A DNA stretch of 64,000 nucleotides from Cloacibacterium caeni (GTDB lineage Bacteria > Bacteroidota > Bacteroidia > Flavobacteriales > Weeksellaceae), in the NCBI RefSeq assembly GCF_907163105.1, contig NZ_OU015321.1:310001-374000 (forward strand). Direction: 5' to 3'. Shown piece by piece: positions 1-64,000 of the stretch. Each line of letters opens with the position of its first letter. The stretch's first letter is position 1. Under the pieces are notes generated by a model, which did not search any database, had not been told where the DNA came from, and worked only from the letters and a program-made list of their open reading frames with translations. Both the position numbers and the translations under genes were made by a program.

Positions 1-2
1 TT

Positions 3-10
3 TAACTTTG
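3..10 (+). promoter_or_regulatory. -7 promoter element of the M1 aminopeptidase gene
   Basis: TAACTTTG matches the Bacteroidota -7 box TAnnTTTG and lies 67 bases before the aminopeptidase start. The -33 TTG would fall outside the window, so only half of the promoter can be seen. Confidence 0.4.
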
Positions 11-77
11 GCAAAGTTTTTATACGTAACAAAGAGTACATAAATGGGACTAATTAACCGAAATACAAAATTTTAAA

Positions 78-2579
78 ATGAAGAAACTACTCATTGCAGC
101 CTTATTTTTAGGGCTTTTTTCTACTGACAATTTCATTTTTGCACAAACCGAAACCTCTGGCAGAACTAGTGTTTACAGAGCTACTCATACCAAATCTACA
201 GAGTTGAAACACACCAAATTGCGTGTGAATTTCAATTTTGAAAAAGAACAAATGAACGGCGAAGCTTGGATTACCGCTTCACCATTTTTTTATGCTTCTA
301 ATGAATTGGTTTTAGATGCTAAAGGAATGATTATTAATGAGGTAGCATTAGAAAAAAATGGTGCAAGAACTCCTTTGAAATATGATTATAAAGAAGATAT
401 TCTAAAAATTTCTTTAGATAAAACTTACCAAAAAAATCAAGATTATACCGTTTATATCAAATATGTAGCGAGACCAAATGAAGTAAAACAAAAAGGTTCT
501 GCTGCCATTAATGATGCGAAAGGACTTTATTTCATCAATGCTCAAGGAAAAGATGCAGATAAACCTACACAAATCTGGACTCAAGGTGAAACAGAATCCT
601 CTTCTTGTTGGTTTCCTACGATAGATAAACCCAATCAGAAAACTACGCAGGAAATTTACATGACGGTGCCTAAACAATATGTAACCCTTTCTAACGGAAT
701 TTTAAAAAGTTCTGAAAATTTAGGCGAAAACCTGAGAACGGATCATTGGGTAATGGACAAAAAACACGCTCCGTATTTATTTTTCATGGGAGTAGGAGAA
801 TATGCCGTGATTAAAGATAAATGGAGAAATATAGATGTAGATTATTACGTAGAAAAAGAATACGAACCGTATGCAAAACAAATTTTTGGGAATACTCCAG
901 AAATGATAGAGTTCTTTTCTAAAAAATTAAACTATGATTTTCCTTGGCAAAAATACGCACAGATTGTAGGCAGAGATTACGTTTCTGGTGCTATGGAAAA
1001 TACTACCGCAGTGATTCACGAAGAATCTGCGCAGCAAAAAGCGGGTGATTTAGCAGACGAAAACAAATGGGAAGATGTAATCGCTCACGAATTATTCCAC
1101 CATTGGTTTGGAGATTTGGTAACCGCAGAAAGTTGGAGCAACCTTACGGTAAATGAGAGTTTTGCAGATTATTCAGAATATCTTTGGAACGAATATAAGT
1201 ACGGAAAAGACGAAGCCGATTATAAAAGATTAAAATCTCTCAGAAATTCTAAAGCAGACCCAAGAAATTTTGGTAAAGATTTAGTGAGATTCAATTATGA
1301 AAGCAGAGAAGACATGTTTGATGGCGTTTCTTATAATAAAGGAGGCGGCATTCTGCACATGTTAAGAAATTATTTGGGAGATGATGCATTTTTCGCTGGA
1401 CTTTCAGATTATCTTAAAACCAATGAATATGGAACTGGAGAAGCGCATCAACTGAGACTTTCTCTGGAAAAAGTTTCAGGAAAAGATTTAAATTGGTTCT
1501 TTAATCAATGGTATTTCGGGAAAGGTTATCCTAAGTTAGAGGTTAAATCTACTTTTGACCCGATGAAAAAACAAGTCACCGTAAATGTTGCTCAGACACA
1601 AGAAGAAAAATTTGAGTTTCCATTGTCGATTGATGTTTTAGAAAATGGTAAAATTTCTAGAAAAGAATTTTGGGTAACGGCAAAAGCGAAAAATGACTTC
1701 GTTTTTGATGTGACTAAAAATCCTGAATTGATTAATGCAAATCCTGAAGGTTTATTGCTGAGCGATATTAAACAAGACAAAACTCCAGAACAATTATATC
1801 TACAATACACCACCGCTAAAGATTTATATAGCAAATACACGGCAATAGAAGAAGCAAAAGACCAAGTTTCTAAAAATCCATTTGCAGACAAATTATATGC
1901 AGCAGCTTTGAAAGATAAGTTTTACAGAAATAGATTGTTAGCTTTGGAAGGTTTACCAGAAGATCCAAAATCATTTTTGGCAGATGTAGAAAAATTAGCG
2001 CAAAATGATGAGAAAAATTTGGTGAAAGGAGCTGCAATTGGTGTTTTAGCAAAAACTAAAAACCCTAAATATTTACCATTATTTGAAAAAGGAATCAATG
2101 CAATTTCTAATTCGGTGAAAGGAAATTCACTTTCTGGAATTGCTCAAGTTGCTCCTGAAAAAGTGGTAAATTATGCCGAAAAAATAGATTTAGAAAGCGC
2201 TTCGGAAGATTTAGTGATGACGCTTTTGCCGGTGATTGTAAAAAATAAAATCACTGCTCAAATGCCAAATATTGCCTCTCTTGTAGCTTTTTATCCTTTT
2301 ATTGGGTTTCAAAATCCTAAATTAGCAGCACCTGCAGAAGAAGGTTTTAATTGGATTATGGATTCTGATAATACAAAAGCAGTACACAATCTTACGAAAG
2401 TTTTAGGACAAGCGAAAAGCCAAATTGGCGATAATGTACAAGCCAAAATGATGATTGTACAAATGCTGAAAAAAGGGTTAGAAAGAAAGATGAAACTGTT
2501 CAGAGAAAACCCTTCAAGCACTAGTCTAAATACTCAAATAGAAATGTTGAATAAAGCAATTACTTCTTACAGCAACTAA
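78..2579 (+). CDS. M1 family metallopeptidase (aminopeptidase N-like), secreted
   Basis: Zinc aminopeptidase that removes N-terminal residues from peptides. The first 22 or so residues are a signal peptide (MKKLLIAALFLGLF...FAQ), so it acts in the periplasm or at the surface. The exopeptidase motif GAMEN lies near residue 308. The zinc site HELFH is at residues 337-341 with the third ligand Glu360 in NESFADY, giving the M1 spacing HExxH-X18-E. Tyr419 in GVSYNKGG is the likely transition-state tyrosine. At 833 residues it is typical of Bacteroidota M1 enzymes with a helical C-terminal domain. It stands alone between a -7 box and a strong terminator. The family assignment is firm; the substrate cannot be read from the sequence. 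Confidence 0.95.
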   Translation: MKKLLIAALFLGLFSTDNFIFAQTETSGRTSVYRATHTKSTELKHTKLRVNFNFEKEQMNGEAWITASPFFYASNELVLDAKGMIINEVALEKNGARTPLKYDYKEDILKISLDKTYQKNQDYTVYIKYVARPNEVKQKGSAAINDAKGLYFINAQGKDADKPTQIWTQGETESSSCWFPTIDKPNQKTTQEIYMTVPKQYVTLSNGILKSSENLGENLRTDHWVMDKKHAPYLFFMGVGEYAVIKDKWRNIDVDYYVEKEYEPYAKQIFGNTPEMIEFFSKKLNYDFPWQKYAQIVGRDYVSGAMENTTAVIHEESAQQKAGDLADENKWEDVIAHELFHHWFGDLVTAESWSNLTVNESFADYSEYLWNEYKYGKDEADYKRLKSLRNSKADPRNFGKDLVRFNYESREDMFDGVSYNKGGGILHMLRNYLGDDAFFAGLSDYLKTNEYGTGEAHQLRLSLEKVSGKDLNWFFNQWYFGKGYPKLEVKSTFDPMKKQVTVNVAQTQEEKFEFPLSIDVLENGKISRKEFWVTAKAKNDFVFDVTKNPELINANPEGLLLSDIKQDKTPEQLYLQYTTAKDLYSKYTAIEEAKDQVSKNPFADKLYAAALKDKFYRNRLLALEGLPEDPKSFLADVEKLAQNDEKNLVKGAAIGVLAKTKNPKYLPLFEKGINAISNSVKGNSLSGIAQVAPEKVVNYAEKIDLESASEDLVMTLLPVIVKNKITAQMPNIASLVAFYPFIGFQNPKLAAPAEEGFNWIMDSDNTKAVHNLTKVLGQAKSQIGDNVQAKMMIVQMLKKGLERKMKLFRENPSSTSLNTQIEMLNKAITSYSN

Positions 2580-2600
2580 TTAATTTGTTCTAATAAATTG

Positions 2601-2637
2601 AAGCCCTTTTTACATTTTTTGTAAAAAGGGCTTTTTT
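2601..2637 (+). terminator. Intrinsic terminator of the M1 aminopeptidase gene
   Basis: A 13-bp stem (2601-2613 paired with 2621-2633, core AAGCCC/GGGCTT) with a 7-nt loop is followed by a T run, 22 bases after the stop codon. Confidence 0.85.
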
Positions 2638-2693
2638 GATGTTAAAAATTATTTAGATTTAAAATAAAAAACAAAATTCTTAGCATAATTCTT

Positions 2694-2723
2694 TTGTCAG
2701 GAATTTTCAACTCATTAAATTCG
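2694..2723 (+). promoter_or_regulatory. Candidate promoter of the HMG-CoA synthase gene
   Basis: TTG at 2694-2696 and TAAATTCG at 2716-2723 are 19 bases apart, close to the Bacteroidota form TTG-N19..21-TAnnTTTG. The expected start site is about 10 bases before the ATG. Confidence 0.45.
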
Positions 2724-2741
2724 TACAAAAATTGAGGAATT

Positions 2742-4070
2742 ATGATGAAAATCGGAATCGAAGCGGCAAGTTTTTTTGTGCCAAGTTTATATTTAGAAAT
2801 TAAGGATTTAGCCGAAAAAAGGGGAATAGAACCTGCAAAATTAGAAAAAGGTTTAGGACTGAAGAGGATGGCTTTTCCCGATGTACACGAAGACGCAGCC
2901 ACTTTTGCCGCAGAAGCACTTTTAAAACTCATACAAGATTATAAAATAAATCCCAAAGAAATTTCTAGAATTTATCTAGGAACAGAATCTGCGCTAGATG
3001 CTGCAAAACCTACTGCTACTTATGCCATGCAAATGGTAGAAATAGAACTAGAAAAAGAATTTGGAGCGAGATGTTTCAAAAATTGTGACGTAGTAGACAT
3101 GACTTTCGCATGTGTAGGTGCTGTAGATGCGCTACACAATTCGTTGGATTTTGTAAGAGCGAATCCAGAGAAAAAAGCCATCGTAATTGCTTCTGATTAT
3201 GCAAAATATGAATTGGCTTCTACTGGAGAATATACGCAAGGTGGTGGTGCAGTTGCAGTTTTGGTTTCGGCAAATCCTACATTGTTGGAAATTGAAAATA
3301 AATTTGGAGTCGCTACAGAAAGCGTTTTTGATTTCTTTAAACCAAGAAGAGAAACTACTAAAGATTTGGTACAGAATTTACCAGACAGTTTCGCTGAAAA
3401 AGTAGAAATTTTTACAGATGAACCTGTTTTTGACGGTCAATATTCTAATCAATGTTACCAAGATAGAATCAAAGAAGCGTATCAAGATTACAAAGAAGAA
3501 AGCGGAAGAGAAAAACCTTATGAAAATTGGAGATTTCTGATTTTCCACCTTCCGTATGCATTCCACGGGAAGCGATTATTTACTGAGATTTTTGGCTTAG
3601 AAAACGGAATGAATACCGCAACTTCTGAAGATATTAAAGCCATCGCTCAAACCGATGAATATAAAAATTTAGTTGCCGAAAAAATAGAAATTACACAACG
3701 TGCAAGTTCAGAAATTGGAAATATGTACACTGCGTCAATTTTTATGGCACTACTTTCTGCTTTCCAAGTTTCTTATGAAAATGGGGAAGATTTAGCAAGA
3801 AAAGAACTAGGGTTTTTAGCCTATGGAAGTGGAAGTAAATCTAAAGTTTTTGCCGGGAAAATAGGGAACGATTGGAAATCTGTAGTAGAAAAATGGAATA
3901 TTTTCGAGGTGCTGAATCAGCGCAGAGCAATAGATTTTGACACCTATGAAAATCTACACCGAAAAAAACTCAGTGCTTCTGTAAATCCAGATTGGAAAGG
4001 ATTTGGATTGGTAAAAGTAGAAAAAGAAAGCCCAGTTTTAGTGGGAGCAAGATATTACGAAAGAAGATAA
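2742..4070 (+). CDS. mvaS: Hydroxymethylglutaryl-CoA synthase
   Basis: Condenses acetyl-CoA with acetoacetyl-CoA to HMG-CoA, the first committed step of the mevalonate route to isoprenoids, in the cytoplasm. It has the thiolase-like fold of the family. The acyl-enzyme cysteine is Cys124 in MTFACVGAVDAL, and the catalytic histidine region is FHLPYAFHGKRL at about 268-279. The N-terminal GIEAASFFVPSLYLEI resembles other HMG-CoA synthases. At 442 residues it is of full length. Two adjacent ATG codons (2742 and 2745) could serve as the start. It is a single-gene unit with its own promoter and terminator, suggesting constitutive housekeeping expression. A PksG-type polyketide HMG-CoA synthase is less likely because no polyketide genes are nearby. 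Confidence 0.9.
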   Translation: MMKIGIEAASFFVPSLYLEIKDLAEKRGIEPAKLEKGLGLKRMAFPDVHEDAATFAAEALLKLIQDYKINPKEISRIYLGTESALDAAKPTATYAMQMVEIELEKEFGARCFKNCDVVDMTFACVGAVDALHNSLDFVRANPEKKAIVIASDYAKYELASTGEYTQGGGAVAVLVSANPTLLEIENKFGVATESVFDFFKPRRETTKDLVQNLPDSFAEKVEIFTDEPVFDGQYSNQCYQDRIKEAYQDYKEESGREKPYENWRFLIFHLPYAFHGKRLFTEIFGLENGMNTATSEDIKAIAQTDEYKNLVAEKIEITQRASSEIGNMYTASIFMALLSAFQVSYENGEDLARKELGFLAYGSGSKSKVFAGKIGNDWKSVVEKWNIFEVLNQRRAIDFDTYENLHRKKLSASVNPDWKGFGLVKVEKESPVLVGARYYERR

Positions 4071-4075
4071 AAATG

Positions 4076-4100
4076 AGCCGAGAATTTTCTCGGCTTTTTT
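4076..4100 (+). terminator. Intrinsic terminator of the HMG-CoA synthase gene
   Basis: AGCCGAGA and TCTCGGCT form an 8-bp stem with a 4-nt loop, followed by a T run directly after the stop codon. Confidence 0.85.
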
Positions 4101-4166
4101 TACGTAAAATATTGTAGTGGTTATTTCGTTATAATTCTTTAAATTTGATAGGAATAAAAAGTGAAA

Positions 4167-7100
4167 ATGAGACTGAATAAGATTATATTATTCTTATTAG
4201 TGTTATTACCTTATGCAGTAATAAAATCTCAGTCATGTCCATCGATTAAAGATGCTTTAGGAAATTCTGATGTTACCATTACTTGTAGTTATCCGCTCAA
4301 TTCTTCTAAATGTTTTCCGCTGAATATTACTTTTCCGGATATTAGAGATACCAATCAATATTCGGTTTCTGCTATCCCTTTTCCTAACATTGATACCAAT
4401 ACTGGAACGATTTTAGGCTATAAAGACGATGAATATTTAGCCAAAATAGCTTTTAATGATGCTGCTATTTTTGGAAATAAGCCTTTTTCTTTTAATTATT
4501 ATGGCGAAAATGTACAGTCCTTAATCATCAGTAGTAACGGTTTTGTAAGTTTTAATGAAAACTATTCAGTTGGTGATTATAGTGCGGCAGATATTACGGG
4601 AAAACAAATTCCCAATACCTATTTGCCTACAAAATCTATTTTTGGAGTCTATCAAGATTTAGATTTTACAGACAGAGTAGGAAATGTAAGTTATCGAGTA
4701 GAAGGTGTTTCGCCGTGTAGAAAATTAATTATCAATTTTAACAACGGAGAAATTACCAGAACTACACAGAGAAGCACTACGCAGATTGTGTTATATGAAT
4801 TGACGAATGAAATAGATGTTTATGTTGCAGAAAAACCTTTGCCAGATGTTTCAGCGACGGTTAGAGAATCACTTATTGGGATTAATAATGCTTCAGGAAA
4901 CGGAATTACGCCTATTAATAGAAATACAGGAATTTGGTCAGCTACTCAAGAAGCCTACAGATTTTCACCTTCGGGAAATGTTATAAAACCACAACGTATT
5001 ATTTGGAGCGGTTCTGCTACACAAGCTTTACCTACTGCTTTTAATACTAATTATAGTTCAATAGATTTATGTTCCGTGCAGAACGAAACTATTACTGCTA
5101 CTGCTTATTATACGCTTTCTAATGGTGTAGTGATTACGCATTCAGATGATATTCGGATTACTTTTGATCCGATTTATCCTCAAGCCAAAGATTTTGTAAA
5201 ACCAGTTTGTAACTCCGCAACAAATACTTTTTATCAAGCAGATATTAATCCAGATTTAACCATTCATGGCGCAGCAATTTCTCCATTTGTTTTTAAATAT
5301 TATCTCGATGGAGCCGATGCTTTTGCTGGAAATGCTAATTTTTTAGATGCTAGTTTGCCTTTAGATGTTACGCAGAAATATTTTGTACGAGTAGAAAGCG
5401 CTACCAATTCAAGTTGTTTTACCATTTCTAATTTAAGTTTTTTATTGCTCAATAATATTTTGCTCAAAAACTCGGTAGAAATTTGTGATTCAAACAATGA
5501 TGGAATAGAGAGAAATTTTCATTTGTCTAGACTGAACTGTCAATTGTTTGATGCGAATTTTGCAGGATCAGTAAGTTTTACCATAGACAATAATCCTGCA
5601 GAAGTAACCAGTGCAGACCTCACTTCGGCTTCTAAAATTTATGTAAAATACAATACTGCTCAATGCGGTACACAGATTTTTGGACCTATTTCTGTAGTTT
5701 TCACGAGTGCTCCCTCAGTAGTTTCTACCCCAGTTCAGATGAATTCTATCCATGAAATTTGTGATATTATTTCTAGCAGTAACCCTATTTATATTGAGCC
5801 TTTTGAATGGGAAAAAGAACTTAAAAATCGGGGAATTGTCTTTTCTAATGACCCAAATGTTTTTAAAATTAGCGTTTTTGAAACAGAAGAAAATGCTTTA
5901 CAAAATGTAAATCCTTTAGATTTTATCAGAGAAGGGTTAGAGTTGCAAGATTACACCTATGATTTGTTTGCGAGAATAGAATATCAAGAGACTGATGCTT
6001 GTAAAGGAACTTGTTTTTCGGTGTTGAAATTTACCGTTAAAGTGATTTTTGACAGAATTATTTTAAATGTAACTGATGCAGATACTGATGTTGTCCCAGA
6101 TTCTCCAACCATTTATGATACCGAAGATGCAGATATTTATCTCTGCGAAAAAAATAGAGATGAACTCGTGAATCTAAAAAATGATGCAGATGCAGTCATC
6201 AAAGTGATTACGCCTACTTCTGGAATCACCCAAACTTTTCATTATAATACAACTACAGCCAATGATGTGACCAATTCTGGATTGACCGCAGCAGAATCAG
6301 ACCAAATCTTACCAGATAACATCAGCACAAAAGAGTTTTTTGTAAGATATTTGGTTCACGACAGTTGTTATGTGGTAAAAAAATTAAATTATCATATTCT
6401 AAAACCTATTGCAGAGAAGAAAAAGCTATTTGTCTGTGCTACCAATAGTCCTGGAAATGCAAATATTACCTTAAGCAATTATGATATAGAAATTTTGGGA
6501 ACACAATGGAATCAAAATCCGAAGCCTACTGTTACCTATTACAGTGATGCAGCACTTACCAATGTGATTACTACACTTAATGTTACCAATACTCCTGTTT
6601 CTGTTTACGCTGTGATTAATTCTTCTTTAGCGCCTTCTTGCTCTAATGTGGAAGAAATTACATTTCAATTGTCAGAATTTCAGGGAATAATTACGGAGAA
6701 TTTGGTCGTCAGTTTGAAGTGTGATCATTTTAACAATAATGAAGAAAAAGTAAAACTAACCGATTATTATTCACAGTTTTTTAATGGAAACTTAGCCAAT
6801 TATAAATTCGAATGGTTTAGAAATTATTTCCCAGTTTCTGGCGTGTTTAATTCACTGATTGCAGACCCGTCTCAACCGATTACCATTACTGGAAATACCA
6901 TTTTTTATCTCAGAATTTCTACTTTAGATGGAAGCAGTTGTCTTAAAAAAGTAGAATTGCGTTTTGTGTTTGATTTTTCAGCCTATACTCAGGTAAAATT
7001 AGCTCAATCTACTACTATTTTGAGATGTGATGCGACTGGAACACAAACCATGAGTTTTGATTTAAGAGAAGCGATTCCTAAACTATACGAAAATCAGGGA

Positions 7101-8612
7101 AATCCTAATTTTGCAGATTTTATAAGAGAAGTTAGATTTTTTGAAAATCAAAATGACGCTTTTGACATTGCGAATACTAATTATTTAAGCGATGCTGTTG
7201 TGCAAAATTATTTATTACCAGTTACCACACCTTTTAAAACAATTTATGCAAGATATCAATCCATCAATGGTTGTTTTTATGTGAGCGAAGTTGTTTTGAA
7301 AATTATTGGAAATATAAAATTTAATATCATCGAAGATATTTCAGTTTGTGATGATAATTTAGATGGAGTTTATACCATTAACCTTTTAGATTGGGTCAAT
7401 CGTTTGAATTTTGATAGCAATCCTAATAATGATATTCTCACCAATTCTGAAGCTGCACAATATGCTACCTATACTTTCTATGAAAATGGAGTAGCGCTTA
7501 CTACTGCTCAAGCGATGAATTATACCATTAATAATGCACAACCAAATATTACTTTGAAAGCCGAAATTAATGGAAATTGTGCAGAGACTACCACGATTAA
7601 TTTTGTATTGCAACCTTTTATAAATAAAGGAAGTTTCACGCTTTCAGTTTGTGATATTGCAAATGATGGCAAAGAAACCATTAATCTCACCGTTTTTGAA
7701 AATCAATTGAAAACCAGTGATGAAACTTTTGAATATTATCTTTCTTTCTCTGATTTAAATATGGGTTCTGCAAATAAAATCTTGAATCCAAATGCTTATT
7801 CATTTGATGAAAACTCAGGAATTTTTAAATTTTTTGTCAAAATTATTTCAAGTACAACTTGTCCTAATTATGCGGAAATTAATTTGGTTTTAAATAAAGT
7901 TCCAGCATTTGATATAGAGAATTTCTGGATTTGCCCGAAAGATGTTTTACCGTTTTTACAACCAGATTTTTCTTCTTATCCTTTTAATGCAGTCACTTAT
8001 GAATGGAAAAACGCTGCGGGAACAGTTATTTCAAGCAGTAATGCGGTTATTAATTTAGCCGCAGGTAAATATACACTTACCATTACAGATGATAAAGGCT
8101 GCTCTTTTACAGATGAATTTGAAGTGCTAGAAAAGGAAATTCCTGTCATCACAAAATTAGAAACCAATGGAAATGATTATACCGTAATTGCAACAGGAAG
8201 TAAGAAAATTTTATATTCTATAGACGGAATTTCTTGGCAAGAAAGCAATCTTTTTACCAATTTACCGAAAGGAAAAGTTACTTTTTATGTTAGATTTGAA
8301 GATGATAACTGCATCGGCGAAACTAAGGATGGTTTGGTTCTTCAATTTCCTAATTCTTTTACGCCAAATGGTGACGGAATTAATGATGTTTGGATGATTA
8401 CAGATGTAGCGTTTTTCGGTGCAGAAAAGAGTGTTTTGAGTATTTATGACCGTTATGGAAATTTGGTTTTCAGACAAGATAAAGCGGGAATTTTGAGTTG
8501 GGATGGATTGTCTAATGGTAGAAAATTACCTACGGCTACTTATTGGTATCACATTGCGTTACCAGATGGTAGAGATTTTAAAGGTTGGGTTCTCCTCAAA
8601 AATAGAAATTAA
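4167..8612 (+). CDS. T9SS type B sorting domain (gliding motility-associated C-terminal) surface protein
   Basis: Very large (about 1481 residues) exported protein with a signal peptide (MRLNKIILFLLVLLPYAVIKSQ). The last 90 or so residues, from FPNSFTPNGDGINDVW to GWVLLKNRN, are the CHU_C / type B target domain that directs export by the type IX secretion system and attachment at the cell surface. The middle consists of repeated beta-rich Ig-like segments, each beginning near a Cys-containing motif such as EICDSNNDG, SVCDDNLDG or SVCDIANDG, which resembles tandem adhesin modules. I chose ATG 4167. GTG 4161 is also open, but a -7 box (TAAATTTG, 4140-4147) puts the transcript start close to both. 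The role is probably adhesion or matrix; no enzymatic domain was seen. Confidence 0.85.
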   Translation: MRLNKIILFLLVLLPYAVIKSQSCPSIKDALGNSDVTITCSYPLNSSKCFPLNITFPDIRDTNQYSVSAIPFPNIDTNTGTILGYKDDEYLAKIAFNDAAIFGNKPFSFNYYGENVQSLIISSNGFVSFNENYSVGDYSAADITGKQIPNTYLPTKSIFGVYQDLDFTDRVGNVSYRVEGVSPCRKLIINFNNGEITRTTQRSTTQIVLYELTNEIDVYVAEKPLPDVSATVRESLIGINNASGNGITPINRNTGIWSATQEAYRFSPSGNVIKPQRIIWSGSATQALPTAFNTNYSSIDLCSVQNETITATAYYTLSNGVVITHSDDIRITFDPIYPQAKDFVKPVCNSATNTFYQADINPDLTIHGAAISPFVFKYYLDGADAFAGNANFLDASLPLDVTQKYFVRVESATNSSCFTISNLSFLLLNNILLKNSVEICDSNNDGIERNFHLSRLNCQLFDANFAGSVSFTIDNNPAEVTSADLTSASKIYVKYNTAQCGTQIFGPISVVFTSAPSVVSTPVQMNSIHEICDIISSSNPIYIEPFEWEKELKNRGIVFSNDPNVFKISVFETEENALQNVNPLDFIREGLELQDYTYDLFARIEYQETDACKGTCFSVLKFTVKVIFDRIILNVTDADTDVVPDSPTIYDTEDADIYLCEKNRDELVNLKNDADAVIKVITPTSGITQTFHYNTTTANDVTNSGLTAAESDQILPDNISTKEFFVRYLVHDSCYVVKKLNYHILKPIAEKKKLFVCATNSPGNANITLSNYDIEILGTQWNQNPKPTVTYYSDAALTNVITTLNVTNTPVSVYAVINSSLAPSCSNVEEITFQLSEFQGIITENLVVSLKCDHFNNNEEKVKLTDYYSQFFNGNLANYKFEWFRNYFPVSGVFNSLIADPSQPITITGNTIFYLRISTLDGSSCLKKVELRFVFDFSAYTQVKLAQSTTILRCDATGTQTMSFDLREAIPKLYENQGNPNFADFIREVRFFENQNDAFDIANTNYLSDAVVQNYLLPVTTPFKTIYARYQSINGCFYVSEVVLKIIGNIKFNIIEDISVCDDNLDGVYTINLLDWVNRLNFDSNPNNDILTNSEAAQYATYTFYENGVALTTAQAMNYTINNAQPNITLKAEINGNCAETTTINFVLQPFINKGSFTLSVCDIANDGKETINLTVFENQLKTSDETFEYYLSFSDLNMGSANKILNPNAYSFDENSGIFKFFVKIISSTTCPNYAEINLVLNKVPAFDIENFWICPKDVLPFLQPDFSSYPFNAVTYEWKNAAGTVISSSNAVINLAAGKYTLTITDDKGCSFTDEFEVLEKEIPVITKLETNGNDYTVIATGSKKILYSIDGISWQESNLFTNLPKGKVTFYVRFEDDNCIGETKDGLVLQFPNSFTPNGDGINDVWMITDVAFFGAEKSVLSIYDRYGNLVFRQDKAGILSWDGLSNGRKLPTATYWYHIALPDGRDFKGWVLLKNRN

Positions 8613-8641
8613 AAAAAGCTTCACCATTGTGAAGCTTTTTT
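8613..8641. terminator. Bidirectional terminator between convergent genes
   Basis: AAAAAGCTTCAC and GTGAAGCTTTTT pair as a 12-bp stem with an A run before and a T run after. It can serve both the surface-protein gene on the plus strand and glnS on the minus strand. Confidence 0.8.
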
Positions 8642-8659
8642 CTTTATAACTTAAAATTT

Positions 8660-10333
8660 TTAATCAATTTTAAAACTGTCTTTCAGCGTAACCGTTCTGT
8701 TGAATACGAGTTGCTCTGCTGTAGAATCTTTGTCAGGAGTGAAATAACCAATTCTTTGGAACTGATAATGGTCTCCAACTTTTGCATTTTTAAGACTCGG
8801 CTCAGCAAAACCTTGAACTTTTTTCAGAGAATCTTTGTTTACAAATTCCATGAAATCTGTTTCCTTTTCTGCATCTGGTTGTTCGTGAGTAAATAATCTG
8901 TCGTAGATTCTTACTTCAATTGGTAAAGCGTGTTTTGCAGAAACCCAGTGAAGCGTTCCTTTTACTTTTCTCATACTTGCTTCAGTTCCGCTTCCAGATT
9001 TAGATTCTTCATCATAAGTAGCGTAAATGGTAGTGATTTCGCCATTTTCATCTTTCTCTACTCTGTTGGCTTTAATAATGTAAGCAGATTTTAGTCTTAC
9101 TTCTCCACCAATCGTTAATCTGAAGAATTTTTTCGGAGCTTCTTCCATGAAATCCTCTCTTTCGATGTAAAGTTCTCTGCTGAATGGCACTTCTCTAGTT
9201 CCTGCGTTTTCGTCTTCAGGATTATTTTCAGTTTCTAGCCATTCTTCTTTATCTTCAGGATAATTTTCGATGATAAGTTTTACAGGATTGACTACAGACA
9301 TTACTCGGGTAGAAACTTTGTTGAGGTCTTCTCTTACGCAGAATTCTAGCAACTGAATATTGATGAGGTTTTCGCGTTTTGCAACGCCCACTCTGTCAAT
9401 AAATTCTCTGATGGCTTTCGGAGTGTAGCCCAATCTTCTCATTCCAGAAATCGTAGGCATTCTAGGATCATCCCAGCCTGTTACTACGCCTTCTGCTACT
9501 AATCTTTGTAATTTACGTTTAGAAGTTACCATGTAAGTAACGTTCATTCTCGCAAATTCTCTTTGTTTATTTCTTACTTTTCCATCTTCATAGACTTGGT
9601 CTAAATACCAATCATAAAGAGGTCTGTGGTTTTCGAATTCTAATGAACAAAGGGAATGTGAAATTTGCTCTAAATAATCAGATTCACCATGAGCCCAATC
9701 GTACATAGGATAGATTTTCCATTTTTCACCAGTTCTGTGGTGTGGTCTTTTCAGAATTCTGTACATAACAGGGTCACGCATGTTCATATTCGGCGAAGTC
9801 ATGTCTATTTTAGCTCTTAGAGACATTGTACCTTCTTCGAACTCTCCGTTTTTCATTCTTTCGAATAAATCTAGAGATTCTTCTATAGGTCTGTTTCTGT
9901 ATGGAGATTCTATTCCTGCTTCTGTAGGATTTTTTCTTTGTTCTGTAATTACTTCAGAAGGCTGCTCGTCTACATAGGCTTTTCCTTGTTTAATCATTTC
10001 TACAGCCCAATCATACAACTGCTGGAAGTAATCAGAAGCATATAACTCTTGGTCATAGGTAAAACCAAGCCATTTAATATCTTCTTTGATGGCATCTACA
10101 AATTCTTGCTCTTCTTTTTCAGGATTGGTGTCGTCAAATCGTAAATTAACAGGAGCACCATATTTTTCTCCTAAACCGAAGTTGATGCAAATTGCTTTGG
10201 TATGTCCTACGTGTAAATAACCATTAGGTTCTGGCGGAAATCTAAAACGTAATTTAGATTTATCTAAACCATTTTCTAAATCATTTTCGATGATTTGTTC
10301 AATAAAATTGAGCGGTTTTTTTTCTTCTTCCAT
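8660..10333 (-). CDS. glnS: Glutaminyl-tRNA synthetase
   Basis: Charges tRNA-Gln with glutamine in the cytoplasm, so this organism can make Gln-tRNA directly. Class I signature HVGH is at residues 41-44, within EPNGYLHVGHTKA. The KMSKS-like loop is VTSKRKL near 269-275. The N-terminal FRFPPEPNGYLHVGH is the GlnRS rather than the GluRS form, and the C-terminal half has the two beta-barrel anticodon-binding domains of GlnRS. At 557 residues it is of full length. It converges with the surface-protein gene on a shared terminator. Confidence 0.95.
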   Translation of the reverse strand: MEEEKKPLNFIEQIIENDLENGLDKSKLRFRFPPEPNGYLHVGHTKAICINFGLGEKYGAPVNLRFDDTNPEKEEQEFVDAIKEDIKWLGFTYDQELYASDYFQQLYDWAVEMIKQGKAYVDEQPSEVITEQRKNPTEAGIESPYRNRPIEESLDLFERMKNGEFEEGTMSLRAKIDMTSPNMNMRDPVMYRILKRPHHRTGEKWKIYPMYDWAHGESDYLEQISHSLCSLEFENHRPLYDWYLDQVYEDGKVRNKQREFARMNVTYMVTSKRKLQRLVAEGVVTGWDDPRMPTISGMRRLGYTPKAIREFIDRVGVAKRENLINIQLLEFCVREDLNKVSTRVMSVVNPVKLIIENYPEDKEEWLETENNPEDENAGTREVPFSRELYIEREDFMEEAPKKFFRLTIGGEVRLKSAYIIKANRVEKDENGEITTIYATYDEESKSGSGTEASMRKVKGTLHWVSAKHALPIEVRIYDRLFTHEQPDAEKETDFMEFVNKDSLKKVQGFAEPSLKNAKVGDHYQFQRIGYFTPDKDSTAEQLVFNRTVTLKDSFKID

Positions 10334-10749
10334 AATCAGTTCTTGAATCTTGCAAATTTAAGAAAAATTAAATTCTTTTTTAAATTAAAAAATTGTCTAA
10401 TAATCGTTGATGAGAATATAGTTTTATGATAGAATTTTTAACATTTTAATTGTTATTGTCATATTTAGAAAACTATTTTTAGTTGAATAAAAAAATTGAA
10501 ACATTGGTTTGTAAAAAAAATAAAATTAAGAATAGGAATTTTTACAAGTGGAAGTAAATTAACAATTAACCGGTCTGTTATCGTTTATGATTTGAGGTTA
10601 AAAAAATTGTGAAGATAGTGTTTGTTAATAATTTAATATAAACCAATTATTGCTGTTAATTTCTAAATAAAAAATCACGTTTTTTAAAAAATGTGATTTT
10701 TTTTTATTTTGTATTGAAAAAAAGATTATTTTTATTTACACAAGCTTAG
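10334..10749. other. Intergenic region between glnS and the response regulator
   Basis: About 490 very AT-rich bases separate the two divergent genes. They hold the upstream region of glnS, an orphan hairpin with a T run (10671-10705) and, at the right edge, the palindrome and promoter of the response regulator. No protein-coding potential was seen. Confidence 0.5.
10671..10705 (+). terminator. Orphan terminator-like hairpin
   Basis: AAAATCACG followed by a T stretch pairs with an A stretch followed by TGTGATTTT (15-bp arms with almost no loop), and a T run follows. No gene lies upstream on this strand, so it could end a short unannotated RNA or simply block read-through towards the signalling operon. 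Confidence 0.4.
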
Positions 10750-10765
10750 TTACACAAAAGTGTAA
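10750..10765. promoter_or_regulatory. Palindromic operator, copy 1
   Basis: TTACACAAAAGTGTAA is a perfect 6-4-6 dyad. An identical copy lies at 13775-13790, just after the histidine kinase gene. Both abut the TTG of a Bacteroidota promoter, which is the place expected for an activator site. The likely ligand is the LuxR-type regulator encoded 55 bases downstream. Confidence 0.6.
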
Positions 10766-10796
10766 TTGGTTATTACAATATTTCTATTGAAATTTG
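10766..10796 (+). promoter_or_regulatory. Promoter of the response-regulator operon
   Basis: TTG at 10766-10768, a 20-base spacer, and GAAATTTG at 10789-10796 (one mismatch to TAnnTTTG). It follows the palindrome without a gap. The expected RNA start is near 10802, leaving an ~18-nt leader before the ATG at 10820. The weak -7 box suits a promoter that needs an activator. Confidence 0.5.
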
Positions 10797-10819
10797 TAAT
10801 GAACAAACGATGAAAATAT

Positions 10820-11452
10820 ATGTCAATCTCAGTAGCTATCGTAGAAGACGAGAAGCATTACAACAATGCGCTCAAAAAGATCATTGATTATGATGCAGAT
10901 TTGCATTGTATAGGTCAATTTTATTCTGGTAAAGCAGCTCTTGTTTCCTTACAAGAGATTCATCCTGATGTGGTTTTAATGGATATTAAACTTCCTGATA
11001 TGAGCGGGATAGAAGTCATCGCCCAAATATTAGATACATTGCCTGCTACTCGATTTATGATGTGTACGAGTTTTGAAGATGACTTGCACATTTATGAAGC
11101 GCTAAAAGTAGGAGCCACAGGTTATCTAATAAAAGGAGAAAGCATGGACAAGATTATTGCCTCTATTAAAGATGCCTATAAAGGCGGTGCTCCGATGAGT
11201 TTCGGGGTGGCAAAAAGAGTTCTGCAATATTTTAGAGAAGAAAAAACCAATTTTAATAATCATCTGAATGAACTTTCTAAAACAGAGCATGATATTCTGG
11301 ATCTTCTAGCCAAAGGTCATCTTTATAAGGAAATAGCAGATATAAAAGAAGTTACACTAGATACGGTAAAAAAACATGTAGGAAATATCTATAAAAAACT
11401 GCATGTAAATAATAAAGTAGAAGCAATAAACCTTCTTAAAAATCAAGCATAA
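10820..11452 (+). CDS. NarL/FixJ family response regulator
   Basis: DNA-binding response regulator of 210 residues. The receiver domain has acidic residues Glu9-Asp10 and the phosphoacceptor Asp55 in VVLMDIKLPD, with the conserved Lys in GYLIKGES. The C-terminal LuxR-type helix-turn-helix is LSKTEHDILDLLAKGH...TVKKHVGNIYKKL, about residues 148-205. It is the first gene of an operon ending with a matching HisKA_3 histidine kinase, with a lipoprotein and a membrane protein between. Palindromes on both sides of the operon suggest autoregulation plus control of a small RNA. The stimulus is unknown. Confidence 0.9.
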   Translation: MSISVAIVEDEKHYNNALKKIIDYDADLHCIGQFYSGKAALVSLQEIHPDVVLMDIKLPDMSGIEVIAQILDTLPATRFMMCTSFEDDLHIYEALKVGATGYLIKGESMDKIIASIKDAYKGGAPMSFGVAKRVLQYFREEKTNFNNHLNELSKTEHDILDLLAKGHLYKEIADIKEVTLDTVKKHVGNIYKKLHVNNKVEAINLLKNQA

Positions 11453-11469
11453 AAATCTAAAATCGAACT

Positions 11470-12291
11470 ATGAAAAAAAAATCTACTCTCTATTTTTTAG
11501 GTTACTGTATGATGTTTTTTCTATTATTTTCATGTGGAGACCAGAAAAAATTATCTAAAGATGACCTATTGCTTGCGCATATTCCAATGCCCCCAAAATT
11601 AGATTCTGCAATGAGGCACAGTTTTGATACCGTAACGTATAAAATTCTTAAAAGACTGAATCCTAAAAACGTAAAATCATTTAAAGTAAGTAAGGATAAT
11701 TATTTACAAATGATTGACCAAATTCCTGCTAATGCAGATAGAGTAGCATTTAGTTTTGTTCAATTTAATAAGGTGAAGTTCCCGAATAAATATCAGGAAT
11801 TAACTAAATTTGATGGTTCTCTTTACATGCTTTACTATTATATGGATAAATCTGGCAATAATGTAGGGAATAAAGCTTATGCAATGCTAGATGTAAATAA
11901 CATAGTGGAAGTTTCTGAGGCTGATTACCAAATCATGGAAAATGATTATATCCAAAATATTAAACCTCAAATAGATGCAGTAGTACAAGGTGCTCAAGGA
12001 AATACGCTAAGAGTAAAAATTACCAAAGATGAATTGTTAGCTTACAAAAATAAAGTAACAGCTAAGGCAAATGTCAAAAATTTTAAAATTACACTTGCAC
12101 AGTGGGTAAATTATGAAACCTTGCTCACCTCAACCGAAGCTAATATTTTGAGAAAAAAATTAAAATTGTATAATGATGAAAGTGTTGGTCAAATGACTTT
12201 TATTACAGACTGTCAAAACGCTCAAGGGAGTGATGTAGAAAGTTTGTCTGGTTTTGATTTGAATACTTTTTGTCCTAATGATTGCCCATAA
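11470..12291 (+). CDS. Lipoprotein of unknown function in a two-component operon
   Basis: The protein starts with a lipoprotein signal peptide, MKKKSTLYFLGYCMMFFLLFSC, with a lipobox ending at Cys22. The mature part of about 250 residues is rich in Lys and Asp and shows no domain that I recognise. The ending DLNTFCPNDCP holds two cysteines close together. It follows the response regulator by 17 bases, and its stop codon overlaps the start of the next gene, so the four genes are almost certainly cotranscribed. By position it may sense or present a signal to the membrane protein and kinase; this is inference only. Confidence 0.7.
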   Translation: MKKKSTLYFLGYCMMFFLLFSCGDQKKLSKDDLLLAHIPMPPKLDSAMRHSFDTVTYKILKRLNPKNVKSFKVSKDNYLQMIDQIPANADRVAFSFVQFNKVKFPNKYQELTKFDGSLYMLYYYMDKSGNNVGNKAYAMLDVNNIVEVSEADYQIMENDYIQNIKPQIDAVVQGAQGNTLRVKITKDELLAYKNKVTAKANVKNFKITLAQWVNYETLLTSTEANILRKKLKLYNDESVGQMTFITDCQNAQGSDVESLSGFDLNTFCPNDCP

Positions 12292-12977
12292 TGTTGATAT
12301 TGATAGATAAAATTTTAGATTATACGTATGACATTGTTGTGGCCATAGCAATGATATACTCTATTTATTTATGGGTGAAAAAAGGATATACTGCCAAACA
12401 AAAATATTTTTTCCTCTATTTAGTGGCGGTATTTATTGTAGATGTTTTAGGGCTTGTATTTATAAGAAAAGCTTTTAAGATTCATCAGACTTATTTGTTT
12501 TTCCCATTTATCATATTTTCCATATTGTATTTTAGATATTTTTATATCCAAGATTATAAAAATAAGAAGGACCATTATTTTTTAAATGCTATTGCCGCTA
12601 TTTCTATAGGAATGTCATTGTATTTCCAATTTTCTATTGGTTTTCCAAAATTCAATAATAATGTATTTCTCATGATGATTCTGTTTTTCTTATTAGCGAG
12701 TTTACAGTGGTTTTTATACATTATTAGATTTGTAGATGAGCAGAATATCACAGTAAAACAATCATTTTGGGTAAGTTTTGCCCTTCTTTTTTGGAGTATT
12801 TTTGCTTTGTTCAGAATGTATCTTGGAACATGGTTATATAATTATAATCAAGATATTTTTAATGTGATTAATTTTTTATTTAGTATTTGTAATATCATGA
12901 TGTATTCCTTTTTTATAAAAGGTTTAAGATGTGTAGATTATAATGTTTTACGTACGTTTAACTCTTTTAAAAAATAA
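12291..12977 (+). CDS. Multi-pass membrane protein in a two-component operon
   Basis: About 228 residues with roughly six to seven hydrophobic spans (for example the region IVVAIAMIYSIYLWV, then YFFLYLVAVFIVDVLGLVF, and others to the C-terminus), so it is an inner-membrane protein. I do not recognise a family. The start chosen is the ATG at 12291, which overlaps the TAA of the lipoprotein gene by one base (TAATG), a sign of translational coupling; a TTG at 12282 is possible but less likely. The layout resembles 7TM sensor subunits that work with a separate kinase. Confidence 0.7.
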   Translation: MLILIDKILDYTYDIVVAIAMIYSIYLWVKKGYTAKQKYFFLYLVAVFIVDVLGLVFIRKAFKIHQTYLFFPFIIFSILYFRYFYIQDYKNKKDHYFLNAIAAISIGMSLYFQFSIGFPKFNNNVFLMMILFFLLASLQWFLYIIRFVDEQNITVKQSFWVSFALLFWSIFALFRMYLGTWLYNYNQDIFNVINFLFSICNIMMYSFFIKGLRCVDYNVLRTFNSFKK

Positions 12978-12980
12978 ATT

Positions 12981-13772
12981 TTGACTCAAATTCTACCAGA
13001 CCCAGTATTATTGGTACTTATTTTTGCAATCATTATTCTATTAATGTTTGTAGGGTTTATTATTTTGGTAGTGATGGTGTACAAAAAAAAACAAACAGCA
13101 TTCATTAATGAAAAACTGCTTCAGGAGATAGAACATCGTAACGTAATTCTAGAAAAAGAATTAGAAATTCAGAAAAAAATTCAAGAAGAAAGAGAAAGGA
13201 TTTCTCACGATATGCATGATGATTTGGGTGCAGGAATTTCAGCGCTGAAACTTCAAGCAGAGTTTTTAAAACAAAAAGTGGGAGAACAGCATCTCAAAGA
13301 AGATATAGATGATTTACTTAAGACTTCAGAAGAAATGAATCTCTCGATGCGAGAAATGCTTTGGAGCCTTAATTCTAGTAATGACAATCTGGGAAATTTT
13401 ATGCAATATGTTTCGCTATATGCCGAGAGTTTTTTCAAAAAAACAGATGTTAAAATCAATATTGCCAGAAAAGTAGAACTTCCTGATACTAAATTGAATG
13501 CAGAAATCAGAAGAAATTTCTTCCTCTGTGCTAAAGAAGCGCTAAATAATGTCTATAAACACAGTAAAGCTCAAAATGTAGATATTCTTTTTACACTGAA
13601 AGACCATCTTTTTACCATGGAAATTATAGACGATGGAGTAGGATTAGAAGAGAGTTTAACTTCAGGAAATGGTCTTAATAATATGCAGCGCAGAATTCAG
13701 AATTTGTGTGGTCTTTTTGTCATAAAACCAAGTGAAAAAGGACTGCATTTAGTCTTTGAAATAAAATTGTGA
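12981..13772 (+). CDS. Sensor histidine kinase (HisKA_3 / NarX-DesK type)
   Basis: Partner kinase for the NarL-type regulator of this operon, 263 residues. One transmembrane helix (about residues 8-33) is followed by a short coiled coil and the dimerisation/phosphoacceptor box RERISHDMHDDLG with His79. The HATPase_c domain has the N box in EALNNVYKHSKA and the G box in DDGVGLEE...GNGLNNMQRRI. It has no periplasmic sensor domain, so it must sense through the membrane or through the lipoprotein and membrane protein encoded just before it. The start is a TTG at 12981, four bases after the previous stop. An internal ATG would cut into the membrane helix, so TTG is favoured. Confidence 0.85.
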   Translation: MTQILPDPVLLVLIFAIIILLMFVGFIILVVMVYKKKQTAFINEKLLQEIEHRNVILEKELEIQKKIQEERERISHDMHDDLGAGISALKLQAEFLKQKVGEQHLKEDIDDLLKTSEEMNLSMREMLWSLNSSNDNLGNFMQYVSLYAESFFKKTDVKINIARKVELPDTKLNAEIRRNFFLCAKEALNNVYKHSKAQNVDILFTLKDHLFTMEIIDDGVGLEESLTSGNGLNNMQRRIQNLCGLFVIKPSEKGLHLVFEIKL

Positions 13773-13774
13773 TA

Positions 13775-13790
13775 TTACACAAAAGTGTAA
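13775..13790. promoter_or_regulatory. Palindromic operator, copy 2
   Basis: TTACACAAAAGTGTAA, identical to the site at 10750-10765, begins two bases after the kinase stop codon and directly abuts the TTG of the next promoter. Confidence 0.6.
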
Positions 13791-13821
13791 TTGACTCGTT
13801 ATTCATGGTTTACTACTTTTG
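13791..13821 (+). promoter_or_regulatory. Promoter of a candidate small RNA
   Basis: TTG at 13791-13793, a 20-base spacer and TACTTTTG at 13814-13821 match the Bacteroidota consensus fully. The spacer length and -7 box are the same as those of the tRNA-Phe promoter in this window. Confidence 0.65.
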
Positions 13822-13827
13822 TTACGG

Positions 13828-13908
13828 TAAAAGCAATCATGAAAACATTCTAGAAACACAAGTGAAAAAAACTAACAACCAAACGTCTTAGCAATAAGGC
13901 GTTTTTTT
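13828..13908 (+). ncRNA. Candidate small RNA controlled by the two-component system
   Basis: From the expected start about 6-7 bases after the -7 box to the terminator T run the transcript would be about 80 nt. Its 5' part is A-rich and unstructured, the longest ATG frame in it is four codons, and it ends in a GCAA-loop terminator hairpin. It lies after the kinase gene behind the second copy of the palindrome. No known RNA family was recognised; existence is inferred from promoter plus terminator. Confidence 0.5.
13882..13908 (+). terminator. Terminator of the candidate small RNA
   Basis: AACGTCTTA (13882-13890) pairs with TAAGGCGTT (13895-13903) around a GCAA tetraloop and is followed by a T run. 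Confidence 0.75.
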
Positions 13909-14022
13909 ATGTGTTTAGCATGATTTTTGTAATAATAATTACGAATTCTTATTTCTGTATTTTTAATTAACACTATTGTATAGCAAAGTGACTAATCCTA
14001 AAATAGGTTTACAAGTTTTACA

Positions 14023-14868
14023 TTAAAATACCAATCCGGAAGATATTGATTTTCCGGATTTTTTGTGGATTGTTTCCGGGGTTTTCATCTTCAGACTAAG
14101 ATGTGGTCTTTTGTTGTTGTAAATATAAATACTTTCTTTAACCATTTGTTTTAAATCCTGAATGTTTTTGCATTTATAAATTAAAAATTCCTGCTTCAAT
14201 ATTCCGTTTATTCTTTCTGCCAAAGCATTTTGATAACAATCATAGCCATCTGTCATTGAGGGTTTTATTTTGTTTTCAACAAGTACTTTCTGATACACTT
14301 CTGAGCAATATTGCAATCCCCTGTCTGAGTGATGAATAAGCGGAAGATGTGTTGTTCTGTTTTTAACGGCCATTTTCAGAGCTTTGACTACATTTTCAGC
14401 ATTCATATTTTCACTTAATTCGTAACCCATTATTTTTCTGCTGTAAGCATCCGTAACCAAAGATAAATAACAGACATTCGTTTTGGTTTTTATATAAGTG
14501 ATATCGCTTACAAATACCTGTTCTTTTCTTTTTAGGCAAGTCGTTTTCAAAAGGTTGGGGTGTTTTCTGAGCCAGTGTTTGGAGAAAGTTGTTCTTGTAT
14601 ATCTTTTCTTAGGATAAATAAGCAGGTTTTCTCTTCGTAAATAATTGAACAGCGCATCTCTGCCTATTTTTATCTTTTCAAGCTTGAACTTATTTTTAAG
14701 CAAATAATAAAGTTTTCTTGTTCCTATTCTGGGCTGTTCTAAACGAATCTCCTCAACGAATTGTTTAACTTTCTCCAATTCTTTTTCCCGAACACATACT
14801 CTTTGGCGCTGCTGGTAAATGGCTTGTCTGCTTATCCCAAACAATCTGCAGATTTTGGATAAACTCAA
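14023..14868 (-). CDS. IS3-family transposase OrfB (DDE integrase catalytic domain)
   Basis: Catalytic half of the IS3-type transposase, 281 residues from a TTG codon. An HTH_21-like N-terminal part is followed by an rve integrase core: the first Asp is in VSDITYIKTKTN, the second in HHSDRGLQYCS, and the Glu in NALAERINGILKQEF. The C-terminal YNNKRPHLSLKMKTPE is typical of IS3 elements. It overlaps orfA by four bases and is probably made mainly as an OrfAB fusion by -1 frameshifting at A_AAA_AAG (14907-14913). Confidence 0.9.
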   Translation of the reverse strand: MSLSKICRLFGISRQAIYQQRQRVCVREKELEKVKQFVEEIRLEQPRIGTRKLYYLLKNKFKLEKIKIGRDALFNYLRRENLLIYPKKRYTRTTFSKHWLRKHPNLLKTTCLKRKEQVFVSDITYIKTKTNVCYLSLVTDAYSRKIMGYELSENMNAENVVKALKMAVKNRTTHLPLIHHSDRGLQYCSEVYQKVLVENKIKPSMTDGYDCYQNALAERINGILKQEFLIYKCKNIQDLKQMVKESIYIYNNKRPHLSLKMKTPETIHKKSGKSISSGLVF

Positions 14869-15254
14869 TCCTTTTTCTTGGAGTTGTCTGACTGTTTGGG
14901 CGTAAACTTTTTTCGGATCTGTGTGCCGTATTGCTTGTCGGAGATATCAATCATCATATTGAGAACTTTGGTTTTCAGTTTCTCATCAGCTAATTCTTTC
15001 TCTAATCTTTTAATCTTTTCGGCGGGTGTTTCTTTGGATTGTAACATGGTATGAATGGTGGGTTTGCTCCAATCTAAATTACCATATTTTCTGAGCCAAA
15101 CCAAAACGGTGCTTCTACCTTGGATACCGTAATGTTGTTGTGCCTGTTTGTAAGTGAATTCGCCCTTTTCTACACGGCTTACAATACCTAATTTAAAAGC
15201 CATTGTGTAATCTTGTTGTGTACGCTTTTCTACTGTCTTCTCTCGATTTTCCAT
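14865..15254 (-). CDS. IS3-family transposase OrfA (helix-turn-helix)
   Basis: DNA-binding half of the transposase, 129 residues. The HTH (about 20-70) is in FTYKQAQQHYGIQGRSTVLVW, followed by a leucine-zipper-like coiled coil (KIKRLEKELADEKLKTKVL). Near its 3' end the codons CGA-AAA-AAG place a canonical A_AAA_AAG slippery heptamer at 14907-14913; slipping by -1 joins the frame of orfB without meeting a stop. Confidence 0.9.
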   Translation of the reverse strand: MENREKTVEKRTQQDYTMAFKLGIVSRVEKGEFTYKQAQQHYGIQGRSTVLVWLRKYGNLDWSKPTIHTMLQSKETPAEKIKRLEKELADEKLKTKVLNMMIDISDKQYGTQIRKKFTPKQSDNSKKKD

Positions 15255-15307
15255 AATAAGTCTATTGGGTGTAAACTTATTTTAGGACGGGTCAAAGAAT
15301 TCATTTT

Positions 15308-15339
15308 AGCTTCTGTCTTTTGCAGAAGCTTTTTTTTTT
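15308..15339 (+). terminator. Intrinsic terminator right of the insertion sequence
   Basis: AGCTTCTG pairs with CAGAAGCT, followed by nine T residues. It belongs to no plus-strand gene now present. Before the IS entered, it lay about 100 bases after the small-RNA terminator. Confidence 0.7.
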
Positions 15340-15391
15340 GTTTTATGACAATTATCACGGTCAATTAGAAAAAAGCTACAAGCAATAATCC

Positions 15392-15399
15392 TAACTTTG
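15392..15399 (+). promoter_or_regulatory. -7 element deciding the start of the secreted-protein gene
   Basis: TAACTTTG matches TAnnTTTG. It overlaps an in-frame TTG at 15397, so translation must begin later, at the ATG at 15418. No clear -33 TTG was found. Confidence 0.4.
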
Positions 15400-15417
15400 A
15401 GTTGTAAAACAATAAAA

Positions 15418-16266
15418 ATGAAAAAATTCTATTTTCTTTTTTTAATTTTTGTTGTACAAATCAGTTTTGCACAAGATTTTTTTTATAAAAAAGACGCTTC
15501 ATCCATTCCCATTGTAGGCGAAGAATCCCTTGTGATTTTTGAAAAATCTCCCGTAAATAAATACGAAGAATTAAATGCTGAAAAAAGCATTGGTTCTAGT
15601 TTTCTTCGTTTTTTCGATACCAATCTTAATACGTTTGTGAATTTAAGCTACAAAATCATTAAAAATCAAATTGATAGAGATGTGCTTAAATATACCGATT
15701 CCTTTTCTGCGAAAAGAACCTACCTTTTTGACCAAAGAATTCCTGCTTTTAAAGTAAAAAGAGAAATCGTTACCAAAAATCAAAAGGAAAGATTAACAGC
15801 ATTCTCTGCACAATTTATTCCTGAAATCGTAAAAGGAAATGCTTTGGTTTATCAACTTCACCATATAGAATGCAATGCAAGTGGTGCTAAAGTTTGGGAA
15901 AAAACCAATTTTAATAATTACGAAATCAAAATTAATATTGCTTATCAATCTGGAGGTAAAAAAGAAATCTTCGCTTTCCAAAATGTAAAAGTTCCGCTCG
16001 TGGAAATAGGAAATGCAGAGCAATTTAATGTTTTGGATGAGAATAATGACTATAAATACATTACCGATTTATTCGTCATTCCAGATGATTTTGTTTTGTT
16101 AGAAGTTTTTGTAAGTGTACAAGAAACCAGCGCTTCAAAAGTAAAAGCAGACAAAGTTCAAAGGCTTAAAAATGAATATTCAGATGATTCTAAAAAAATC
16201 GTAGATAAATTGATAAAATATTTAAGAGATAATAAAAAATTACAGAAAGAAGGCAGTCCTGACTAA
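15418..16266 (+). CDS. Secreted protein of unknown function
   Basis: A 282-residue protein with a signal peptide (MKKFYFLFLIFVVQISFAQ). The mature part starts DFFYKKDASSIPIVGEESLV and has alternating short hydrophobic strands, then a Lys-rich helical C-terminus (KVKADKVQRLKNEYSDDSKKIVDKL). I do not recognise a family, and there are no catalytic motifs. It is monocistronic, between the terminator after the IS and a bidirectional terminator. The upstream in-frame TTG is excluded because it lies in the promoter. Confidence 0.6.
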   Translation: MKKFYFLFLIFVVQISFAQDFFYKKDASSIPIVGEESLVIFEKSPVNKYEELNAEKSIGSSFLRFFDTNLNTFVNLSYKIIKNQIDRDVLKYTDSFSAKRTYLFDQRIPAFKVKREIVTKNQKERLTAFSAQFIPEIVKGNALVYQLHHIECNASGAKVWEKTNFNNYEIKINIAYQSGGKKEIFAFQNVKVPLVEIGNAEQFNVLDENNDYKYITDLFVIPDDFVLLEVFVSVQETSASKVKADKVQRLKNEYSDDSKKIVDKLIKYLRDNKKLQKEGSPD

Positions 16267-16373
16267 AATGAAAAACGCTAAGAGGAAATTACTATTAATC
16301 ATTAAAAAATGGATAGATGAACTTTTTATAGATACAGTTTAATCTTTCCATGACTATTAAAACTACTATGTAG

Positions 16374-16399
16374 AAACCTTGAAATAATTTTCAAGGTTT
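16374..16399. terminator. Bidirectional terminator between convergent genes
   Basis: AAACCTTGAAA and TTTCAAGGTTT form an 11-bp stem. It serves the secreted-protein gene on the plus strand and the menC-like gene on the minus strand, whose stop codon touches the hairpin. Confidence 0.75.
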
Positions 16400-17463
16400 T
16401 ATTTTTTATGCCACATTTGGTCGCCTTCTAATTGCAAATGAGTTTCAAAATTATTCGTGAAAAGTGCGCCTGTTCCCAATCCTTGAGGTAAAGGATTTTT
16501 CTTGGTGTAAGTGTACTGGCAAATCGCATTCAAACCAATATTACTTTCTAAAGCAGAAGTAATCCACCAGTTGATTCCTAAACTTTCAGCAATGGCAATC
16601 CATTCATCAGAACCCGAAAATCCACCCACTAAAGCAGGTTTTAGAATAATGTATTGTGGTTTAATGGTTTCTAAAAGTTTCTTTTTCTCTTCAAAATCGA
16701 TTACGCCGATAAGTTCCTCATCTAAAGCAATAGGTGTAGGTGTTTCTGCGCATAATTTAGCCATTTCATTCCAGGGAGCACAGCAATCCGTTGAATTTAT
16801 TTCATCAGTTTCTTGGCTCTTTTTAGTTTTTACTTGGCTCTTCTTTATCGGTTGTTCAATCGAATGAATTTCTAAATCTGCTAATTCTTGTAAAACAATT
16901 GTAGCTTCTTCATAAGAAAAAGCACCATTAGCATCTACTCTGAGTTCCAATTGTTCTTTCGGGAATTTATCTCTGAGTTTTTTGATGATTTCTTTTTCAG
17001 ATTTCCAATCTACCCCGATTTTTAATTTGATGCAGTCAAAACCTTTTGCTAATTTTTCTTCGATTTGAGATTGCATAAAATCTGCATTTCCCATCCAAAT
17101 TAATCCGTTGATTTTTATAGAATCTTTACCATCAGTAAAATCACTCGGAAAATACAAATCTTCGCCATGTTCTATGTTAAGAAGCGCTTGTTCTAATCCA
17201 AAAATAATAGAAGGATAATGCAGCAGTTCTTTTTTTAAAACTTCAAAATCCGAATGGATGTTTTTGCAAAGCCAAGTGAGTTTTTCTTCATAATCAGGAA
17301 CGTCGTCATAACTCAATCCTCTGAAAATGGCACATTCGCCAATTCCTTTTTTGTCATTTTTAGAAATTTCTAAAAGATAAGTTTCCTTAGTGGTAAGAAC
17401 TCCTCTAGAAGTTCCACTGGCTTGTTTAAAGATGAGGTTATGTTGGGTAAATTGAGCGTTCAT
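16399..17463 (-). CDS. menC: o-Succinylbenzoate synthase (enolase superfamily)
   Basis: Dehydrates SHCHC to o-succinylbenzoate in menaquinone synthesis. The enolase-superfamily barrel residues are present: Lys146 and Lys148 in CIKLKIG, Asp177 in RVDANGAF, Glu203 in SIEQP, Asp248 in IALDEE and Lys275 in IILKPALVGG, all in the expected order. It has 354 residues. Between the Glu and the next Asp there is a Lys/Gln/Cys-containing insert (about 206-236, KSQVKTKKSQ..STDCCAPW) unlike the usual tight spacing. The gene begins one base from the stop of the PLDc_N gene, so the two are cotranscribed. A dipeptide epimerase of the same superfamily is a less likely alternative. Confidence 0.8.
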   Translation of the reverse strand: MNAQFTQHNLIFKQASGTSRGVLTTKETYLLEISKNDKKGIGECAIFRGLSYDDVPDYEEKLTWLCKNIHSDFEVLKKELLHYPSIIFGLEQALLNIEHGEDLYFPSDFTDGKDSIKINGLIWMGNADFMQSQIEEKLAKGFDCIKLKIGVDWKSEKEIIKKLRDKFPKEQLELRVDANGAFSYEEATIVLQELADLEIHSIEQPIKKSQVKTKKSQETDEINSTDCCAPWNEMAKLCAETPTPIALDEELIGVIDFEEKKKLLETIKPQYIILKPALVGGFSGSDEWIAIAESLGINWWITSALESNIGLNAICQYTYTKKNPLPQGLGTGALFTNNFETHLQLEGDQMWHKK

Positions 17464-17685
17464 TTAATTTGCTTTTTGTTGGCCTCCAAAAATAAAATAC
17501 AGAATAGAGCCTAAAACGGGCAACAAAAGTACAATTAAAACCCAAATAATTTTATTGGTTGAATCCTTAAAGTTGCTTTTTAAAATGTCAATAAGGGCAA
17601 AAATCCATAAAACAGAAGGCAAAAGAATAATGAACAAAACGAAAACCAAGTGCAGAATAGACAAGGACAAAAAAGTGAGAACCAT
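17464..17685 (-). CDS. PLDc_N domain small membrane protein
   Basis: A 73-residue protein with two hydrophobic helices: FVLFIILLPSVLWIFALIDIL and, after a short loop, IIWVLIVLLLPVLGSILYFIFG. This matches the PLDc_N family, the membrane module that precedes phospholipase D domains in cardiolipin synthases and also occurs alone in Bacteroidota. The function of stand-alone copies is unknown. It directly precedes menC with no spacer. Confidence 0.75.
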   Translation of the reverse strand: MVLTFLSLSILHLVFVLFIILLPSVLWIFALIDILKSNFKDSTNKIIWVLIVLLLPVLGSILYFIFGGQQKAN

Positions 17686-17710
17686 GATGATATTTTGATA
17701 TAAAAATAAT

Positions 17711-17747
17711 AAAAAAATCGTAAAATCAAGAGAGACTTTACGATTTT
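17711..17747 (-). terminator. Terminator of the fructose-1,6-bisphosphatase gene
   Basis: AAAATCGTAAA (17714-17724) pairs with TTTACGATTTT (17737-17747). On the minus strand the stem is followed by a T run, 24 bases after the fbp stop. Confidence 0.75.
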
Positions 17748-17770
17748 ATAATCAGCAATTTTATAAATTT

Positions 17771-18787
17771 CTAAGGTTTTAAAGCTTTTGCCATAAATTC
17801 TTCGGCTTTGGTTACCATTGCAGCACTTCCGCAGAAGAAAGGTACTCTTTGGTGCAATTCTGTAGGTTCTATTTCCAGAATTCTTCTGTAGCCATCACTC
17901 GCTTTTCCGCCAGCTTGTTCTGCTAATAATGCCATTGGATTACATTCGTATAATAATCTCAGTTTTCCTTTTGGTGATTGTGACGTAGAAGGATAGATGT
18001 AAATTCCACCTTTAATCATATTTCTGTGAAAATCTGAAACCAATGAACCAATATATCTAGAAGTATAAGGTCTGTCTCCTTCTTCTAACTGACAATATTT
18101 AATATAATCTTTCACACCTTGAGGAAATTTAATGTAATTTCCTTCGTTAATGGAATAAATTTTTCCCGTAGTTGGGAATTTCATATTCGGGTGAGAAAGG
18201 TAATATGTACCGATAGAAGGGTCTAAAGTGAATCCATTTACGCCATTTCCTGTGGTGTAAACAATCATGGTAGAACTTCCGTAAACTACATAACCTGCTG
18301 CTACTTGTTTTACGCCTTTTTGTAAAAAATCTTTCAGTTGAACAGGTGTTCCAGGTTCGGTAACACGTCTGTAGATAGAGAAAATGGTTCCTACTGAAAC
18401 ATTTACATCAATATTAGATGAACCATCTAATGGATCAATCAAAACCACATATTTATTAAGGTGAGCGTTACTTGTCGCTTTAATTTCTATAAAATCATCA
18501 CTTTCTTCAGAGGCAATTCCGCAGACTACTTCACGCTGAGAAAGCGCTTCTATAAAAAGATTATTGGCTAAAACATCTAGTTTTTGTTGGTCTTCACCTT
18601 GTACATTCTGGTTTCCAGCATGACCGATGATTTCTGCGATTCCCGCCTTGTTTACTTCTCTATTCACTACTTTAGAAGCCAATCTTATGGCGCTCAAAAG
18701 TCTAGAGAGTTCCCCTGTGGAATATTTAAAATCGTCTTGTTTGTCAATGATAAATTCACCTAAAGTTTGAAAAGTTTGTTCAGACAT
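17771..18787 (-). CDS. fbp: Class I fructose-1,6-bisphosphatase
   Basis: Hydrolyses fructose 1,6-bisphosphate to fructose 6-phosphate in gluconeogenesis. The metal-binding signature [20 protein letters not shown] and the sugar-phosphate site region [21 protein letters not shown] are both clear. I chose the start [12 protein letters not shown] at 18787, giving 338 residues, the usual length. An alternative MTKNYEI start at 18832 is possible. Longer readings would run into the divergent lysC gene and are rejected. The lysC promoter lies in the 127-bp gap. Confidence 0.93.
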
Positions 18788-18852
18788 TTTTTTGGTATTT
18801 GCTTGTTTGTAAATTTCGTAATTTTTAGTCATATTTCCCAAAAAATATTCAA

Positions 18853-18884
18853 TTGATTCATATGGAAATAATTTAATAAATTTG
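18853..18884 (+). promoter_or_regulatory. Promoter of the aspartokinase gene
   Basis: TTG at 18853-18855, a 21-base spacer and a perfect TAAATTTG at 18877-18884 fit the Bacteroidota promoter. The start site would be near 18891, 24 bases before the ATG. Confidence 0.65.
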
Positions 18885-18914
18885 AAGGTTTGAATTGATT
18901 TTAGATAAAAGAAG

Positions 18915-20153
18915 ATGAAAATTTTTAAATTCGGAGGAGCATCAGTGAAAGATGCAGAGAGTGTAAAGAATGTAGCGAAAGTTTTAAATTCGCAAGGTTT
19001 TGAAAAATGCCTATTAGTAGTTTCTGCCATGGGAAAAACTACCAATGCATTAGAAAAAGTAGTAGAATACTATTTTAAGAAGGAAGATTACCAAAATGAG
19101 GTAGAAAAAATAAAACAATCTCATTTAGAAATTACCAAAGGTCTTTTTGCCGAAAATCATAAAATTTTTGGTGAAGTAGCTTTGTTTTTTGATGATTTAG
19201 AAGCTTTTTTGAGAAGAAATAAATCGCCAAATTACAATTTTGTGTATGATCAAGTGGTGAGTTGTGGTGAAATGATTTCGTCTAAAATTCTCAGTGAGTA
19301 TCTTAATGATATCAATTTTAGCAATGCTTGGCTAGATGCTAGAGATTACATCAAAACGGATGACACGTACAGAGAAGGCGTAGTGAACTGGCAAGAAACT
19401 GAGAAAAATATCAGCGGTCTAGACCAGAATCAATCGTATGTTACACAAGGTTTTATCGGTTCGGAAGCCAATAATTTTACTGTAACTTTGGGAAGAGAAG
19501 GTTCAGATTACTCTGCGGCCATTTTTGCGTATTGTTTAAATGCTGAAGCCATGACCATTTGGAAAGATGTTCCAGGTGTGATGACAGGTGACCCTAGAAA
19601 ATTTGAAAACGTAACCTTGCTTTCTAATATTTCTTACGAAGAAGCTATCGAGATGGCATATTATGGAGCTTCTGTTATTCACCCGAAAACCTTACAACCG
19701 CTGAAACAAAAGCACATTCCTTTTTATGTGAAATCTTTTGTAGAGCCAGAAAAACCGGGAACTAAAGTAGGAAATTCTGATGTCAACCAAAGCGAAGAAA
19801 GTTATATCCTGAAAGAAAATCAAGTGTTAATGAACATTTCTACGAGAGACTTTTCTTTCATTGCCGAAGACCACATCAGCCAGATTTTTAATCTTTTAGC
19901 AAAGCATAAAATCAAAGTTTCTATGATGCAAAACTCTGCGATTTCTTTGGCGCTTTGTCTGGAAGATAAATTTGGTAAAATTGATGAGGTAAATCAAACG
20001 TTGACTCAACAATTCAGTACGGATGTTGTGAAAAATGTTTCGCTATATACCGTAAGAAATGCCAATATGGATGAACTTTCTACTTTCTACGCTGACAAAA
20101 AAATCCTTTTAGAACAAATTTCAAAAAACACAGTACAAATCGTTACGCAATAA
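18915..20153 (+). CDS. lysC: Aspartate kinase (monofunctional)
   Basis: Phosphorylates aspartate, the first step to lysine, threonine, methionine and diaminopimelate. The amino-acid-kinase domain begins [15 protein letters not shown] and includes [13 protein letters not shown] and [13 protein letters not shown]; the C-terminal third (about 290-412) fits tandem ACT domains for feedback control. At 412 residues it is monofunctional, with no homoserine dehydrogenase. It is followed after 6 bases by the OlsF-like acyltransferase gene, so both are likely cotranscribed although no metabolic link is evident. Confidence 0.93.
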
Positions 20154-20159
20154 CCAACC

Positions 20160-21974
20160 ATGAGCCTCATTTCTAAACAAGATTTTATCAAAGCAGCAGG
20201 ATTGCAGAAATTCGGATTTATTAAAAGTCCGATTGCTTCTACCATTATGGGACTTACCAAATTGAATGATGTCAATAGATTGTATGACAGCATAAAACAC
20301 CATGATGGAGTAGCTTTTTTTGATGCTTTTCTCAAAAAATTAGAAATCCAATACGTAGCCTTCGAAGAAGATTTGGCTAAAATCCCTAAAACAGGGCCTT
20401 TCATTTTGGTAGCCAATCATCCTCTAGGAGCGATTGATGGGATTCTGATGTGTAAAATCCTTACAGAAATTAGACCTGATTTTAAAATCATGGGCAATTT
20501 TCTTTTGCAGAAAATAGAGCCTATGAAAGATTATGTGATTCCTGTGAATCCTTTTGAAACCAGAAAAGAAGCATACAGCAGTATTTCTGGAATGCGCGAG
20601 ACCTTGAAGCACCTTCAGGAAGGCGGTTGTATCGGGATTTTTCCTGCGGGAGAAGTGTCGAATCGCAATAATGTTTTTGATGAGGTTCTGGATAAAGAAT
20701 GGGAAATTCCAGCACTTAAGTTGATAAAAAAAGCAAAGGTTCCAGTGGTTCCGATGTATTTCCATGCCAAGAATTCGAGCAAGTTTTATAGCATTGCCAA
20801 AATTCATGCAGATTTGCAAACGCTCTTGCTTCCTTCTGAAATGATGAAGAAAAGAGACAAGCCTATTAGAATCAGAATAGGAAAGCCTGTTTCGCCAAAA
20901 ATTCAAGAAGAACATGAATCGGTAAAAGAATTAGGCGATTTCTTGAGAAAGAAAGTCTACATGATGAAATCTTACTATGAAAGGAGAAAATCCATTGCGG
21001 AGCTTTTTAAACTGTCTAATTTGCCGATTAAATTTCCGCTGAAATCTGGACAAGAAGTGATTCAGAATATCATAGACGAAACACCTCATGAAGACATTTT
21101 AAAAGATATAGAAAATCTTAAAAAGAAAGATAAACTCTTATTCTCCAACTCTAATTACGAAGTGTATTTCACTGAATATGACGAAATTCCTTCGATGATG
21201 AGAGAAATCGGAAGACAGCGTGAATTAACCTTCCGAGCAATAGGAGAGGGATCCAACCTGCCTTTTGATTTAGATGAGTATGATAAGCATTACCATCATC
21301 TTATTCTTTGGGATAATAATGCTCAAAAAATCGCTGGAGCGTATAGAATGGCATTAGGTTGTCAAGTCATGAAAAAATATGGAATTAGCGGCTTTTATAC
21401 GAGCTCATTATTTGAATTTGACCAAGAAATTCAACCTTTCTTTAGAAAAGTGATAGAAATGGGTCGTGCTTATGTAAATTTGGAATACCAGCAAAAACCA
21501 TTGCCACTGTTCTTATTATGGAGAGGAATTGTGCATGTTTGCCTCAAAAATCCTGAACATAAATTCTTAATGGGTGGAGTGAGCATCAGTAATAAATTCT
21601 CAGATTTTTCTAAATCTTTGATGATTGAGTTTATGCGTTCGCATTACTATGATTCTGTGGTGGCGCAATACGTGCATCCTAAAAACGATTTTAAGGTAAA
21701 ACTTAAGGTAAAGGAAAAACACCTCTTTTTCGAAGGTTTAGATAATGATTTGAACAATTTTGATAAACTTATCGATGATTTAGAGCCAGAGATGAGAATG
21801 CCGGTTTTAATTAAAAAATACATCAAGCAAAATGCTAAGGTTATCGCGTTTAATGTAGACCCTAATTTCAATGATGCGATAGATGGACTCATGTATATCA
21901 GAATAAGTGACCTTCCAGAAAGTACCATTAAGCCCGTTTTAGAAGAAATGAGTGAACAATTAAAAGAAAGTTAA
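20160..21974 (+). CDS. olsF: OlsF-like bifunctional acyltransferase (PlsC domain plus GNAT-like domain)
   Basis: A 604-residue fusion. The N-terminal half is a PlsC-type O-acyltransferase: VANHPLGAIDG gives the family's NHxxxxxD motif, with FPAGEVSNRN as the acceptor-binding motif. The C-terminal half (about 325-590, for example ELTFRAIGEGSN and GGVSISNKF) matches the OlsB/hemolysin-type N-acyltransferase fold. This order is that of OlsF, which in Serratia and Flavobacterium johnsoniae makes ornithine lipids by N- and then O-acylation. In Bacteroidota the amino acid may instead be glycine. The product is a membrane aminolipid. The symbol rests on architecture. Confidence 0.75.
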   Translation: MSLISKQDFIKAAGLQKFGFIKSPIASTIMGLTKLNDVNRLYDSIKHHDGVAFFDAFLKKLEIQYVAFEEDLAKIPKTGPFILVANHPLGAIDGILMCKILTEIRPDFKIMGNFLLQKIEPMKDYVIPVNPFETRKEAYSSISGMRETLKHLQEGGCIGIFPAGEVSNRNNVFDEVLDKEWEIPALKLIKKAKVPVVPMYFHAKNSSKFYSIAKIHADLQTLLLPSEMMKKRDKPIRIRIGKPVSPKIQEEHESVKELGDFLRKKVYMMKSYYERRKSIAELFKLSNLPIKFPLKSGQEVIQNIIDETPHEDILKDIENLKKKDKLLFSNSNYEVYFTEYDEIPSMMREIGRQRELTFRAIGEGSNLPFDLDEYDKHYHHLILWDNNAQKIAGAYRMALGCQVMKKYGISGFYTSSLFEFDQEIQPFFRKVIEMGRAYVNLEYQQKPLPLFLLWRGIVHVCLKNPEHKFLMGGVSISNKFSDFSKSLMIEFMRSHYYDSVVAQYVHPKNDFKVKLKVKEKHLFFEGLDNDLNNFDKLIDDLEPEMRMPVLIKKYIKQNAKVIAFNVDPNFNDAIDGLMYIRISDLPESTIKPVLEEMSEQLKES

Positions 21975-22034
21975 AAAAAATGAACTTGAAAATCAGTAAG
22001 TTCAAAAAAAAATGTAAAATTCTTTTGAAAAGAC

Positions 22035-22065
22035 TTGCGTCATATGGATAAAGTGCTTACTTTTG
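22035..22065 (+). promoter_or_regulatory. Promoter of tRNA-Phe
   Basis: TTG at 22035-22037, a 20-base spacer and TACTTTTG at 22058-22065, a perfect match to the Bacteroidota consensus. The start would be about 25 bases before the mature tRNA. Confidence 0.7.
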
Positions 22066-22096
22066 CACCACTTTAACACAGTGATGAAACAAAAAT

Positions 22097-22169
22097 GGTT
22101 TCTTAGCTCAGTTGGTAGAGCAACGGATTGAAAATCCGTGTGTCCCTGGTTCGATTCCTGGAGAAACCA
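22097..22169 (+). tRNA. tRNA-Phe (anticodon GAA)
   Basis: The acceptor stem GGTTTCT pairs with AGAAACC, the D arm is GCTCAGTTGGTAGAGC, the anticodon stem-loop is ACGGA-TTGAAAA-TCCGT with GAA in the loop, and the T arm contains GGTTCGATTCC. CCA is not encoded. Its last 16 bases lie inside the left attachment repeat of the 41.6-kb element, so the 3' end was restored by the element's own copy on integration. Confidence 0.95.
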
Positions 22170-22170
22170 C
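22154..22170 (+). repeat. attL (17-bp direct repeat in the tRNA-Phe 3' end)
   Basis: ATTCCTGGAGAAACCAC is repeated exactly at 63717-63733. It covers the T-arm 3' strand and acceptor 3' strand of tRNA-Phe, the classic core site of tyrosine recombinases. Confidence 0.9.
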
Positions 22171-22193
22171 TAGAAACAACAACAATTTCTTAC

Positions 22194-22229
22194 AAAAGCC
22201 CTTAAATCCTAGTATTTAAGGGCTTTTTT
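22194..22229 (+). terminator. Element-borne terminator after tRNA-Phe
   Basis: A 14-bp stem (22194-22207 with 22214-22227, core AAGCCC/GGGCTT) ends in a T run. It now ends the tRNA transcript in place of the displaced chromosomal hairpin. Confidence 0.8.
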
Positions 22230-22273
22230 GTTTTTTGAGAATTTCAAAATAATACAAATATTCTCAAAAATTA

Positions 22274-22386
22274 GGTGACCTTCTCGGTGACCTGCCATTT
22301 CTTGAACTTTATAGGTAACCGAATTCTTTGTAAAAGCCTATCAATAAAGGTGTAGAGCAATTGAACATCTTGTCTGATAGGTCACC
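22274..22386. repeat. Left-end arm-type repeats (GGTGACC / GCCTATCAAT)
   Basis: GGTGACC occurs at 22274-22280 and 22286-22292 (12 bp apart), the variant GGTAACC at 22314-22320, and the inverted form GGTCACC at 22380-22386. GCCTATCAAT is at 22336-22345. Both GGTAACC (inverted) and GCCTATCAAT recur near attR, so these are probable integrase or excision-factor sites, just before the integrase gene. Confidence 0.5.
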
Positions 22387-22418
22387 AAAAGGTAATTTTA
22401 ACCCCTAAAGTCATCAAT

Positions 22419-23675
22419 ATGAATGCAAAAGTTTCGGTATTATTTTATGCCAGAAAGTCTAAAGCGAAATCTAGTTCCAAAATCCCGATTTATATGCGGA
22501 TTACCGTAGATGGACAACGTGCAGAGTTTTCAACGGGAAAATTTGTTGAAGGTAGCAAATGGAGTTCAGCTCAAAGTCGTTTAAAGGGCAATTCTGAGGA
22601 GGTGCGCGTTATAAACAAGCATTTTGATATTCTGCAAGCAAAAGTCCTCGAAATTGAAAATAGACTCGTTTTTTTAGGCGACCCTTTCGACGCTACGGAT
22701 GTTAAAAATTTGCTCACAGGAACAAAAACAGCGGAAAGATTCTTGATCACAATTTTTGAGGAACACAATTCCAAAATGGAAAAACTTGTTGGCAAAGAGT
22801 ACGCGATTGCGACACTCAAAAATTTCAGAACTTGTTTATCACATTTGAAAGAGTTTTTGTGGACATTTCACAAAAAAACAGACATCAACATTCAGAAATT
22901 GGAACCGTCTTTTCTCAATGATTTTGATTTCTTTCTACGAACAAAAGCTAATATCAACAATAATTCTGCTGTCAAGCATACCAAAAACTTGAGTAAGATT
23001 TTAAAAATTTGTTATCATAACAATTGGATAGAAAAGGATTTGGTTATTTTCTACAAAGGGAGATTTAATGAAGTGAACGTGAATTTCCTCACCGATGAAG
23101 AACTTTCATCAATTCGCGAAAAAGAATTTTCGGGAAAAGGTTTGGAACTCGTACGTGATATGTTTGTTTTCAGTTGCTATACAGGTTTGGCTTACATCGA
23201 TATTTTTAATCTTACAAAAGACCAACTATCAAAAGGAATTGATGGAAATCTGTGGATTATTACGAACCGACAGAAGACAGGAAGTACATCAAATATTCCC
23301 TTGCTTCCTGTTGCTGAAGAAATCATCAAGAAATACGAAAATCATCCAGTATCTTCCAATTCTGGAAAACTGCTCCCAGTTTATACCAATCAAAAAGTAA
23401 ATGAATATCTGAAAACTATTGCAGAAAATTGTGGTATCAATAAGAAACTTACGTTTCACTGCGCAAGACATACTTTTGCCACGACTGTAACTTTAGGAAA
23501 TAATGTTTCAATGGAAAGTGTAAGTAAAATGCTTGGACATAAAAGCATTAAGACTACACAGCATTATGCAAAAATATTGGATTCTAAAGTGAGCCAAGAT
23601 ATGGGGAGTTTGAAACTTGTTTTAGAGAAAAAAAATGAGGTTCAAAAGGAAAATGATAAAAAACTCGGTTCATAG
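22419..23675 (+). CDS. Tyrosine recombinase (integrase) of the element
   Basis: Catalyses insertion and excision at tRNA-Phe. Residues 1-100 form an arm-binding domain (VLFYARKSKAKSSSKIPIYMRI), about 105-200 a SAM-like core-binding domain, and 215-400 the catalytic domain. HCARHTFAT supplies His and Arg of the active site, GHKSIKTTQHYAKI the second His, and Tyr383 the nucleophile. The usual first catalytic Arg (TGLR) is replaced in CYTGLAYIDIF, as is common in Bacteroidota integrases of the IntDOT type. It has 418 residues and reads inward from attL, with its own terminator. Confidence 0.93.
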   Translation: MNAKVSVLFYARKSKAKSSSKIPIYMRITVDGQRAEFSTGKFVEGSKWSSAQSRLKGNSEEVRVINKHFDILQAKVLEIENRLVFLGDPFDATDVKNLLTGTKTAERFLITIFEEHNSKMEKLVGKEYAIATLKNFRTCLSHLKEFLWTFHKKTDINIQKLEPSFLNDFDFFLRTKANINNNSAVKHTKNLSKILKICYHNNWIEKDLVIFYKGRFNEVNVNFLTDEELSSIREKEFSGKGLELVRDMFVFSCYTGLAYIDIFNLTKDQLSKGIDGNLWIITNRQKTGSTSNIPLLPVAEEIIKKYENHPVSSNSGKLLPVYTNQKVNEYLKTIAENCGINKKLTFHCARHTFATTVTLGNNVSMESVSKMLGHKSIKTTQHYAKILDSKVSQDMGSLKLVLEKKNEVQKENDKKLGS

Positions 23676-23687
23676 CCGAGTTTTTTT
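23661..23687 (+). terminator. Terminator of the integrase gene
   Basis: AAACTCGG (23661-23668) pairs with CCGAGTTT around CATAG-containing bases and ends in a T run. The stem overlaps the last codons of the gene. Confidence 0.8.
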
Positions 23688-23794
23688 CAGGTTCAGGAAG
23701 CTTTAATGAAGTTGAAGTTATGTTCACTTCGAAGGTGTCATAATTTCAATAGGTAATCGAAAGATCTCCGATTATCTATTGAAAAATTTACAGA

Positions 23795-24542
23795 TTATGT
23801 TTCAATAATAAGTTCTCTATCGTAACCATTGTCGGGATCATCAAGATATCCATGTGGATTGCATATTACTTCTGTTTTACCAATTGAATAACGACTAGGT
23901 GCATGAATGTGCCCATGAATCCAAAAATCAGGTTGATGTTTTGTTATGAAATCATCAAGATTGGAAGCATATGCTGAAGTTAATAGATCATTCTTAAAAT
24001 TATCGGGAACTGAAAGCAAACTTGGCGCATGATGCGTCACCACAATATTTTTCTCTTTTGTTGAATTTTCTAAACTTTCATTCAGCCAATGTTTTGAAAA
24101 TTGATGAATCTTAAACGTATCCACAGTTCTCATTTTAGAATAGGAAGGATCTCTCTTGATCATTTTGTAATCGTTCATTTTCGGTTGACAGTACATTCCT
24201 GCTTCTACTGAATTTCCAAAAAGTGCAAAATCCGTCCATAAAGTACAGCCATGAAATCTAATGTCTTCAATGTCTAAAAAGGAATCCTCTAAAACACGAA
24301 TATTGGTATTTTCTGCGGCAGACTTAATTTTATTGAGCGTTTTCGGATATGAGCCTTTATAATACTCATGATTTCCAAGAATATAAATCACAGGAATATT
24401 TTTTGATTTTTGTCTTAATCCACTCAATTCCTTTTGTGCCGAGGTTGGTATCTCCTGCAAAAATCACCAAATCAGCATTATCAAAACACAATTCTGAAAT
24501 ACCGAATTCTTGATGTAAATCGCTGATAATTTGAATTTTCAT
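23795..24542 (-). pseudogene. Metallophosphoesterase, frameshifted
   Basis: Calcineurin-like phosphoesterase split by one frameshift. The 5' part from ATG 24542 reads MKIQIISDLHQEFG...DLVIFAGDTN, giving the DxH and GD metal motifs. The 3' part in another frame (from about 24400 down to 23795) continues IPVIYILGNHEYY (GNHE), VVTHHAPS and IHGHIHAPSRY (GHxH). Removing one base from the six-T run at 24399-24404 joins both into a 248-residue enzyme with every motif. A true inactivation, a recent polymorphism or a base-calling error in the homopolymer cannot be told apart here. Confidence 0.8.
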
Positions 24543-24907
24543 TGATGGAGATTATGTGATAAAGTTAAGGGTTTGGGTTCTTGAAAAAACGAATTTAATA
24601 TTAATCATCTTAAAAAATCAAAACCAAAGGCTAAATAAACAGATTATTTTAAATGCTCTGTTCAATAAAAAGTATTGTTCAATGATAATGAACAGAGGAA
24701 TTCATTGAACATATTTCTGGAAGATTATTTTTCTTTTTGCGAAAATTATTTTTAGGTGCGTAATTTAAAAATCCTCCATATTGCCTATTATTAATTAGTT
24801 TTTGAGCTTTTATAAGTTCAAATTTGTCACAAATTTTGTAAATATTTGTGACAAAACATAAAATTTAGATGATAATAAAATGCGAATATAACCTACGCGT
24901 ATATTTT
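24543..24907. other. Intergenic region at the 3' end of the defence operon
   Basis: About 365 AT-rich bases without coding potential. They hold an inverted repeat CTCTGTTCA...TGAACAGAG (24656-24664 and 24689-24697) with extra GTTCA half-sites around it, and a pair of TTTGT-N-ACAAA palindromes (24823-24833 and 24845-24855) that together can fold as a hairpin. Confidence 0.5.
24823..24855. terminator. Hairpin after the defence operon
   Basis: TTTGTCACAAAT and ATTTGTGACAAA are 12-bp arms separated by 9 bases. It lies 50 bases after the last gene of the minus-strand operon, where a terminator is expected, though the T run is short. Each arm is itself a TTTGT-N-ACAAA palindrome, so tandem protein sites are an alternative. 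Confidence 0.35.
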
Positions 24908-25696
24908 CTAATCAAGCTTCCGATGTATGAGTGATAAAGTTGTCAAAATATCGAGTGCATCAATTTCTGACATTTGCCAAGTTATCTTAGGTACATGTGC
25001 AGTTGTATTTCTAAACATTCCTGTTACTCCTTTCAATAGGTTAACAAAGCCCCTATGTTCGCTTATTTCGGTTTCGTTGGATAAAGAATTTATTTGAATT
25101 AAGGGATTGTTAATAGAAAATGCCTGTTCAATTAATTGATTCCCATCAACAGATAAGCCTGACTTCATCCTAATAACTTCAAAAACGCTTTTTACTGCTT
25201 CAAAAACACTATGAAAATAATTTTCATTTAGTAATTCTGCGTTGCAAAATTCATAAATTCTATAATGAGTCTCTCTTTGCTCCAACTTTTTTCTAAAACG
25301 GCTTGCTCTATACTCTGCATCAGTAATTGTAAAAATTGATTCAATCTCTCTAAACTTACCAGACTCACTTAATTCTAATCCAGCAAAGCATAATCTTTTA
25401 TTTAACTCAATTCTAGTGTCTTCGTATTGTTGATTACGACCCACAAATCTTGCTGGATGTAAACTTTTATTAATAAATCTTAATATATTATTCGAGATAT
25501 TCTTATTATTCTGATAAGTAACAAATGCATTGTAAATTCTCTTCCATTTTGTTCCTTCGGGAAAAACATTAGGCAAATCAACCTCTTTTAAATATTTTGT
25601 TATTTCGTTATTACTTAATCCGTTGCTTGTGTCACCAAGCACTTTGCTTAAGCCTTCTAAGATTTCACCTGACAATGTTGGTCTTTTAACTGCCAT
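24908..25696 (-). CDS. TIGR02391 (Ymh) family protein, last gene of the defence operon
   Basis: A 262-residue protein whose C-terminal half (about 150-255) carries the Ymh/TIGR02391 signature: LIEQAFSINNPLIQINSL, SEHRGFVNLLKGVTGMFRNTTAHVP and LDILTTLSLIHRKLD. Proteins of this family are often found in prophages and near restriction genes and are of unknown function; the RNxxAH-like segment RNTTAH resembles the RxxxxH core of HEPN RNases, which is inference. It follows the Mrr-like nuclease by 77 bases, the widest gap in the operon, so a second promoter is possible. Confidence 0.75.
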   Translation of the reverse strand: MAVKRPTLSGEILEGLSKVLGDTSNGLSNNEITKYLKEVDLPNVFPEGTKWKRIYNAFVTYQNNKNISNNILRFINKSLHPARFVGRNQQYEDTRIELNKRLCFAGLELSESGKFREIESIFTITDAEYRASRFRKKLEQRETHYRIYEFCNAELLNENYFHSVFEAVKSVFEVIRMKSGLSVDGNQLIEQAFSINNPLIQINSLSNETEISEHRGFVNLLKGVTGMFRNTTAHVPKITWQMSEIDALDILTTLSLIHRKLD

Positions 25697-25773
25697 TTTT
25701 CATTTTTTTGATAAGAAATAATGATAAATTTCCAAATTTATTAACTAAACATTATTTAAAATTCAGCTATTTT

Positions 25774-26847
25774 TCATTCCCAATAATCTTCAATCTCCTT
25801 TTCGATTACCCTGCCAATTTCATCGTAGTACATTGTTTCAGAAGTTGATTCTTTTTTGATTATTTCGGGAAATACATTAATAAGAAACTCACCTTCATTC
25901 TTATAATTACTAGACAAAAACTTCCAATTTATTTTAATGTAGGTTTCGTGTGGAGGAGTCTTGAAATAAAATTCCTCGAAAAAAAATTCTTCATCTCCCA
26001 CAACAATATTTTTAGCAGGAATTATCTCCACTGCATTTTCCTCTTTTTGAATATTAATTAGTGAAGAAGACACAATTCTCTTGGCGCTAATTTTCACATT
26101 GTCTTTTGAGATATCTTCAACATCGCCGTCAAACTTTAAGATTATTCTAAAGTTTGTAATATCTTTTATACCTGTGTTTTTTAGCTTAATTTGAATTTTA
26201 TTAAGACTGTAATTAGTCTTCACTCTATTATCTCCGAAAGATGGACCTAAGAGATCCAAGACATTGTTTCCACGAGGGTTATATGGTTTTTGAATTTTAC
26301 CAACCTTGGTAATTTTCTCCTTTTTAAATTTAGGGAAGAATGTAGTTTCAATAATACTGATTTCAGCAGAATGGTTGTTTTTAAAACTGATGCTATTTAC
26401 ATAATAATCATGCGTTCGTTGATTTTCAAAAATTAAATCTACGATATCCTCCCAACAAAACAAATGAATCTCAAATAAACCTTTTTCAATACTTTTCAAA
26501 TTTTCTTTACGGACAAAAGCCTCAATCTTAGCGTCTTTATTAGCAGTTGTTGTAAAGTATAATTTTTTAAGTTTCGGTTCAAAATCTATTGCTTTCTCAA
26601 TTTCTTTTTCAATCTCTTTCTCGGTAAAGGATTTATGTACATATTCATCTTTTCCTTTGCATTGAATACCGTAATATCCATTATCGTTTTTAGGCATCCC
26701 GTAAACATCAACCCCATTTTGGGATTGTCCTTGTCTTCCATTTTTCTTTATTTCTGGACAATCCCAAATTTCTCCCCATAATTTTTTACAGAGCGTTTCA
26801 AAATCTTGCCAATTTTGTGGTTTAGGTAGTGATTTGGAAGCCAGCAT
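25774..26847 (-). CDS. Mrr-like PD-(D/E)xK nuclease with C-terminal beta domain
   Basis: A 357-residue protein. The N-terminal 150 or so residues fit the Mrr/restriction-endonuclease fold: WQDFETLCKKLWGEIW with Glu17, then NGVDVYG with Asp47 and YGIQCKGKD with Gln62-x-Lys64, the Q-x-K variant of the active site. The second half (about 185-345) lacks catalytic motifs and looks beta-rich, perhaps a substrate-binding module. It starts 5 bases after the GajB-like helicase stop. Such a nuclease is not part of the published two-gene Gabija system, so this is an extension of it or a separate effector on the same transcript. Confidence 0.7.
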   Translation of the reverse strand: MLASKSLPKPQNWQDFETLCKKLWGEIWDCPEIKKNGRQGQSQNGVDVYGMPKNDNGYYGIQCKGKDEYVHKSFTEKEIEKEIEKAIDFEPKLKKLYFTTTANKDAKIEAFVRKENLKSIEKGLFEIHLFCWEDIVDLIFENQRTHDYYVNSISFKNNHSAEISIIETTFFPKFKKEKITKVGKIQKPYNPRGNNVLDLLGPSFGDNRVKTNYSLNKIQIKLKNTGIKDITNFRIILKFDGDVEDISKDNVKISAKRIVSSSLINIQKEENAVEIIPAKNIVVGDEEFFFEEFYFKTPPHETYIKINWKFLSSNYKNEGEFLINVFPEIIKKESTSETMYYDEIGRVIEKEIEDYWE

Positions 26848-26852
26848 AATTA

Positions 26853-28685
26853 TTAATTAGAAAAGTTAACCAAAAAGCGTGACTTCTTCCTTGACTTTCT
26901 ATCTCCCCAAGGCATCATTCTACTCATAGGATAAGTGACATAAAGGAATCTTTTAGCCCTTGTAAACGCTACGTATAAATTATTCTTTTCTTGATGTAAT
27001 TCTTCACCTCCCTTTTCAATTGCAAGGTAATAAGGAAAAGTTCCGTCATCTAATCCTATTAGAAATACAATATCGCTTTCTTGCCCCTTCATTGTGTGGA
27101 CTGTACTAATACATACTCCTTCTTCTTTTAGATTTTTTGCAACAATGCCAAGTGAAATTGAATTTTTAAACCCAGTTAAGGTTGGTTTAAGATTACTTTT
27201 GGAATATAACTTCCATAGATTCGAGAAACCTTCAATCTCATTTGAAATTTGAACCTTATCTTCCTCTCCAAATTGCATATCTTCTCTGATAAAATCCTCA
27301 AGTGACTTAATTGATAATCTAAAATTATCTACTGTTAAATCATCAACAACCCTCTTAATGAATGGGAAGTAACTGTACTTTGATAATTGGTTTATGCTAT
27401 ATTCATTAAGGTCCGAAATTTTCAAAATATTATATAATCTTCTGGTGCGAATTTTATCATCAGGATTTATTTTGATTCTAAAATAATTGTCAAGAAGTTT
27501 CATAAAATCTGTCTCAAACTTTACTCCTATATTTCCAGATTTAAAATAATGGGGTATATTATTTTTGACAAATATTTCTTCGATATATTTGAATACAAAC
27601 CGATTCCTACCCAAGATTGATATTTTGTTATAATCAATTTCTCCTTCTATATCAGGATGTGTTTTTTCCTGTATCATTTCATTAATTTTTTTTACAACAA
27701 AATTAGCTTCGTCAACCTCGGAACTTTTTCCATGGATTTCAAACCTTCCTTCAATTACGTAATTAACAGGCTCTACATTTAGATTCATCAGTTTGTTTGA
27801 TGCCTTAATTACTTCTCTGGAACTGCGAAAATTTTCTTCTAAAACTATTTTTTTTGCATCAAAATCATTTGGAAAACATTTCTCCATATATTCAGTAGAG
27901 GATCCATTGAAGCCATATATTGATTGATTTGGGTCGCCAACAATCATTACATTTTTAATCAAAGTTCCACATAGAGATTTAATCAGGAAATATTGCGCTT
28001 TATTTAGGTCTTGTCCTTCATCTATAAAAATATAATTAAAAGACTTTGAATATAAACTTTGTACTGCAGGATTGTTTTCAAATAATTTATAAACCAAGAG
28101 AATCAAGTCATCAAAATCAATAGCATTGTTAGACCTTAAATTATCTTGATATTCATTAAACAAAAGTAAAAATTGCTCCTCTTCCGCGTCTTCAGTTAAT
28201 AATTCCTCTGGATCTACTAGATCTCTCTTTACTTGCGAAATAAATTCTAAAATTTTTGCTTTGTAGGAATTTCTTTGTTTAGCATCCTTTTTTTTATAAA
28301 GTTCTGTAAAATAAGGTATGGATTTTATTACATCTTCCACAATTTCAATCCTGTCACTTTCATCTTCAAAAACGTGAGGCATTTTTTGAAACCCTAATAA
28401 CTTAAATCTTGATTCCAAAATGGATTGACAAAAAGAATGAAAAGTTCCAATAAATACATTCTTATTTTTCAATTTTTCAAATTCCAGACGCTCCTTAAGT
28501 TCTTCACTGGCTTTATTTGTAAAAGTAATTGCAAGAATCTTAGACGAATTGTCTTCCAATAGTTTTTTCACTCTTTCGGTAAGTACTCTTGTTTTTCCAC
28601 TTCCAGCACTTGCTTCAATTAAATAAGAGCCACTTCCTAAATTTACAATTTGGGATTGCTTGGGAGATAGATTAATTTTATGCAT
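26853..28685 (-). CDS. gajB: UvrD/Rep-like helicase, GajB-like
   Basis: Superfamily 1A helicase of 610 residues. Motif I is ASAGSGKT at 25-32, motif II is FIDEGQDL near 222, motif III is GDPNQSIYGF, motif V is STVHTMKGQESD and motif VI is YVAFTRAKR. It overlaps the 3' end of the GajA-like gene by 8 bases, the order and coupling of Gabija gajA-gajB. GajB is thought to sense DNA ends or nucleotide depletion and to activate GajA. This copy is longer than the ~494-residue Bacillus cereus GajB, so a plain UvrD-like helicase of another defence system remains possible. Confidence 0.8.
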   Translation of the reverse strand: MHKINLSPKQSQIVNLGSGSYLIEASAGSGKTRVLTERVKKLLEDNSSKILAITFTNKASEELKERLEFEKLKNKNVFIGTFHSFCQSILESRFKLLGFQKMPHVFEDESDRIEIVEDVIKSIPYFTELYKKKDAKQRNSYKAKILEFISQVKRDLVDPEELLTEDAEEEQFLLLFNEYQDNLRSNNAIDFDDLILLVYKLFENNPAVQSLYSKSFNYIFIDEGQDLNKAQYFLIKSLCGTLIKNVMIVGDPNQSIYGFNGSSTEYMEKCFPNDFDAKKIVLEENFRSSREVIKASNKLMNLNVEPVNYVIEGRFEIHGKSSEVDEANFVVKKINEMIQEKTHPDIEGEIDYNKISILGRNRFVFKYIEEIFVKNNIPHYFKSGNIGVKFETDFMKLLDNYFRIKINPDDKIRTRRLYNILKISDLNEYSINQLSKYSYFPFIKRVVDDLTVDNFRLSIKSLEDFIREDMQFGEEDKVQISNEIEGFSNLWKLYSKSNLKPTLTGFKNSISLGIVAKNLKEEGVCISTVHTMKGQESDIVFLIGLDDGTFPYYLAIEKGGEELHQEKNNLYVAFTRAKRFLYVTYPMSRMMPWGDRKSRKKSRFLVNFSN

Positions 28686-30414
28686 GTGTAGTCGGATTTA
28701 AGATATTTTTGACCTTTTCAAATAATTCAATAATTTTATCAGGCAGCGGTTTTGAGCTTGATAGAATCGCGATAGCAATTTCGGGAGCGCATTCTGTCTT
28801 CATTTTAGTAATTATTTCGTAATAGTCAGTATTTGATATTTTTCCCAATTCTATTTTCTTAGCATCTTTGTGCTGATCGGTATTGCATTTTTCCAATTCT
28901 ATTTTGTGATATGCTAATTTCACTTCATCGAGATATCCTTTTTCACACAATTCTTTTTCAAAATCATTACCAGTTGATACAAAGACTACTTTCGAACTGT
29001 CTTTAGACTTAGATTGTGATATTTGCTTCAAAACTTTAGTATTGATATCTGGTTCATTATCACTAAATATTAAGTATTCTATATTAAATGCTTCGCAAAA
29101 TCTTATAAAAGGTAGATAATTTCCAGCACCGCCAACTCCTATAAAATTGACACCTAGTTCAACATAGTCGTACCCAAAATGTTTTGAAACTAAAAGTGGC
29201 AAAGATTGTTCTTCGGTCTCGCCTTCAAATAAAACAACAACTTTTGAGAAAAATAATTCTCCTCTTGTATTAATAACTTGTCTATTAATTTGCCTAAGTT
29301 CTTCCTTACTAAGTTTTTCAACATGAACTTTTCCAATCTTGATAAGATCATTTATTTTGGACAAAGACCTTATTTGGTTGAGTTTGGCATTGGAAGCTAT
29401 ATAGTTAGAGTGAGTAGAAATAATCTTTTGTCCAACTATATCATTAATTTGCCGATAAAGTTTCTTTTGTGCATTAGGATGCAAATGAGATTCGGGTTCT
29501 TCAATTGCGATTATCGGAAAATAGCATTTTTCATTTTCTACATGAAATTTTTGATTTAGATTTAGAAATGATTTTAGAACAAGCATTGATGACCAACTAC
29601 GAGTCCCCATTCCGTGATAATCCATTGAAAATTCAGAGTAATTAATTCTAATTCCCTTATTTAAATCTCTAATTTTTTTGGTAAAAGGTGTAAGCTGAAC
29701 ATTGTTTCGAGGATTATCCATTGCTGTATCCAATTCCATCAGGGTTTTTTGTAAATCAGTTAATACAGCAGAACTATCAATTGTCGCAGTGTTAAGTTCA
29801 GAAATTAATTTTTCAATTGTTTGCTTTGCCTCAGCTGTAAATTCTAAAGACGATAAAATTCTACCTAAATATGAAGATTTAGACTTGATATCATCCAAGA
29901 TGTCTCTATTTGCTTCGATGTAAACAAATGGAATTTCATCGAAGTAAAAGCTTAATTCACTTTCGTAATGATAGTCATACCAATTTGTCTCTCCGTCAAT
30001 AAATGATTCCCACTGATCTATATAATATTGCTTTTTTCGAAAGGTTTTGTTATTTTCTTTAATAATTGTTCTAAACGCCATTATTTGATTTCCTTCAGAA
30101 TCAATTCCTATGCGTTCAGTTTTGAAAACATCACTCCAATTATCGTCAAATTCGCTTATTGCTTTTTCTTCCGCATCAATGGGTTTAAACAAAACGTCAA
30201 TAATAATTGTGTCATCGATGTAATCATCACAATAAAAAAAATCATCATTAGAAATAAAATGTGTATTTGTCAAAGCTATTTGCAGAGCCTTTAAAATAGT
30301 GGTTTTTCCTGAATTGTTGGCGCCCACAAGAACAGAAGTATTTTCAAAATCCATCTCTATATTTCTAAACCCTCTAAAACCTTTTATTCTTATGGATTCT
30401 AACCTTATTCCCAT
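28678..30414 (-). CDS. gajA: OLD-family ATPase/TOPRIM nuclease, GajA-like
   Basis: ATP-regulated DNA endonuclease of the Gabija anti-phage system. The ABC-type ATPase half has Walker A GANNSGKTT at 31-39 and Walker B IIAIEEPESHLHP near residue 300. The TOPRIM half has LFEGETEEQ near 395 (catalytic Glu) and IEYLIFSDNEPD (Asp motif). Its length, 578 residues, equals that of the Bacillus cereus GajA. It sits 11 bases after the second methylase gene and overlaps gajB. Function in known systems: nicks or cuts phage DNA when nucleotide pools fall. The Gabija call rests on this pair of genes in this order. Confidence 0.83.
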   Translation of the reverse strand: MGIRLESIRIKGFRGFRNIEMDFENTSVLVGANNSGKTTILKALQIALTNTHFISNDDFFYCDDYIDDTIIIDVLFKPIDAEEKAISEFDDNWSDVFKTERIGIDSEGNQIMAFRTIIKENNKTFRKKQYYIDQWESFIDGETNWYDYHYESELSFYFDEIPFVYIEANRDILDDIKSKSSYLGRILSSLEFTAEAKQTIEKLISELNTATIDSSAVLTDLQKTLMELDTAMDNPRNNVQLTPFTKKIRDLNKGIRINYSEFSMDYHGMGTRSWSSMLVLKSFLNLNQKFHVENEKCYFPIIAIEEPESHLHPNAQKKLYRQINDIVGQKIISTHSNYIASNAKLNQIRSLSKINDLIKIGKVHVEKLSKEELRQINRQVINTRGELFFSKVVVLFEGETEEQSLPLLVSKHFGYDYVELGVNFIGVGGAGNYLPFIRFCEAFNIEYLIFSDNEPDINTKVLKQISQSKSKDSSKVVFVSTGNDFEKELCEKGYLDEVKLAYHKIELEKCNTDQHKDAKKIELGKISNTDYYEIITKMKTECAPEIAIAILSSSKPLPDKIIELFEKVKNILNPTTHA

Positions 30415-30425
30415 GATATCTTTTT

Positions 30426-32039
30426 TTAATTCCTATTCAACCTCCTATTCGACAACTTCTTCCAAATTCTATCCGCAATTTGAACCTCCTTTTCAGTAAA
30501 ACCGTAATTTTCAATTAAGATTTTTTTATTTGTGATTTCAAGTATTTTATCAATACTTTCGTTAGCACGAATCATCTTGTCAATAGTTTCTACAAGATTT
30601 TTGTTTGAATCGTGATATGGAAGCATAATGTTTTCAACTTCACTTGGCATTAACTCTAAAACACCTCCGCCATGACTTCTACCTGAAATTTCAGCAAATG
30701 CTAACGACAATGAATTATAATAACTTGCTACAAGTGCATCTAAATTTACATCTTTTTTGATATTCACTCTATGCATTGTATCTGTTGTGTATACATCTGC
30801 TTCGTTGATAATTAACTTGGGATACAAATGATTTCTTCTGATGAATAAAGCATCTGACAATTTTTGTGAAGGTATTATCTGCCACTCATCTCGAATTCCG
30901 CATTTATAGCCTTTGTTAATGCCTTGCTCGACACCAAACTCCAAATAATCTCTAGCACCTACAGAACCATTCAAGTCTTTCATTTTTGGAAAAGAGAGCA
31001 AATGGGTTCTTGCTTGACTATCCCTATTTTTTTCCCAATCTTCCTCAGTAAAAATCAGACTTGGAACCTGAACACTTCGCCCAACCAATGGTTTTGCATA
31101 TTTTTCTAATCCGTAGAATTGTACTGTTGATAACGGAACGGTAAAAAATGGATTTGAGCCAGTAGTAATACCTACTTCCACATCAGCGAACTTTCCAAGT
31201 TTCGGAACTGTTTTGTTTTCCTGCAAACCTTCAAGGAAATCTATTTCATCTTGGTCTAAAAAATAAAAAGTCCATTTGTTTGATTTGAAATCGATTGTCT
31301 TTTGAGGATTTTTCAGTTTTGAAATATCTAAGTCTTTCAAATCATCAGCATTTCTTAACTCTAAATGTTCAATTTTGTGAGAGTTTGTTCCATCTTTCTC
31401 GCAAAGAAGTAAAACTACCTCTTGTTGAATTTCAGGAAAAACAAGTTTTTCAAAAGAAACGATATTAATTTTGTTGTAGAAGTGTGCTAAAAATTCCCTC
31501 AATTGTTGTGCATAAGAAACTTGTAAGACCTCTGCAGGAAGCACAAATGCAATTTTTCCTTTTTCTTTCAATAATTGACTTGAGCCTACTACAAATGAAA
31601 CCCACGCATTGGTTAATTTTGAATATTTTAATTTAGATTTTTTAAAAATCTTTTCAGCAAGTTGTTGCTGTTCCTTGCTAAAATATTGGTATCTTATATA
31701 TGGCGGATTACCAATAACTAAATCAAATCTATCATCTGTATTTAGACAATAATTATGAAAATCATCGTTAATTAGGTTGGAATTTTCTAAACCAATTGAC
31801 TTAGCTTTTTCATACTCATATTCGTCAAACTCAACTGCCTTAAATGAATGATAAGATATTTTCCTTTCTTTAGCAATTTGAAGAAAAATTCCATCACCAC
31901 AACTTGGTTCCAAAATGTCCATTGACTTATTACCATTGATTGCCCATTTCAGCATGAAGTCAGCAATTTCTTTTGGTGTATAAAATCCTCCTCTAAGTTT
32001 ATCTTTACTTGCATCCTTAATCAGTACCATAACTTTCAT
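30426..32039 (-). CDS. N6-adenine DNA methyltransferase (Eco57I/TaqI type)
   Basis: A 537-residue class I SAM-dependent methylase. The SAM site is ILEPSCGDGIF near residue 42 and the catalytic motif IV is IGNPPYIRY near 107-115. The C-terminal part (about 250-530) fits a TaqI-like specificity domain. Its start lies 23 bases inside the type IIG gene, so it is translationally coupled. It has no nuclease. A separate methylase beside a type IIG enzyme would be expected to modify the other strand of an asymmetric site, or to protect the host from the nuclease during establishment; that is inference. Confidence 0.85.
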   Translation of the reverse strand: MKVMVLIKDASKDKLRGGFYTPKEIADFMLKWAINGNKSMDILEPSCGDGIFLQIAKERKISYHSFKAVEFDEYEYEKAKSIGLENSNLINDDFHNYCLNTDDRFDLVIGNPPYIRYQYFSKEQQQLAEKIFKKSKLKYSKLTNAWVSFVVGSSQLLKEKGKIAFVLPAEVLQVSYAQQLREFLAHFYNKINIVSFEKLVFPEIQQEVVLLLCEKDGTNSHKIEHLELRNADDLKDLDISKLKNPQKTIDFKSNKWTFYFLDQDEIDFLEGLQENKTVPKLGKFADVEVGITTGSNPFFTVPLSTVQFYGLEKYAKPLVGRSVQVPSLIFTEEDWEKNRDSQARTHLLSFPKMKDLNGSVGARDYLEFGVEQGINKGYKCGIRDEWQIIPSQKLSDALFIRRNHLYPKLIINEADVYTTDTMHRVNIKKDVNLDALVASYYNSLSLAFAEISGRSHGGGVLELMPSEVENIMLPYHDSNKNLVETIDKMIRANESIDKILEITNKKILIENYGFTEKEVQIADRIWKKLSNRRLNRN

Positions 32040-34986
32040 TAATTTTTGGAATTAGAATGTCATCTTCTCCAAGGTTATAAAGCTCTTTTAATAAATTGTC
32101 TAACTCAGTTTTCTTTTGGGAAAACCGTCTTTGCAAAGGAGTCAACCTACGGTTGTTGTTTTGATTTTCATCAATATTTCCTTGCAATTGTATCAACTCA
32201 CGTTGAGTTCTAGAAATATTATCATGTATTTCTTTTTCTGCTTCATTTTCAAAATCTATTTTCCTAATCGGAAGTTTTTTCAATACTTTAGTTCCTCTTG
32301 CAATAAAACCGCCTCGGAAAACTTCTCCATAAAGTGATGCAAACCATTCACAATATTTAGAATTCAGTAATGCTTGGATATAATAAATTGAATATGGAAA
32401 GTTTTCAGGCAACGTAACCATACAGTATCCCGCAGTTCCACCCGATGAAATAAAAGTATGGCTTGTATCAATAGCATATTTGTCGCCTTGTGAAAGCACA
32501 CCAACAACAATTTTTGCAGGAACATCGCACTTTTCTAAGCTTTGATGCCTTCCGAATCGATACCATTCTTCATTTGTCTCAGGTTCGGGTTTTATATCTC
32601 GCTTTTTTAATTCCTCACTGTAGTTTTCGAAAAACCTAAATGTTTCAGGATATTCACTATGTAAAGTTTCAATATTTACAAAGTTGATACGTCCGTTTTC
32701 ATTTTTATAAGGATAAATCACAAATGAATTAGGGTTCAGGATACGATAAGTATTAAGATTATCAATTCCTCTTGAAGTTTGAAAATAGGGTCTTGTTAAT
32801 TCTTTTTCAACCTTCCATTCTTCATCATCCAAATTGAAATAGAAATAGTTATCATCTTCATTTGTAGCATAATGAACATAAATTCGGTTATCACTTGTTT
32901 GTATTCCGTTGAAAATATTTTCGTTTCCAATCAAATCAGCAAGTTTGATGCTTTGCTCCGAAATAGAATTAAAAATTGGCTTTAAATGATTAGGTGTCAA
33001 TACCCAAGTGTTTTCATCTAGATTTTGATATTCAACATCATCAAATTCAATAGAGTAGTTTTTCACTTTCCAATTGTTCATGTTTTCTACTTCATGATAA
33101 AGCAAAGATTCTTTTCCTTGTTTTTTTAAAAGCAGAATACAGGTATAGGTCGTTTTGTCTTTGAAAACTTGATTTGCTCCAAAAGAAATAATCTTTTCAA
33201 CTGCTTTTTCCTCGGAAAGTAACTTTCGTAGATTTTTTCCCGCTCCTACTTTCGCAAACTTGCTTGGAATAATGTAACCTAAAATTCCACTTTGCTTTAG
33301 CAATTCAAATCCTCTTTGAATAAATAGAAAATATTTATCAAACTGCATAAAAGCAGTTGTATAATCACGTTTATAGATAGGTAACTCTTCGGGGGTGAAT
33401 CGCTTAATATGCTCAGTTGCCATATATGGCGGATTTCCTACAATAACATCAAATTTGATATTACCAAAATCGAACGGATTGATTTCTTCACGATTTTCCG
33501 AATCAGTTTGGTTAGATTCAATTAAACTATTTCCATACTGAATATTGTTATCGAGGTTAGGCAAAGCAGGAATAGAAATACTATTATTATCCTCGTATTC
33601 CAACAGTTTGAGAAGCAAACCAAACTTACATGCTTCAACTGCATTGAAATCTTTGTCAACTCCGAAAATACAACGAAGTAGAATATGCTTTTTAACTTCA
33701 AATTTCAGTTTAAAGTTGTTTATTCCTGTTTGAATTAATTTCGAAGAATCATTTACCATATAATAATCCACCAAAATATCTTGCAATAACTGAAACGCTT
33801 CGAGCAAAAATGCACCGGATCCACAAGCTATATCAGCAAATTTTGAATTAAAAATCTCTTCGTCTGACTTCCCATCGCAAAACTTCTTAATGGTCTCATT
33901 AAGAATGTCTCTTACAATAAATGTTGGTGTCGTAACAACATCTCTATCTTCAATTTCAGGCTTCTTCTTGAGTTGTACACTGCCATTTTCTAGCTTTAAT
34001 TGTTGACCTAGAAAAATCTCATAGATATGTCCTAAAATATCCGATGAGAAAACTGCAAACGAATAAGAACTTTCAGGGAAATAGAGTTGTTTAATAATTT
34101 GCCAAAATGCTTTGCTATCATTGGAAATGATTTCCTCACTTAATGGTTGAGTAAAGAGACCTGCATTATATTTTGAATCTGCAATCCTAAATTTTGCTAT
34201 TAATAACGTGAAGTTTTCATTTTCTGCGAGATTATACAGGGTTTTATAAATTTCCAAATTTCTATCTTCGCAAACTCTCAAAAACACAATGCTGTTGATA
34301 TAACTTTGGACAATATCATTCAGCTGAAATTCATCAATGTTTGGGTTTTTTGCAACAATCTCATTTCCTAGCAATATTCGCCATTCATTGATTTGATTTA
34401 AAAATAAATCGTCAATATTATATTTTTGAATTTGTAATTCAATATTTTCCCAAACTTCATCAAACTGTCCTGTATAAACAGAATCTTTTCCTATTAGAGA
34501 TTTTATTTCCTCTAATTTTTCTTCATATTCAGTAAAATGATACAATCTTAATCTTCGTTTCGAAACAGCATCATTTGGTTGAACAACTTCTGAACAATCG
34601 TAGATTGCTAAATATTCAAAATTTGTGAGAACTGAAATTTTAAGTTTCGCTGTAAAACCATATCTTCTAACCTGTTTAGCAGGTTCGGGATCGGTTTCTA
34701 TTTTAACGAACGGCTTTTTGGCTTCAACAAAAAATTTTCTATCTGCAAATAATCTGAAAGTGTAATCAGGTTTTTTGGTGTTTTCGTTTGCATCTGCACG
34801 TAAAGCTTCCTCAACCAAAACTTCTCTTTCGTTTGTTGGTCTTCCTTGAGCATTTGTAATATCCCAACCTAAAATAGTGAATAGCGGGTCTAGAAAATCA
34901 GTGCGTAGCTGAGTTTCGTTATATGAAGCAGTTGTAAATCTTGACTTTTCGGCTTCAAATCTTTGTATTAAATCTCTTAATTCCAC
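32017..34986 (-). CDS. Type IIG restriction enzyme: nuclease, N6-adenine methylase and specificity domain in one chain
   Basis: A 989-residue single-chain restriction-modification enzyme. The N-terminal HSDR_N-like nuclease has KPDYTF with Asp74 and FFVEAKKP with Glu88-Ala-Lys90, the PD-(D/E)xK active site. The methylase core has FADIACGSGAF and, near residue 518, GNPPYMATEH. The last 300 residues are a TaqI_C-like target recognition domain and a coiled coil (QRELIQLQGNIDENQNN). It begins one base from the end of the XRE controller gene (overlap of one base). BREX PglX, a look-alike, lacks the N-terminal nuclease. Confidence 0.88.
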   Translation of the reverse strand: MELRDLIQRFEAEKSRFTTASYNETQLRTDFLDPLFTILGWDITNAQGRPTNEREVLVEEALRADANENTKKPDYTFRLFADRKFFVEAKKPFVKIETDPEPAKQVRRYGFTAKLKISVLTNFEYLAIYDCSEVVQPNDAVSKRRLRLYHFTEYEEKLEEIKSLIGKDSVYTGQFDEVWENIELQIQKYNIDDLFLNQINEWRILLGNEIVAKNPNIDEFQLNDIVQSYINSIVFLRVCEDRNLEIYKTLYNLAENENFTLLIAKFRIADSKYNAGLFTQPLSEEIISNDSKAFWQIIKQLYFPESSYSFAVFSSDILGHIYEIFLGQQLKLENGSVQLKKKPEIEDRDVVTTPTFIVRDILNETIKKFCDGKSDEEIFNSKFADIACGSGAFLLEAFQLLQDILVDYYMVNDSSKLIQTGINNFKLKFEVKKHILLRCIFGVDKDFNAVEACKFGLLLKLLEYEDNNSISIPALPNLDNNIQYGNSLIESNQTDSENREEINPFDFGNIKFDVIVGNPPYMATEHIKRFTPEELPIYKRDYTTAFMQFDKYFLFIQRGFELLKQSGILGYIIPSKFAKVGAGKNLRKLLSEEKAVEKIISFGANQVFKDKTTYTCILLLKKQGKESLLYHEVENMNNWKVKNYSIEFDDVEYQNLDENTWVLTPNHLKPIFNSISEQSIKLADLIGNENIFNGIQTSDNRIYVHYATNEDDNYFYFNLDDEEWKVEKELTRPYFQTSRGIDNLNTYRILNPNSFVIYPYKNENGRINFVNIETLHSEYPETFRFFENYSEELKKRDIKPEPETNEEWYRFGRHQSLEKCDVPAKIVVGVLSQGDKYAIDTSHTFISSGGTAGYCMVTLPENFPYSIYYIQALLNSKYCEWFASLYGEVFRGGFIARGTKVLKKLPIRKIDFENEAEKEIHDNISRTQRELIQLQGNIDENQNNNRRLTPLQRRFSQKKTELDNLLKELYNLGEDDILIPKINESYGTD

Positions 34987-35315
34987 TATTCAAAACTTAG
35001 TTTTCCTTGTTGATAATTTTTGCTTTTGAAATATTTTATTTTTTCTTCGGCAACCTTCAAAATCTCGGAACAATTATTTTCATAAATAAGTGATTCTGCA
35101 ACACTATCACTTAACAGACTTAAAGTTAGGTCGTGTTCGGATATTTTCAGAATTTCAGCAAGCGCAGGAATCATTTCTTTATTTGCCGAACGTTCTCCGC
35201 GTTCAATTTTACTTAATGTCGATGGGTCAATATCAATAAAAGCGGCAACTTTTCTTAATGGAAGTCCCTCATGTTCACGACCTTCTCTTATTATTTCTCC
35301 AAAAGTTTTTTTCAT
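34986..35315 (-). CDS. XRE-family controller protein of the restriction locus
   Basis: A 109-residue regulator with a Cro/C1-type HTH: FGEIIREGREHEGLPLRKVAAFIDIDPSTLSKIERGERS, about residues 5-45. The start MKKTFGEI at 35315 is chosen because longer readings to 35417 would run through the promoter. Upstream, GGACAA-N3-TTGTCC (35350-35364) overlaps the -7 box, the arrangement of a repressor or controller operator. As in other restriction loci it probably delays or limits nuclease expression. It is the first gene of the seven-gene minus-strand operon. Confidence 0.85.
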   Translation of the reverse strand: MKKTFGEIIREGREHEGLPLRKVAAFIDIDPSTLSKIERGERSANKEMIPALAEILKISEHDLTLSLLSDSVAESLIYENNCSEILKVAEEKIKYFKSKNYQQGKLSFE

Positions 35316-35349
35316 TTTTCTGAAAAATTTATTCTTGAAAATATTATTA

Positions 35350-35371
35350 GGACAATATTTGTCCAAATATA
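35350..35371 (-). promoter_or_regulatory. Operator and -7 box of the defence operon
   Basis: GGACAATATTTGTCC at 35350-35364 is a perfect dyad (GGACAA, 3-bp centre, TTGTCC). On the minus strand it follows directly on TATATTTG (35364-35371), a perfect TAnnTTTG box, and so covers the expected transcription start. The -33 TTG is not evident. Confidence 0.55.
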
Positions 35372-35468
35372 GTAAAAAAATTCTTACTTTAATTTTGAAA
35401 TTCAAAGAGAACAGCAAAGAGAAATATTTAATTTGTAAAAGATAGAAATCCTTAAAAATAGAATGTAA

Positions 35469-35537
35469 TTTATTTTTCGCGGGAGTTACTAATAATGAAA
35501 TCGTAATTTAACACTGAACGATTCATTGATGTAATCT
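35469..35537 (-). pseudogene. 3' remnant of an HNH gene (left copy of a 69-bp direct repeat)
   Basis: On the minus strand this stretch encodes ITSMNRSVLNYDFIISNSREK and a stop, the same C-terminus as the intact HNH gene that ends at 39449. It differs from the right copy (39448-39516) at 5 of 69 bases, all in synonymous positions (CGT/AGA, TCA/TCG, AAC/AAT, CGC/CGT). A TAG lies just upstream of it, where similarity ends. It is therefore the tail of a second, once functional homologue, not a duplicate of the neighbour. Confidence 0.75.
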
Positions 35538-35682
35538 AATAATAATTAAACAACCCTAACTTAGACCCTAGTTTTTACATCGAGGACAATATTATCTTAA
35601 TGATATTAGCATTAAGTTTGTAGCAAAATTGATTCAATAACTTTTTCCAAATAATGACACGAGAATTCTTATATTTGATGCT

Positions 35683-38600
35683 ATGTCAAAGATAGGACGA
35701 AACCAACCTTGCCCTTGTGGAAGTGGGAAAAAATTCAAAAAATGTTGTATTGATAAGCCAATACAACACTCAAATATAAATTCAAATAGGAAAAATAGCT
35801 TTGAAGAATTTGTTAAAAATAATAAATCAACATCTTTATTGAAGTTTTTCTCATTACTTCAAGTTTTACCTGAAAATCACGGAAAAATTGTTAGGTTGGA
35901 GGACATTCAGACAACTATAGCTTCAAACCTCAATAACGCACAATCAAACATTGACCTTTCAATTTTGAAAAAATTAGTTGATAAGAACTTTCCTGATGAC
36001 TATAGAGAAGATCCTCCCGAAAATTGTTTTACTGAGAATATAATGTTTCACAATGGTAACAATGTTGTTTTCACAGGAATAAATCACAATGCAACTGAAA
36101 TAATTCAAAATCTTATTAGAGTAATTTTTCATACTCCAAACAATCTCAATGAAGACCTGAAAAATTATGTTAGTGATGGTTTATTATTTATGTTGTTAAT
36201 TCATAATGAAATAGCGAAAAACTTGGGGTTTTCAAGAAATATGTCAGGTAGTAGTTTGGAAAACAATATTACATTTCCATCAGATGACTTATTAAAGTAC
36301 ACGCAACTTTTTGAGTTTCCCGAAAAAATGATTTTTGAATTGTTAAAAAAACTTGGAATTAATAAAGATGTTATTAATGACTTTCTATGTGATGTTAATT
36401 TGATTAAAGAAAATCAAAATAGCGAAATTCCTCTCTTATGCTATAAACCATTTATTAAAGTAAACAAGACATATTTTCTTGTTCTTCCAAGTAGTGAACT
36501 TTTTGCGATAAATAATTTCATTGTAGAAAAATTTAAACAATTTGGTGAACTTGACAATCTAATCGGTTTTTTTGATAAGTTTTCAATTTTTGAAATTAAA
36601 AAGTTATTTATTGGGATTGGATGGGAGCAAAATCAAGAGTTTTCATTAGATGTTGAACAATCATTATGGAAATTTGATGAAAACAAATATGCATTTATTC
36701 AGTATTTGGGAACAAATGATTTTAATAATTCGCTGAAACTTCAAAAGAAAGTTAATGATAAAGTTCAAGAGATAAAAAATGTCTTGCCACCACACGCAGA
36801 AATTCTAATGTTATTTGTTTACAGTCAAATATCAATGATTGAGATGTTAGCGATTAATACTTTTGATGTCAAGGCAGCGAAATATCAATCAGCACTAAGT
36901 CTAATTGATTTTGAAAGAATTATTCAAAACTATAATATTGATAAACTTTCTCTCTGGAAGTTGTTTAAGGCAAAAGAAAGAGCAAGAGAGAAAGGTTTGT
37001 ATTTATTTGCGACACCTGTTCATAACATAATGACTGATTTTGAATGGTATAACAAACAAGGAGAAACATTTTTACACCCTGATGAAAAGTATGATTTTGT
37101 TAATTTTAGTTTTGATGTTCAAGGAAATGCGGCAATAAAATCCATTCAAAAAAAGGACATTCATTTAGTAAATTACATTAATGAAGATAAAACAAAAGGT
37201 TTTCTTCCAGTAATTAAGTCTGAAATTTATGCTCCAATTTATTTGTCTGAAGAAATATTTTTCGGAAAATATAGATTGGTTTTAGAAAAATATAATTTCC
37301 CATTATGGATAACCTTTGAAAATAAATATAGAAAAATTGGCAGTTCATACGCTGAGGCAATTGCCTATTGGTTTAATCGAATTCATTATTTGCTAAATCC
37401 TCTTACTAAAAATTTTCACGAACCTATTGAAGTAATTTTGAGCTTTGAAGATAATTTTATTAATCTTTCAATAGAAGAATTTAGGAAATTAGAAAAAAAT
37501 ACTGTTTTGATTGATTATCAAATTGATAGTGATACAAACAGGATAAATTTAAGGATCCCAAATACTTTTTTTAATTTGACAAATAGAGATGATAATTCAA
37601 GTGAAATCTATTTGATTCGAATATTGTTAGAGTCTTTAGGAAAATTATTTGAGAAAAAAACAGAAGTAAATATTTCTGCTGAAAATATTCACGCAATATT
37701 AGAGAATATTCCTAATGACAATACTAAGATGTTACTTAGTGCTACTTCAGAACTAAAAATTGACTTGGATGAAAGGCACATTCCAAAGGTAAGATATATT
37801 CCAAAAGCTGATGGTTCAATTGTTTTGGAGGAATTAAAAAATTGGGTTCCAAATAAAATTCCTGAAAATATTGATAATAAAAGTGATAAAGTTAAGCTAT
37901 GTGATGTAATAATATCAAGTCTAATAAAAAAAATCAGAGAAGAGTTACAAAATTATAATTGCTTTGCGGTTTTAGAATATTTGATGCTGAGATACGAATC
38001 GACTCTAAATTTTAGAGCCTTTAGAAGTATCAAAGTTGTAACCCAACTAAAATGTTTTGGAGAATATAGAGATATATTAGAGGAATATCATAATTCTGAT
38101 GTGCAAGCAGTTAGGCTTTCTCTTTCTTCAAGATGTTTAATTGAATTTGTTACTGCTGAACCTTATTTTGGAGAAAAGCCGATAAATGAGGATGATTTAG
38201 ATTTTTTGTTAGCATTAATGGATGAGTTAACCTATTTTGGTACTATTAGAGATTTAATTTTTTTTGATTTAGACAATCCAAAAGTTGGATTGTTGGCATC
38301 TGGAAGAATTGGTGTAAGTAAAGAATTTTTTGATGATACAATGTCTAAATTCAATTTAGAAACACGTAAAGACGAATTAGGTCATTATGTAAAGTCATTT
38401 AAAACAAATTATATAACTACAAAACAGAGAGAAAGGAGTAATACCATTGAAAATGATAATGAAGATTATTATCAATTATTAGATTCAGCCTTTTTAAACG
38501 ACTGGGGAATGACTTTGCCAAATATTGTTGGAGTTTTAAACTTAATAGCGCATTATTGTCTAGAGAGTAAACGCTCTTGTATGTTTATGAAAGAAGATGA

Positions 38601-39384
38601 CTTCATATCACTTTTAAAAAATGAAATTAATATTTCAGAGGAAGAGGTTAAAAGCATTTATACATTATTAGTTTTAAATAGTAGAGGGAAATTTGATGAA
38701 AAAGTAGATGGTTATGAATATGCTGAAATAATACCTTGGAGATACAATAGAAGACTTTCATATTTATTAAAGCCAATATTAAGAATAAACGACAAAGTCA
38801 ACAATAACTTTATAATCTGTTTTAGCGCAAGACATCTTTATATTGCTGGACAAAACCTTTTGGCAATATTTTTTGATGGAACATTAAAAGTAGATGATGA
38901 TTGTAAGCAAATTAGGGAGTTTGTAAAAAGAAACTCTACCGAAAAAGGTGATGAATTCACAGTAGAAGTGAGGGATTGGATTAGAGACAATACAAATTTA
39001 TTTGTACTGGACTACGAATTTGATATTACCACAAAAATTGCAGATAAAAACTATGGAGATGTTGATGTATTGGCTTTGGATGAGAAACGAAAAATTCTAT
39101 ATTCAATAGAGTGTAAGAATACAAAACAAGCTAAAATTATCTATGATTTTTGGAAAGACATTAAAAACTTTACTGAAAAACAACTTCCAAAACATATTAA
39201 CAGGGAGAAATGGTTATCAAATAATCTATCAGTTGTTTCTCAAAGAATTAATAAGGATGTAAGCGGATTTAAAGTGAAATCTATTATTGTCTCCTCAAGT
39301 GTTTTACCAGTAAAATTTGTAGAAGTTTATAAAGATATTACTTTTACAACTCTTTCCCAACTAGTTTTAGAAAATATTTTCTAA
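35683..39384 (+). CDS. Large SEC-C motif protein with C-terminal PD-(D/E)xK nuclease-like domain
   Basis: A 1233-residue protein, divergent from the restriction operon. Residues 7-22 (NQPCPCGSGKKFKKCC) are a zinc-binding SEC-C motif. The long middle part (about 50-1080) is helical, rich in Lys, Asn and Asp, and not recognised. Near the C-terminus, YGDVDVLALD with Asp1128 and YSIECKN with Glu1143-Cys-Lys1145 give the D-x14-ExK pattern of restriction-like nucleases. No helicase or ATPase motif was seen. A -7 box (TATATTTG, 35670-35677) is only six bases before the ATG, so the mRNA could be nearly leaderless. The setting suggests a stand-alone defence effector; function unproven. Confidence 0.7.
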   Translation: MSKIGRNQPCPCGSGKKFKKCCIDKPIQHSNINSNRKNSFEEFVKNNKSTSLLKFFSLLQVLPENHGKIVRLEDIQTTIASNLNNAQSNIDLSILKKLVDKNFPDDYREDPPENCFTENIMFHNGNNVVFTGINHNATEIIQNLIRVIFHTPNNLNEDLKNYVSDGLLFMLLIHNEIAKNLGFSRNMSGSSLENNITFPSDDLLKYTQLFEFPEKMIFELLKKLGINKDVINDFLCDVNLIKENQNSEIPLLCYKPFIKVNKTYFLVLPSSELFAINNFIVEKFKQFGELDNLIGFFDKFSIFEIKKLFIGIGWEQNQEFSLDVEQSLWKFDENKYAFIQYLGTNDFNNSLKLQKKVNDKVQEIKNVLPPHAEILMLFVYSQISMIEMLAINTFDVKAAKYQSALSLIDFERIIQNYNIDKLSLWKLFKAKERAREKGLYLFATPVHNIMTDFEWYNKQGETFLHPDEKYDFVNFSFDVQGNAAIKSIQKKDIHLVNYINEDKTKGFLPVIKSEIYAPIYLSEEIFFGKYRLVLEKYNFPLWITFENKYRKIGSSYAEAIAYWFNRIHYLLNPLTKNFHEPIEVILSFEDNFINLSIEEFRKLEKNTVLIDYQIDSDTNRINLRIPNTFFNLTNRDDNSSEIYLIRILLESLGKLFEKKTEVNISAENIHAILENIPNDNTKMLLSATSELKIDLDERHIPKVRYIPKADGSIVLEELKNWVPNKIPENIDNKSDKVKLCDVIISSLIKKIREELQNYNCFAVLEYLMLRYESTLNFRAFRSIKVVTQLKCFGEYRDILEEYHNSDVQAVRLSLSSRCLIEFVTAEPYFGEKPINEDDLDFLLALMDELTYFGTIRDLIFFDLDNPKVGLLASGRIGVSKEFFDDTMSKFNLETRKDELGHYVKSFKTNYITTKQRERSNTIENDNEDYYQLLDSAFLNDWGMTLPNIVGVLNLIAHYCLESKRSCMFMKEDDFISLLKNEINISEEEVKSIYTLLVLNSRGKFDEKVDGYEYAEIIPWRYNRRLSYLLKPILRINDKVNNNFIICFSARHLYIAGQNLLAIFFDGTLKVDDDCKQIREFVKRNSTEKGDEFTVEVRDWIRDNTNLFVLDYEFDITTKIADKNYGDVDVLALDEKRKILYSIECKNTKQAKIIYDFWKDIKNFTEKQLPKHINREKWLSNNLSVVSQRINKDVSGFKVKSIIVSSSVLPVKFVEVYKDITFTTLSQLVLENIF

Positions 39385-39447
39385 TTCAAGAAAAATAAAT
39401 TTGGATGTTCAGATTATGTAAAACAAAATTCTTTTTTTACAGAAAAA

Positions 39448-39516
39448 TTTATTTTTCACGGGAATTACTAATAATGAAATCGTAATTTAACACCGATCTA
39501 TTCATTGATGTAATCT
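39448..39516 (-). repeat. Right copy of the 69-bp direct repeat
   Basis: It forms the last 21 codons plus stop of the intact HNH gene. With the left copy (35469-35537) it brackets the 3.9-kb cassette holding the SEC-C nuclease gene. Confidence 0.85.
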
Positions 39517-40069
39517 CAGCGTGGCATTTTACACAAACAGCAACAAGATCAAATAAAGGCTCATTTTTCCAATATCTATATGATTTATGATGAACTTCCT
39601 TTGCTTTTTCCATAAGACAAGCTTGACACAAAAAATTATCACGCTTAAGCACTAATAATCTTTTCTTCTGCCATTCAATAGTTTTCAGATAGTCATTATG
39701 TTCAACAATAAACTTTTCAAAATTTGACTCTTTTGAGACTGTTTCCTTTTTCTTAAGATATCTGCTATAAATCTCATGAACACCTTCATAGGAAAATTTC
39801 TTTTGTAATTCAATGTTTGCATCAGGAATACTTTTCCAATTTGGAACTACATCTTTGGAATAAAATTTCGAATCTATCTTTCCGCAGTTTTGACATTGTT
39901 TTCTTATGTGCAAAGAATCATTTGAAAATTTGAATTTAACAAATATGGGGTTATGATCTTTGCATTCAACATCATATGAAATATGATTCCAACATTTGTC
40001 ACAATATTGAATCAGAAATTTATCAATTTTCTTTTTCTTTAATTCGGCATTGCAATTAGGGCAGTTCAT
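39449..40069 (-). CDS. HNH endonuclease-like protein with N-terminal zinc ribbon
   Basis: A 206-residue protein. The N-terminal 30 residues form a zinc-ribbon (MNCPNCNAEL, YCDKCW) followed by a second CxxC pair in KQCQNCGKI. The C-terminal HNH domain runs from LVLKRDNFLCQACLMEKA through KEVHHKSYRYW to LVAVCVKCHAEI, with the double His and the closing CxxCH. Thus it looks like a complete metal-dependent nuclease. Its 3' end is the right copy of the 69-bp repeat; a homologous tail lies 4 kb away, so this gene family marks a recombination point in the island. The target is unknown. Confidence 0.75.
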   Translation of the reverse strand: MNCPNCNAELKKKKIDKFLIQYCDKCWNHISYDVECKDHNPIFVKFKFSNDSLHIRKQCQNCGKIDSKFYSKDVVPNWKSIPDANIELQKKFSYEGVHEIYSRYLKKKETVSKESNFEKFIVEHNDYLKTIEWQKKRLLVLKRDNFLCQACLMEKAKEVHHKSYRYWKNEPLFDLVAVCVKCHAEITSMNRSVLNYDFIISNSREK

Positions 40070-40213
40070 CCAAGATACTTTTTAACAAATAGGAGGAAAA
40101 ATACAAAATTAATTAACTTCTGCTTAGAAAAATTCCTGAAATTGTTTTTAGCTCTATTAAAATCTACCGAAGTACTTACCAAAATTAGGTCGAAAATTTA
40201 ATAAAATTTCAAG

Positions 40214-40804
40214 CTATTTTCGAAGCGTTAATTTTAGTAAAAAATCATTAAACCTAGTCAAAAGTATCACTAGTTCGTACAGAATAATAACATCTTCAAT
40301 TGGATTAATAGAATCAATAATACCTAGAAATTCTTTCAAATTATTATGGAAATGTCCGGACGTTTTATTTCTAATTTCTTTAATTTTTGAGTCTAAATTT
40401 ATTTCCTTTTTAAAATTTCTAAGTCTGGTTGTAATGTCTGTGTAGCTCTCACTTAATTCAAAATCATCTTCGCACAGTTTTCGAATGATATTTTTTTTAT
40501 TATCTAAAGACTTGAAAAATTCATAAACAGTCAAAAAACCTGATTTCAAGCAGTATTTTTTTTCAATATCAGTTTTACTATTATAAAAATTTTTGATACA
40601 TAAATTTATTTCAAGTTCAGCTATCACGAAAAGTAAATGAAATTCAAGTGTTTCTTGACTTCTATGGTAAGGTCTTAAAATGTTTTTTTCTTTAAAGTAT
40701 ATTTCAAAGTCATCATCTATTTCAAAGTATTTTCTAAAAAACTCTAAATGTTCAATGCATTCTTTTATCTTTTTCTCCGTCTTCTCTAATCTATAGTTTT
40801 TCAT
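40214..40804 (-). CDS. Helical protein with an Rx5H motif, HEPN-like
   Basis: A 196-residue, all-helical, charged protein. Near residue 143 it has IRNKTSGHFHNN, an R-N-x4-H arrangement matching the R-x4..6-H core of HEPN ribonucleases, in the C-terminal third as in HEPN/AbiV/Cthe-type proteins. No partner nucleotidyltransferase lies next to it, but an AbiEi-type antitoxin gene is 140 bases upstream on the same strand. The family call is inference from this one motif plus the defence setting. Confidence 0.45.
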   Translation of the reverse strand: MKNYRLEKTEKKIKECIEHLEFFRKYFEIDDDFEIYFKEKNILRPYHRSQETLEFHLLFVIAELEINLCIKNFYNSKTDIEKKYCLKSGFLTVYEFFKSLDNKKNIIRKLCEDDFELSESYTDITTRLRNFKKEINLDSKIKEIRNKTSGHFHNNLKEFLGIIDSINPIEDVIILYELVILLTRFNDFLLKLTLRK

Positions 40805-40852
40805 AAAATTTTACAAACAAAACAAATAATAAATTGCAAATAATTCTTTTTC

Positions 40853-40951
40853 TCAATTCTCTTGCTCAATATACAAATCGGGAATTTTCATTTCCTGTGC
40901 GGTAAATCTTATTGCCAGCTGAAATAAGGTTTTGTTTTCGTGAAGATTCAT
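40853..40951 (-). pseudogene. abiEii: AbiEii-type nucleotidyltransferase toxin, truncated after 32 codons
   Basis: The ATG at 40951 overlaps the stop of the antitoxin gene (ATGA), the usual coupling of AbiE pairs. The peptide MNLHENKTLFQLAIRF...PDLYIEQEN resembles the N-terminus of AbiEii toxins, where the next residues would lead to DYWVT; here a TGA follows Glu-Asn, and nothing similar continues downstream. The toxin is thus lost and the antitoxin orphaned. Confidence 0.65.
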
Positions 40952-41670
40952 TTGATATTCCAGTTTTTTACTGTTGGTAAAATAGTTTCAATATTTGGAA
41001 AACTATATGTTGAAATAGCATTGAGCGACTTCTTCAGTATTTCAGGTTCTCCAATTTTCAGAAATTCCAAAACTGCTCCCAATAACGCTCTCGTAGATGG
41101 CGGATATTTTAAAGCCAATCGTTGCATTGTGGAGATTTCCGCTTCATTGATTGTTTTTATGATTTCGATAATTCTCAAAACGGATTCATCAAGCGAAGTA
41201 TCTGGAATCTTTTTAATTTGGTTAATAGCGTCCAATATCTGAAGAAATGGAATATTTTCTTTCGTGATCGTATTTTTCTGCTTGATAAAAGAAATAGTAA
41301 ATCGTCCTCTTTTGAAAGTAGGACGAATTTCATTCTTTCCAATCTGAATGGTATTGCTGACTTGTGTTGTAAGTCCCTGCTCATTGTAAATACTCAAACC
41401 AGTAAGGTAACCTACGACTTTTCCATTTTCTTCAAGTAAATCCTTTACAATCTGTTGTTTTGGCGGTTCCAATTTTCCAAATACAGTTTCTTCTGGCTTG
41501 TAGAACTTTCCTTTTGCCAGTTTTTCAATCTTCCCCGAAACCGCCATTCTATTCAATGCTTTTATTATAGCTTCCTTGCTTTCCACCTGTTTGCTAAATT
41601 CTTCATAGGTGAAAACAAATCCTTTAGGGAATCGATTAATCGTATTTACTATGTAATCAGATGTTTTCAT
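40948..41670 (-). CDS. abiEi: AbiEi antitoxin family protein (DUF6088)
   Basis: Antitoxin and repressor of type IV AbiE toxin-antitoxin systems, 240 residues. The N-terminal winged HTH (SDYIVNTINRFPKGFVFTYEEF and ALNRMAVSGKIEKLAKGKFYKP) is the DUF6088/AbiEi_4 form, and the middle part GYLTGLSIYNEQGLTTQVSNTIQI is typical. AbiEi proteins bind inverted repeats upstream of their own gene; such a repeat lies at 41701-41730. Its toxin is reduced to 32 codons, so it may survive as an orphan regulator or as an anti-toxin against related elements. Confidence 0.8.
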   Translation of the reverse strand: MKTSDYIVNTINRFPKGFVFTYEEFSKQVESKEAIIKALNRMAVSGKIEKLAKGKFYKPEETVFGKLEPPKQQIVKDLLEENGKVVGYLTGLSIYNEQGLTTQVSNTIQIGKNEIRPTFKRGRFTISFIKQKNTITKENIPFLQILDAINQIKKIPDTSLDESVLRIIEIIKTINEAEISTMQRLALKYPPSTRALLGAVLEFLKIGEPEILKKSLNAISTYSFPNIETILPTVKNWNIK

Positions 41671-41684
41671 TGCTTATCTCTTTG

Positions 41685-41730
41685 CAAAGATAAAACAAAA
41701 TGTCCAGTTTTTTAGTAAATAAACTGGACA
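41685..41730 (-). promoter_or_regulatory. Promoter and inverted-repeat operator of the AbiEi gene
   Basis: On the minus strand TATCTTTG (41685-41692) is a perfect -7 box 15 bases before the ATG. Just upstream, TGTCCAGTTT (41701-41710) and AAACTGGACA (41721-41730) form a perfect 10-bp inverted repeat over the -33 region, as expected for AbiEi autorepression. Confidence 0.6.
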
Positions 41731-41765
41731 AAATATTAATTACTTTCACTTCCTCATGTCTTAGT

Positions 41766-41796
41766 AAAAAAAGAATGAGAACCTAAGTCCTCATTC
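41766..41796 (-). terminator. Terminator of the candidate small RNA
   Basis: GAATGAG (41773-41779) pairs with CTCATTC (41790-41796). Read on the minus strand the hairpin is followed by seven T residues. Confidence 0.7.
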
Positions 41797-41829
41797 GATA
41801 TCCATAGCCAGATTACCAGTGTCTCAATG
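41766..41829 (-). ncRNA. Candidate small RNA upstream of the AbiEi gene
   Basis: On the minus strand a promoter at 41866-41835 is followed by about 64 nt and then an intrinsic terminator (stem GAATGAG/CTCATTC with a seven-T run). The transcript contains no useful reading frame but has internal complementary segments. It ends about 35 bases upstream of the AbiEi operator. No known RNA family was recognised. Confidence 0.5.
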
Positions 41830-41834
41830 TTTTG

Positions 41835-41866
41835 TAAAGATAATAAATATTCTAAAAAAAAATCAA
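41835..41866 (-). promoter_or_regulatory. Promoter of the candidate small RNA
   Basis: On the minus strand TTG (41866-41864), a 21-base spacer and TATCTTTA (41842-41835) match TTG-N21-TAnnTTTG with one mismatch. Confidence 0.45.
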
Positions 41867-41910
41867 CTATCCTCAAAAACCATAACCAATTAATACTAAT
41901 CATTTCAAAA

Positions 41911-42236
41911 ACCTGCGTAATTTGAACACTGGGTTCTACTCAACGTGGGTAAATCAGCTACACCCAACTTGCAAACCTGCGTAAAAAAGATACAACCTAA
42001 AGCCAATCTCTCTCCATTTTTTTTTCTTCAAAATCCAATCTATTTTAAAATCAAAGAGATAAAGCCTAAAACAAGCGTCCATAAAGCGTTTTCAGACCTC
42101 TGAAAAATTTTCATATTGCTATAAAACTTTTATTGCAAGATGTGTCTTTGTATATACAACTTTTCAAGTTGCTGATACAAAAACGATCTTGCCTTTTTGT
42201 AAAAGGGGAAAAACTGCGGAACTTGTTTTTTCTTTC
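41911..42236. repeat. Long diverged repeat A, left copy
   Basis: A ~325-bp non-coding stretch that recurs in the same orientation at 63134-63457. Shared blocks in order include ACCTGCGTAATTT, TACACCCAA, GGTAAAAAAGATACAA, GCGTTTTCAGAC and TTGCAAGATGTGTCTTTGT. It contains two CCTGCGTAA motifs and lies directly before the replication-like genes, so an origin or regulatory function is possible. Confidence 0.7.
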
Positions 42237-42389
42237 AGAAATTGAGTTCAAGAATCTAAATTCATCTAAATTATTCTTTTTTAATCTTCCGAGATTCCAA
42301 ACTCGTCTAAATTGTTCTTATTTAGCCCACACCGCATGAACACTATTGTTTTAGAATACAAATCGAATGAAATTTGCATAAAAAATATT

Positions 42390-42647
42390 ATGGCAGTAGA
42401 TATAATTACGAAAGAAGACCTAAAAGAATTTAAAATTGAACTTTTGCAAGATTTACAGAAAATTCTGAATTCCAGCAAAACGATAGAGAAAAAATGGTTA
42501 AAATCTAACGAGGTTAGAAAAATTTTGAAAATTTCCTCAGGGACATTACAAACGCTTCGTATCAATGGAACTTTACAGTATTCCAAAGTTGGCGGAACAA
42601 TTTATTACAATTATCAGGACATCGAAAAAATGTTAAATCAGAAATAA
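42390..42647 (+). CDS. Small helix-turn-helix protein of the element core
   Basis: An 85-residue protein from the ATG at 42390. After a coiled stretch (EDLKEFKIELLQDLQKIL), an excisionase/MerR-like HTH_17 domain follows: KWLKSNEVRKILKISSGTLQTLRINGTLQYSKVGGTIYYNYQDI. Such proteins precede replication genes in Bacteroidota mobile elements and act as regulators or excision factors. It is 8 bases before the initiator-like gene, and the three genes to 44053 look like one operon. Longer starts at 42312 and 42336 exist but add no recognisable domain. Confidence 0.75.
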   Translation: MAVDIITKEDLKEFKIELLQDLQKILNSSKTIEKKWLKSNEVRKILKISSGTLQTLRINGTLQYSKVGGTIYYNYQDIEKMLNQK

Positions 42648-42654
42648 TTTTAGT

Positions 42655-43449
42655 ATGAATTACATTTTTCATCTCACTGGTTTTTACGACAAAATACAGG
42701 AAGACAATCGACTGAATCCTACTCACATCAGTCTTTACCTTGCTTTGTTTCAGTTTTGGAATCTCAATCGTTTTCGAAATCCAATCAGTATTTCGCGAAA
42801 CGAAATGATGAAACTGAGCAAAATTTCTGCTTTTGGAACTTACCATAAATGCATTAAAGAGTTGCAAGAATTTGGATATATTGAATACATCCCATCATTC
42901 AATCCATACAAAGGGAGTTTGGTGAACCTATTTAGTTTTGATAATTCTGAGGCAATTCAAAATTTGAATATGAAGCGTATCAAAAAACAAACAACCTCTG
43001 AACAGGTAGCGAACAGGATGCATATCAAAATCGATACAGGTTCTGAACAAGCACTGATACCTTCTATAAACAGTACAAACTCATTAAACAATAAACAATT
43101 AAAAGATAATGAGCACTCAAGAATTTTTGATGAAGGAAATTTGCTTTTGAAGAAAAAAAATAGGTCGATTGAAATTCCACCCAACATTTCAGAAGTTGAA
43201 ATATATTTTCTGGAAAGGGATTCCACAAAACTTGAAGCCGAAAGGTTTTTCAATCATTACGAAAGCAATGGTTGGCTCGTCGGCGGAAAATCGAAAATGA
43301 AAAATTGGGAAGCCGCAGCAAGAAATTGGCTTATAAATTCGAAAAAATTCAATAATACCTCAAATTCCACTAGTTCCGCGAATGGAGTGGAGTTAAAACC
43401 AAATCACCTCAATGCAACTACCAACAAATCCTATCGAGATGAGTTATGA
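42655..43449 (+). CDS. Replication initiator / primosomal-like winged-helix protein
   Basis: A 264-residue protein. The N-terminal 105 residues look like the winged helix found in plasmid and phage initiators (NRLNPTHISLYLALFQFWN, KISAFGTYHKCIKELQEFGYIEYIP). A charged linker follows, then a C-terminal DnaD/DnaT-like patch, ERFFNHYESNGWLVGGKSKMKNWEAAARNWL (about 198-240), typical of proteins that load helicase. The next gene, overlapping by 38 bases, is a DnaC-like ATPase, which supports a joint role in starting replication of the excised element. A related helicase-loader regulator cannot be excluded. Confidence 0.65.
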   Translation: MNYIFHLTGFYDKIQEDNRLNPTHISLYLALFQFWNLNRFRNPISISRNEMMKLSKISAFGTYHKCIKELQEFGYIEYIPSFNPYKGSLVNLFSFDNSEAIQNLNMKRIKKQTTSEQVANRMHIKIDTGSEQALIPSINSTNSLNNKQLKDNEHSRIFDEGNLLLKKKNRSIEIPPNISEVEIYFLERDSTKLEAERFFNHYESNGWLVGGKSKMKNWEAAARNWLINSKKFNNTSNSTSSANGVELKPNHLNATTNKSYRDEL

Positions 43450-44053
43450 CTACAGAGAAGTTGTAATGTGGCTACGAAAATGCGGTAGAAAGCATCTCGG
43501 CAAAAACTTTATTATTCCCGAAAACGAAAAAGGAATTATTTTCGGAATGCTCGCTTGGTTTCTTCAGGACGAATTAGTAACCAAAGAAATGAATATCGAT
43601 CTCACTAAAGGAATAATGTTAAGCGGACCAATTGGATGCGGAAAAACTACACTTTTCAAGCTGATGGGAAAAATACCTTCCAAGAGAAAAAATTTCATGA
43701 TGACTTCTACACGCCAAATTGTTTCAGAATTTATGCAGTCTGGCTATGAAATTTTAGAAAAATATTCTCGTGGGAGTCTATACAATGATCATCGCACTCC
43801 AAAAAACTACTGCTTTGATGACCTCGGTAGCGAATCTGCCTCCAAATATTTCGGAAACGACTGCAATGTAATGGCAGAAATTCTCCTAACTCGCTACGAT
43901 ATTTTCAAGGAAAAAGGAATCATAACGCATCTCACCACCAATCTTACCGCCGGAGAAATAGAAACGATCTATGGGAATCGTCTTCGCTCCAGAATGAGGG
44001 AGATGTTTAATCTTTTTGGGTATGATGAAACTTCATGGGATAAGAGGAGATGA
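43412..44053 (+). CDS. DnaC/IstB-like AAA+ ATPase
   Basis: A 213-residue P-loop ATPase with Walker A GPIGCGKTT near residue 71 and Walker B in YCFDDLGSES, followed by sensor-like LTTNLTAGEIETIYGNRLRSRMREMF with an arginine-finger region. It lacks a transposase partner, so a helicase-loader (DnaC) role beside the initiator-like protein is more likely than IstB. Two starts fit: 43412 (used here) and ATG 43439 (MSYDYREV), both overlapping the preceding gene. Iteron-like repeats begin 43 bases after its stop. Confidence 0.75.
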   Translation: MQLPTNPIEMSYDYREVVMWLRKCGRKHLGKNFIIPENEKGIIFGMLAWFLQDELVTKEMNIDLTKGIMLSGPIGCGKTTLFKLMGKIPSKRKNFMMTSTRQIVSEFMQSGYEILEKYSRGSLYNDHRTPKNYCFDDLGSESASKYFGNDCNVMAEILLTRYDIFKEKGIITHLTTNLTAGEIETIYGNRLRSRMREMFNLFGYDETSWDKRR

Positions 44054-44659
44054 TTCGCAGTTTAATTCGTCCTTCCAAAAATGTTAATTGGTTCAGAATG
44101 GTGTCAAATCTTAATGTATAATGACCTCTAGAATTACCTTATATTGGTTTGATTGTGAGTGTGATAGACTTTATTTAGACATTTGAATGGTGTCAAGAAT
44201 GGTGTCAGATTTTAAAGGACAAAGACAATTTTCATTTTATCTAAAATTTTCATTATGTGAATATTAAGCGTTACAACTGTGTTCGAATGGTGTCAGGAAT
44301 GGTGACATTATTTTTAATAATTTTAATTTAGATATATCATCCGATTCGAAGATGTGACAATAATCTTTTTCCAATAGAAAAGCTTACGTGATTTGGTTCA
44401 CATTTGGGTCAAAGATTCTGATAAAAACTATTAATTTCTTTAGAGAATACTTGTATCATGTTGTTAATCAACGATTATATAAATGTTAGCTAAGCTTATT
44501 TGGGTCATATTTGGGTTCAGTTCTATTTGAAAATAAACTCTCCAGCAAATTAAATAACTCTCCCAAACAATACTTTCACTTTAATAAATCTAATTCTTGA
44601 AAATATTTTTGAATACTTTTACATGGATTAATATTCAATTAGTGTATTAGTTGTGATTC
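44054..44659. repeat. Iteron-rich intergenic region
   Basis: GAATGGTGTCA occurs at 44096-44106, 44185-44195, 44197-44207 and 44285-44295, with a one-base variant at 44297-44307; two pairs have a 12-bp period. A second family, ATTTGG(G/T)TCA, occurs as two tandem pairs of 11-bp units at 44391-44412 and 44498-44519. The 606 bp lack coding potential. Position between initiator/loader genes and the primase-helicase gene suggests a replication origin. Confidence 0.65.
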
Positions 44660-47623
44660 ATGAATGATCCAAATCAAGAGTACATTTCATTTCTTCGGTC
44701 TCTTTTTAAAGGAAGAGAAGATGTTTTTGCGATTCGGTGGGAGAAAAACGGGAAAAGTGGCTATATGCCTTCTTACACTTATGATCCTTTTCATTTTCGA
44801 ATCCATAAACAGAATGGCGGAACGTTTCAAAATTATTCACATAAAACCTATTTGCCATTAACTGATAATGAACTCCAAAAGCATTTGGAAGGTCAACAGC
44901 AAATCGGGATTTATCCTTTGCAAAAAGACAATGCCTCATGGTTTTTGGTGGCTGATTTTGATAAAGAAAATTGGCAAAAAGAAGCGGTTTCTTTTTTGAA
45001 TTCATGTGAAAAATTAAATATTCCTGCATATTTGGAACGGTCTCGTTCGGGAAATGGAGGTCATGTTTGGATATTTTTCGAAAAACCTTTTCCTGCAATC
45101 AAAAGTAGAAAAATCTTCATTTCAATTCTAGAGAAATTAGGGATTTTTTCTTTGTTTGATAAGAGTTCGAGTTTTGACAGATTATTTCCAAATCAGGACT
45201 TTCTTTCAGGAAAAGGTTTGGGAAATCTAATTGCATTACCTTTTTTTAAGCCATCTATTGAAAAGGGAAATAGTTGCTTTATTAATCCGAATACTTTCGA
45301 ACAATTTGAAAATCAATTGAGTTTTCTGCAAAATATTAAGCGAGTTTCCATTGAGCACCTAGAAGGTTTGTATCAGAAAGAAATTTCAAATTCTGAGACA
45401 AAGGTGATAATCAAAAGCAAAAATTTACAAATCTCTTTGGACAATATTGTAAAAATAAGCAGATTTGGTTTACCACAGATACTCATCAATTTCTTAAAAG
45501 AGGAATTAAATTTTGCAAACACCGAATTTTTTGTAAAAAAGCAATCGGGTAGAAATACTTTTGGAACCAATCGTTATTTTAAATTGGTAGCAGAAACCGA
45601 AAACGAGGTTCTTATCCCAAGAGGATTTATTGGTAAACTTATTCGATTTTGTAAAGAGAATAGCATTAACCACGAATTTTCAGACATGAGATTGAAAAAA
45701 TTATCGGTCAATTATGAATTTAACGCAACTTTGAGAAATCATCAACAAAAAGCAATTGAAGCGGTTGAAAAGAAAGATTTCGGAGTCATAGTTGCGCCAC
45801 CAAATTCAGGGAAAACTTTGGTAGGTCTCAAAATAATTTCAGAAAAGAAGCAACCAGCACTCATAATCGTTCATCGAAGACAATTGTTGGAGCAATGGTG
45901 TGAAAGAATAGAATCATTTCTAGGCATTCCTAAAAGAGAAATTGGAATCATTGGTTCGGGTAAAATGAAAATTGGTAAGCAAATCACAGTTGCAACCATT
46001 CAAAGTCTGCCGAAATATTTGGAAGATATTGTTGAAAGGTTTGGAACTATAATTATTGATGAATGCCACCATATTCCAGCAGAATCATTCCGAAATACCA
46101 TTAAGAAACTTAAAACTTTCTATTTGTATGGATTAACGTCGACTCCGTTTCGAAAATATAATGACGGGAAAATAATTTTCACACACATTGGTGAAATTAT
46201 TACCCAAATAAAACCAGAAGACGTAGAAAATTTCAAACCTACGGAAATTGTGATTCGAAAAACATTGTTGGATGTTCCTTTCAATTCAAAAACAGACAGT
46301 TTTGAAACTTTATCAAAAATTTTGATTCACGACACCAATCGAAATAGATTAATTCTGAACGATGTGGAACGTGAGTTGGATACAGGCAAAAAGGCGGTTG
46401 TCATTACTGAAAGAAAAGAGCACATCGATTCTTTAAACTTATTTTTAAAGCAGTTTTACGAAGTGGTAACTTTGAGCGGTGACGATTCTGAAAATTCACG
46501 AAAATCTAAATGGCAGAATTTGCATCAAGGTAATTTTCAAGTGGTGATAACAACAGGACAATATTTTGGTGAAGGAACGGATTTATCAAGTATTAACAGT
46601 CTGTTTTTAGTGTATCCGTTTTCATTTGAAGGAAAAATGATTCAATACATTGGGAGAGTTCAACGTTCGGAAATCAACCCTATAATTTATGATTATTGTG
46701 ACCATAAAATTGATTGTTTAAACAAATTATTTCTTAAGCGAAACACTTATTATCGTAAAATTACCAGAAAAGCAACGCTTTTTGATGATATAAAAGAGGA
46801 GTTAACACCAATCGATTCGACAAAAATTTTTGAAAATAAAATTAAGGTAGCGATTGAAGATTTGGAGTTTCATTATAGAAGTGTTGCCTTCAAATATCCA
46901 ATTCAGGAAATGAACGCAACTTTTGAATTTCATATCGAAAATATGGAGATTAGACCAGAACTTGAGGTGTTGAAGCCTTATTTTGTAAAGGTGTTGAAAT
47001 CCAGAACAATTAATGTGGAGATTTCTGCGGAATTCGAAAGAGGTAAGTTAATTGCACAAAATGCCATATCAAGTGATATTGAACGAATAAACGAAGAAAT
47101 TGTAGAAGGTGTAAAAATTCAGTTTCTGAATAAAGAACTCATTGGAAGAAATAAATTTCACGAGAAAAACGTACTTACAGCAGAAGAATTACAGAATCAG
47201 GAAAAACTCTTCAATGATGCTGAACAAATATTACAGCAAATTTTAGTAAACAGAAACTATAAACATTCAGCACATGTTTTGTTTCTTGCTGAAAAGCACA
47301 AAAGTCAGATAATGAAAATTCGATTTGTATTACAGCCGTTTTCATTTGTGTTTCTTTTAGCAGGAGGAGATCATCATTACATAGTGTTGGAAACTTTAGA
47401 CACTGAAGAAGCAACCTACATTTGGAAAACTGGTAAAAGCAAAACTTCAGTCATCAATGCCGTAATGAAAATTGATAATCAACTTACTTTCATTCGAGAA
47501 AACGGAAGGCAAATGTATTTGGAGACGAATCCAAAAGATTTTTCGAGAATTCTCCATGATTATTCAGATGATAAAAAAGGATTTATTAATTGGAAAAGCC
47601 AATTAGAAGAAATATTGCTTTAG
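44660..47623 (+). CDS. TOTE-type archaeo-eukaryotic primase fused to a superfamily 2 helicase
   Basis: A 987-residue fusion. Residues 1-200 fit the primase fold of TOTE conflict-system proteins: WFLVADFDKENW with Asp99 and Asp101 (catalytic DxD) and SRSGNGGHVWIFF with His135. A DEAD/DEAH-like helicase follows: Walker A APPNSGKT near 380, IIIDECHHIP at 464-473, then a C-terminal helicase lobe with TTGQYFGEGTD and QYIGRVQRS. The last 300 residues are unassigned. It probably primes and unwinds element DNA; the same domain set is also found in restriction-linked conflict systems, so a defence role is possible. Confidence 0.75.
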   Translation: MNDPNQEYISFLRSLFKGREDVFAIRWEKNGKSGYMPSYTYDPFHFRIHKQNGGTFQNYSHKTYLPLTDNELQKHLEGQQQIGIYPLQKDNASWFLVADFDKENWQKEAVSFLNSCEKLNIPAYLERSRSGNGGHVWIFFEKPFPAIKSRKIFISILEKLGIFSLFDKSSSFDRLFPNQDFLSGKGLGNLIALPFFKPSIEKGNSCFINPNTFEQFENQLSFLQNIKRVSIEHLEGLYQKEISNSETKVIIKSKNLQISLDNIVKISRFGLPQILINFLKEELNFANTEFFVKKQSGRNTFGTNRYFKLVAETENEVLIPRGFIGKLIRFCKENSINHEFSDMRLKKLSVNYEFNATLRNHQQKAIEAVEKKDFGVIVAPPNSGKTLVGLKIISEKKQPALIIVHRRQLLEQWCERIESFLGIPKREIGIIGSGKMKIGKQITVATIQSLPKYLEDIVERFGTIIIDECHHIPAESFRNTIKKLKTFYLYGLTSTPFRKYNDGKIIFTHIGEIITQIKPEDVENFKPTEIVIRKTLLDVPFNSKTDSFETLSKILIHDTNRNRLILNDVERELDTGKKAVVITERKEHIDSLNLFLKQFYEVVTLSGDDSENSRKSKWQNLHQGNFQVVITTGQYFGEGTDLSSINSLFLVYPFSFEGKMIQYIGRVQRSEINPIIYDYCDHKIDCLNKLFLKRNTYYRKITRKATLFDDIKEELTPIDSTKIFENKIKVAIEDLEFHYRSVAFKYPIQEMNATFEFHIENMEIRPELEVLKPYFVKVLKSRTINVEISAEFERGKLIAQNAISSDIERINEEIVEGVKIQFLNKELIGRNKFHEKNVLTAEELQNQEKLFNDAEQILQQILVNRNYKHSAHVLFLAEKHKSQIMKIRFVLQPFSFVFLLAGGDHHYIVLETLDTEEATYIWKTGKSKTSVINAVMKIDNQLTFIRENGRQMYLETNPKDFSRILHDYSDDKKGFINWKSQLEEILL

Positions 47624-47750
47624 TAAGTATAAATATTTTCTTGACACCTGAAATTAAAAACACAAAGATAATCACCACATTAACATTCTTTCAATTGAGT
47701 ATCGGCAAACACTAAAAAAATAAAAAAAAAGAAAGCAAAGTTTTGTAGTC

Positions 47751-47860
47751 AGGAAAATGTGATGCAATATCAAGCCATAAAGGTTTTTCTGAAAAAGTTT
47801 TGTGTCATTAAAAATTTAGCCCCAAAATTTTTCTGAAAAAATATTGCAGCACATTTTCCT
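47751..47860. repeat. 20-bp inverted repeat after the primase-helicase gene
   Basis: AGGAAAATGTGATGCAATAT at 47751-47770 is the reverse complement of 47841-47860 except for one base. The 70-base interval holds two copies of the palindrome TTTTTCTGAAAAA (47784-47796 and 47828-47840), the second touching the right arm. It could be a single-strand origin, an oriT-like site or a structured RNA. Confidence 0.6.
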
Positions 47861-47892
47861 TCCACGAGAGTGGAGGACTTTCTTTTTTTCTT
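47858..47892 (+). terminator. Possible terminator distal to the primase-helicase gene
   Basis: CTTCCAC and GTGGAGG pair around GAGA, followed by ACTTTC and a long T-rich stretch. It lies 235 bases after the stop codon, so it would give an unusually long 3' untranslated region that includes the inverted repeat. Confidence 0.35.
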
Positions 47893-47917
47893 TTTCTTTT
47901 GAAAAATTTTTGACAGA

Positions 47918-47995
47918 TTCTTGAAGTTAGTTCATAAATTCTTAAAAAAATCAAAATTCTTACAACTTGCGAAAATAAAGTATCCGGTTCGAATG
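47918..47995. repeat. Diverged repeat B, left copy
   Basis: The stretch shares TCTTGAAGTTA, AATCAAAATTCTTACAAC, TGCGAAAATAA and ACGAAT-like blocks with 63058-63130 in the same orientation. It ends where the ISAs1 remnant begins. The two copies bracket the efflux cargo. Confidence 0.55.
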
Positions 47996-48295
47996 TTGCA
48001 CACCGTAAACGCATGGGCGGGTCTGAACAAAATTAGTCTAGGTCAGGTAAAGACGGAGGAAAGAAGTAATGAAATTGTGGCCATACCCGAAATCTTGGAT
48101 TTGTTGTTTGTCGAGAAGAGCATTGTCACGATCGCGACCAAAAAGGACAGCGAATGACTCACAAAGCTTTTCGCTGCTCAACAAGATCGCCCTGAATCTG
48201 CTAAAAAACGGGAAAACATTAAAAGTGGTGAGCAAGGGAAACGCCTGAAAGCCGGATGGGATAGCAATTATTTCAAAAAATTACTAAATTTTTAG
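47996..48295 (+). pseudogene. ISAs1-family transposase, 3' remnant
   Basis: The frame from 47996 reads HTVNAWAGLNKISLGQVKTEE and SNEIVAIPEILDLL, a match to the DDE core of ISAs1 transposases (H-x-VSAWA...LGQVK..EKSNEI..IP). It breaks off near 48157; the C-terminal part resumes in other frames (LLNKIALNLLKNGKTLK, then GKRLKAGWDSNYF, ending at 48295). It lacks the N-terminal half and has at least two frameshifts. Its higher G+C than the surroundings also marks it as foreign. Confidence 0.7.
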
Positions 48296-48515
48296 ATGCG
48301 TTTGCCATCTTGTTGTATGTATTGGATAATTAACCACAATCAAAATTAATCACTTACCTTTGCTAGTTATAATTTCTGAATCATTTAACGTCACAGAAAT
48401 ACATTGGTGCATAGTCTTGAGAAATCACAAAAAGCCCTTTTAGAACTTTTTATATTTCGCATTTTTCTGATACCACAACACCATGTAATTAGTTATAATT
48501 TCCCAAGGAAATTCT

Positions 48516-49841
48516 CTAAACAAACCAAGCCTCAAACACACTTCCTCCTTCCACATTTCTGTACACAATATATCCGTTATGCGCTTCCATAATGGATTTC
48601 GCCAAGGTCAAACCGATTCCGGAACCATTCTGTCTTGTTGTGAAAAAAGGCAGGAAAATTTTGTCCTGAATTTTATCGTTTATTCCTTCTCCTGAATCCT
48701 GAATTCTTATGACGGTTCGGTTGTTCAGATATTGAGTTTCAATGGAGATTTCTTTTTTATCAGCACGAATTAAAGCGTTCATTGAATTGGTTAAAAGATT
48801 TACCAAAACCCTTTCCAACATTTTTTCGTCTGCATTCAGATTGAGTTCGGCGATGTTCAGATGCGTTTTGATATTTTTACTTTTAAACTCACTATCAAAA
48901 ATTTTTAGCACATTTTCAATCGTGATTTTCAGATTGAAGAGTGATTTTTTTGGTTTTGGTAATTCTGCAACTTGTCTATAACTGTCGATGAAATGGAGTA
49001 ATTGCTGTGATTTGGAGTTGATGATTTGCAGACTGCCTTTCATTTCATCTTGGTCATCTTTATTCAACTCATCTTGTTCGGCGAGATATTCCAAATTTTG
49101 AATCAAACTGTTTACGGGTGTCAAAGTGTTTAAAAGTTCGTGAGAAATCACTTTCATTAAATTATTCCAAGCTAATTTTTCTTTTTTATCGATGATTTTC
49201 TGAACCGATTCCAATGAAACTACGCAGAAAATTTGGTCAGGACTTTCAATTCTCGTTGTGCGGATTGAAAAGGATTGTTTTGAACTTTCCTTCACGGAAA
49301 TATCAATGAATTCTTGAGAATCTCGATAATTTGTACTTTCAATTAAATTATAAAAATTAGGAGATTTTTCTTTGTAGAAATCCCAATCATTGTATTTCGG
49401 AACTTGCAAAATGTTGAGAAATGTAGGATTGCAAAAGAAAACTTTCCAATCGTTTTCTGTTGAAGTTTTATTTAGAATTAGGAAACCAATTTCCTGTTTA
49501 GCCAAAATATTTTCGTACAATAATTTGAAGGAAGTGAGTTGCGTGTTCTCGTTTTTGGCTTGATAGTAAAGTTTTACGGCTTCATTTTTCAGTTCATTAG
49601 TATCATCTTCCTTTGGGAAAAGTGTAAAATCTTTTCTTCGGATGGAAGTGATGATCTTCTCGGTTTCAGCGATTTTTTGGTTGAGTAAAATCCAAGAATA
49701 CCCCAAAAACAAAAACCCAATTCCCGAAAAAAGTAAAGCAGTGATATACTTTTTGGCAATAAAAAAATCATATCCGAAAAACAGAAAAACAATGCACAAA
49801 AGCACCAAGATTATCCACTGAAAAGAAACCGCCATTTTCAT
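48516..49841 (-). CDS. Sensor histidine kinase (NtrB-like)
   Basis: A 441-residue kinase with two membrane helices near the N-terminus (WIILVLLCIVFLFFGYDF and ITALLFSGIGFLFLGYSWILL), a PAS-like domain (about 100-215), HisKA with the phosphoacceptor His234 in KVISHELLNTLTPV, and HATPase_c ending GSGIGLTLAKSIMEAHNGYI. The start is the ATG at 49841, one base after the regulator's stop (TAAGATG), so both are translationally coupled. It has no extended periplasmic loop, so it may sense the membrane or use the PAS domain. Partner: the sigma-54 regulator just upstream. Confidence 0.88.
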   Translation of the reverse strand: MKMAVSFQWIILVLLCIVFLFFGYDFFIAKKYITALLFSGIGFLFLGYSWILLNQKIAETEKIITSIRRKDFTLFPKEDDTNELKNEAVKLYYQAKNENTQLTSFKLLYENILAKQEIGFLILNKTSTENDWKVFFCNPTFLNILQVPKYNDWDFYKEKSPNFYNLIESTNYRDSQEFIDISVKESSKQSFSIRTTRIESPDQIFCVVSLESVQKIIDKKEKLAWNNLMKVISHELLNTLTPVNSLIQNLEYLAEQDELNKDDQDEMKGSLQIINSKSQQLLHFIDSYRQVAELPKPKKSLFNLKITIENVLKIFDSEFKSKNIKTHLNIAELNLNADEKMLERVLVNLLTNSMNALIRADKKEISIETQYLNNRTVIRIQDSGEGINDKIQDKIFLPFFTTRQNGSGIGLTLAKSIMEAHNGYIVYRNVEGGSVFEAWFV

Positions 49842-49842
49842 C

Positions 49843-51183
49843 TTATAAACCAAATTTTTCCATTCTTCTATAAAGCGAAGCTCTCGTCAATCCCAACGCT
49901 TCAGAAGCAAGAGAGATGTTTCCTTTGTATTTTTTCAAGGCGTTTGCAATCATTTTTTCTTCCATTTCCTCCAAATTTAATGAAGTTAAATTTTCGGATG
50001 CTGAAATAGGATTGTTTTGCAATGCGAGATTAATTTTTCCGTCTTCCGAAAGAATAATCGCTCGTTCAATAGTGTGTTCCAATTCACGAATATTTCCCGG
50101 AAAATGATAATTTGTAAGTTCCTCATCATTTTCAAATTCCAAATCTTCTCTCGCGTATTTTTTCTGATATTTTTGAATGAAAAATTCAGACAAGTTTTGC
50201 AAATCTTCCTTTCTTTCCCTCAACGGTGGAATTTCAATTTCTACGGTATTGATTCTATAATACAAATCTTCTCGGAACTTACCTTCACCAACAAACTTTT
50301 TCAAATCTGCATTGGTTGCAAAAATAAATCGAATATCTAAAAACCGTTCTTTGTTCTCGCCAATTCTCGTCAGTTTTTTGGTTTGAATTAAAGTCAGGAT
50401 TTTTTGCTGTAATTGAGGCGAAAGATTCCCAATTTCATCTAGAAAAACTGTTCCGCCATTGGCATTTTCTATTTTTCCTGCTTTATCTGTTTTTGCATCT
50501 GTAAATGCACCTTTCGCATAGCCGAAAAGTTCTGCTTCAAACAAATTTTCAGAAAGAGAACCTAAATCGATATGAACAAAAGGTTCACTATTTCGTTTAG
50601 AATTTTTGTGAATGTATTCTGCCAAAACAAATTTTCCTGTTCCATTTTCGCCCAAAAGCAAAATGTTGGCGTCGGTTGGCGAAACTTTTTTCAAAGTTTT
50701 CATCACTTCCTGCATTTTTGGGGATTTCGTTTCCAAATTGTATTCAGAAATTGAGGTTTGCAGGTTTTCCCACTGTTGAAGTTTTTTGTTTTTTCGGGAA
50801 ATATCTACGGCAAGATTTACAGAAGCATAAAGTTTTTCATTGTTCCACGGTTTTAGTATAAAATCGGTTGCGCCCTTTTTCAGAGCTTCCACAGCGAGTT
50901 CCACTTCTCCATAAGCCGTCATTAAAATCACAGGAATATTTTTGTTGATTTCCTGAATTTCTTTTAGCCAATATAAACCTTCTTTTCCGTCCTCAAAACC
51001 GCGACGAAAGTTCATATCCAAAAGAATGACATCAACATTATTTTCATTAAGAGCGGAAATTATTTTCTTTGGTGAATTGATGGTAATCACTTCCTCAAAG
51101 AATTTTTTCAACCAAACTCTCGCCGAAAAAAGAATGTCTTCGTCGTCGTCAACAATTAAAATAGTGGCTTCTTTCTTTCTCAT
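49843..51183 (-). CDS. Sigma-54-dependent response regulator (NtrC family)
   Basis: A 446-residue activator: receiver domain with Asp56 in DVILLDMNF, AAA+ domain with Walker A GENGTGKF near 178 and Walker B GGTVFLDEIG, and a Fis-type HTH at the end (NISLASEALGLTRASLYRRMEKFGL). The sigma-54 contact loop reads GAFTDA at 225-230 instead of GAFTGA. It is divergent from the HlyD gene. Two repeats of TGTCCG-N4-TG(T/A)ACAC, 21 bp apart, in the gap are likely enhancer sites. It probably induces the efflux operon in response to the NtrB-like kinase. Confidence 0.9.
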   Translation of the reverse strand: MRKKEATILIVDDDEDILFSARVWLKKFFEEVITINSPKKIISALNENNVDVILLDMNFRRGFEDGKEGLYWLKEIQEINKNIPVILMTAYGEVELAVEALKKGATDFILKPWNNEKLYASVNLAVDISRKNKKLQQWENLQTSISEYNLETKSPKMQEVMKTLKKVSPTDANILLLGENGTGKFVLAEYIHKNSKRNSEPFVHIDLGSLSENLFEAELFGYAKGAFTDAKTDKAGKIENANGGTVFLDEIGNLSPQLQQKILTLIQTKKLTRIGENKERFLDIRFIFATNADLKKFVGEGKFREDLYYRINTVEIEIPPLRERKEDLQNLSEFFIQKYQKKYAREDLEFENDEELTNYHFPGNIRELEHTIERAIILSEDGKINLALQNNPISASENLTSLNLEEMEEKMIANALKKYKGNISLASEALGLTRASLYRRMEKFGL

Positions 51184-51195
51184 TTAAACTTTCAT

Positions 51196-51234
51196 TGTCC
51201 GTTTCTGTACACCTACTGTCCGAAAATGAACACT
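51196..51234. promoter_or_regulatory. Tandem enhancer-like sites upstream of the efflux operon
   Basis: TGTCCGTTTCTGTACACC (51196-51213) and TGTCCGAAAATGAACACT (51217-51234) share TGTCCG-N4-TGnACAC. They are 21 bp apart, two helical turns, and each is an imperfect dyad. Their place about 60-100 bp before a possible promoter fits NtrC-type upstream activating sites. Confidence 0.5.
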
Positions 51235-51338
51235 TTTTGTCTCATTCAATTTTTGTACATCTTATAAATCAATAACTTACAAACTCATTTTTTAATGGTA
51301 TAACAATAGTGTAATTATTTATAAATCAGAAACGTATA

Positions 51339-52580
51339 ATGGATACGAAAATAGAGAAAAAACAATCTAAATTCAAAATAATTTTAATTGGCGTTTTGGC
51401 TTTGGCTTTTTTGGGGATTTCTGCTTTTTATTTTTTGAAACAAAAGAAAACCTATAATGTGAAAGCGGAAGACATTCAAATTTCGGAAGTCACTTTCGGT
51501 AAATTTGAAGATGTAATGCTGATTACCGCTCAAACGCAATCGCTGAATTCTTCTTTGGTAAATGTTTTGGAAGGTGGTGCTGTAAAGGAAATTTATGCAG
51601 AAGACGGACAATTGGTCAACAAAGGAGCACCTTTGGCGAGAGTATACAATCCGAATACGGAATTTAATTATCTGAATCAAGAGACGGGAATTATGCAACA
51701 GATTTCGCAGATGAGAAATTCACTTTTAGAACTGAAAAACCAAGAATTCAACCAAAATAAAGAATTGCTTCAAGCACAAAACGATTATAATGTGGCTTTG
51801 CAAAATTTTAATCTTCAAAAGCGACTTTATGATGCTGAAATTGGCAAAAAAACCGATTACGATATGGCTTCTCAAAACCTGAACTATCAGCAAAAAAGAA
51901 AAAATATTACAGAACAAGGATTAGTAAACGAAAGAAACTCCCGAAATCAGCAAATTTCCGCAATTAGTAATTCCATCAATCAAATGCAGAAAAGTCTGAA
52001 TGTTTTGAAGAACAACAAGAACAATTTCTTGATTTTAGCGCCTGTTTCCGGAAGGTTGTCTTCATTCAACATTTCATTGGGACAAAATTTGACAAGCGGT
52101 GAAAGTATCGGAAAGATTGATTTGATGGACGGTTATAAACTCGTTGCAAAAGTGGATGAATACTACATCAATAAACTTCAAGTCGGAATCAAAGGGACTT
52201 TGGAAAGCAATGATAAAACTTACGAAATCATAGTCACTAAAATTCTGCCTGAAGTAAAAGACGGACAGTTTTCTGCCGAACTCGGATTTGTGGATGAAAA
52301 GCCAAATAATTTGAAAATCGGGATGACTTTCGGCGTAAAATTGAAACTTTCGCAAGACACGCAAAGCGAAATGATTTCCAAAGGAAATTTCTACAAAGAC
52401 ACCTCAGGGAAATGGATTTTCGTGATTCAAGGTGACAACGCAGTAAAACGAAATATTCAACTAAACCGTGAAAACCAAATGTATTACGAAGTAACTTTGG
52501 GATTAAAAGCGGGCGAAAAAGTAATCGTGTCGGATTATGGTGATTTTAAAAATTATGAAGAACTTAATATTAAAAAGTAA
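51339..52580 (+). CDS. HlyD/MacA-type efflux periplasmic adaptor
   Basis: Membrane-fusion protein of 413 residues linking an inner-membrane ABC transporter with TolC. One N-terminal membrane anchor (IILIGVLALAFLGISAFYFL, about 13-32), a lipoyl/biotinyl-like domain split around a long coiled-coil hairpin (about 115-225, rich in Gln, Asn and Leu), then a beta-barrel with GRLSSFNISLGQNLTSGESIG and GLKAGEKVIVSDY at the end. It is the first gene of the plus-strand efflux operon and is followed by the outer-membrane barrel gene after 45 bases. Confidence 0.88.
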   Translation: MDTKIEKKQSKFKIILIGVLALAFLGISAFYFLKQKKTYNVKAEDIQISEVTFGKFEDVMLITAQTQSLNSSLVNVLEGGAVKEIYAEDGQLVNKGAPLARVYNPNTEFNYLNQETGIMQQISQMRNSLLELKNQEFNQNKELLQAQNDYNVALQNFNLQKRLYDAEIGKKTDYDMASQNLNYQQKRKNITEQGLVNERNSRNQQISAISNSINQMQKSLNVLKNNKNNFLILAPVSGRLSSFNISLGQNLTSGESIGKIDLMDGYKLVAKVDEYYINKLQVGIKGTLESNDKTYEIIVTKILPEVKDGQFSAELGFVDEKPNNLKIGMTFGVKLKLSQDTQSEMISKGNFYKDTSGKWIFVIQGDNAVKRNIQLNRENQMYYEVTLGLKAGEKVIVSDYGDFKNYEELNIKK

Positions 52581-52625
52581 TTGTAATAATACCGCTAACT
52601 GTATTGTCTTTATTAAAAAAGAATT

Positions 52626-54707
52626 ATGAAAAAACTACTTATACTTGCCATTGGTTTAGCCCCATTTTTGGGATATTCCCAAGAAAGAAATCCTTCCGAT
52701 TCTATTTTAAAAACGAAAGAAATTCAGGAAGTTTTATTGAAATCTCAAAAGAAAAAACAATTTTCTGATCACGCTAATTACACTTTCGATAAAGAAGCAT
52801 TGGAAAAAGCGAGACATTCCAAAGATTTGTTGACAACACTTCCCGAATTGCAATTAGACCCGATTTCAAATACTGTAACAAGCATTAAAGGCGGAAAAAT
52901 CTTGTTTTTGATAAACGGAATCGAAGCAAGCGACAACCAAATAAAAAGCATTGCACCAACCAATGTGGTGAGGGTTGAATATTTTGACATTCCACCAACA
53001 AGGTTTGTGACAAGAGCAGATACTGTGGTCAATATTGTGACGAGAAATCCTGAAAAAGGCTACAGTTACGGCGCAGATATTACTTCGGCTTTTATAACGG
53101 GTTTTGTAAATGGCTCTGCTTATGGAAATTATACCAAAGGCAAAAATGATTTCGGATTGGAATACAATATCAATCTCCGAGATTACGACAACCGGATTGT
53201 TGATAAAATCTACGAATACGACCTAAATAATCTTCGTTATCGCTCTGCTGAACAACAGAAAGACCATTTTGGATACACCGACCAAAACATTACCGCAAGA
53301 TACACCAATGCAGAAACAGGAAAATATGCTTTTCAAGCCAAACTGAACTTAAATATTAGTGATTCTTTCAGCAATGGAAACGGACAAAGTGTTTTCTCGC
53401 AGGGAAATCTACAAAATGAGCACGGAACTGTTCACAATCGTGCCTCCAATTACTTGAATCCGACTTTGGATTTATACTATTCTAAAAATATCGGTAAAAA
53501 AGATGAATTGAGTTTGAATTTAGTTGGTTCGCATTACGACACCAATTCCACACAATTTGACAGAGAATGGATTTTAAATTCCAATCAAGATGTTTTCAAC
53601 AACGATATGATTTTGAAAGCGAAACAAAATGGAATTGTAGCAGAAGTAGCACATTCCCACAGTTTTGAAAAAGGAAAATTAAATTCGGGATATCGAATTT
53701 CCAATAATTCCATTTCGAACGATTTGCAGAATTTGGCGGGAAATTCAAATTACACCGTAAATTATCTTCAACAATATCTTTACACCGAATATTCAGGGAA
53801 GAAAGATAAATTCACTTACAGACTTGGTTTAGGATTGACCAATATTCACAATAAAAGTGCGGAAACTACTTTTGATGAATGGGCTTTCACTCCGAAAATT
53901 GTTTTAGGATATCAATTGAAAAATAATCAGAGTATTCGATTTTCGAGCAGTTATATTCCACAAAGTCCTAGCAGTGATGCTTTGAGCAGTAATGTTGTGC
54001 AAGTAGTTCCGAATATTGTAAGAACAGGAAATCCATATTTGAAATCGCAGCATTCCTTTGGAAATAATTTGGTTTATTCCTTCAATTCAAAGTATTTTGA
54101 CCTGAATGCAAATGCTTTTTATTGGTTTAGAAATCGTGCAAGCAATCAATATTATGTTTTAAATCAAAATGTCGACGGTTATTTACTGACTTATGAAAAT
54201 GCAAAAAATTCACAGCAATACGGAATTCAATTAACAGGTTCGGTAAAACCTTTCGGTAATAATCTCTTGGTTGTAAAAATGGTTGTTGCTCCTGCTACTG
54301 AACAATTGACGACAAGCAGAGGATACACATTCAAAAATAATTATATCGGAAATTATTTTAATATTTCAACAGAGTATAAATCGTTTTCCGCACAATATCA
54401 GTTCAACATTCCTTATTACACAATTAATGGTGCATTTCTTTCAACAAACGAAAATGCGAGCCATTTCTTTGCAAGTTATAAATTGAGGGAATGGTCTTTT
54501 ACAGCAGGAATGTATTGGATTGGAATGCCATCAGAATACAAAACCAAAAGTCAGTCTGAAAGTTTGGTTAATTACACGCAACACACTCAAATTTTTAACA
54601 ACAAAAATATGTTTGTTCTCGGTTTGAGTTACGATCTTTCAAGCGGTAAAAAACTGCAGATTCAAAAGAAATTGGAAAATTCTACTGCGCCTGCGGCAAC
54701 TTTTTAA
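52626..54707 (+). CDS. Outer-membrane beta-barrel protein (TonB-receptor-like, plug-containing)
   Basis: A 693-residue protein with a signal peptide (MKKLLILAIGLAPFLGYSQ). About residues 30-140 form a short plug-like domain (SKDLLTTLPELQLDP...ILFLINGIEASDNQIKSI...VNIVTRNPEKGYSYG), and the rest is a large barrel of alternating strands typical of the Bacteroidota outer-membrane barrel family. It lacks the N-terminal carboxypeptidase-like domain of SusC proteins, and no TonB box is clear. It sits inside the efflux operon, which is unusual because TolC is also present; it may bind or take up the efflux substrate or signal. Confidence 0.75.
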   Translation: MKKLLILAIGLAPFLGYSQERNPSDSILKTKEIQEVLLKSQKKKQFSDHANYTFDKEALEKARHSKDLLTTLPELQLDPISNTVTSIKGGKILFLINGIEASDNQIKSIAPTNVVRVEYFDIPPTRFVTRADTVVNIVTRNPEKGYSYGADITSAFITGFVNGSAYGNYTKGKNDFGLEYNINLRDYDNRIVDKIYEYDLNNLRYRSAEQQKDHFGYTDQNITARYTNAETGKYAFQAKLNLNISDSFSNGNGQSVFSQGNLQNEHGTVHNRASNYLNPTLDLYYSKNIGKKDELSLNLVGSHYDTNSTQFDREWILNSNQDVFNNDMILKAKQNGIVAEVAHSHSFEKGKLNSGYRISNNSISNDLQNLAGNSNYTVNYLQQYLYTEYSGKKDKFTYRLGLGLTNIHNKSAETTFDEWAFTPKIVLGYQLKNNQSIRFSSSYIPQSPSSDALSSNVVQVVPNIVRTGNPYLKSQHSFGNNLVYSFNSKYFDLNANAFYWFRNRASNQYYVLNQNVDGYLLTYENAKNSQQYGIQLTGSVKPFGNNLLVVKMVVAPATEQLTTSRGYTFKNNYIGNYFNISTEYKSFSAQYQFNIPYYTINGAFLSTNENASHFFASYKLREWSFTAGMYWIGMPSEYKTKSQSESLVNYTQHTQIFNNKNMFVLGLSYDLSSGKKLQIQKKLENSTAPAATF

Positions 54708-54721
54708 AAATTCAAAAAAAT

Positions 54722-54778
54722 ATGATCACCCTAATTCTTGAAGCCATTCTCTACATCGTCAATATATTTCTAAAATAA
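54722..54778 (+). CDS. Possible 18-residue hydrophobic peptide
   Basis: A short frame (MITLILEAILYIVNIFLK) between the barrel and GIN-domain genes, ending 10 bases before the next ATG. It would form a single membrane helix with one acidic residue. It may be a real small membrane protein or chance; no homologue is known to me. Confidence 0.25.
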   Translation: MITLILEAILYIVNIFLK

Positions 54779-54788
54779 AATTAAAAAA

Positions 54789-55490
54789 ATGAAAACTATT
54801 ATTCTCACCTTATTAGTAAATCTTACTCTGAGTTCGTGCTTTACCATTAAAACCGATGGAAATGGCTCCTACGGAAATTATCAAAATTCTGATTATAATT
54901 CAGCAGAAAATTATTCCTCAAAACCGATGGAAAGTCGCGAGTTTTTTGTCTCCCACTTTTCAGAAATCAGAGCCAATTCAGGAATGAAATTTTTCATTAA
55001 AAAATCTGACAAGCAAAAAGTGGTCGTGAACTCAAATGCACTTGGATTAATTGTAGTTTCTTCTGAAAATGGCATATTGAAAGTGAAATATGACAATAAT
55101 AGCTCACTACAAAACGTAAAAACTGAAGTCACTGTTTATACCAATGATTTTAAAAAATTAGATGCTTCAAGTGCAGGAAGAATTTTTATTTCGGACGATT
55201 TTAAATTGGATAAACTCGCTTTGAATTTGCACAGTGCAGGTCAAATTTCAGGAAATATTTTTGCTGAAAAACTAAACATAGTTTCAACAAGTGCCTCGGG
55301 AATTGATGCGAATGTTCAAGCCAAAAATATTGATGTAGAAGCAACTTCCGCCTCAAAAGTAAAGTTAAGCGGAACAACCAATAAAATCAATGTGGAAGCA
55401 ACAAGTACTGCAAAAGTCTATCTTGAAAATTTGAAATATCAAAATCTGAATCAAGAAGTAACCTCTCTTGCAAAAGTGTACACGAAATAA
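54789..55490 (+). CDS. GIN-domain (DUF2807) lipoprotein
   Basis: A 233-residue lipoprotein: signal MKTIILTLLVNLTLSSC with lipobox Cys17, then a head GIN domain (FFVSHFSEIRANSGMKFFIKK...LKKLDASSAGRIFISDD) built of repeated beta-helix rungs rich in Ala, Ser and Gly, such as NIDVEATSASKVKLSGTTNK. GIN-domain proteins are putative auto-transporter-like adhesins or envelope factors with unproven function in Bacteroidota. It lies between the barrel and the ABC ATPase genes, 24 bases before the latter, so it is part of the efflux transcript. Confidence 0.8.
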   Translation: MKTIILTLLVNLTLSSCFTIKTDGNGSYGNYQNSDYNSAENYSSKPMESREFFVSHFSEIRANSGMKFFIKKSDKQKVVVNSNALGLIVVSSENGILKVKYDNNSSLQNVKTEVTVYTNDFKKLDASSAGRIFISDDFKLDKLALNLHSAGQISGNIFAEKLNIVSTSASGIDANVQAKNIDVEATSASKVKLSGTTNKINVEATSTAKVYLENLKYQNLNQEVTSLAKVYTK

Positions 55491-55514
55491 AATCAATCTC
55501 AAATTTCAAATAAA

Positions 55515-56237
55515 ATGATTACCACAGAAAACCTCTCAAAAATATACCGCACCGACGAAGTGCAAACTACCGCATTAAACAAAGTAAGTCTAAAAATAAA
55601 TGAAGGCGAATTTGTCGCAATAATGGGACCTTCAGGTTGCGGAAAATCTACTTTGCTTAATATTTTAGGACTTTTAGACCACGCTTCAAGCGGTTCTTAC
55701 AAGTTTCTAAATAACGAAGTTGTTGGAACAACCGAGAAAACAAAATCGGTTTTAAGAAAGAAAAACATTGGTTTTATCTTTCAAAATTTTAATTTGATTG
55801 ATGAACTTTCTGTTTTTGAAAACATTGAGTTGCCATTGCTTTACAACGGCGTTCCTTCTTCCGAAAGAAAAAAGCGTGTCAATGAAATTATGCAGAAAAT
55901 CCAAATAGACCATCGCGGAAAACATTGTCCACAACAACTTTCAGGCGGTCAACAACAGAGAGTTGCGGTTGCAAGAGCATTGGTAACGAAACCAAAACTC
56001 ATTCTTGCCGACGAACCAACGGGAAACTTGGACAGCAACAACGGAAACGAAGTGATGAATCTACTCGCAGAATTGCACAGAGAAGGTTCTACAATTGTTA
56101 TGGTGACGCACTCTTCTTACGATGCAGGTTTTTCCTCAAGAATTATCAATATGAAGGACGGCGAAATTTTCAACGAGCAAATTTCGGATAGAACAAAGGA
56201 TTATTTTGAAAAATCTCAGGAAGATTTGGCACTTTAA
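55515..56237 (+). CDS. ABC transporter ATP-binding protein (MacB/LolD type)
   Basis: A 240-residue ATPase: Walker A GPSGCGKST at 38-46, signature LSGGQQQRVAVARAL, Walker B LILADEPTGNLDS and switch His in VMVTHSS. It matches the MacB/LolD/FtsE group (type VII ABC), which couples ATP use to mechanical movement of a periplasmic domain. The two permeases downstream are the partners. In Bacteroidota such sets export peptides, lipids or drugs. Confidence 0.92.
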   Translation: MITTENLSKIYRTDEVQTTALNKVSLKINEGEFVAIMGPSGCGKSTLLNILGLLDHASSGSYKFLNNEVVGTTEKTKSVLRKKNIGFIFQNFNLIDELSVFENIELPLLYNGVPSSERKKRVNEIMQKIQIDHRGKHCPQQLSGGQQQRVAVARALVTKPKLILADEPTGNLDSNNGNEVMNLLAELHREGSTIVMVTHSSYDAGFSSRIINMKDGEIFNEQISDRTKDYFEKSQEDLAL

Positions 56238-56327
56238 AATCAAACATTCATTCTATATACTAAAGTAAACCTAACAAGTTTCTGAAACTTGTTAGGTTTC
56301 AAAAAAAACTAAAAAGCAAAAATTGTT

Positions 56328-58763
56328 ATGCTTAAAAATTGGCTCAAAATAGCATTCATCAACTATAAAAAGAATTGGCTTTCCACATTCATCAATCTTT
56401 TTGGATTGACTTTGGGCTTGACCGGATTTATGCTGATTCTGCTTCATTGGAATGATGAAGCGAGTTACGAACAGTGGAATCCTCAGAGAAAAGATATTTA
56501 TTTTCTTCAACAATATTATAAAACGGAAGATTGGACGAACAATAATATGTCTTACCAAATGACAAAAACCGCAACCGACGAACTTCCCGAAATTGAAGAT
56601 TTTGTAATGTTTGCTTATGACAATAGAGAAGGTTTGATGAAAACTAATAGCGGTAAAAGTCAGTATGTAAAAGAAGGTGAATCAACTTCGGAAAGTTTCT
56701 TTAATTTTTTCCCTTTTAAACTAAAGTTTGGCTCTTACAAAGGTGCTTTGAGTGATTACAACAAAATTACATTGTCGGATAAATTGAGCCAACAACTTTT
56801 TGGGGACGAAAATCCTGTAGGAAAAGAATTGACATTGAGCGATGCAAAATACATCGTAACTGCAGTTTATACTTTGCCAAAAGGTAATTCTGTAGTGAAG
56901 CCAAATTATGTCGTGCTTTCGCAAACGATGAAAGATGACCGCGAAAACATTAAGAAAGGTTATCAAAATTGGGGAAATAATTCATATCAAGCATTGGTCA
57001 AAATAAAGCCGAATTCAAATATTACAAATGTTGAAAAAGATATTTTTGAAAAAGTTCTTATTAAGAAAAGATACCCGAAAGAACAGTTGCAAAAAGAAAA
57101 TGTAACGCTTGAAGAAATGCTTACTAAATACGGTCCGAACGAATTTTATCTCACTCGTTTAGATAAGACAAGATTAGAGGCAAAATCAGGTTTCAAGGGT
57201 AAAGCAGATTATAAAACCATCAAAATATTATTTGGATTATCAGTCTTGATTTTGATTCTTTCAGCCATTAATTTCATCAATCTAAAAACCGCTCAAGGTT
57301 CGCAACGCGCAAAAGAAGTCGGTGTGAAAAAAGCGATTGGAAGCACGAAAACCCAATTGATTTTTCAGTTTTTGGTTGAAGCAATGCTGATTTGCGTCTT
57401 CGCTTACTTCCTTTCATTGGTTTTAGTGGAGTTGCTTTTACCTTCCTACAACAAGTTTTTGGATAAAGAAATGGCGATGAATGATTGGACAATTTATTCT
57501 TATTCTGCGATAATGACTTTTCTTGTAGTCTTGTTTTCGGGGTTAATTCCTGCTATTTACCTTTCTAATTTTAAACCAATTAATACTTTGAAGGGAAATT
57601 TCTCAAGAAGCAGTCACGGTGTTTGGTTGCGAAACGGAATCCTCACCTTACAATTGATTATTTCTTCATTCTTCATCATTGGCGGAATCATCATTCATCA
57701 ACAGGTGAAATATATGATGAATAAAGATTTAGGATTCAATGGAAATCAGGTTATTACCATTTATTACAGTACAAAAGATTTGAGTTATAAAAAATATGAA
57801 CGTCTAAAAACCGAACTCAAAAAAATAAACGGAGTAGAAGATGTGACTTTTGGAGAAGCAACACCAACAACAGGGGGAAGTTCATCTAATATGGATTGGC
57901 GCAATAAAAGCGTAACCGCACAACACGGTGCAATGGATTATAACTTCCTAGATTTCTTTGATATGAAATTGGTAAAAGGAAGAAATATTTCGCCAAAATA
58001 TTCATCCGACACCATAAATACAGTATTGGTAAACGAAACTTTTGTTAAACAAATGGGTTGGACTGCAGATGATGCGTTGAAAAATGAACTGAAACCGGGA
58101 TTTGACGATAAACAATATAAAATCATTGGCATAGTGAAAGATTACAATTTATGGAATGTAAAGGGTGAAACGCCTGCAGTAGTTTTCTTCCACTATTTTG
58201 TAACCGAATGGAAAAGGAATAATATGTATTTTATGGAAGTAAAACTCAATAAAAATGATATTGATGGAACCGTTTCAAGAATCAAAAATTTTTGGGAAAC
58301 AAAAGCAGAACCAGGATATCCTTTCAATTACTCATTTGTAAATAAAGAATTCGCCAAAACCTTTGAGAAATATCAAAAACAACAAACACTTTTCACGATA
58401 CTAAACATCATCGTTCTCACCGTCGCATTACTCGGTTTATTCGCACTTTCATCATTATTAATCGAACAAAAACTTAAAGACGTCGCCATCAAAAAAACAT
58501 TGGGTGCTTCCGAAAAATCAATCGTTTTAGATTTAACGAAAAAATTCTTGGTAATTTCTGCAATCGCCGTGTTAATCAGTATTCCTATCAGTTATTATTT
58601 TATGAATGAGTGGCTGAAAGATTTCGCTTACAGAATTGAAATGCCTTGGTTTCCGTATGTTTTGAGTTTTGTGATTTTACTGCTTTTGACTTTTGCAGTT
58701 GTGAGCATCAAAGCGTATCGTGCAACGCAAGTGAACTTGGTTAAATATCTTAAATACGAATAG
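56328..58763 (+). CDS. MacB/FtsX-family ABC permease, copy 1
   Basis: An 811-residue permease of the double-FtsX type: an N-terminal membrane helix (WLSTFINLFGLTLGLTGFMLIL), a MacB-type periplasmic core domain, FtsX membrane domain 1 (KTIKILFGLSVLILILSAINFIN with AKEVGVKKAIGSTKTQLIFQFL), a second periplasmic domain, and FtsX domain 2 at the end (LKDVAIKKTLGASEKSIVLDL...FPYVLSFVILLLLTFAVVS). It lacks its own ATPase and must use the one encoded just upstream. The second copy follows, and the C-terminal ~115 residues of the two are nearly identical. Confidence 0.88.
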   Translation: MLKNWLKIAFINYKKNWLSTFINLFGLTLGLTGFMLILLHWNDEASYEQWNPQRKDIYFLQQYYKTEDWTNNNMSYQMTKTATDELPEIEDFVMFAYDNREGLMKTNSGKSQYVKEGESTSESFFNFFPFKLKFGSYKGALSDYNKITLSDKLSQQLFGDENPVGKELTLSDAKYIVTAVYTLPKGNSVVKPNYVVLSQTMKDDRENIKKGYQNWGNNSYQALVKIKPNSNITNVEKDIFEKVLIKKRYPKEQLQKENVTLEEMLTKYGPNEFYLTRLDKTRLEAKSGFKGKADYKTIKILFGLSVLILILSAINFINLKTAQGSQRAKEVGVKKAIGSTKTQLIFQFLVEAMLICVFAYFLSLVLVELLLPSYNKFLDKEMAMNDWTIYSYSAIMTFLVVLFSGLIPAIYLSNFKPINTLKGNFSRSSHGVWLRNGILTLQLIISSFFIIGGIIIHQQVKYMMNKDLGFNGNQVITIYYSTKDLSYKKYERLKTELKKINGVEDVTFGEATPTTGGSSSNMDWRNKSVTAQHGAMDYNFLDFFDMKLVKGRNISPKYSSDTINTVLVNETFVKQMGWTADDALKNELKPGFDDKQYKIIGIVKDYNLWNVKGETPAVVFFHYFVTEWKRNNMYFMEVKLNKNDIDGTVSRIKNFWETKAEPGYPFNYSFVNKEFAKTFEKYQKQQTLFTILNIIVLTVALLGLFALSSLLIEQKLKDVAIKKTLGASEKSIVLDLTKKFLVISAIAVLISIPISYYFMNEWLKDFAYRIEMPWFPYVLSFVILLLLTFAVVSIKAYRATQVNLVKYLKYE

Positions 58764-58770
58764 TTTCTCA

Positions 58771-58901
58771 ACACATTAGTCACATTAGAAGAAATACAAT
58801 GCGCAAAAAAGTTCACATAAGGTAAAAAATCGAAGATTTCAAACTAATGTGTTCTAAATCAGAAGTATGAGAATTAAAAAAAACTTATGTCACTAATGTG
58901 T
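58771..58901. repeat. 131-bp intergenic palindromic repeat, copy 1
   Basis: It begins ACACATTAGTCACATTAG and ends TTATGTCACTAATGTGT, so the ends are inverted repeats. It is alike throughout to 61610-61738. It lies between the two permease genes and looks like a small non-autonomous element or an extragenic palindromic unit. Confidence 0.65.
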
Positions 58902-58951
58902 CAAAAAATGGCACTACAAATTGAAAATTGAAACCTGAAACAAATAAAACT

Positions 58952-61381
58952 ATGTTAAGTAATTGGCTCAAAATAGCATTCGCAAACTACCGAAAAAATT
59001 GGCTTTCCACGCTCATTAACATTCTCGGTTTAAGTTTTGGATTGGCAATTTTTCTATTGGTTTTCATCAATTGGTTGGATGAAAAATCTTACGAGAAATG
59101 GGTTCCGAACAAAGAAAATATCTTTATGTTGGAATACAAAAATTCTGCATTTGGATATATGACAAGTTCAAGTTACCCAATGTTGGAGGTTTCTAAGGAA
59201 AGATTTAAGGAAATTGAGGATTTCGCTATCGGTAACATTTGGTATGGAAATAAGCAACGCCTTAATTATGGAAATATTTCCTGTTATGTAGATGCGGGAA
59301 GTGCTACAAGTTCATATTTTGAGTTTTTTCCATACGAAAAAATTGCAGGAAATTATAAGGATGCATTGCAAAATGACAATCAAATTGCCCTCTCCGAAGA
59401 AACTGCAAAACTACTTTTTGGTAAAAATTATAAAAATTGTATTGGAAAGACCGTTGTTCAGGACAATAATGGTAAGTCCTATCTCATTTCTGCGGTATAT
59501 AAGTTGCCAAATTCAAACACGGTTTTTAAACCGGGTTATCTTACGCGTCCTGAAGGCATTAAAGACAATAAAGACCAATGGTTGAACTTTAGTTACATCG
59601 GATTTTTTAAACTGAAACCCAATACAGATGTTGTTGCTTTACAAGACAAATTATCAAACCAATTGCAGAAAGAGGAAAAAATAATGTCTGAGAAATGGGG
59701 AGAAAAGTATGATGAAAAGAATAAAACCGAAGTTTTCTTGACATCTTTAAGCACGATGAAATTGGATGCACAAGGCGGAGGAATTGATAAAGGCGACAAG
59801 AAAAATATTTTGATTTTAATGGGACTTTCGGTGTTGATTTTGGTTTTATCTGCAATCAATTTAATAAACTTAAAAACCGCTCAAAGTTCACAACGTGCGA
59901 AAGAAGTTGGCGTCAGAAAAGCGATTGGAAGCACCAAAAATCAATTGATTCTACAATTTTTGTTGGAAACATTTATCCTTTGTGTATTTTCCTGTTTTCT
60001 TGCTTTCGCTTTGGTCGAACTTTTACTGCCGTTTTACAGCAAATTTTTAGGTAAGGAAATCCAAATTGAAAATCTTAATTTATATGGTTATGCGTTACTA
60101 ATAGTGATATTCCTTTCGTTGCTTTCAGGAATTATTCCGGCAATTTATCTTTCCAATTTTAAACCTATTAATACTTTGAAGGGAAACTTTTCAAGAAGCA
60201 GTCACGGTGTTTTTCTAAGAAATTCAATTCTAACTTTACAATTAATTATATCTTCTTTTTTCATTATTTCTTCATTGATTATCAATTCACAAGTGAATCA
60301 TATGATGAATAAAGATTTGGGATTCAAAGGCGACCAAACCATTCAAATAGATTTCAAAAAAACCGATTGGCGACAAAAAGATTTCAACAAGAATAAATAC
60401 GAGAGACTGAGAAACGAAGTTAAAAATATTCGTGGCGTTACCGATGTCACAGGTTCTGTTCTTACGATTGGAAACGGTTATACCAATATGTCTTCTGTAA
60501 AAAATGCGGAGGATACAACAAAAGTGATTAATAGTGCAGGTTTAGGAGCGATAGAATTAAATTATTTTAAATTTTACAAAATAAAGTTTGCTTCAGGTCG
60601 TGATTTTGATTTGCGAAAGACTTCTGATACGATTTCCGGTGCAGTAATTAATGAAACTTTTGCAAAACAAATGGGTTGGAATAATGAAAATGCTCTGGAA
60701 AAGGAATTTATTCCGGGTTGGGACGGAAAAAAGAAATATAAGGTTATTGGTGTGGTAAAGGATTTCTATTTTCAAGGAGTTCACGCGCCTGTTGTTCCGG
60801 TTGCATTCTTTAATTACGAGCGAAATTGGGCTAAAAACAATATGCATAATCTTCAAATAAAAGTTTCAAAAGATGATATTGAAGGAACTTTGAAAAGAAT
60901 TGAAAAGTTTTGGAAAGAAAAAGCAGAACCGGGATATCCTTTTGATTATCATTTTGTAGATAAACATTTTGCCAAAACTTTTGAGCAGTTTAAAAAACAG
61001 AGAATACTGTTCACAATTCTGAATTCTGTGGTTTTAATTGTAGCATTACTCGGTTTATTCGCACTTTCATCATTATTGATTGAGCAAAAGTTGAAAGATG
61101 TCGCCATCAAAAAAATATTGGGAGCATCAGAAAAATCAATCGTTTTAGATTTAACGAAAAAATTCTTGATCATTTCTGCAATAGCGGTGTTAATAAGCAT
61201 TCCAATAAGTTATTATTTTATGAATGAATGGTTGAAAGATTTCGCATACAGAATAGAAATGCCTTGGTTTCCTTACGTTTTAAGTTTTGTGATTTTGTTG
61301 CTTTTGACTTTCGCTGTGGTGAGCGTCAAAGCGTATCGTGCGACGCAAGTCAACTTGGTGAAATATCTTAAATACGAGTAA
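58952..61381 (+). CDS. MacB/FtsX-family ABC permease, copy 2
   Basis: An 809-residue paralogue of the preceding permease with the same domain order. I chose the ATG at 58952 (MLSNWLKIAFANYRKNWLSTL), which aligns with the start of copy 1; an upstream TTG at 58928 is unlikely. The shared FtsX 1 segment reads AKEVGVRKAIGSTKNQLILQFL. The periplasmic domains have diverged, while the last ~115 residues differ at only about four positions from copy 1. The two probably form a heterodimer with the shared ATPase. Confidence 0.88.
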   Translation: MLSNWLKIAFANYRKNWLSTLINILGLSFGLAIFLLVFINWLDEKSYEKWVPNKENIFMLEYKNSAFGYMTSSSYPMLEVSKERFKEIEDFAIGNIWYGNKQRLNYGNISCYVDAGSATSSYFEFFPYEKIAGNYKDALQNDNQIALSEETAKLLFGKNYKNCIGKTVVQDNNGKSYLISAVYKLPNSNTVFKPGYLTRPEGIKDNKDQWLNFSYIGFFKLKPNTDVVALQDKLSNQLQKEEKIMSEKWGEKYDEKNKTEVFLTSLSTMKLDAQGGGIDKGDKKNILILMGLSVLILVLSAINLINLKTAQSSQRAKEVGVRKAIGSTKNQLILQFLLETFILCVFSCFLAFALVELLLPFYSKFLGKEIQIENLNLYGYALLIVIFLSLLSGIIPAIYLSNFKPINTLKGNFSRSSHGVFLRNSILTLQLIISSFFIISSLIINSQVNHMMNKDLGFKGDQTIQIDFKKTDWRQKDFNKNKYERLRNEVKNIRGVTDVTGSVLTIGNGYTNMSSVKNAEDTTKVINSAGLGAIELNYFKFYKIKFASGRDFDLRKTSDTISGAVINETFAKQMGWNNENALEKEFIPGWDGKKKYKVIGVVKDFYFQGVHAPVVPVAFFNYERNWAKNNMHNLQIKVSKDDIEGTLKRIEKFWKEKAEPGYPFDYHFVDKHFAKTFEQFKKQRILFTILNSVVLIVALLGLFALSSLLIEQKLKDVAIKKILGASEKSIVLDLTKKFLIISAIAVLISIPISYYFMNEWLKDFAYRIEMPWFPYVLSFVILLLLTFAVVSVKAYRATQVNLVKYLKYE

Positions 61382-61752
61382 GATGGAAGATGGAAGACGG
61401 AAGTCCGAAGATTTTTTGCGTGTGCAGAACTCGAAGAGTTCAATTTGACACGAGCGAAGCGAACTGACGAACTCCAAAAAACAATTAAATAAACTGTGAA
61501 TAATAGCCGTGAGAGAATCTCACGGAATAAAAAGATAAAGATTATCAGAACTCGAAGAGTTCAATATGAATAGCCGTTGGTGAAACCTACGGGAAGAATA
61601 AGAAATTAAACACATTAGTCACATTAGAAAGAATATAGGACACAAAAAGTTCACAAAAGATGAAAATCAAAGATTTTCAAACTAATGAGCTCTAAAATAT
61701 GAAGCATAGAAGCCTAGAAACTTATGTGACTAATGTGTCAAAAAAATAGCCT
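61382..61752. other. Repeat-rich intergenic region before the TolC gene
   Basis: Non-coding, 371 bases. GAACTCGAAGAGTTC, a 15-bp palindrome, occurs at 61427-61441 and 61548-61562. Between and after them AATAGCCGT hairpins occur twice (AATAGCCGTGAGAGAATCTCACGG, 61503-61525, in part). The second copy of the 130-bp palindromic repeat lies at 61610-61738. Confidence 0.6.
61610..61738. repeat. 129-bp intergenic palindromic repeat, copy 2
   Basis: It starts ACACATTAGTCACAT and ends with its exact reverse complement, ATGTGACTAATGTGT, a 15-bp perfect terminal inverted repeat. It corresponds to 58771-58901. Confidence 0.7.
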
Positions 61753-63042
61753 ATGAAAACTTTAAAATATATTTTAATATTCATTTCTTCAGCAATTTTT
61801 GCCCAAAATTGGACTTTGCAAAAATCCTTGGATTATGCATTAAAGAATCATTCTTTAATCAAGCAAAGCATTCTTGAAGTTCAGAAATCCGACCGCAATA
61901 TTGCTATTGCAAAAGGAAATCTTTTGCCTTCTGTGAATGCGGGAATCAATCACAATTACAGTTTTGGTTCCACGATTGACCCTTCCACAAATTCAAGAAA
62001 AACCTTGAATACGCAATACGACCAATTCAGGATTTCAATGCCGGTTGAACTATTTAATTGGAAAAATTATGGAGAAATTAGCTTAAGTAAACTCAATAAA
62101 GAAAGTTCGGAATACCGATTAAAATCTGCACAAAATGATATTTCTTTAAATGTCATTCAACAGTTTTTTCAGTATCAATACGACAAAGCGTGGTTAGAGG
62201 TTTTGCAAACCCAAATTTCAGGAATAGAGGAGCAGATCAAGCGTACCGAAAAAGAAGTGGAAATTGGAAACCGTCCGAAAAGTGATATTTACGACATCAA
62301 AGCCAATCTCGGAACGATAAAGGAACAATGGATTTCTGCACAAAATCAAAAAGAACTTTCAAGAATTATTCTTCAAAACGCCATTGGTTTGTTGGATGAT
62401 AAAATTGACTTTGTCTTAAATGAAGAAAATCCTGAAAACGTACTTATCAACAATGAAGATTTCGTTCAAAAATTATTGGAAAAGAATCCACTTTATCAGA
62501 ATGCCATCAAGCAAAATGAAATTGCTTCAAAAAGTATAGAACTTGCAAAATCTGATTATTATCCAAGACTTTCGGGAATGTATCAATGGTCAACTTTTTT
62601 CAGTAAAGAGTTGGGAGCTCAACCTGCAAATCAGTTTTCAGAACAGTTTAAGCAAAACAAAAATAATTACGTTTCTTTCGGTTTAGATGTTCCCATTTTT
62701 AATCGCTTTCAAACTAAAAATAGAGTAGAACTCGCAAAACTTTCCGCCGAAAACACTTCAATGGAAAAAGACAAAGTAGTTTTAGAATTGACGAAAAATC
62801 TTAAAACTATCGAAATTCAATACCGAAACGCTCAGGAGAAATACAACGCCCTCGAAGAAAATTTTGAAAATCAAAAACTGTCCTTCCAAAAATCCGAAGA
62901 AAAATATAAAGAAGGAATGATGGATGCCTACACTTTTTTTATGGTGCGAAACTCTTGGCTTCAAGCGAATTACAACTTAATAAAAAGTAGATACGATTTG
63001 ATGTTGCAGAGTGAGTTAGTGAAAGTTTATTTGAAGGATTGA
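61753..63042 (+). CDS. TolC-family outer-membrane efflux protein
   Basis: Outer-membrane channel of the efflux system, 429 residues. A signal peptide (MKTLKYILIFISSAIFAQ) is followed by two repeats of long amphipathic helices and short barrel strands, as in TolC/OEP proteins: the first from NWTLQKSLDYALKNHSLIKQ, the second with NPLYQNAIKQNEIASKSIELAKSDYYPRLSG. It is the last gene of the efflux operon, 371 bases after the second permease, a gap filled with repeats. It would dock with the HlyD adaptor. Confidence 0.9.
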   Translation: MKTLKYILIFISSAIFAQNWTLQKSLDYALKNHSLIKQSILEVQKSDRNIAIAKGNLLPSVNAGINHNYSFGSTIDPSTNSRKTLNTQYDQFRISMPVELFNWKNYGEISLSKLNKESSEYRLKSAQNDISLNVIQQFFQYQYDKAWLEVLQTQISGIEEQIKRTEKEVEIGNRPKSDIYDIKANLGTIKEQWISAQNQKELSRIILQNAIGLLDDKIDFVLNEENPENVLINNEDFVQKLLEKNPLYQNAIKQNEIASKSIELAKSDYYPRLSGMYQWSTFFSKELGAQPANQFSEQFKQNKNNYVSFGLDVPIFNRFQTKNRVELAKLSAENTSMEKDKVVLELTKNLKTIEIQYRNAQEKYNALEENFENQKLSFQKSEEKYKEGMMDAYTFFMVRNSWLQANYNLIKSRYDLMLQSELVKVYLKD

Positions 63043-63057
63043 AAATTGTTAAGAAAG

Positions 63058-63130
63058 TCTTGAAGTTAACTTATAAAATCCTAAGAAATCAAAATTCTTA
63101 CAACCTGCGAAAATAATATATTGGTACGAA
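63058..63130. repeat. Diverged repeat B, right copy
   Basis: It matches 47918-47995 in the same orientation (TCTTGAAGTTA, ATCAAAATTCTTACAAC, TGCGAAAATAA). It begins 16 bases after the TolC stop and is directly followed by repeat A. Confidence 0.55.
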
Positions 63131-63133
63131 TTT

Positions 63134-63457
63134 ACCTGCGTAATTTAACCACAGGTTTCTCATTAACCAGAGTAAATTAGATACACCCAATCCTATAACC
63201 TGGGTAAAAAAGATACAATCTAAACCTATATCTTTTCCTGTTTTTTTCTTTAAAAAGCAAATCCGTCCTAACAATGTATAAAACCTCTAGAACGCCCATC
63301 CACATTGCGTTTTCAGACTTCTAAAGAATTTCGAACTTACTACAAAATTTTAGTTGCAAGATGTGTCTTTGTGCCCACAATTTTTCAAATTGGGTTTCAA
63401 AGAATTCTTGCCTTCCTGTCGGAAAGGATTTGAAAAAACTCGGAACTCGTTTTTCTA
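63134..63457. repeat. Long diverged repeat A, right copy
   Basis: It recapitulates 41911-42236 in the same orientation over about 325 bp, with shared blocks such as ACCTGCGTAATTT, GGTAAAAAAGATACAA and TTGCAAGATGTGTCTTTGTG. At the left copy replication genes follow; here only the right end of the element follows. Confidence 0.7.
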
Positions 63458-63716
63458 TTGTGAAAGGTGATTTTGAAAAATTGTTTTTTTGAAAAAGTGG
63501 TTTTAAAAAACGGAACTACCCACCATAGAAAATTGGAACATAAAATGAGATAAAGACATTAATTTTAAGTGTATTTAATTCAAAATATATTCATAAATTT
63601 ACAATCTAAGATTTAAGCAAAAATTGTTGTATTTCACATGGTGGAATAATCGGTTACCTTGAAAATCTCCCTTTCCAAAAAATTGCCTATCAATCGGTGT
63701 TTGGAAAGATATACAT
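63458..63716. other. Right-end region of the element with integrase-type sites
   Basis: Non-coding. It holds GGTTACC (63652-63658, inverse of the left-end GGTAACC) and GCCTATCAAT (63685-63694, same as 22336-22345). The latter lies inside a 9-bp inverted repeat CTTTCCAAA (63671-63679) / TTTGGAAAG (63700-63708), which ends 8 bases before attR. These are likely arm sites for integrase or excisionase. Confidence 0.5.
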
Positions 63717-63733
63717 ATTCCTGGAGAAACCAC
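63717..63733 (+). repeat. attR (17-bp direct repeat)
   Basis: ATTCCTGGAGAAACCAC, an exact copy of the tRNA-Phe 3' end at 22154-22170. Confidence 0.9.
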
Positions 63734-63768
63734 AAACCGCTTCTTTCGAGAGGCGGTTTTTGTTTTTT
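63734..63768 (+). terminator. Displaced chromosomal terminator of tRNA-Phe
   Basis: AAACCGCTTCT (63734-63744) pairs with AGAGGCGGTTT (63749-63759) around a UUCG tetraloop and is followed by a T run. It touches attR, so before integration it followed tRNA-Phe directly. Confidence 0.8.
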
Positions 63769-63821
63769 ATAGACTTAAGAAAACTTCTTTTTTTTAATTT
63801 CCCCATTATTATTTATTCTAA

Positions 63822-63941
63822 GTTCTTGGCATTGTCTTGTCTTTGTCCACCACAAAGCGATTACAAGTTTTAGCGCCCGAAAGTTTTATCCAAGAACTGA
63901 AAGCAGAGGTAGAAATAATGCTGAAAAACTTTTCTGTGTGA
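63822..63941 (+). pseudogene. Possible C-terminal remnant of a WYL-domain regulator
   Basis: An open stretch of 39 codons ending in TGA reads VLSLSTTKRLQVLAPESF and then a helix IQELKAEVEIMLKNF. This resembles the end of WYL-domain transcription regulators (V.VL.PESL...I...L..ML..Y). No start codon or upstream domain is present; a TAA precedes it. The match is by eye only. The remaining bases to 64000 show nothing else I can name. Confidence 0.3.
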
Positions 63942-64000
63942 GCACTATTGTTAACTCCATATCTTCGAGTCAAAGTTGGGTGAAATTCGGGTTTTCTGTG

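Follow-up and report, generated by a model that had tools for sequence, protein, structure and literature searches.

A predicted replication origin within the initiator gene of a tRNA-Phe island in Cloacibacterium caeni, and a separate array of intergenic direct repeats

When direct repeats lie next to genes for replication proteins in an integrated island, do they mark the origin from which the island replicates? This question is raised by a non-coding stretch of 606 bases (44054-44659) in Cloacibacterium caeni, which fills the gap from the stop codon of a helicase-loader gene (44053) to the ATG of a primase-helicase gene (44660) and carries two families of repeats. The window analysed here, 64 kb in all, consists of bases 310001-374000 of the 2.72-Mb single-contig genome and contains a 41.6-kb island at tRNA-Phe, bounded by two copies of ATTCCTGGAGAAACCAC. 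The coordinates of all features, which refer to the window, are collected in Table 1.

Direct repeats between the loader and primase-helicase genes

The first-pass annotation had described in these 606 bases five units of one repeat (a single and two pairs at 12-bp spacing) and two pairs of another at 11-bp spacing, and this description was confirmed, the repeats being above chance. GAATGGTGTCA occurs exactly at 44096, 44185, 44197 and 44285, and a fifth copy at 44297, GAATGGTGACA, has one mismatch; the two pairs lie 100 bp apart. With one mismatch allowed, the 64-kb window has six matches, of which the sixth is at 20264; the expectation is 0.92, and none of 100 shuffles reached six. The cluster is the densest direct-repeat cluster of the window. 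Five copies of any 11-mer were obtained in 1 of 1000 Markov resamples of the 606 bp, and four of the five exact GAATGGTGTCA copies in the 2.7-Mb genome fall inside this region. The second family is looser (ATTTGGTTCA at 44391, ATTTGGGTCA at 44402 and again at 44498, ATTTGGGTTCA at 44509); its single copies occur at chance level, and its pair is unique to this region in the genome. By direct inspection, AATGGTGTCA and ATTTGGGTCA are identical at 7 of 10 positions, and the two families may perhaps be one. A known RNA was ruled out as the explanation of the repeats, as an Rfam scan of 41600-48500 gave no match.

We have compared this island with those of Epilithonimonas bovis, Chryseobacterium sp. 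Marseille-Q5410 and two further genomes, here called G032 and G375. The first-pass annotation had made its reading depend on the presence of the repeats in close relatives, and on this point the relatives are divided. The Chryseobacterium island, which is 98% identical to the present one throughout, has kept them, and in E. bovis a single unit, a GAATGGTGTCA pair and an ATTTGGG pair are present, followed by a WYL regulator gene in place of the primase-helicase gene. In G375 a different cargo starts directly after the loader and the repeats are absent, and in G032 a degenerate pair alone is left, even though the adjacent xis-initiator-loader genes are 91% and about 90% identical, respectively, to those of this island. 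No such intergenic repeats were found in the more distant modules of wider relatives. Thus, as far as these comparisons go, the module can persist while the repeats are lost.

Of 320 genomes of the family, only 3 have the GAATGGTGTCA pair, the reversed-sequence control giving none, and in a scan of 84,980 species the matches within Bacteroidota were the two known islands and one Prevotella metagenome-assembled genome; the matches outside Bacteroidota, in scattered phyla, are most likely due to chance or unrelated arrays. Between this island and E. bovis, 52 of the 53 motif positions are conserved, compared with 142 of 165 positions in their surroundings (p=0.008), and this better conservation argues for a function of the repeats in those islands that keep them.

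Organization of the island and its replication module

Table 1. Features of the island and their positions in the 64-kb window
Feature	Position	Strand	Remarks
Left attachment repeat ATTCCTGGAGAAACCAC	22154-22170	+	tRNA-Phe 3' end
Left-arm GGTGACC/GGTGACC pair	22274-22292	+	12-bp spacing; kept in four islands
Tyrosine integrase with arm-binding domain	22419-23675	+	just inside the left end of the island
Non-coding control region	41880-42250	+	precedes the module; another copy at 63100-63460
111-residue HTH_17 protein, excisionase-like	42312-42647	+	
264-residue DnaD/RepA_N-like initiator candidate	42655-43449	+	
Proposed intragenic origin boxes	43000-43051	+	ACARG cores at 43002, 43013, 43036 and 43047; two 11-bp pairs, 34 bp apart
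AT-rich TATAAACA-type tract beside the boxes	43063-43108	+	proposed unwinding region
213-residue DnaC-like helicase loader	43412-44053	+	
Single GAATGGTGTCA	44096-44106	+	
First GAATGGTGTCA pair	44185-44207	+	12-bp spacing
Second pair, GAATGGTGTCA/GAATGGTGACA	44285-44307	+	12-bp spacing
First ATTTGGK-TCA pair	44391-44411	+	11-bp spacing
Second ATTTGGGT-TCA pair	44498-44519	+	11-bp spacing; missing in E. bovis
987-residue TOTE-type AEP primase-SF2 helicase	44660-47623	+	cargo
Second copy of the control region	63100-63460	+	would precede the integrase in the circle
Right attachment repeat ATTCCTGGAGAAACCAC	63717-63733	+	

The backbone common to the compared islands consists of the integrase end, a three-gene module (41798-44062: HTH protein, 264-residue protein and loader) and the right end, and most of the island outside this backbone is exchangeable cargo. 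The 111-residue HTH_17 protein matches the phrog_66 excisionase (E=8e-5) and is by family a candidate excisionase-type protein. The initiator and loader genes that had been noted beside the repeats are borne out as those of a DnaD-like initiator candidate and a DnaC-like loader, but the primase-helicase, which had been counted with them, cannot be retained as part of the module. With an AEP-TOTE primase domain (PF22548, E=1.3e-82) and SF2 helicase domains it is of the TOTE type; a search of 32 loci gave no TOTE relative next to the module, and among the relatives examined only the Chryseobacterium island has TOTE at this place. It is therefore cargo, outside the replicon, and should not be taken for the primase of the island.

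In several relatives an RteC gene lies upstream of the HTH gene (the two that were checked match PF09357 with E values of 2e-81 and 3e-86), so that the HTH-initiator-loader set represents the control genes of RteC-type elements in Bacteroidota. In having an RteC gene ahead of these same genes, the relatives resemble the RteC-controlled elements of the CTnDOT type; unlike them, the present island has no RteC there, and an AbiEi-like gene (40948-41670) occupies the place, so that RteC-type control may have been lost here. Neither a relaxase nor a conjugation gene was recognised in the set of proteins searched. A related element, Marivirga plasmid p1 (NZ_CP129969.1), is a 25.3-kb circular record with an integrase, the HTH protein, the initiator and a loader with a frame break, and is possibly the circular form of a related island. 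Replication of the present island after excision, as the first-pass annotation had suggested, is plausible, given the initiator and loader neighbours in an integrase-bearing tRNA-Phe island and the existence of this circular relative with its integrase.

Several other features of the island were recorded. The two copies of the control region (about 330 bp, in the same orientation and about 74% identical to each other) are both kept in E. bovis and G032, with an invariant block TTGCAAGATGTGTCTTTGT; since the right copy would lie upstream of the integrase in the circle, both may be one control region that serves the integrase and the xis-replication genes. A segment of about 15 kb at 47945-63121, with a two-component system, efflux and other genes, is flanked by copies of a 39-bp sequence that are 90% identical; in E. 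bovis and G032 the right end runs on uninterrupted in its absence, so that the segment looks like a secondary insertion. A 71-bp direct repeat (35467-35537 and 39446-39516, 93% identical) flanks a gene for a 1233-residue Upx-like protein, as if this were a cassette. The stretch 26853-35417 is dense in defence cargo (Gabija GajA/GajB, two Eco57I-type methylases and an HTH regulator), and the paralogous neighbour genes at 56328-61381 (811 and 817 residues) have common DNA blocks of 73-76% identity.

Boxes and an AT-rich tract within the initiator gene

Residues 5-160 of the 264-residue protein match the DnaD-like phage family phrog_186. A structure model, built from 7 sequences with a mean pLDDT of 61, has a winged helix (residues 1-95), an unstructured linker (97-172) and C-terminal helices (178-234). 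Plasmid initiators make up three of the four best solved-structure matches of the N-terminal domain (4pql, Z 10.1, rmsd 2.4 over 86 residues; 4pt7, Z 9.7; 5kbj, Z 8.9), the margin over other winged helices being small. We take these three to be RepA_N Reps, and in the model the N-terminal domain has a winged-helix fold of the RepA_N type. The viral structure matches included DnaD-domain proteins, a lambda O N-terminal protein (a weak fold match) and replication-initiator proteins. Pfam scans of the protein and 20 relatives gave no match to the RepA_N family PF06970, and a sequence-profile search of solved structures returned nothing useful. By sequence the 264-residue protein does not belong to the RepA_N family, yet it appears to be built alike.

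A scan for clustered repeats in about 30 relatives placed the signal, in most of them, inside the initiator gene, approximately 300-530 bases from its start. In the gene of this island the boxes read GAACAGG, GAACAGG, ATACAGG and GAACAAG and the tract after them reads TCTATAAACAGTACAAACTCATTAAACAATAAAC, and together they occupy the stretch that codes for the disordered linker of the initiator. Most relatives, including islands, phages and the 25-kb plasmid, have the whole or part of the same layout, with short boxes 11 bp apart and then an AT-rich TATAAACA tract; the box pairs are absent in three loci (L034, L044 and L063) and the exact tract in four (L039, L042, L047 and L062). The Marivirga plasmid, from another order, has the same layout with different iterons, and in phage Freya_1 three TAATAGTAGTGATA-like repeats, unlike those of the island, precede a tract of this kind at the corresponding position. 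Judging from these genes, it is the iterons that vary, with position and tract unchanged. A Porphyromonas phage homologue was dropped as origin evidence, as it has the C-terminal domain alone in common and no TATAAAC tract.

We have also checked for constraint at the DNA level by shuffling synonymous codons within each of 20 non-redundant genes. TATAAACA was observed 23 times, against 3.1 ± 1.6 in the shuffles, 11-bp box pairs 24 times against 8.0 ± 2.0, and the 34-bp box arrangement 4 times against 0.14, all counts being inflated by the shared ancestry of the relatives. A shuffle confined to the linker gave the same answer (0 of 2000), and in five separately found viral genes 9 occurrences were observed against 2.16 in the shuffles (0 of 2000). 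The shuffles hence reveal a constraint that acts on the DNA itself. It could be objected that there is no intragenic origin and that the boxes and the tract merely reflect the protein sequence and codon habits of a low-complexity linker, which is rich in Asn, Ile and Gln and in which the peptide EQAL-PSINN is itself recurrent. However, the observed counts were not reproduced by synonymous shuffles of the whole gene, of the linker only or of the separately found viral genes, and ATA is the Ile codon at 34 of 42 positions in the tract but at 38 of 129 in the remaining linker; we consider this objection quite unlikely to be correct.

From these data, the origin of the island probably lies within the initiator gene, at about 42994-43110. 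In duplex stability, the intragenic tract is not the least stable DNA of the area. On the Marivirga plasmid the turn in GC skew is at base 259, some 1.4 kb from the intragenic boxes, a position that is compatible with an intragenic origin but weak as evidence.

Two known systems are built in a comparable way. The boxes bound by RepA_N Reps lie within the rep gene itself, and these proteins can do without their central linker (PMC5703833). The replicons pSK41 and pTZ2162 of Firmicutes likewise combine a DnaD-like winged-helix initiator with boxes in the linker-coding part of its gene, the part in which the predicted boxes and the DNA-level constraint are found here. Unlike these replicons, the island module has no RepA_N Pfam match, has an adjacent DnaC-like loader and occurs in islands and phages of Bacteroidota, and its box sequence and TATAAACA tract are its own. 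In phage lambda, the origin lies inside gene O, with iterons followed by an AT-rich stretch (PMC6022878), and both this arrangement within an initiator gene and the loader gene directly downstream have their counterparts here. The lambda iterons are 18-bp inverted repeats, whereas those of the island are short direct boxes in 11-bp pairs, and no O-family sequence match to the 264-residue protein was found at the thresholds used.

Possible roles of the intergenic repeats and meaning of the module

If the intergenic repeats were instead the iterons of the island origin, bound by the 264-residue initiator, several of their properties would be in keeping: they are real, clustered direct repeats in tandem beside initiator and loader genes, the AT-rich DNA around them contains the stretch of lowest stability in the area, and they are kept in E. 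bovis and the Chryseobacterium island. Yet they are not kept wherever the initiator is kept, as the islands of G375 and G032 and the wider relatives demonstrate, and by direct inspection they have no similarity to the conserved intragenic boxes, whereas the intragenic site is intact in these islands. The proposal of an initiator-controlled origin at 44054-44659 is therefore not upheld and seems to us quite improbable, the better candidate being inside the 264-residue gene.

What the intergenic array consists of is lineage-specific direct repeats about one helical turn (11-12 bp) apart, at the left edge of exchangeable cargo. Direct repeats with a spacing of one helical turn are known targets of excisionase-type proteins, at att sites and promoters (PMC7498355), and the arrays of 186 Apl, P2 Cox and lambda Xis share this spacing; in contrast to them, the island motif is a different one and its match to the island's own att arm is a short core only. 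GG(T/G)NNC pairs with 12-bp spacing are confined, in the window as a whole, to the left arm and the two intergenic pairs, which gives a hint of likeness, although the pattern was chosen post hoc and the likeness is limited to a GGTGNC core. By analogy, the repeats could be operators, ahead of the cargo, for an excisionase-type regulator, with the 111-residue HTH protein as the candidate, a role to which we would give slightly less than an even chance. In G032 the HTH protein is nearly the same and the repeats are lost, which the operator idea does not explain.

The loss of the repeats from two close relatives would also fit repeats without any present function, that is, duplication products drifting where cargo is swapped, and so would their variable copy number (five units plus two pairs here, three plus one pair in E. 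bovis) and the duplicated appearance of the units of about 100 bp. Between the two genera, however, the motif positions are better kept than their neighbours and the DNA between the duplicated motifs has diverged, so that we find this explanation unlikely. It is similarly doubtful that the repeats are operators for another cargo or host regulator such as the WYL protein: they stand directly upstream of the WYL regulator gene in E. bovis, but TOTE, not WYL, lies downstream of them in this island and in Chryseobacterium, and with one stray motif copy elsewhere in the genome a host regulon is not visible. A host regulon was accordingly rejected, the motif not being spread through the genome, and integrase arm sites are unlikely, as the intergenic repeats are some 20 kb from both island ends.

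The joint explanation towards which we lean combines an origin within the initiator gene with intergenic repeats that act as excisionase-type operators. The excised circle would express the xis-initiator-loader genes, and the winged-helix domain of the 264-residue protein would bind the ACARG boxes within its own gene. The adjacent TATAAACA-type tract would then open, and the C-terminal domain, together with the DnaC-like loader, would recruit the host helicase. The linker would be free to vary as protein because the DNA that encodes it would serve as the origin, and the HTH regulator on the intergenic repeats would control transcription into the cargo. The data show the positions and distribution of the repeats, the constraint on the DNA within the gene, the gene families and the island ends; binding, opening, loading, excision and regulation we infer.

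More generally, it is possible, though we stop short of calling it probable, that the xis-initiator-loader module represents a replicon family widespread in Bacteroidota, present in RteC-linked islands, in phages such as Freya and in the Marivirga plasmid. Its origin would be placed where a RepA_N-like initiator gene encodes the linker, the iterons would turn over by lineage and the TATAAACA unwinding tract would stay fixed, and the intergenic array would be an added control locus. A search of the open-access literature found no account of this replicon. By themselves, the intergenic repeats are of local interest, and, if the origin is indeed intragenic, they carry a caution that the nearest repeat cluster is not necessarily the origin, the conserved one here sitting within coding sequence. 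If the proposed family is real, mobile islands and phages of Bacteroidota would gain a minimal replicon that can be put to the test, and integrated islands with this gene set may amplify after excision.
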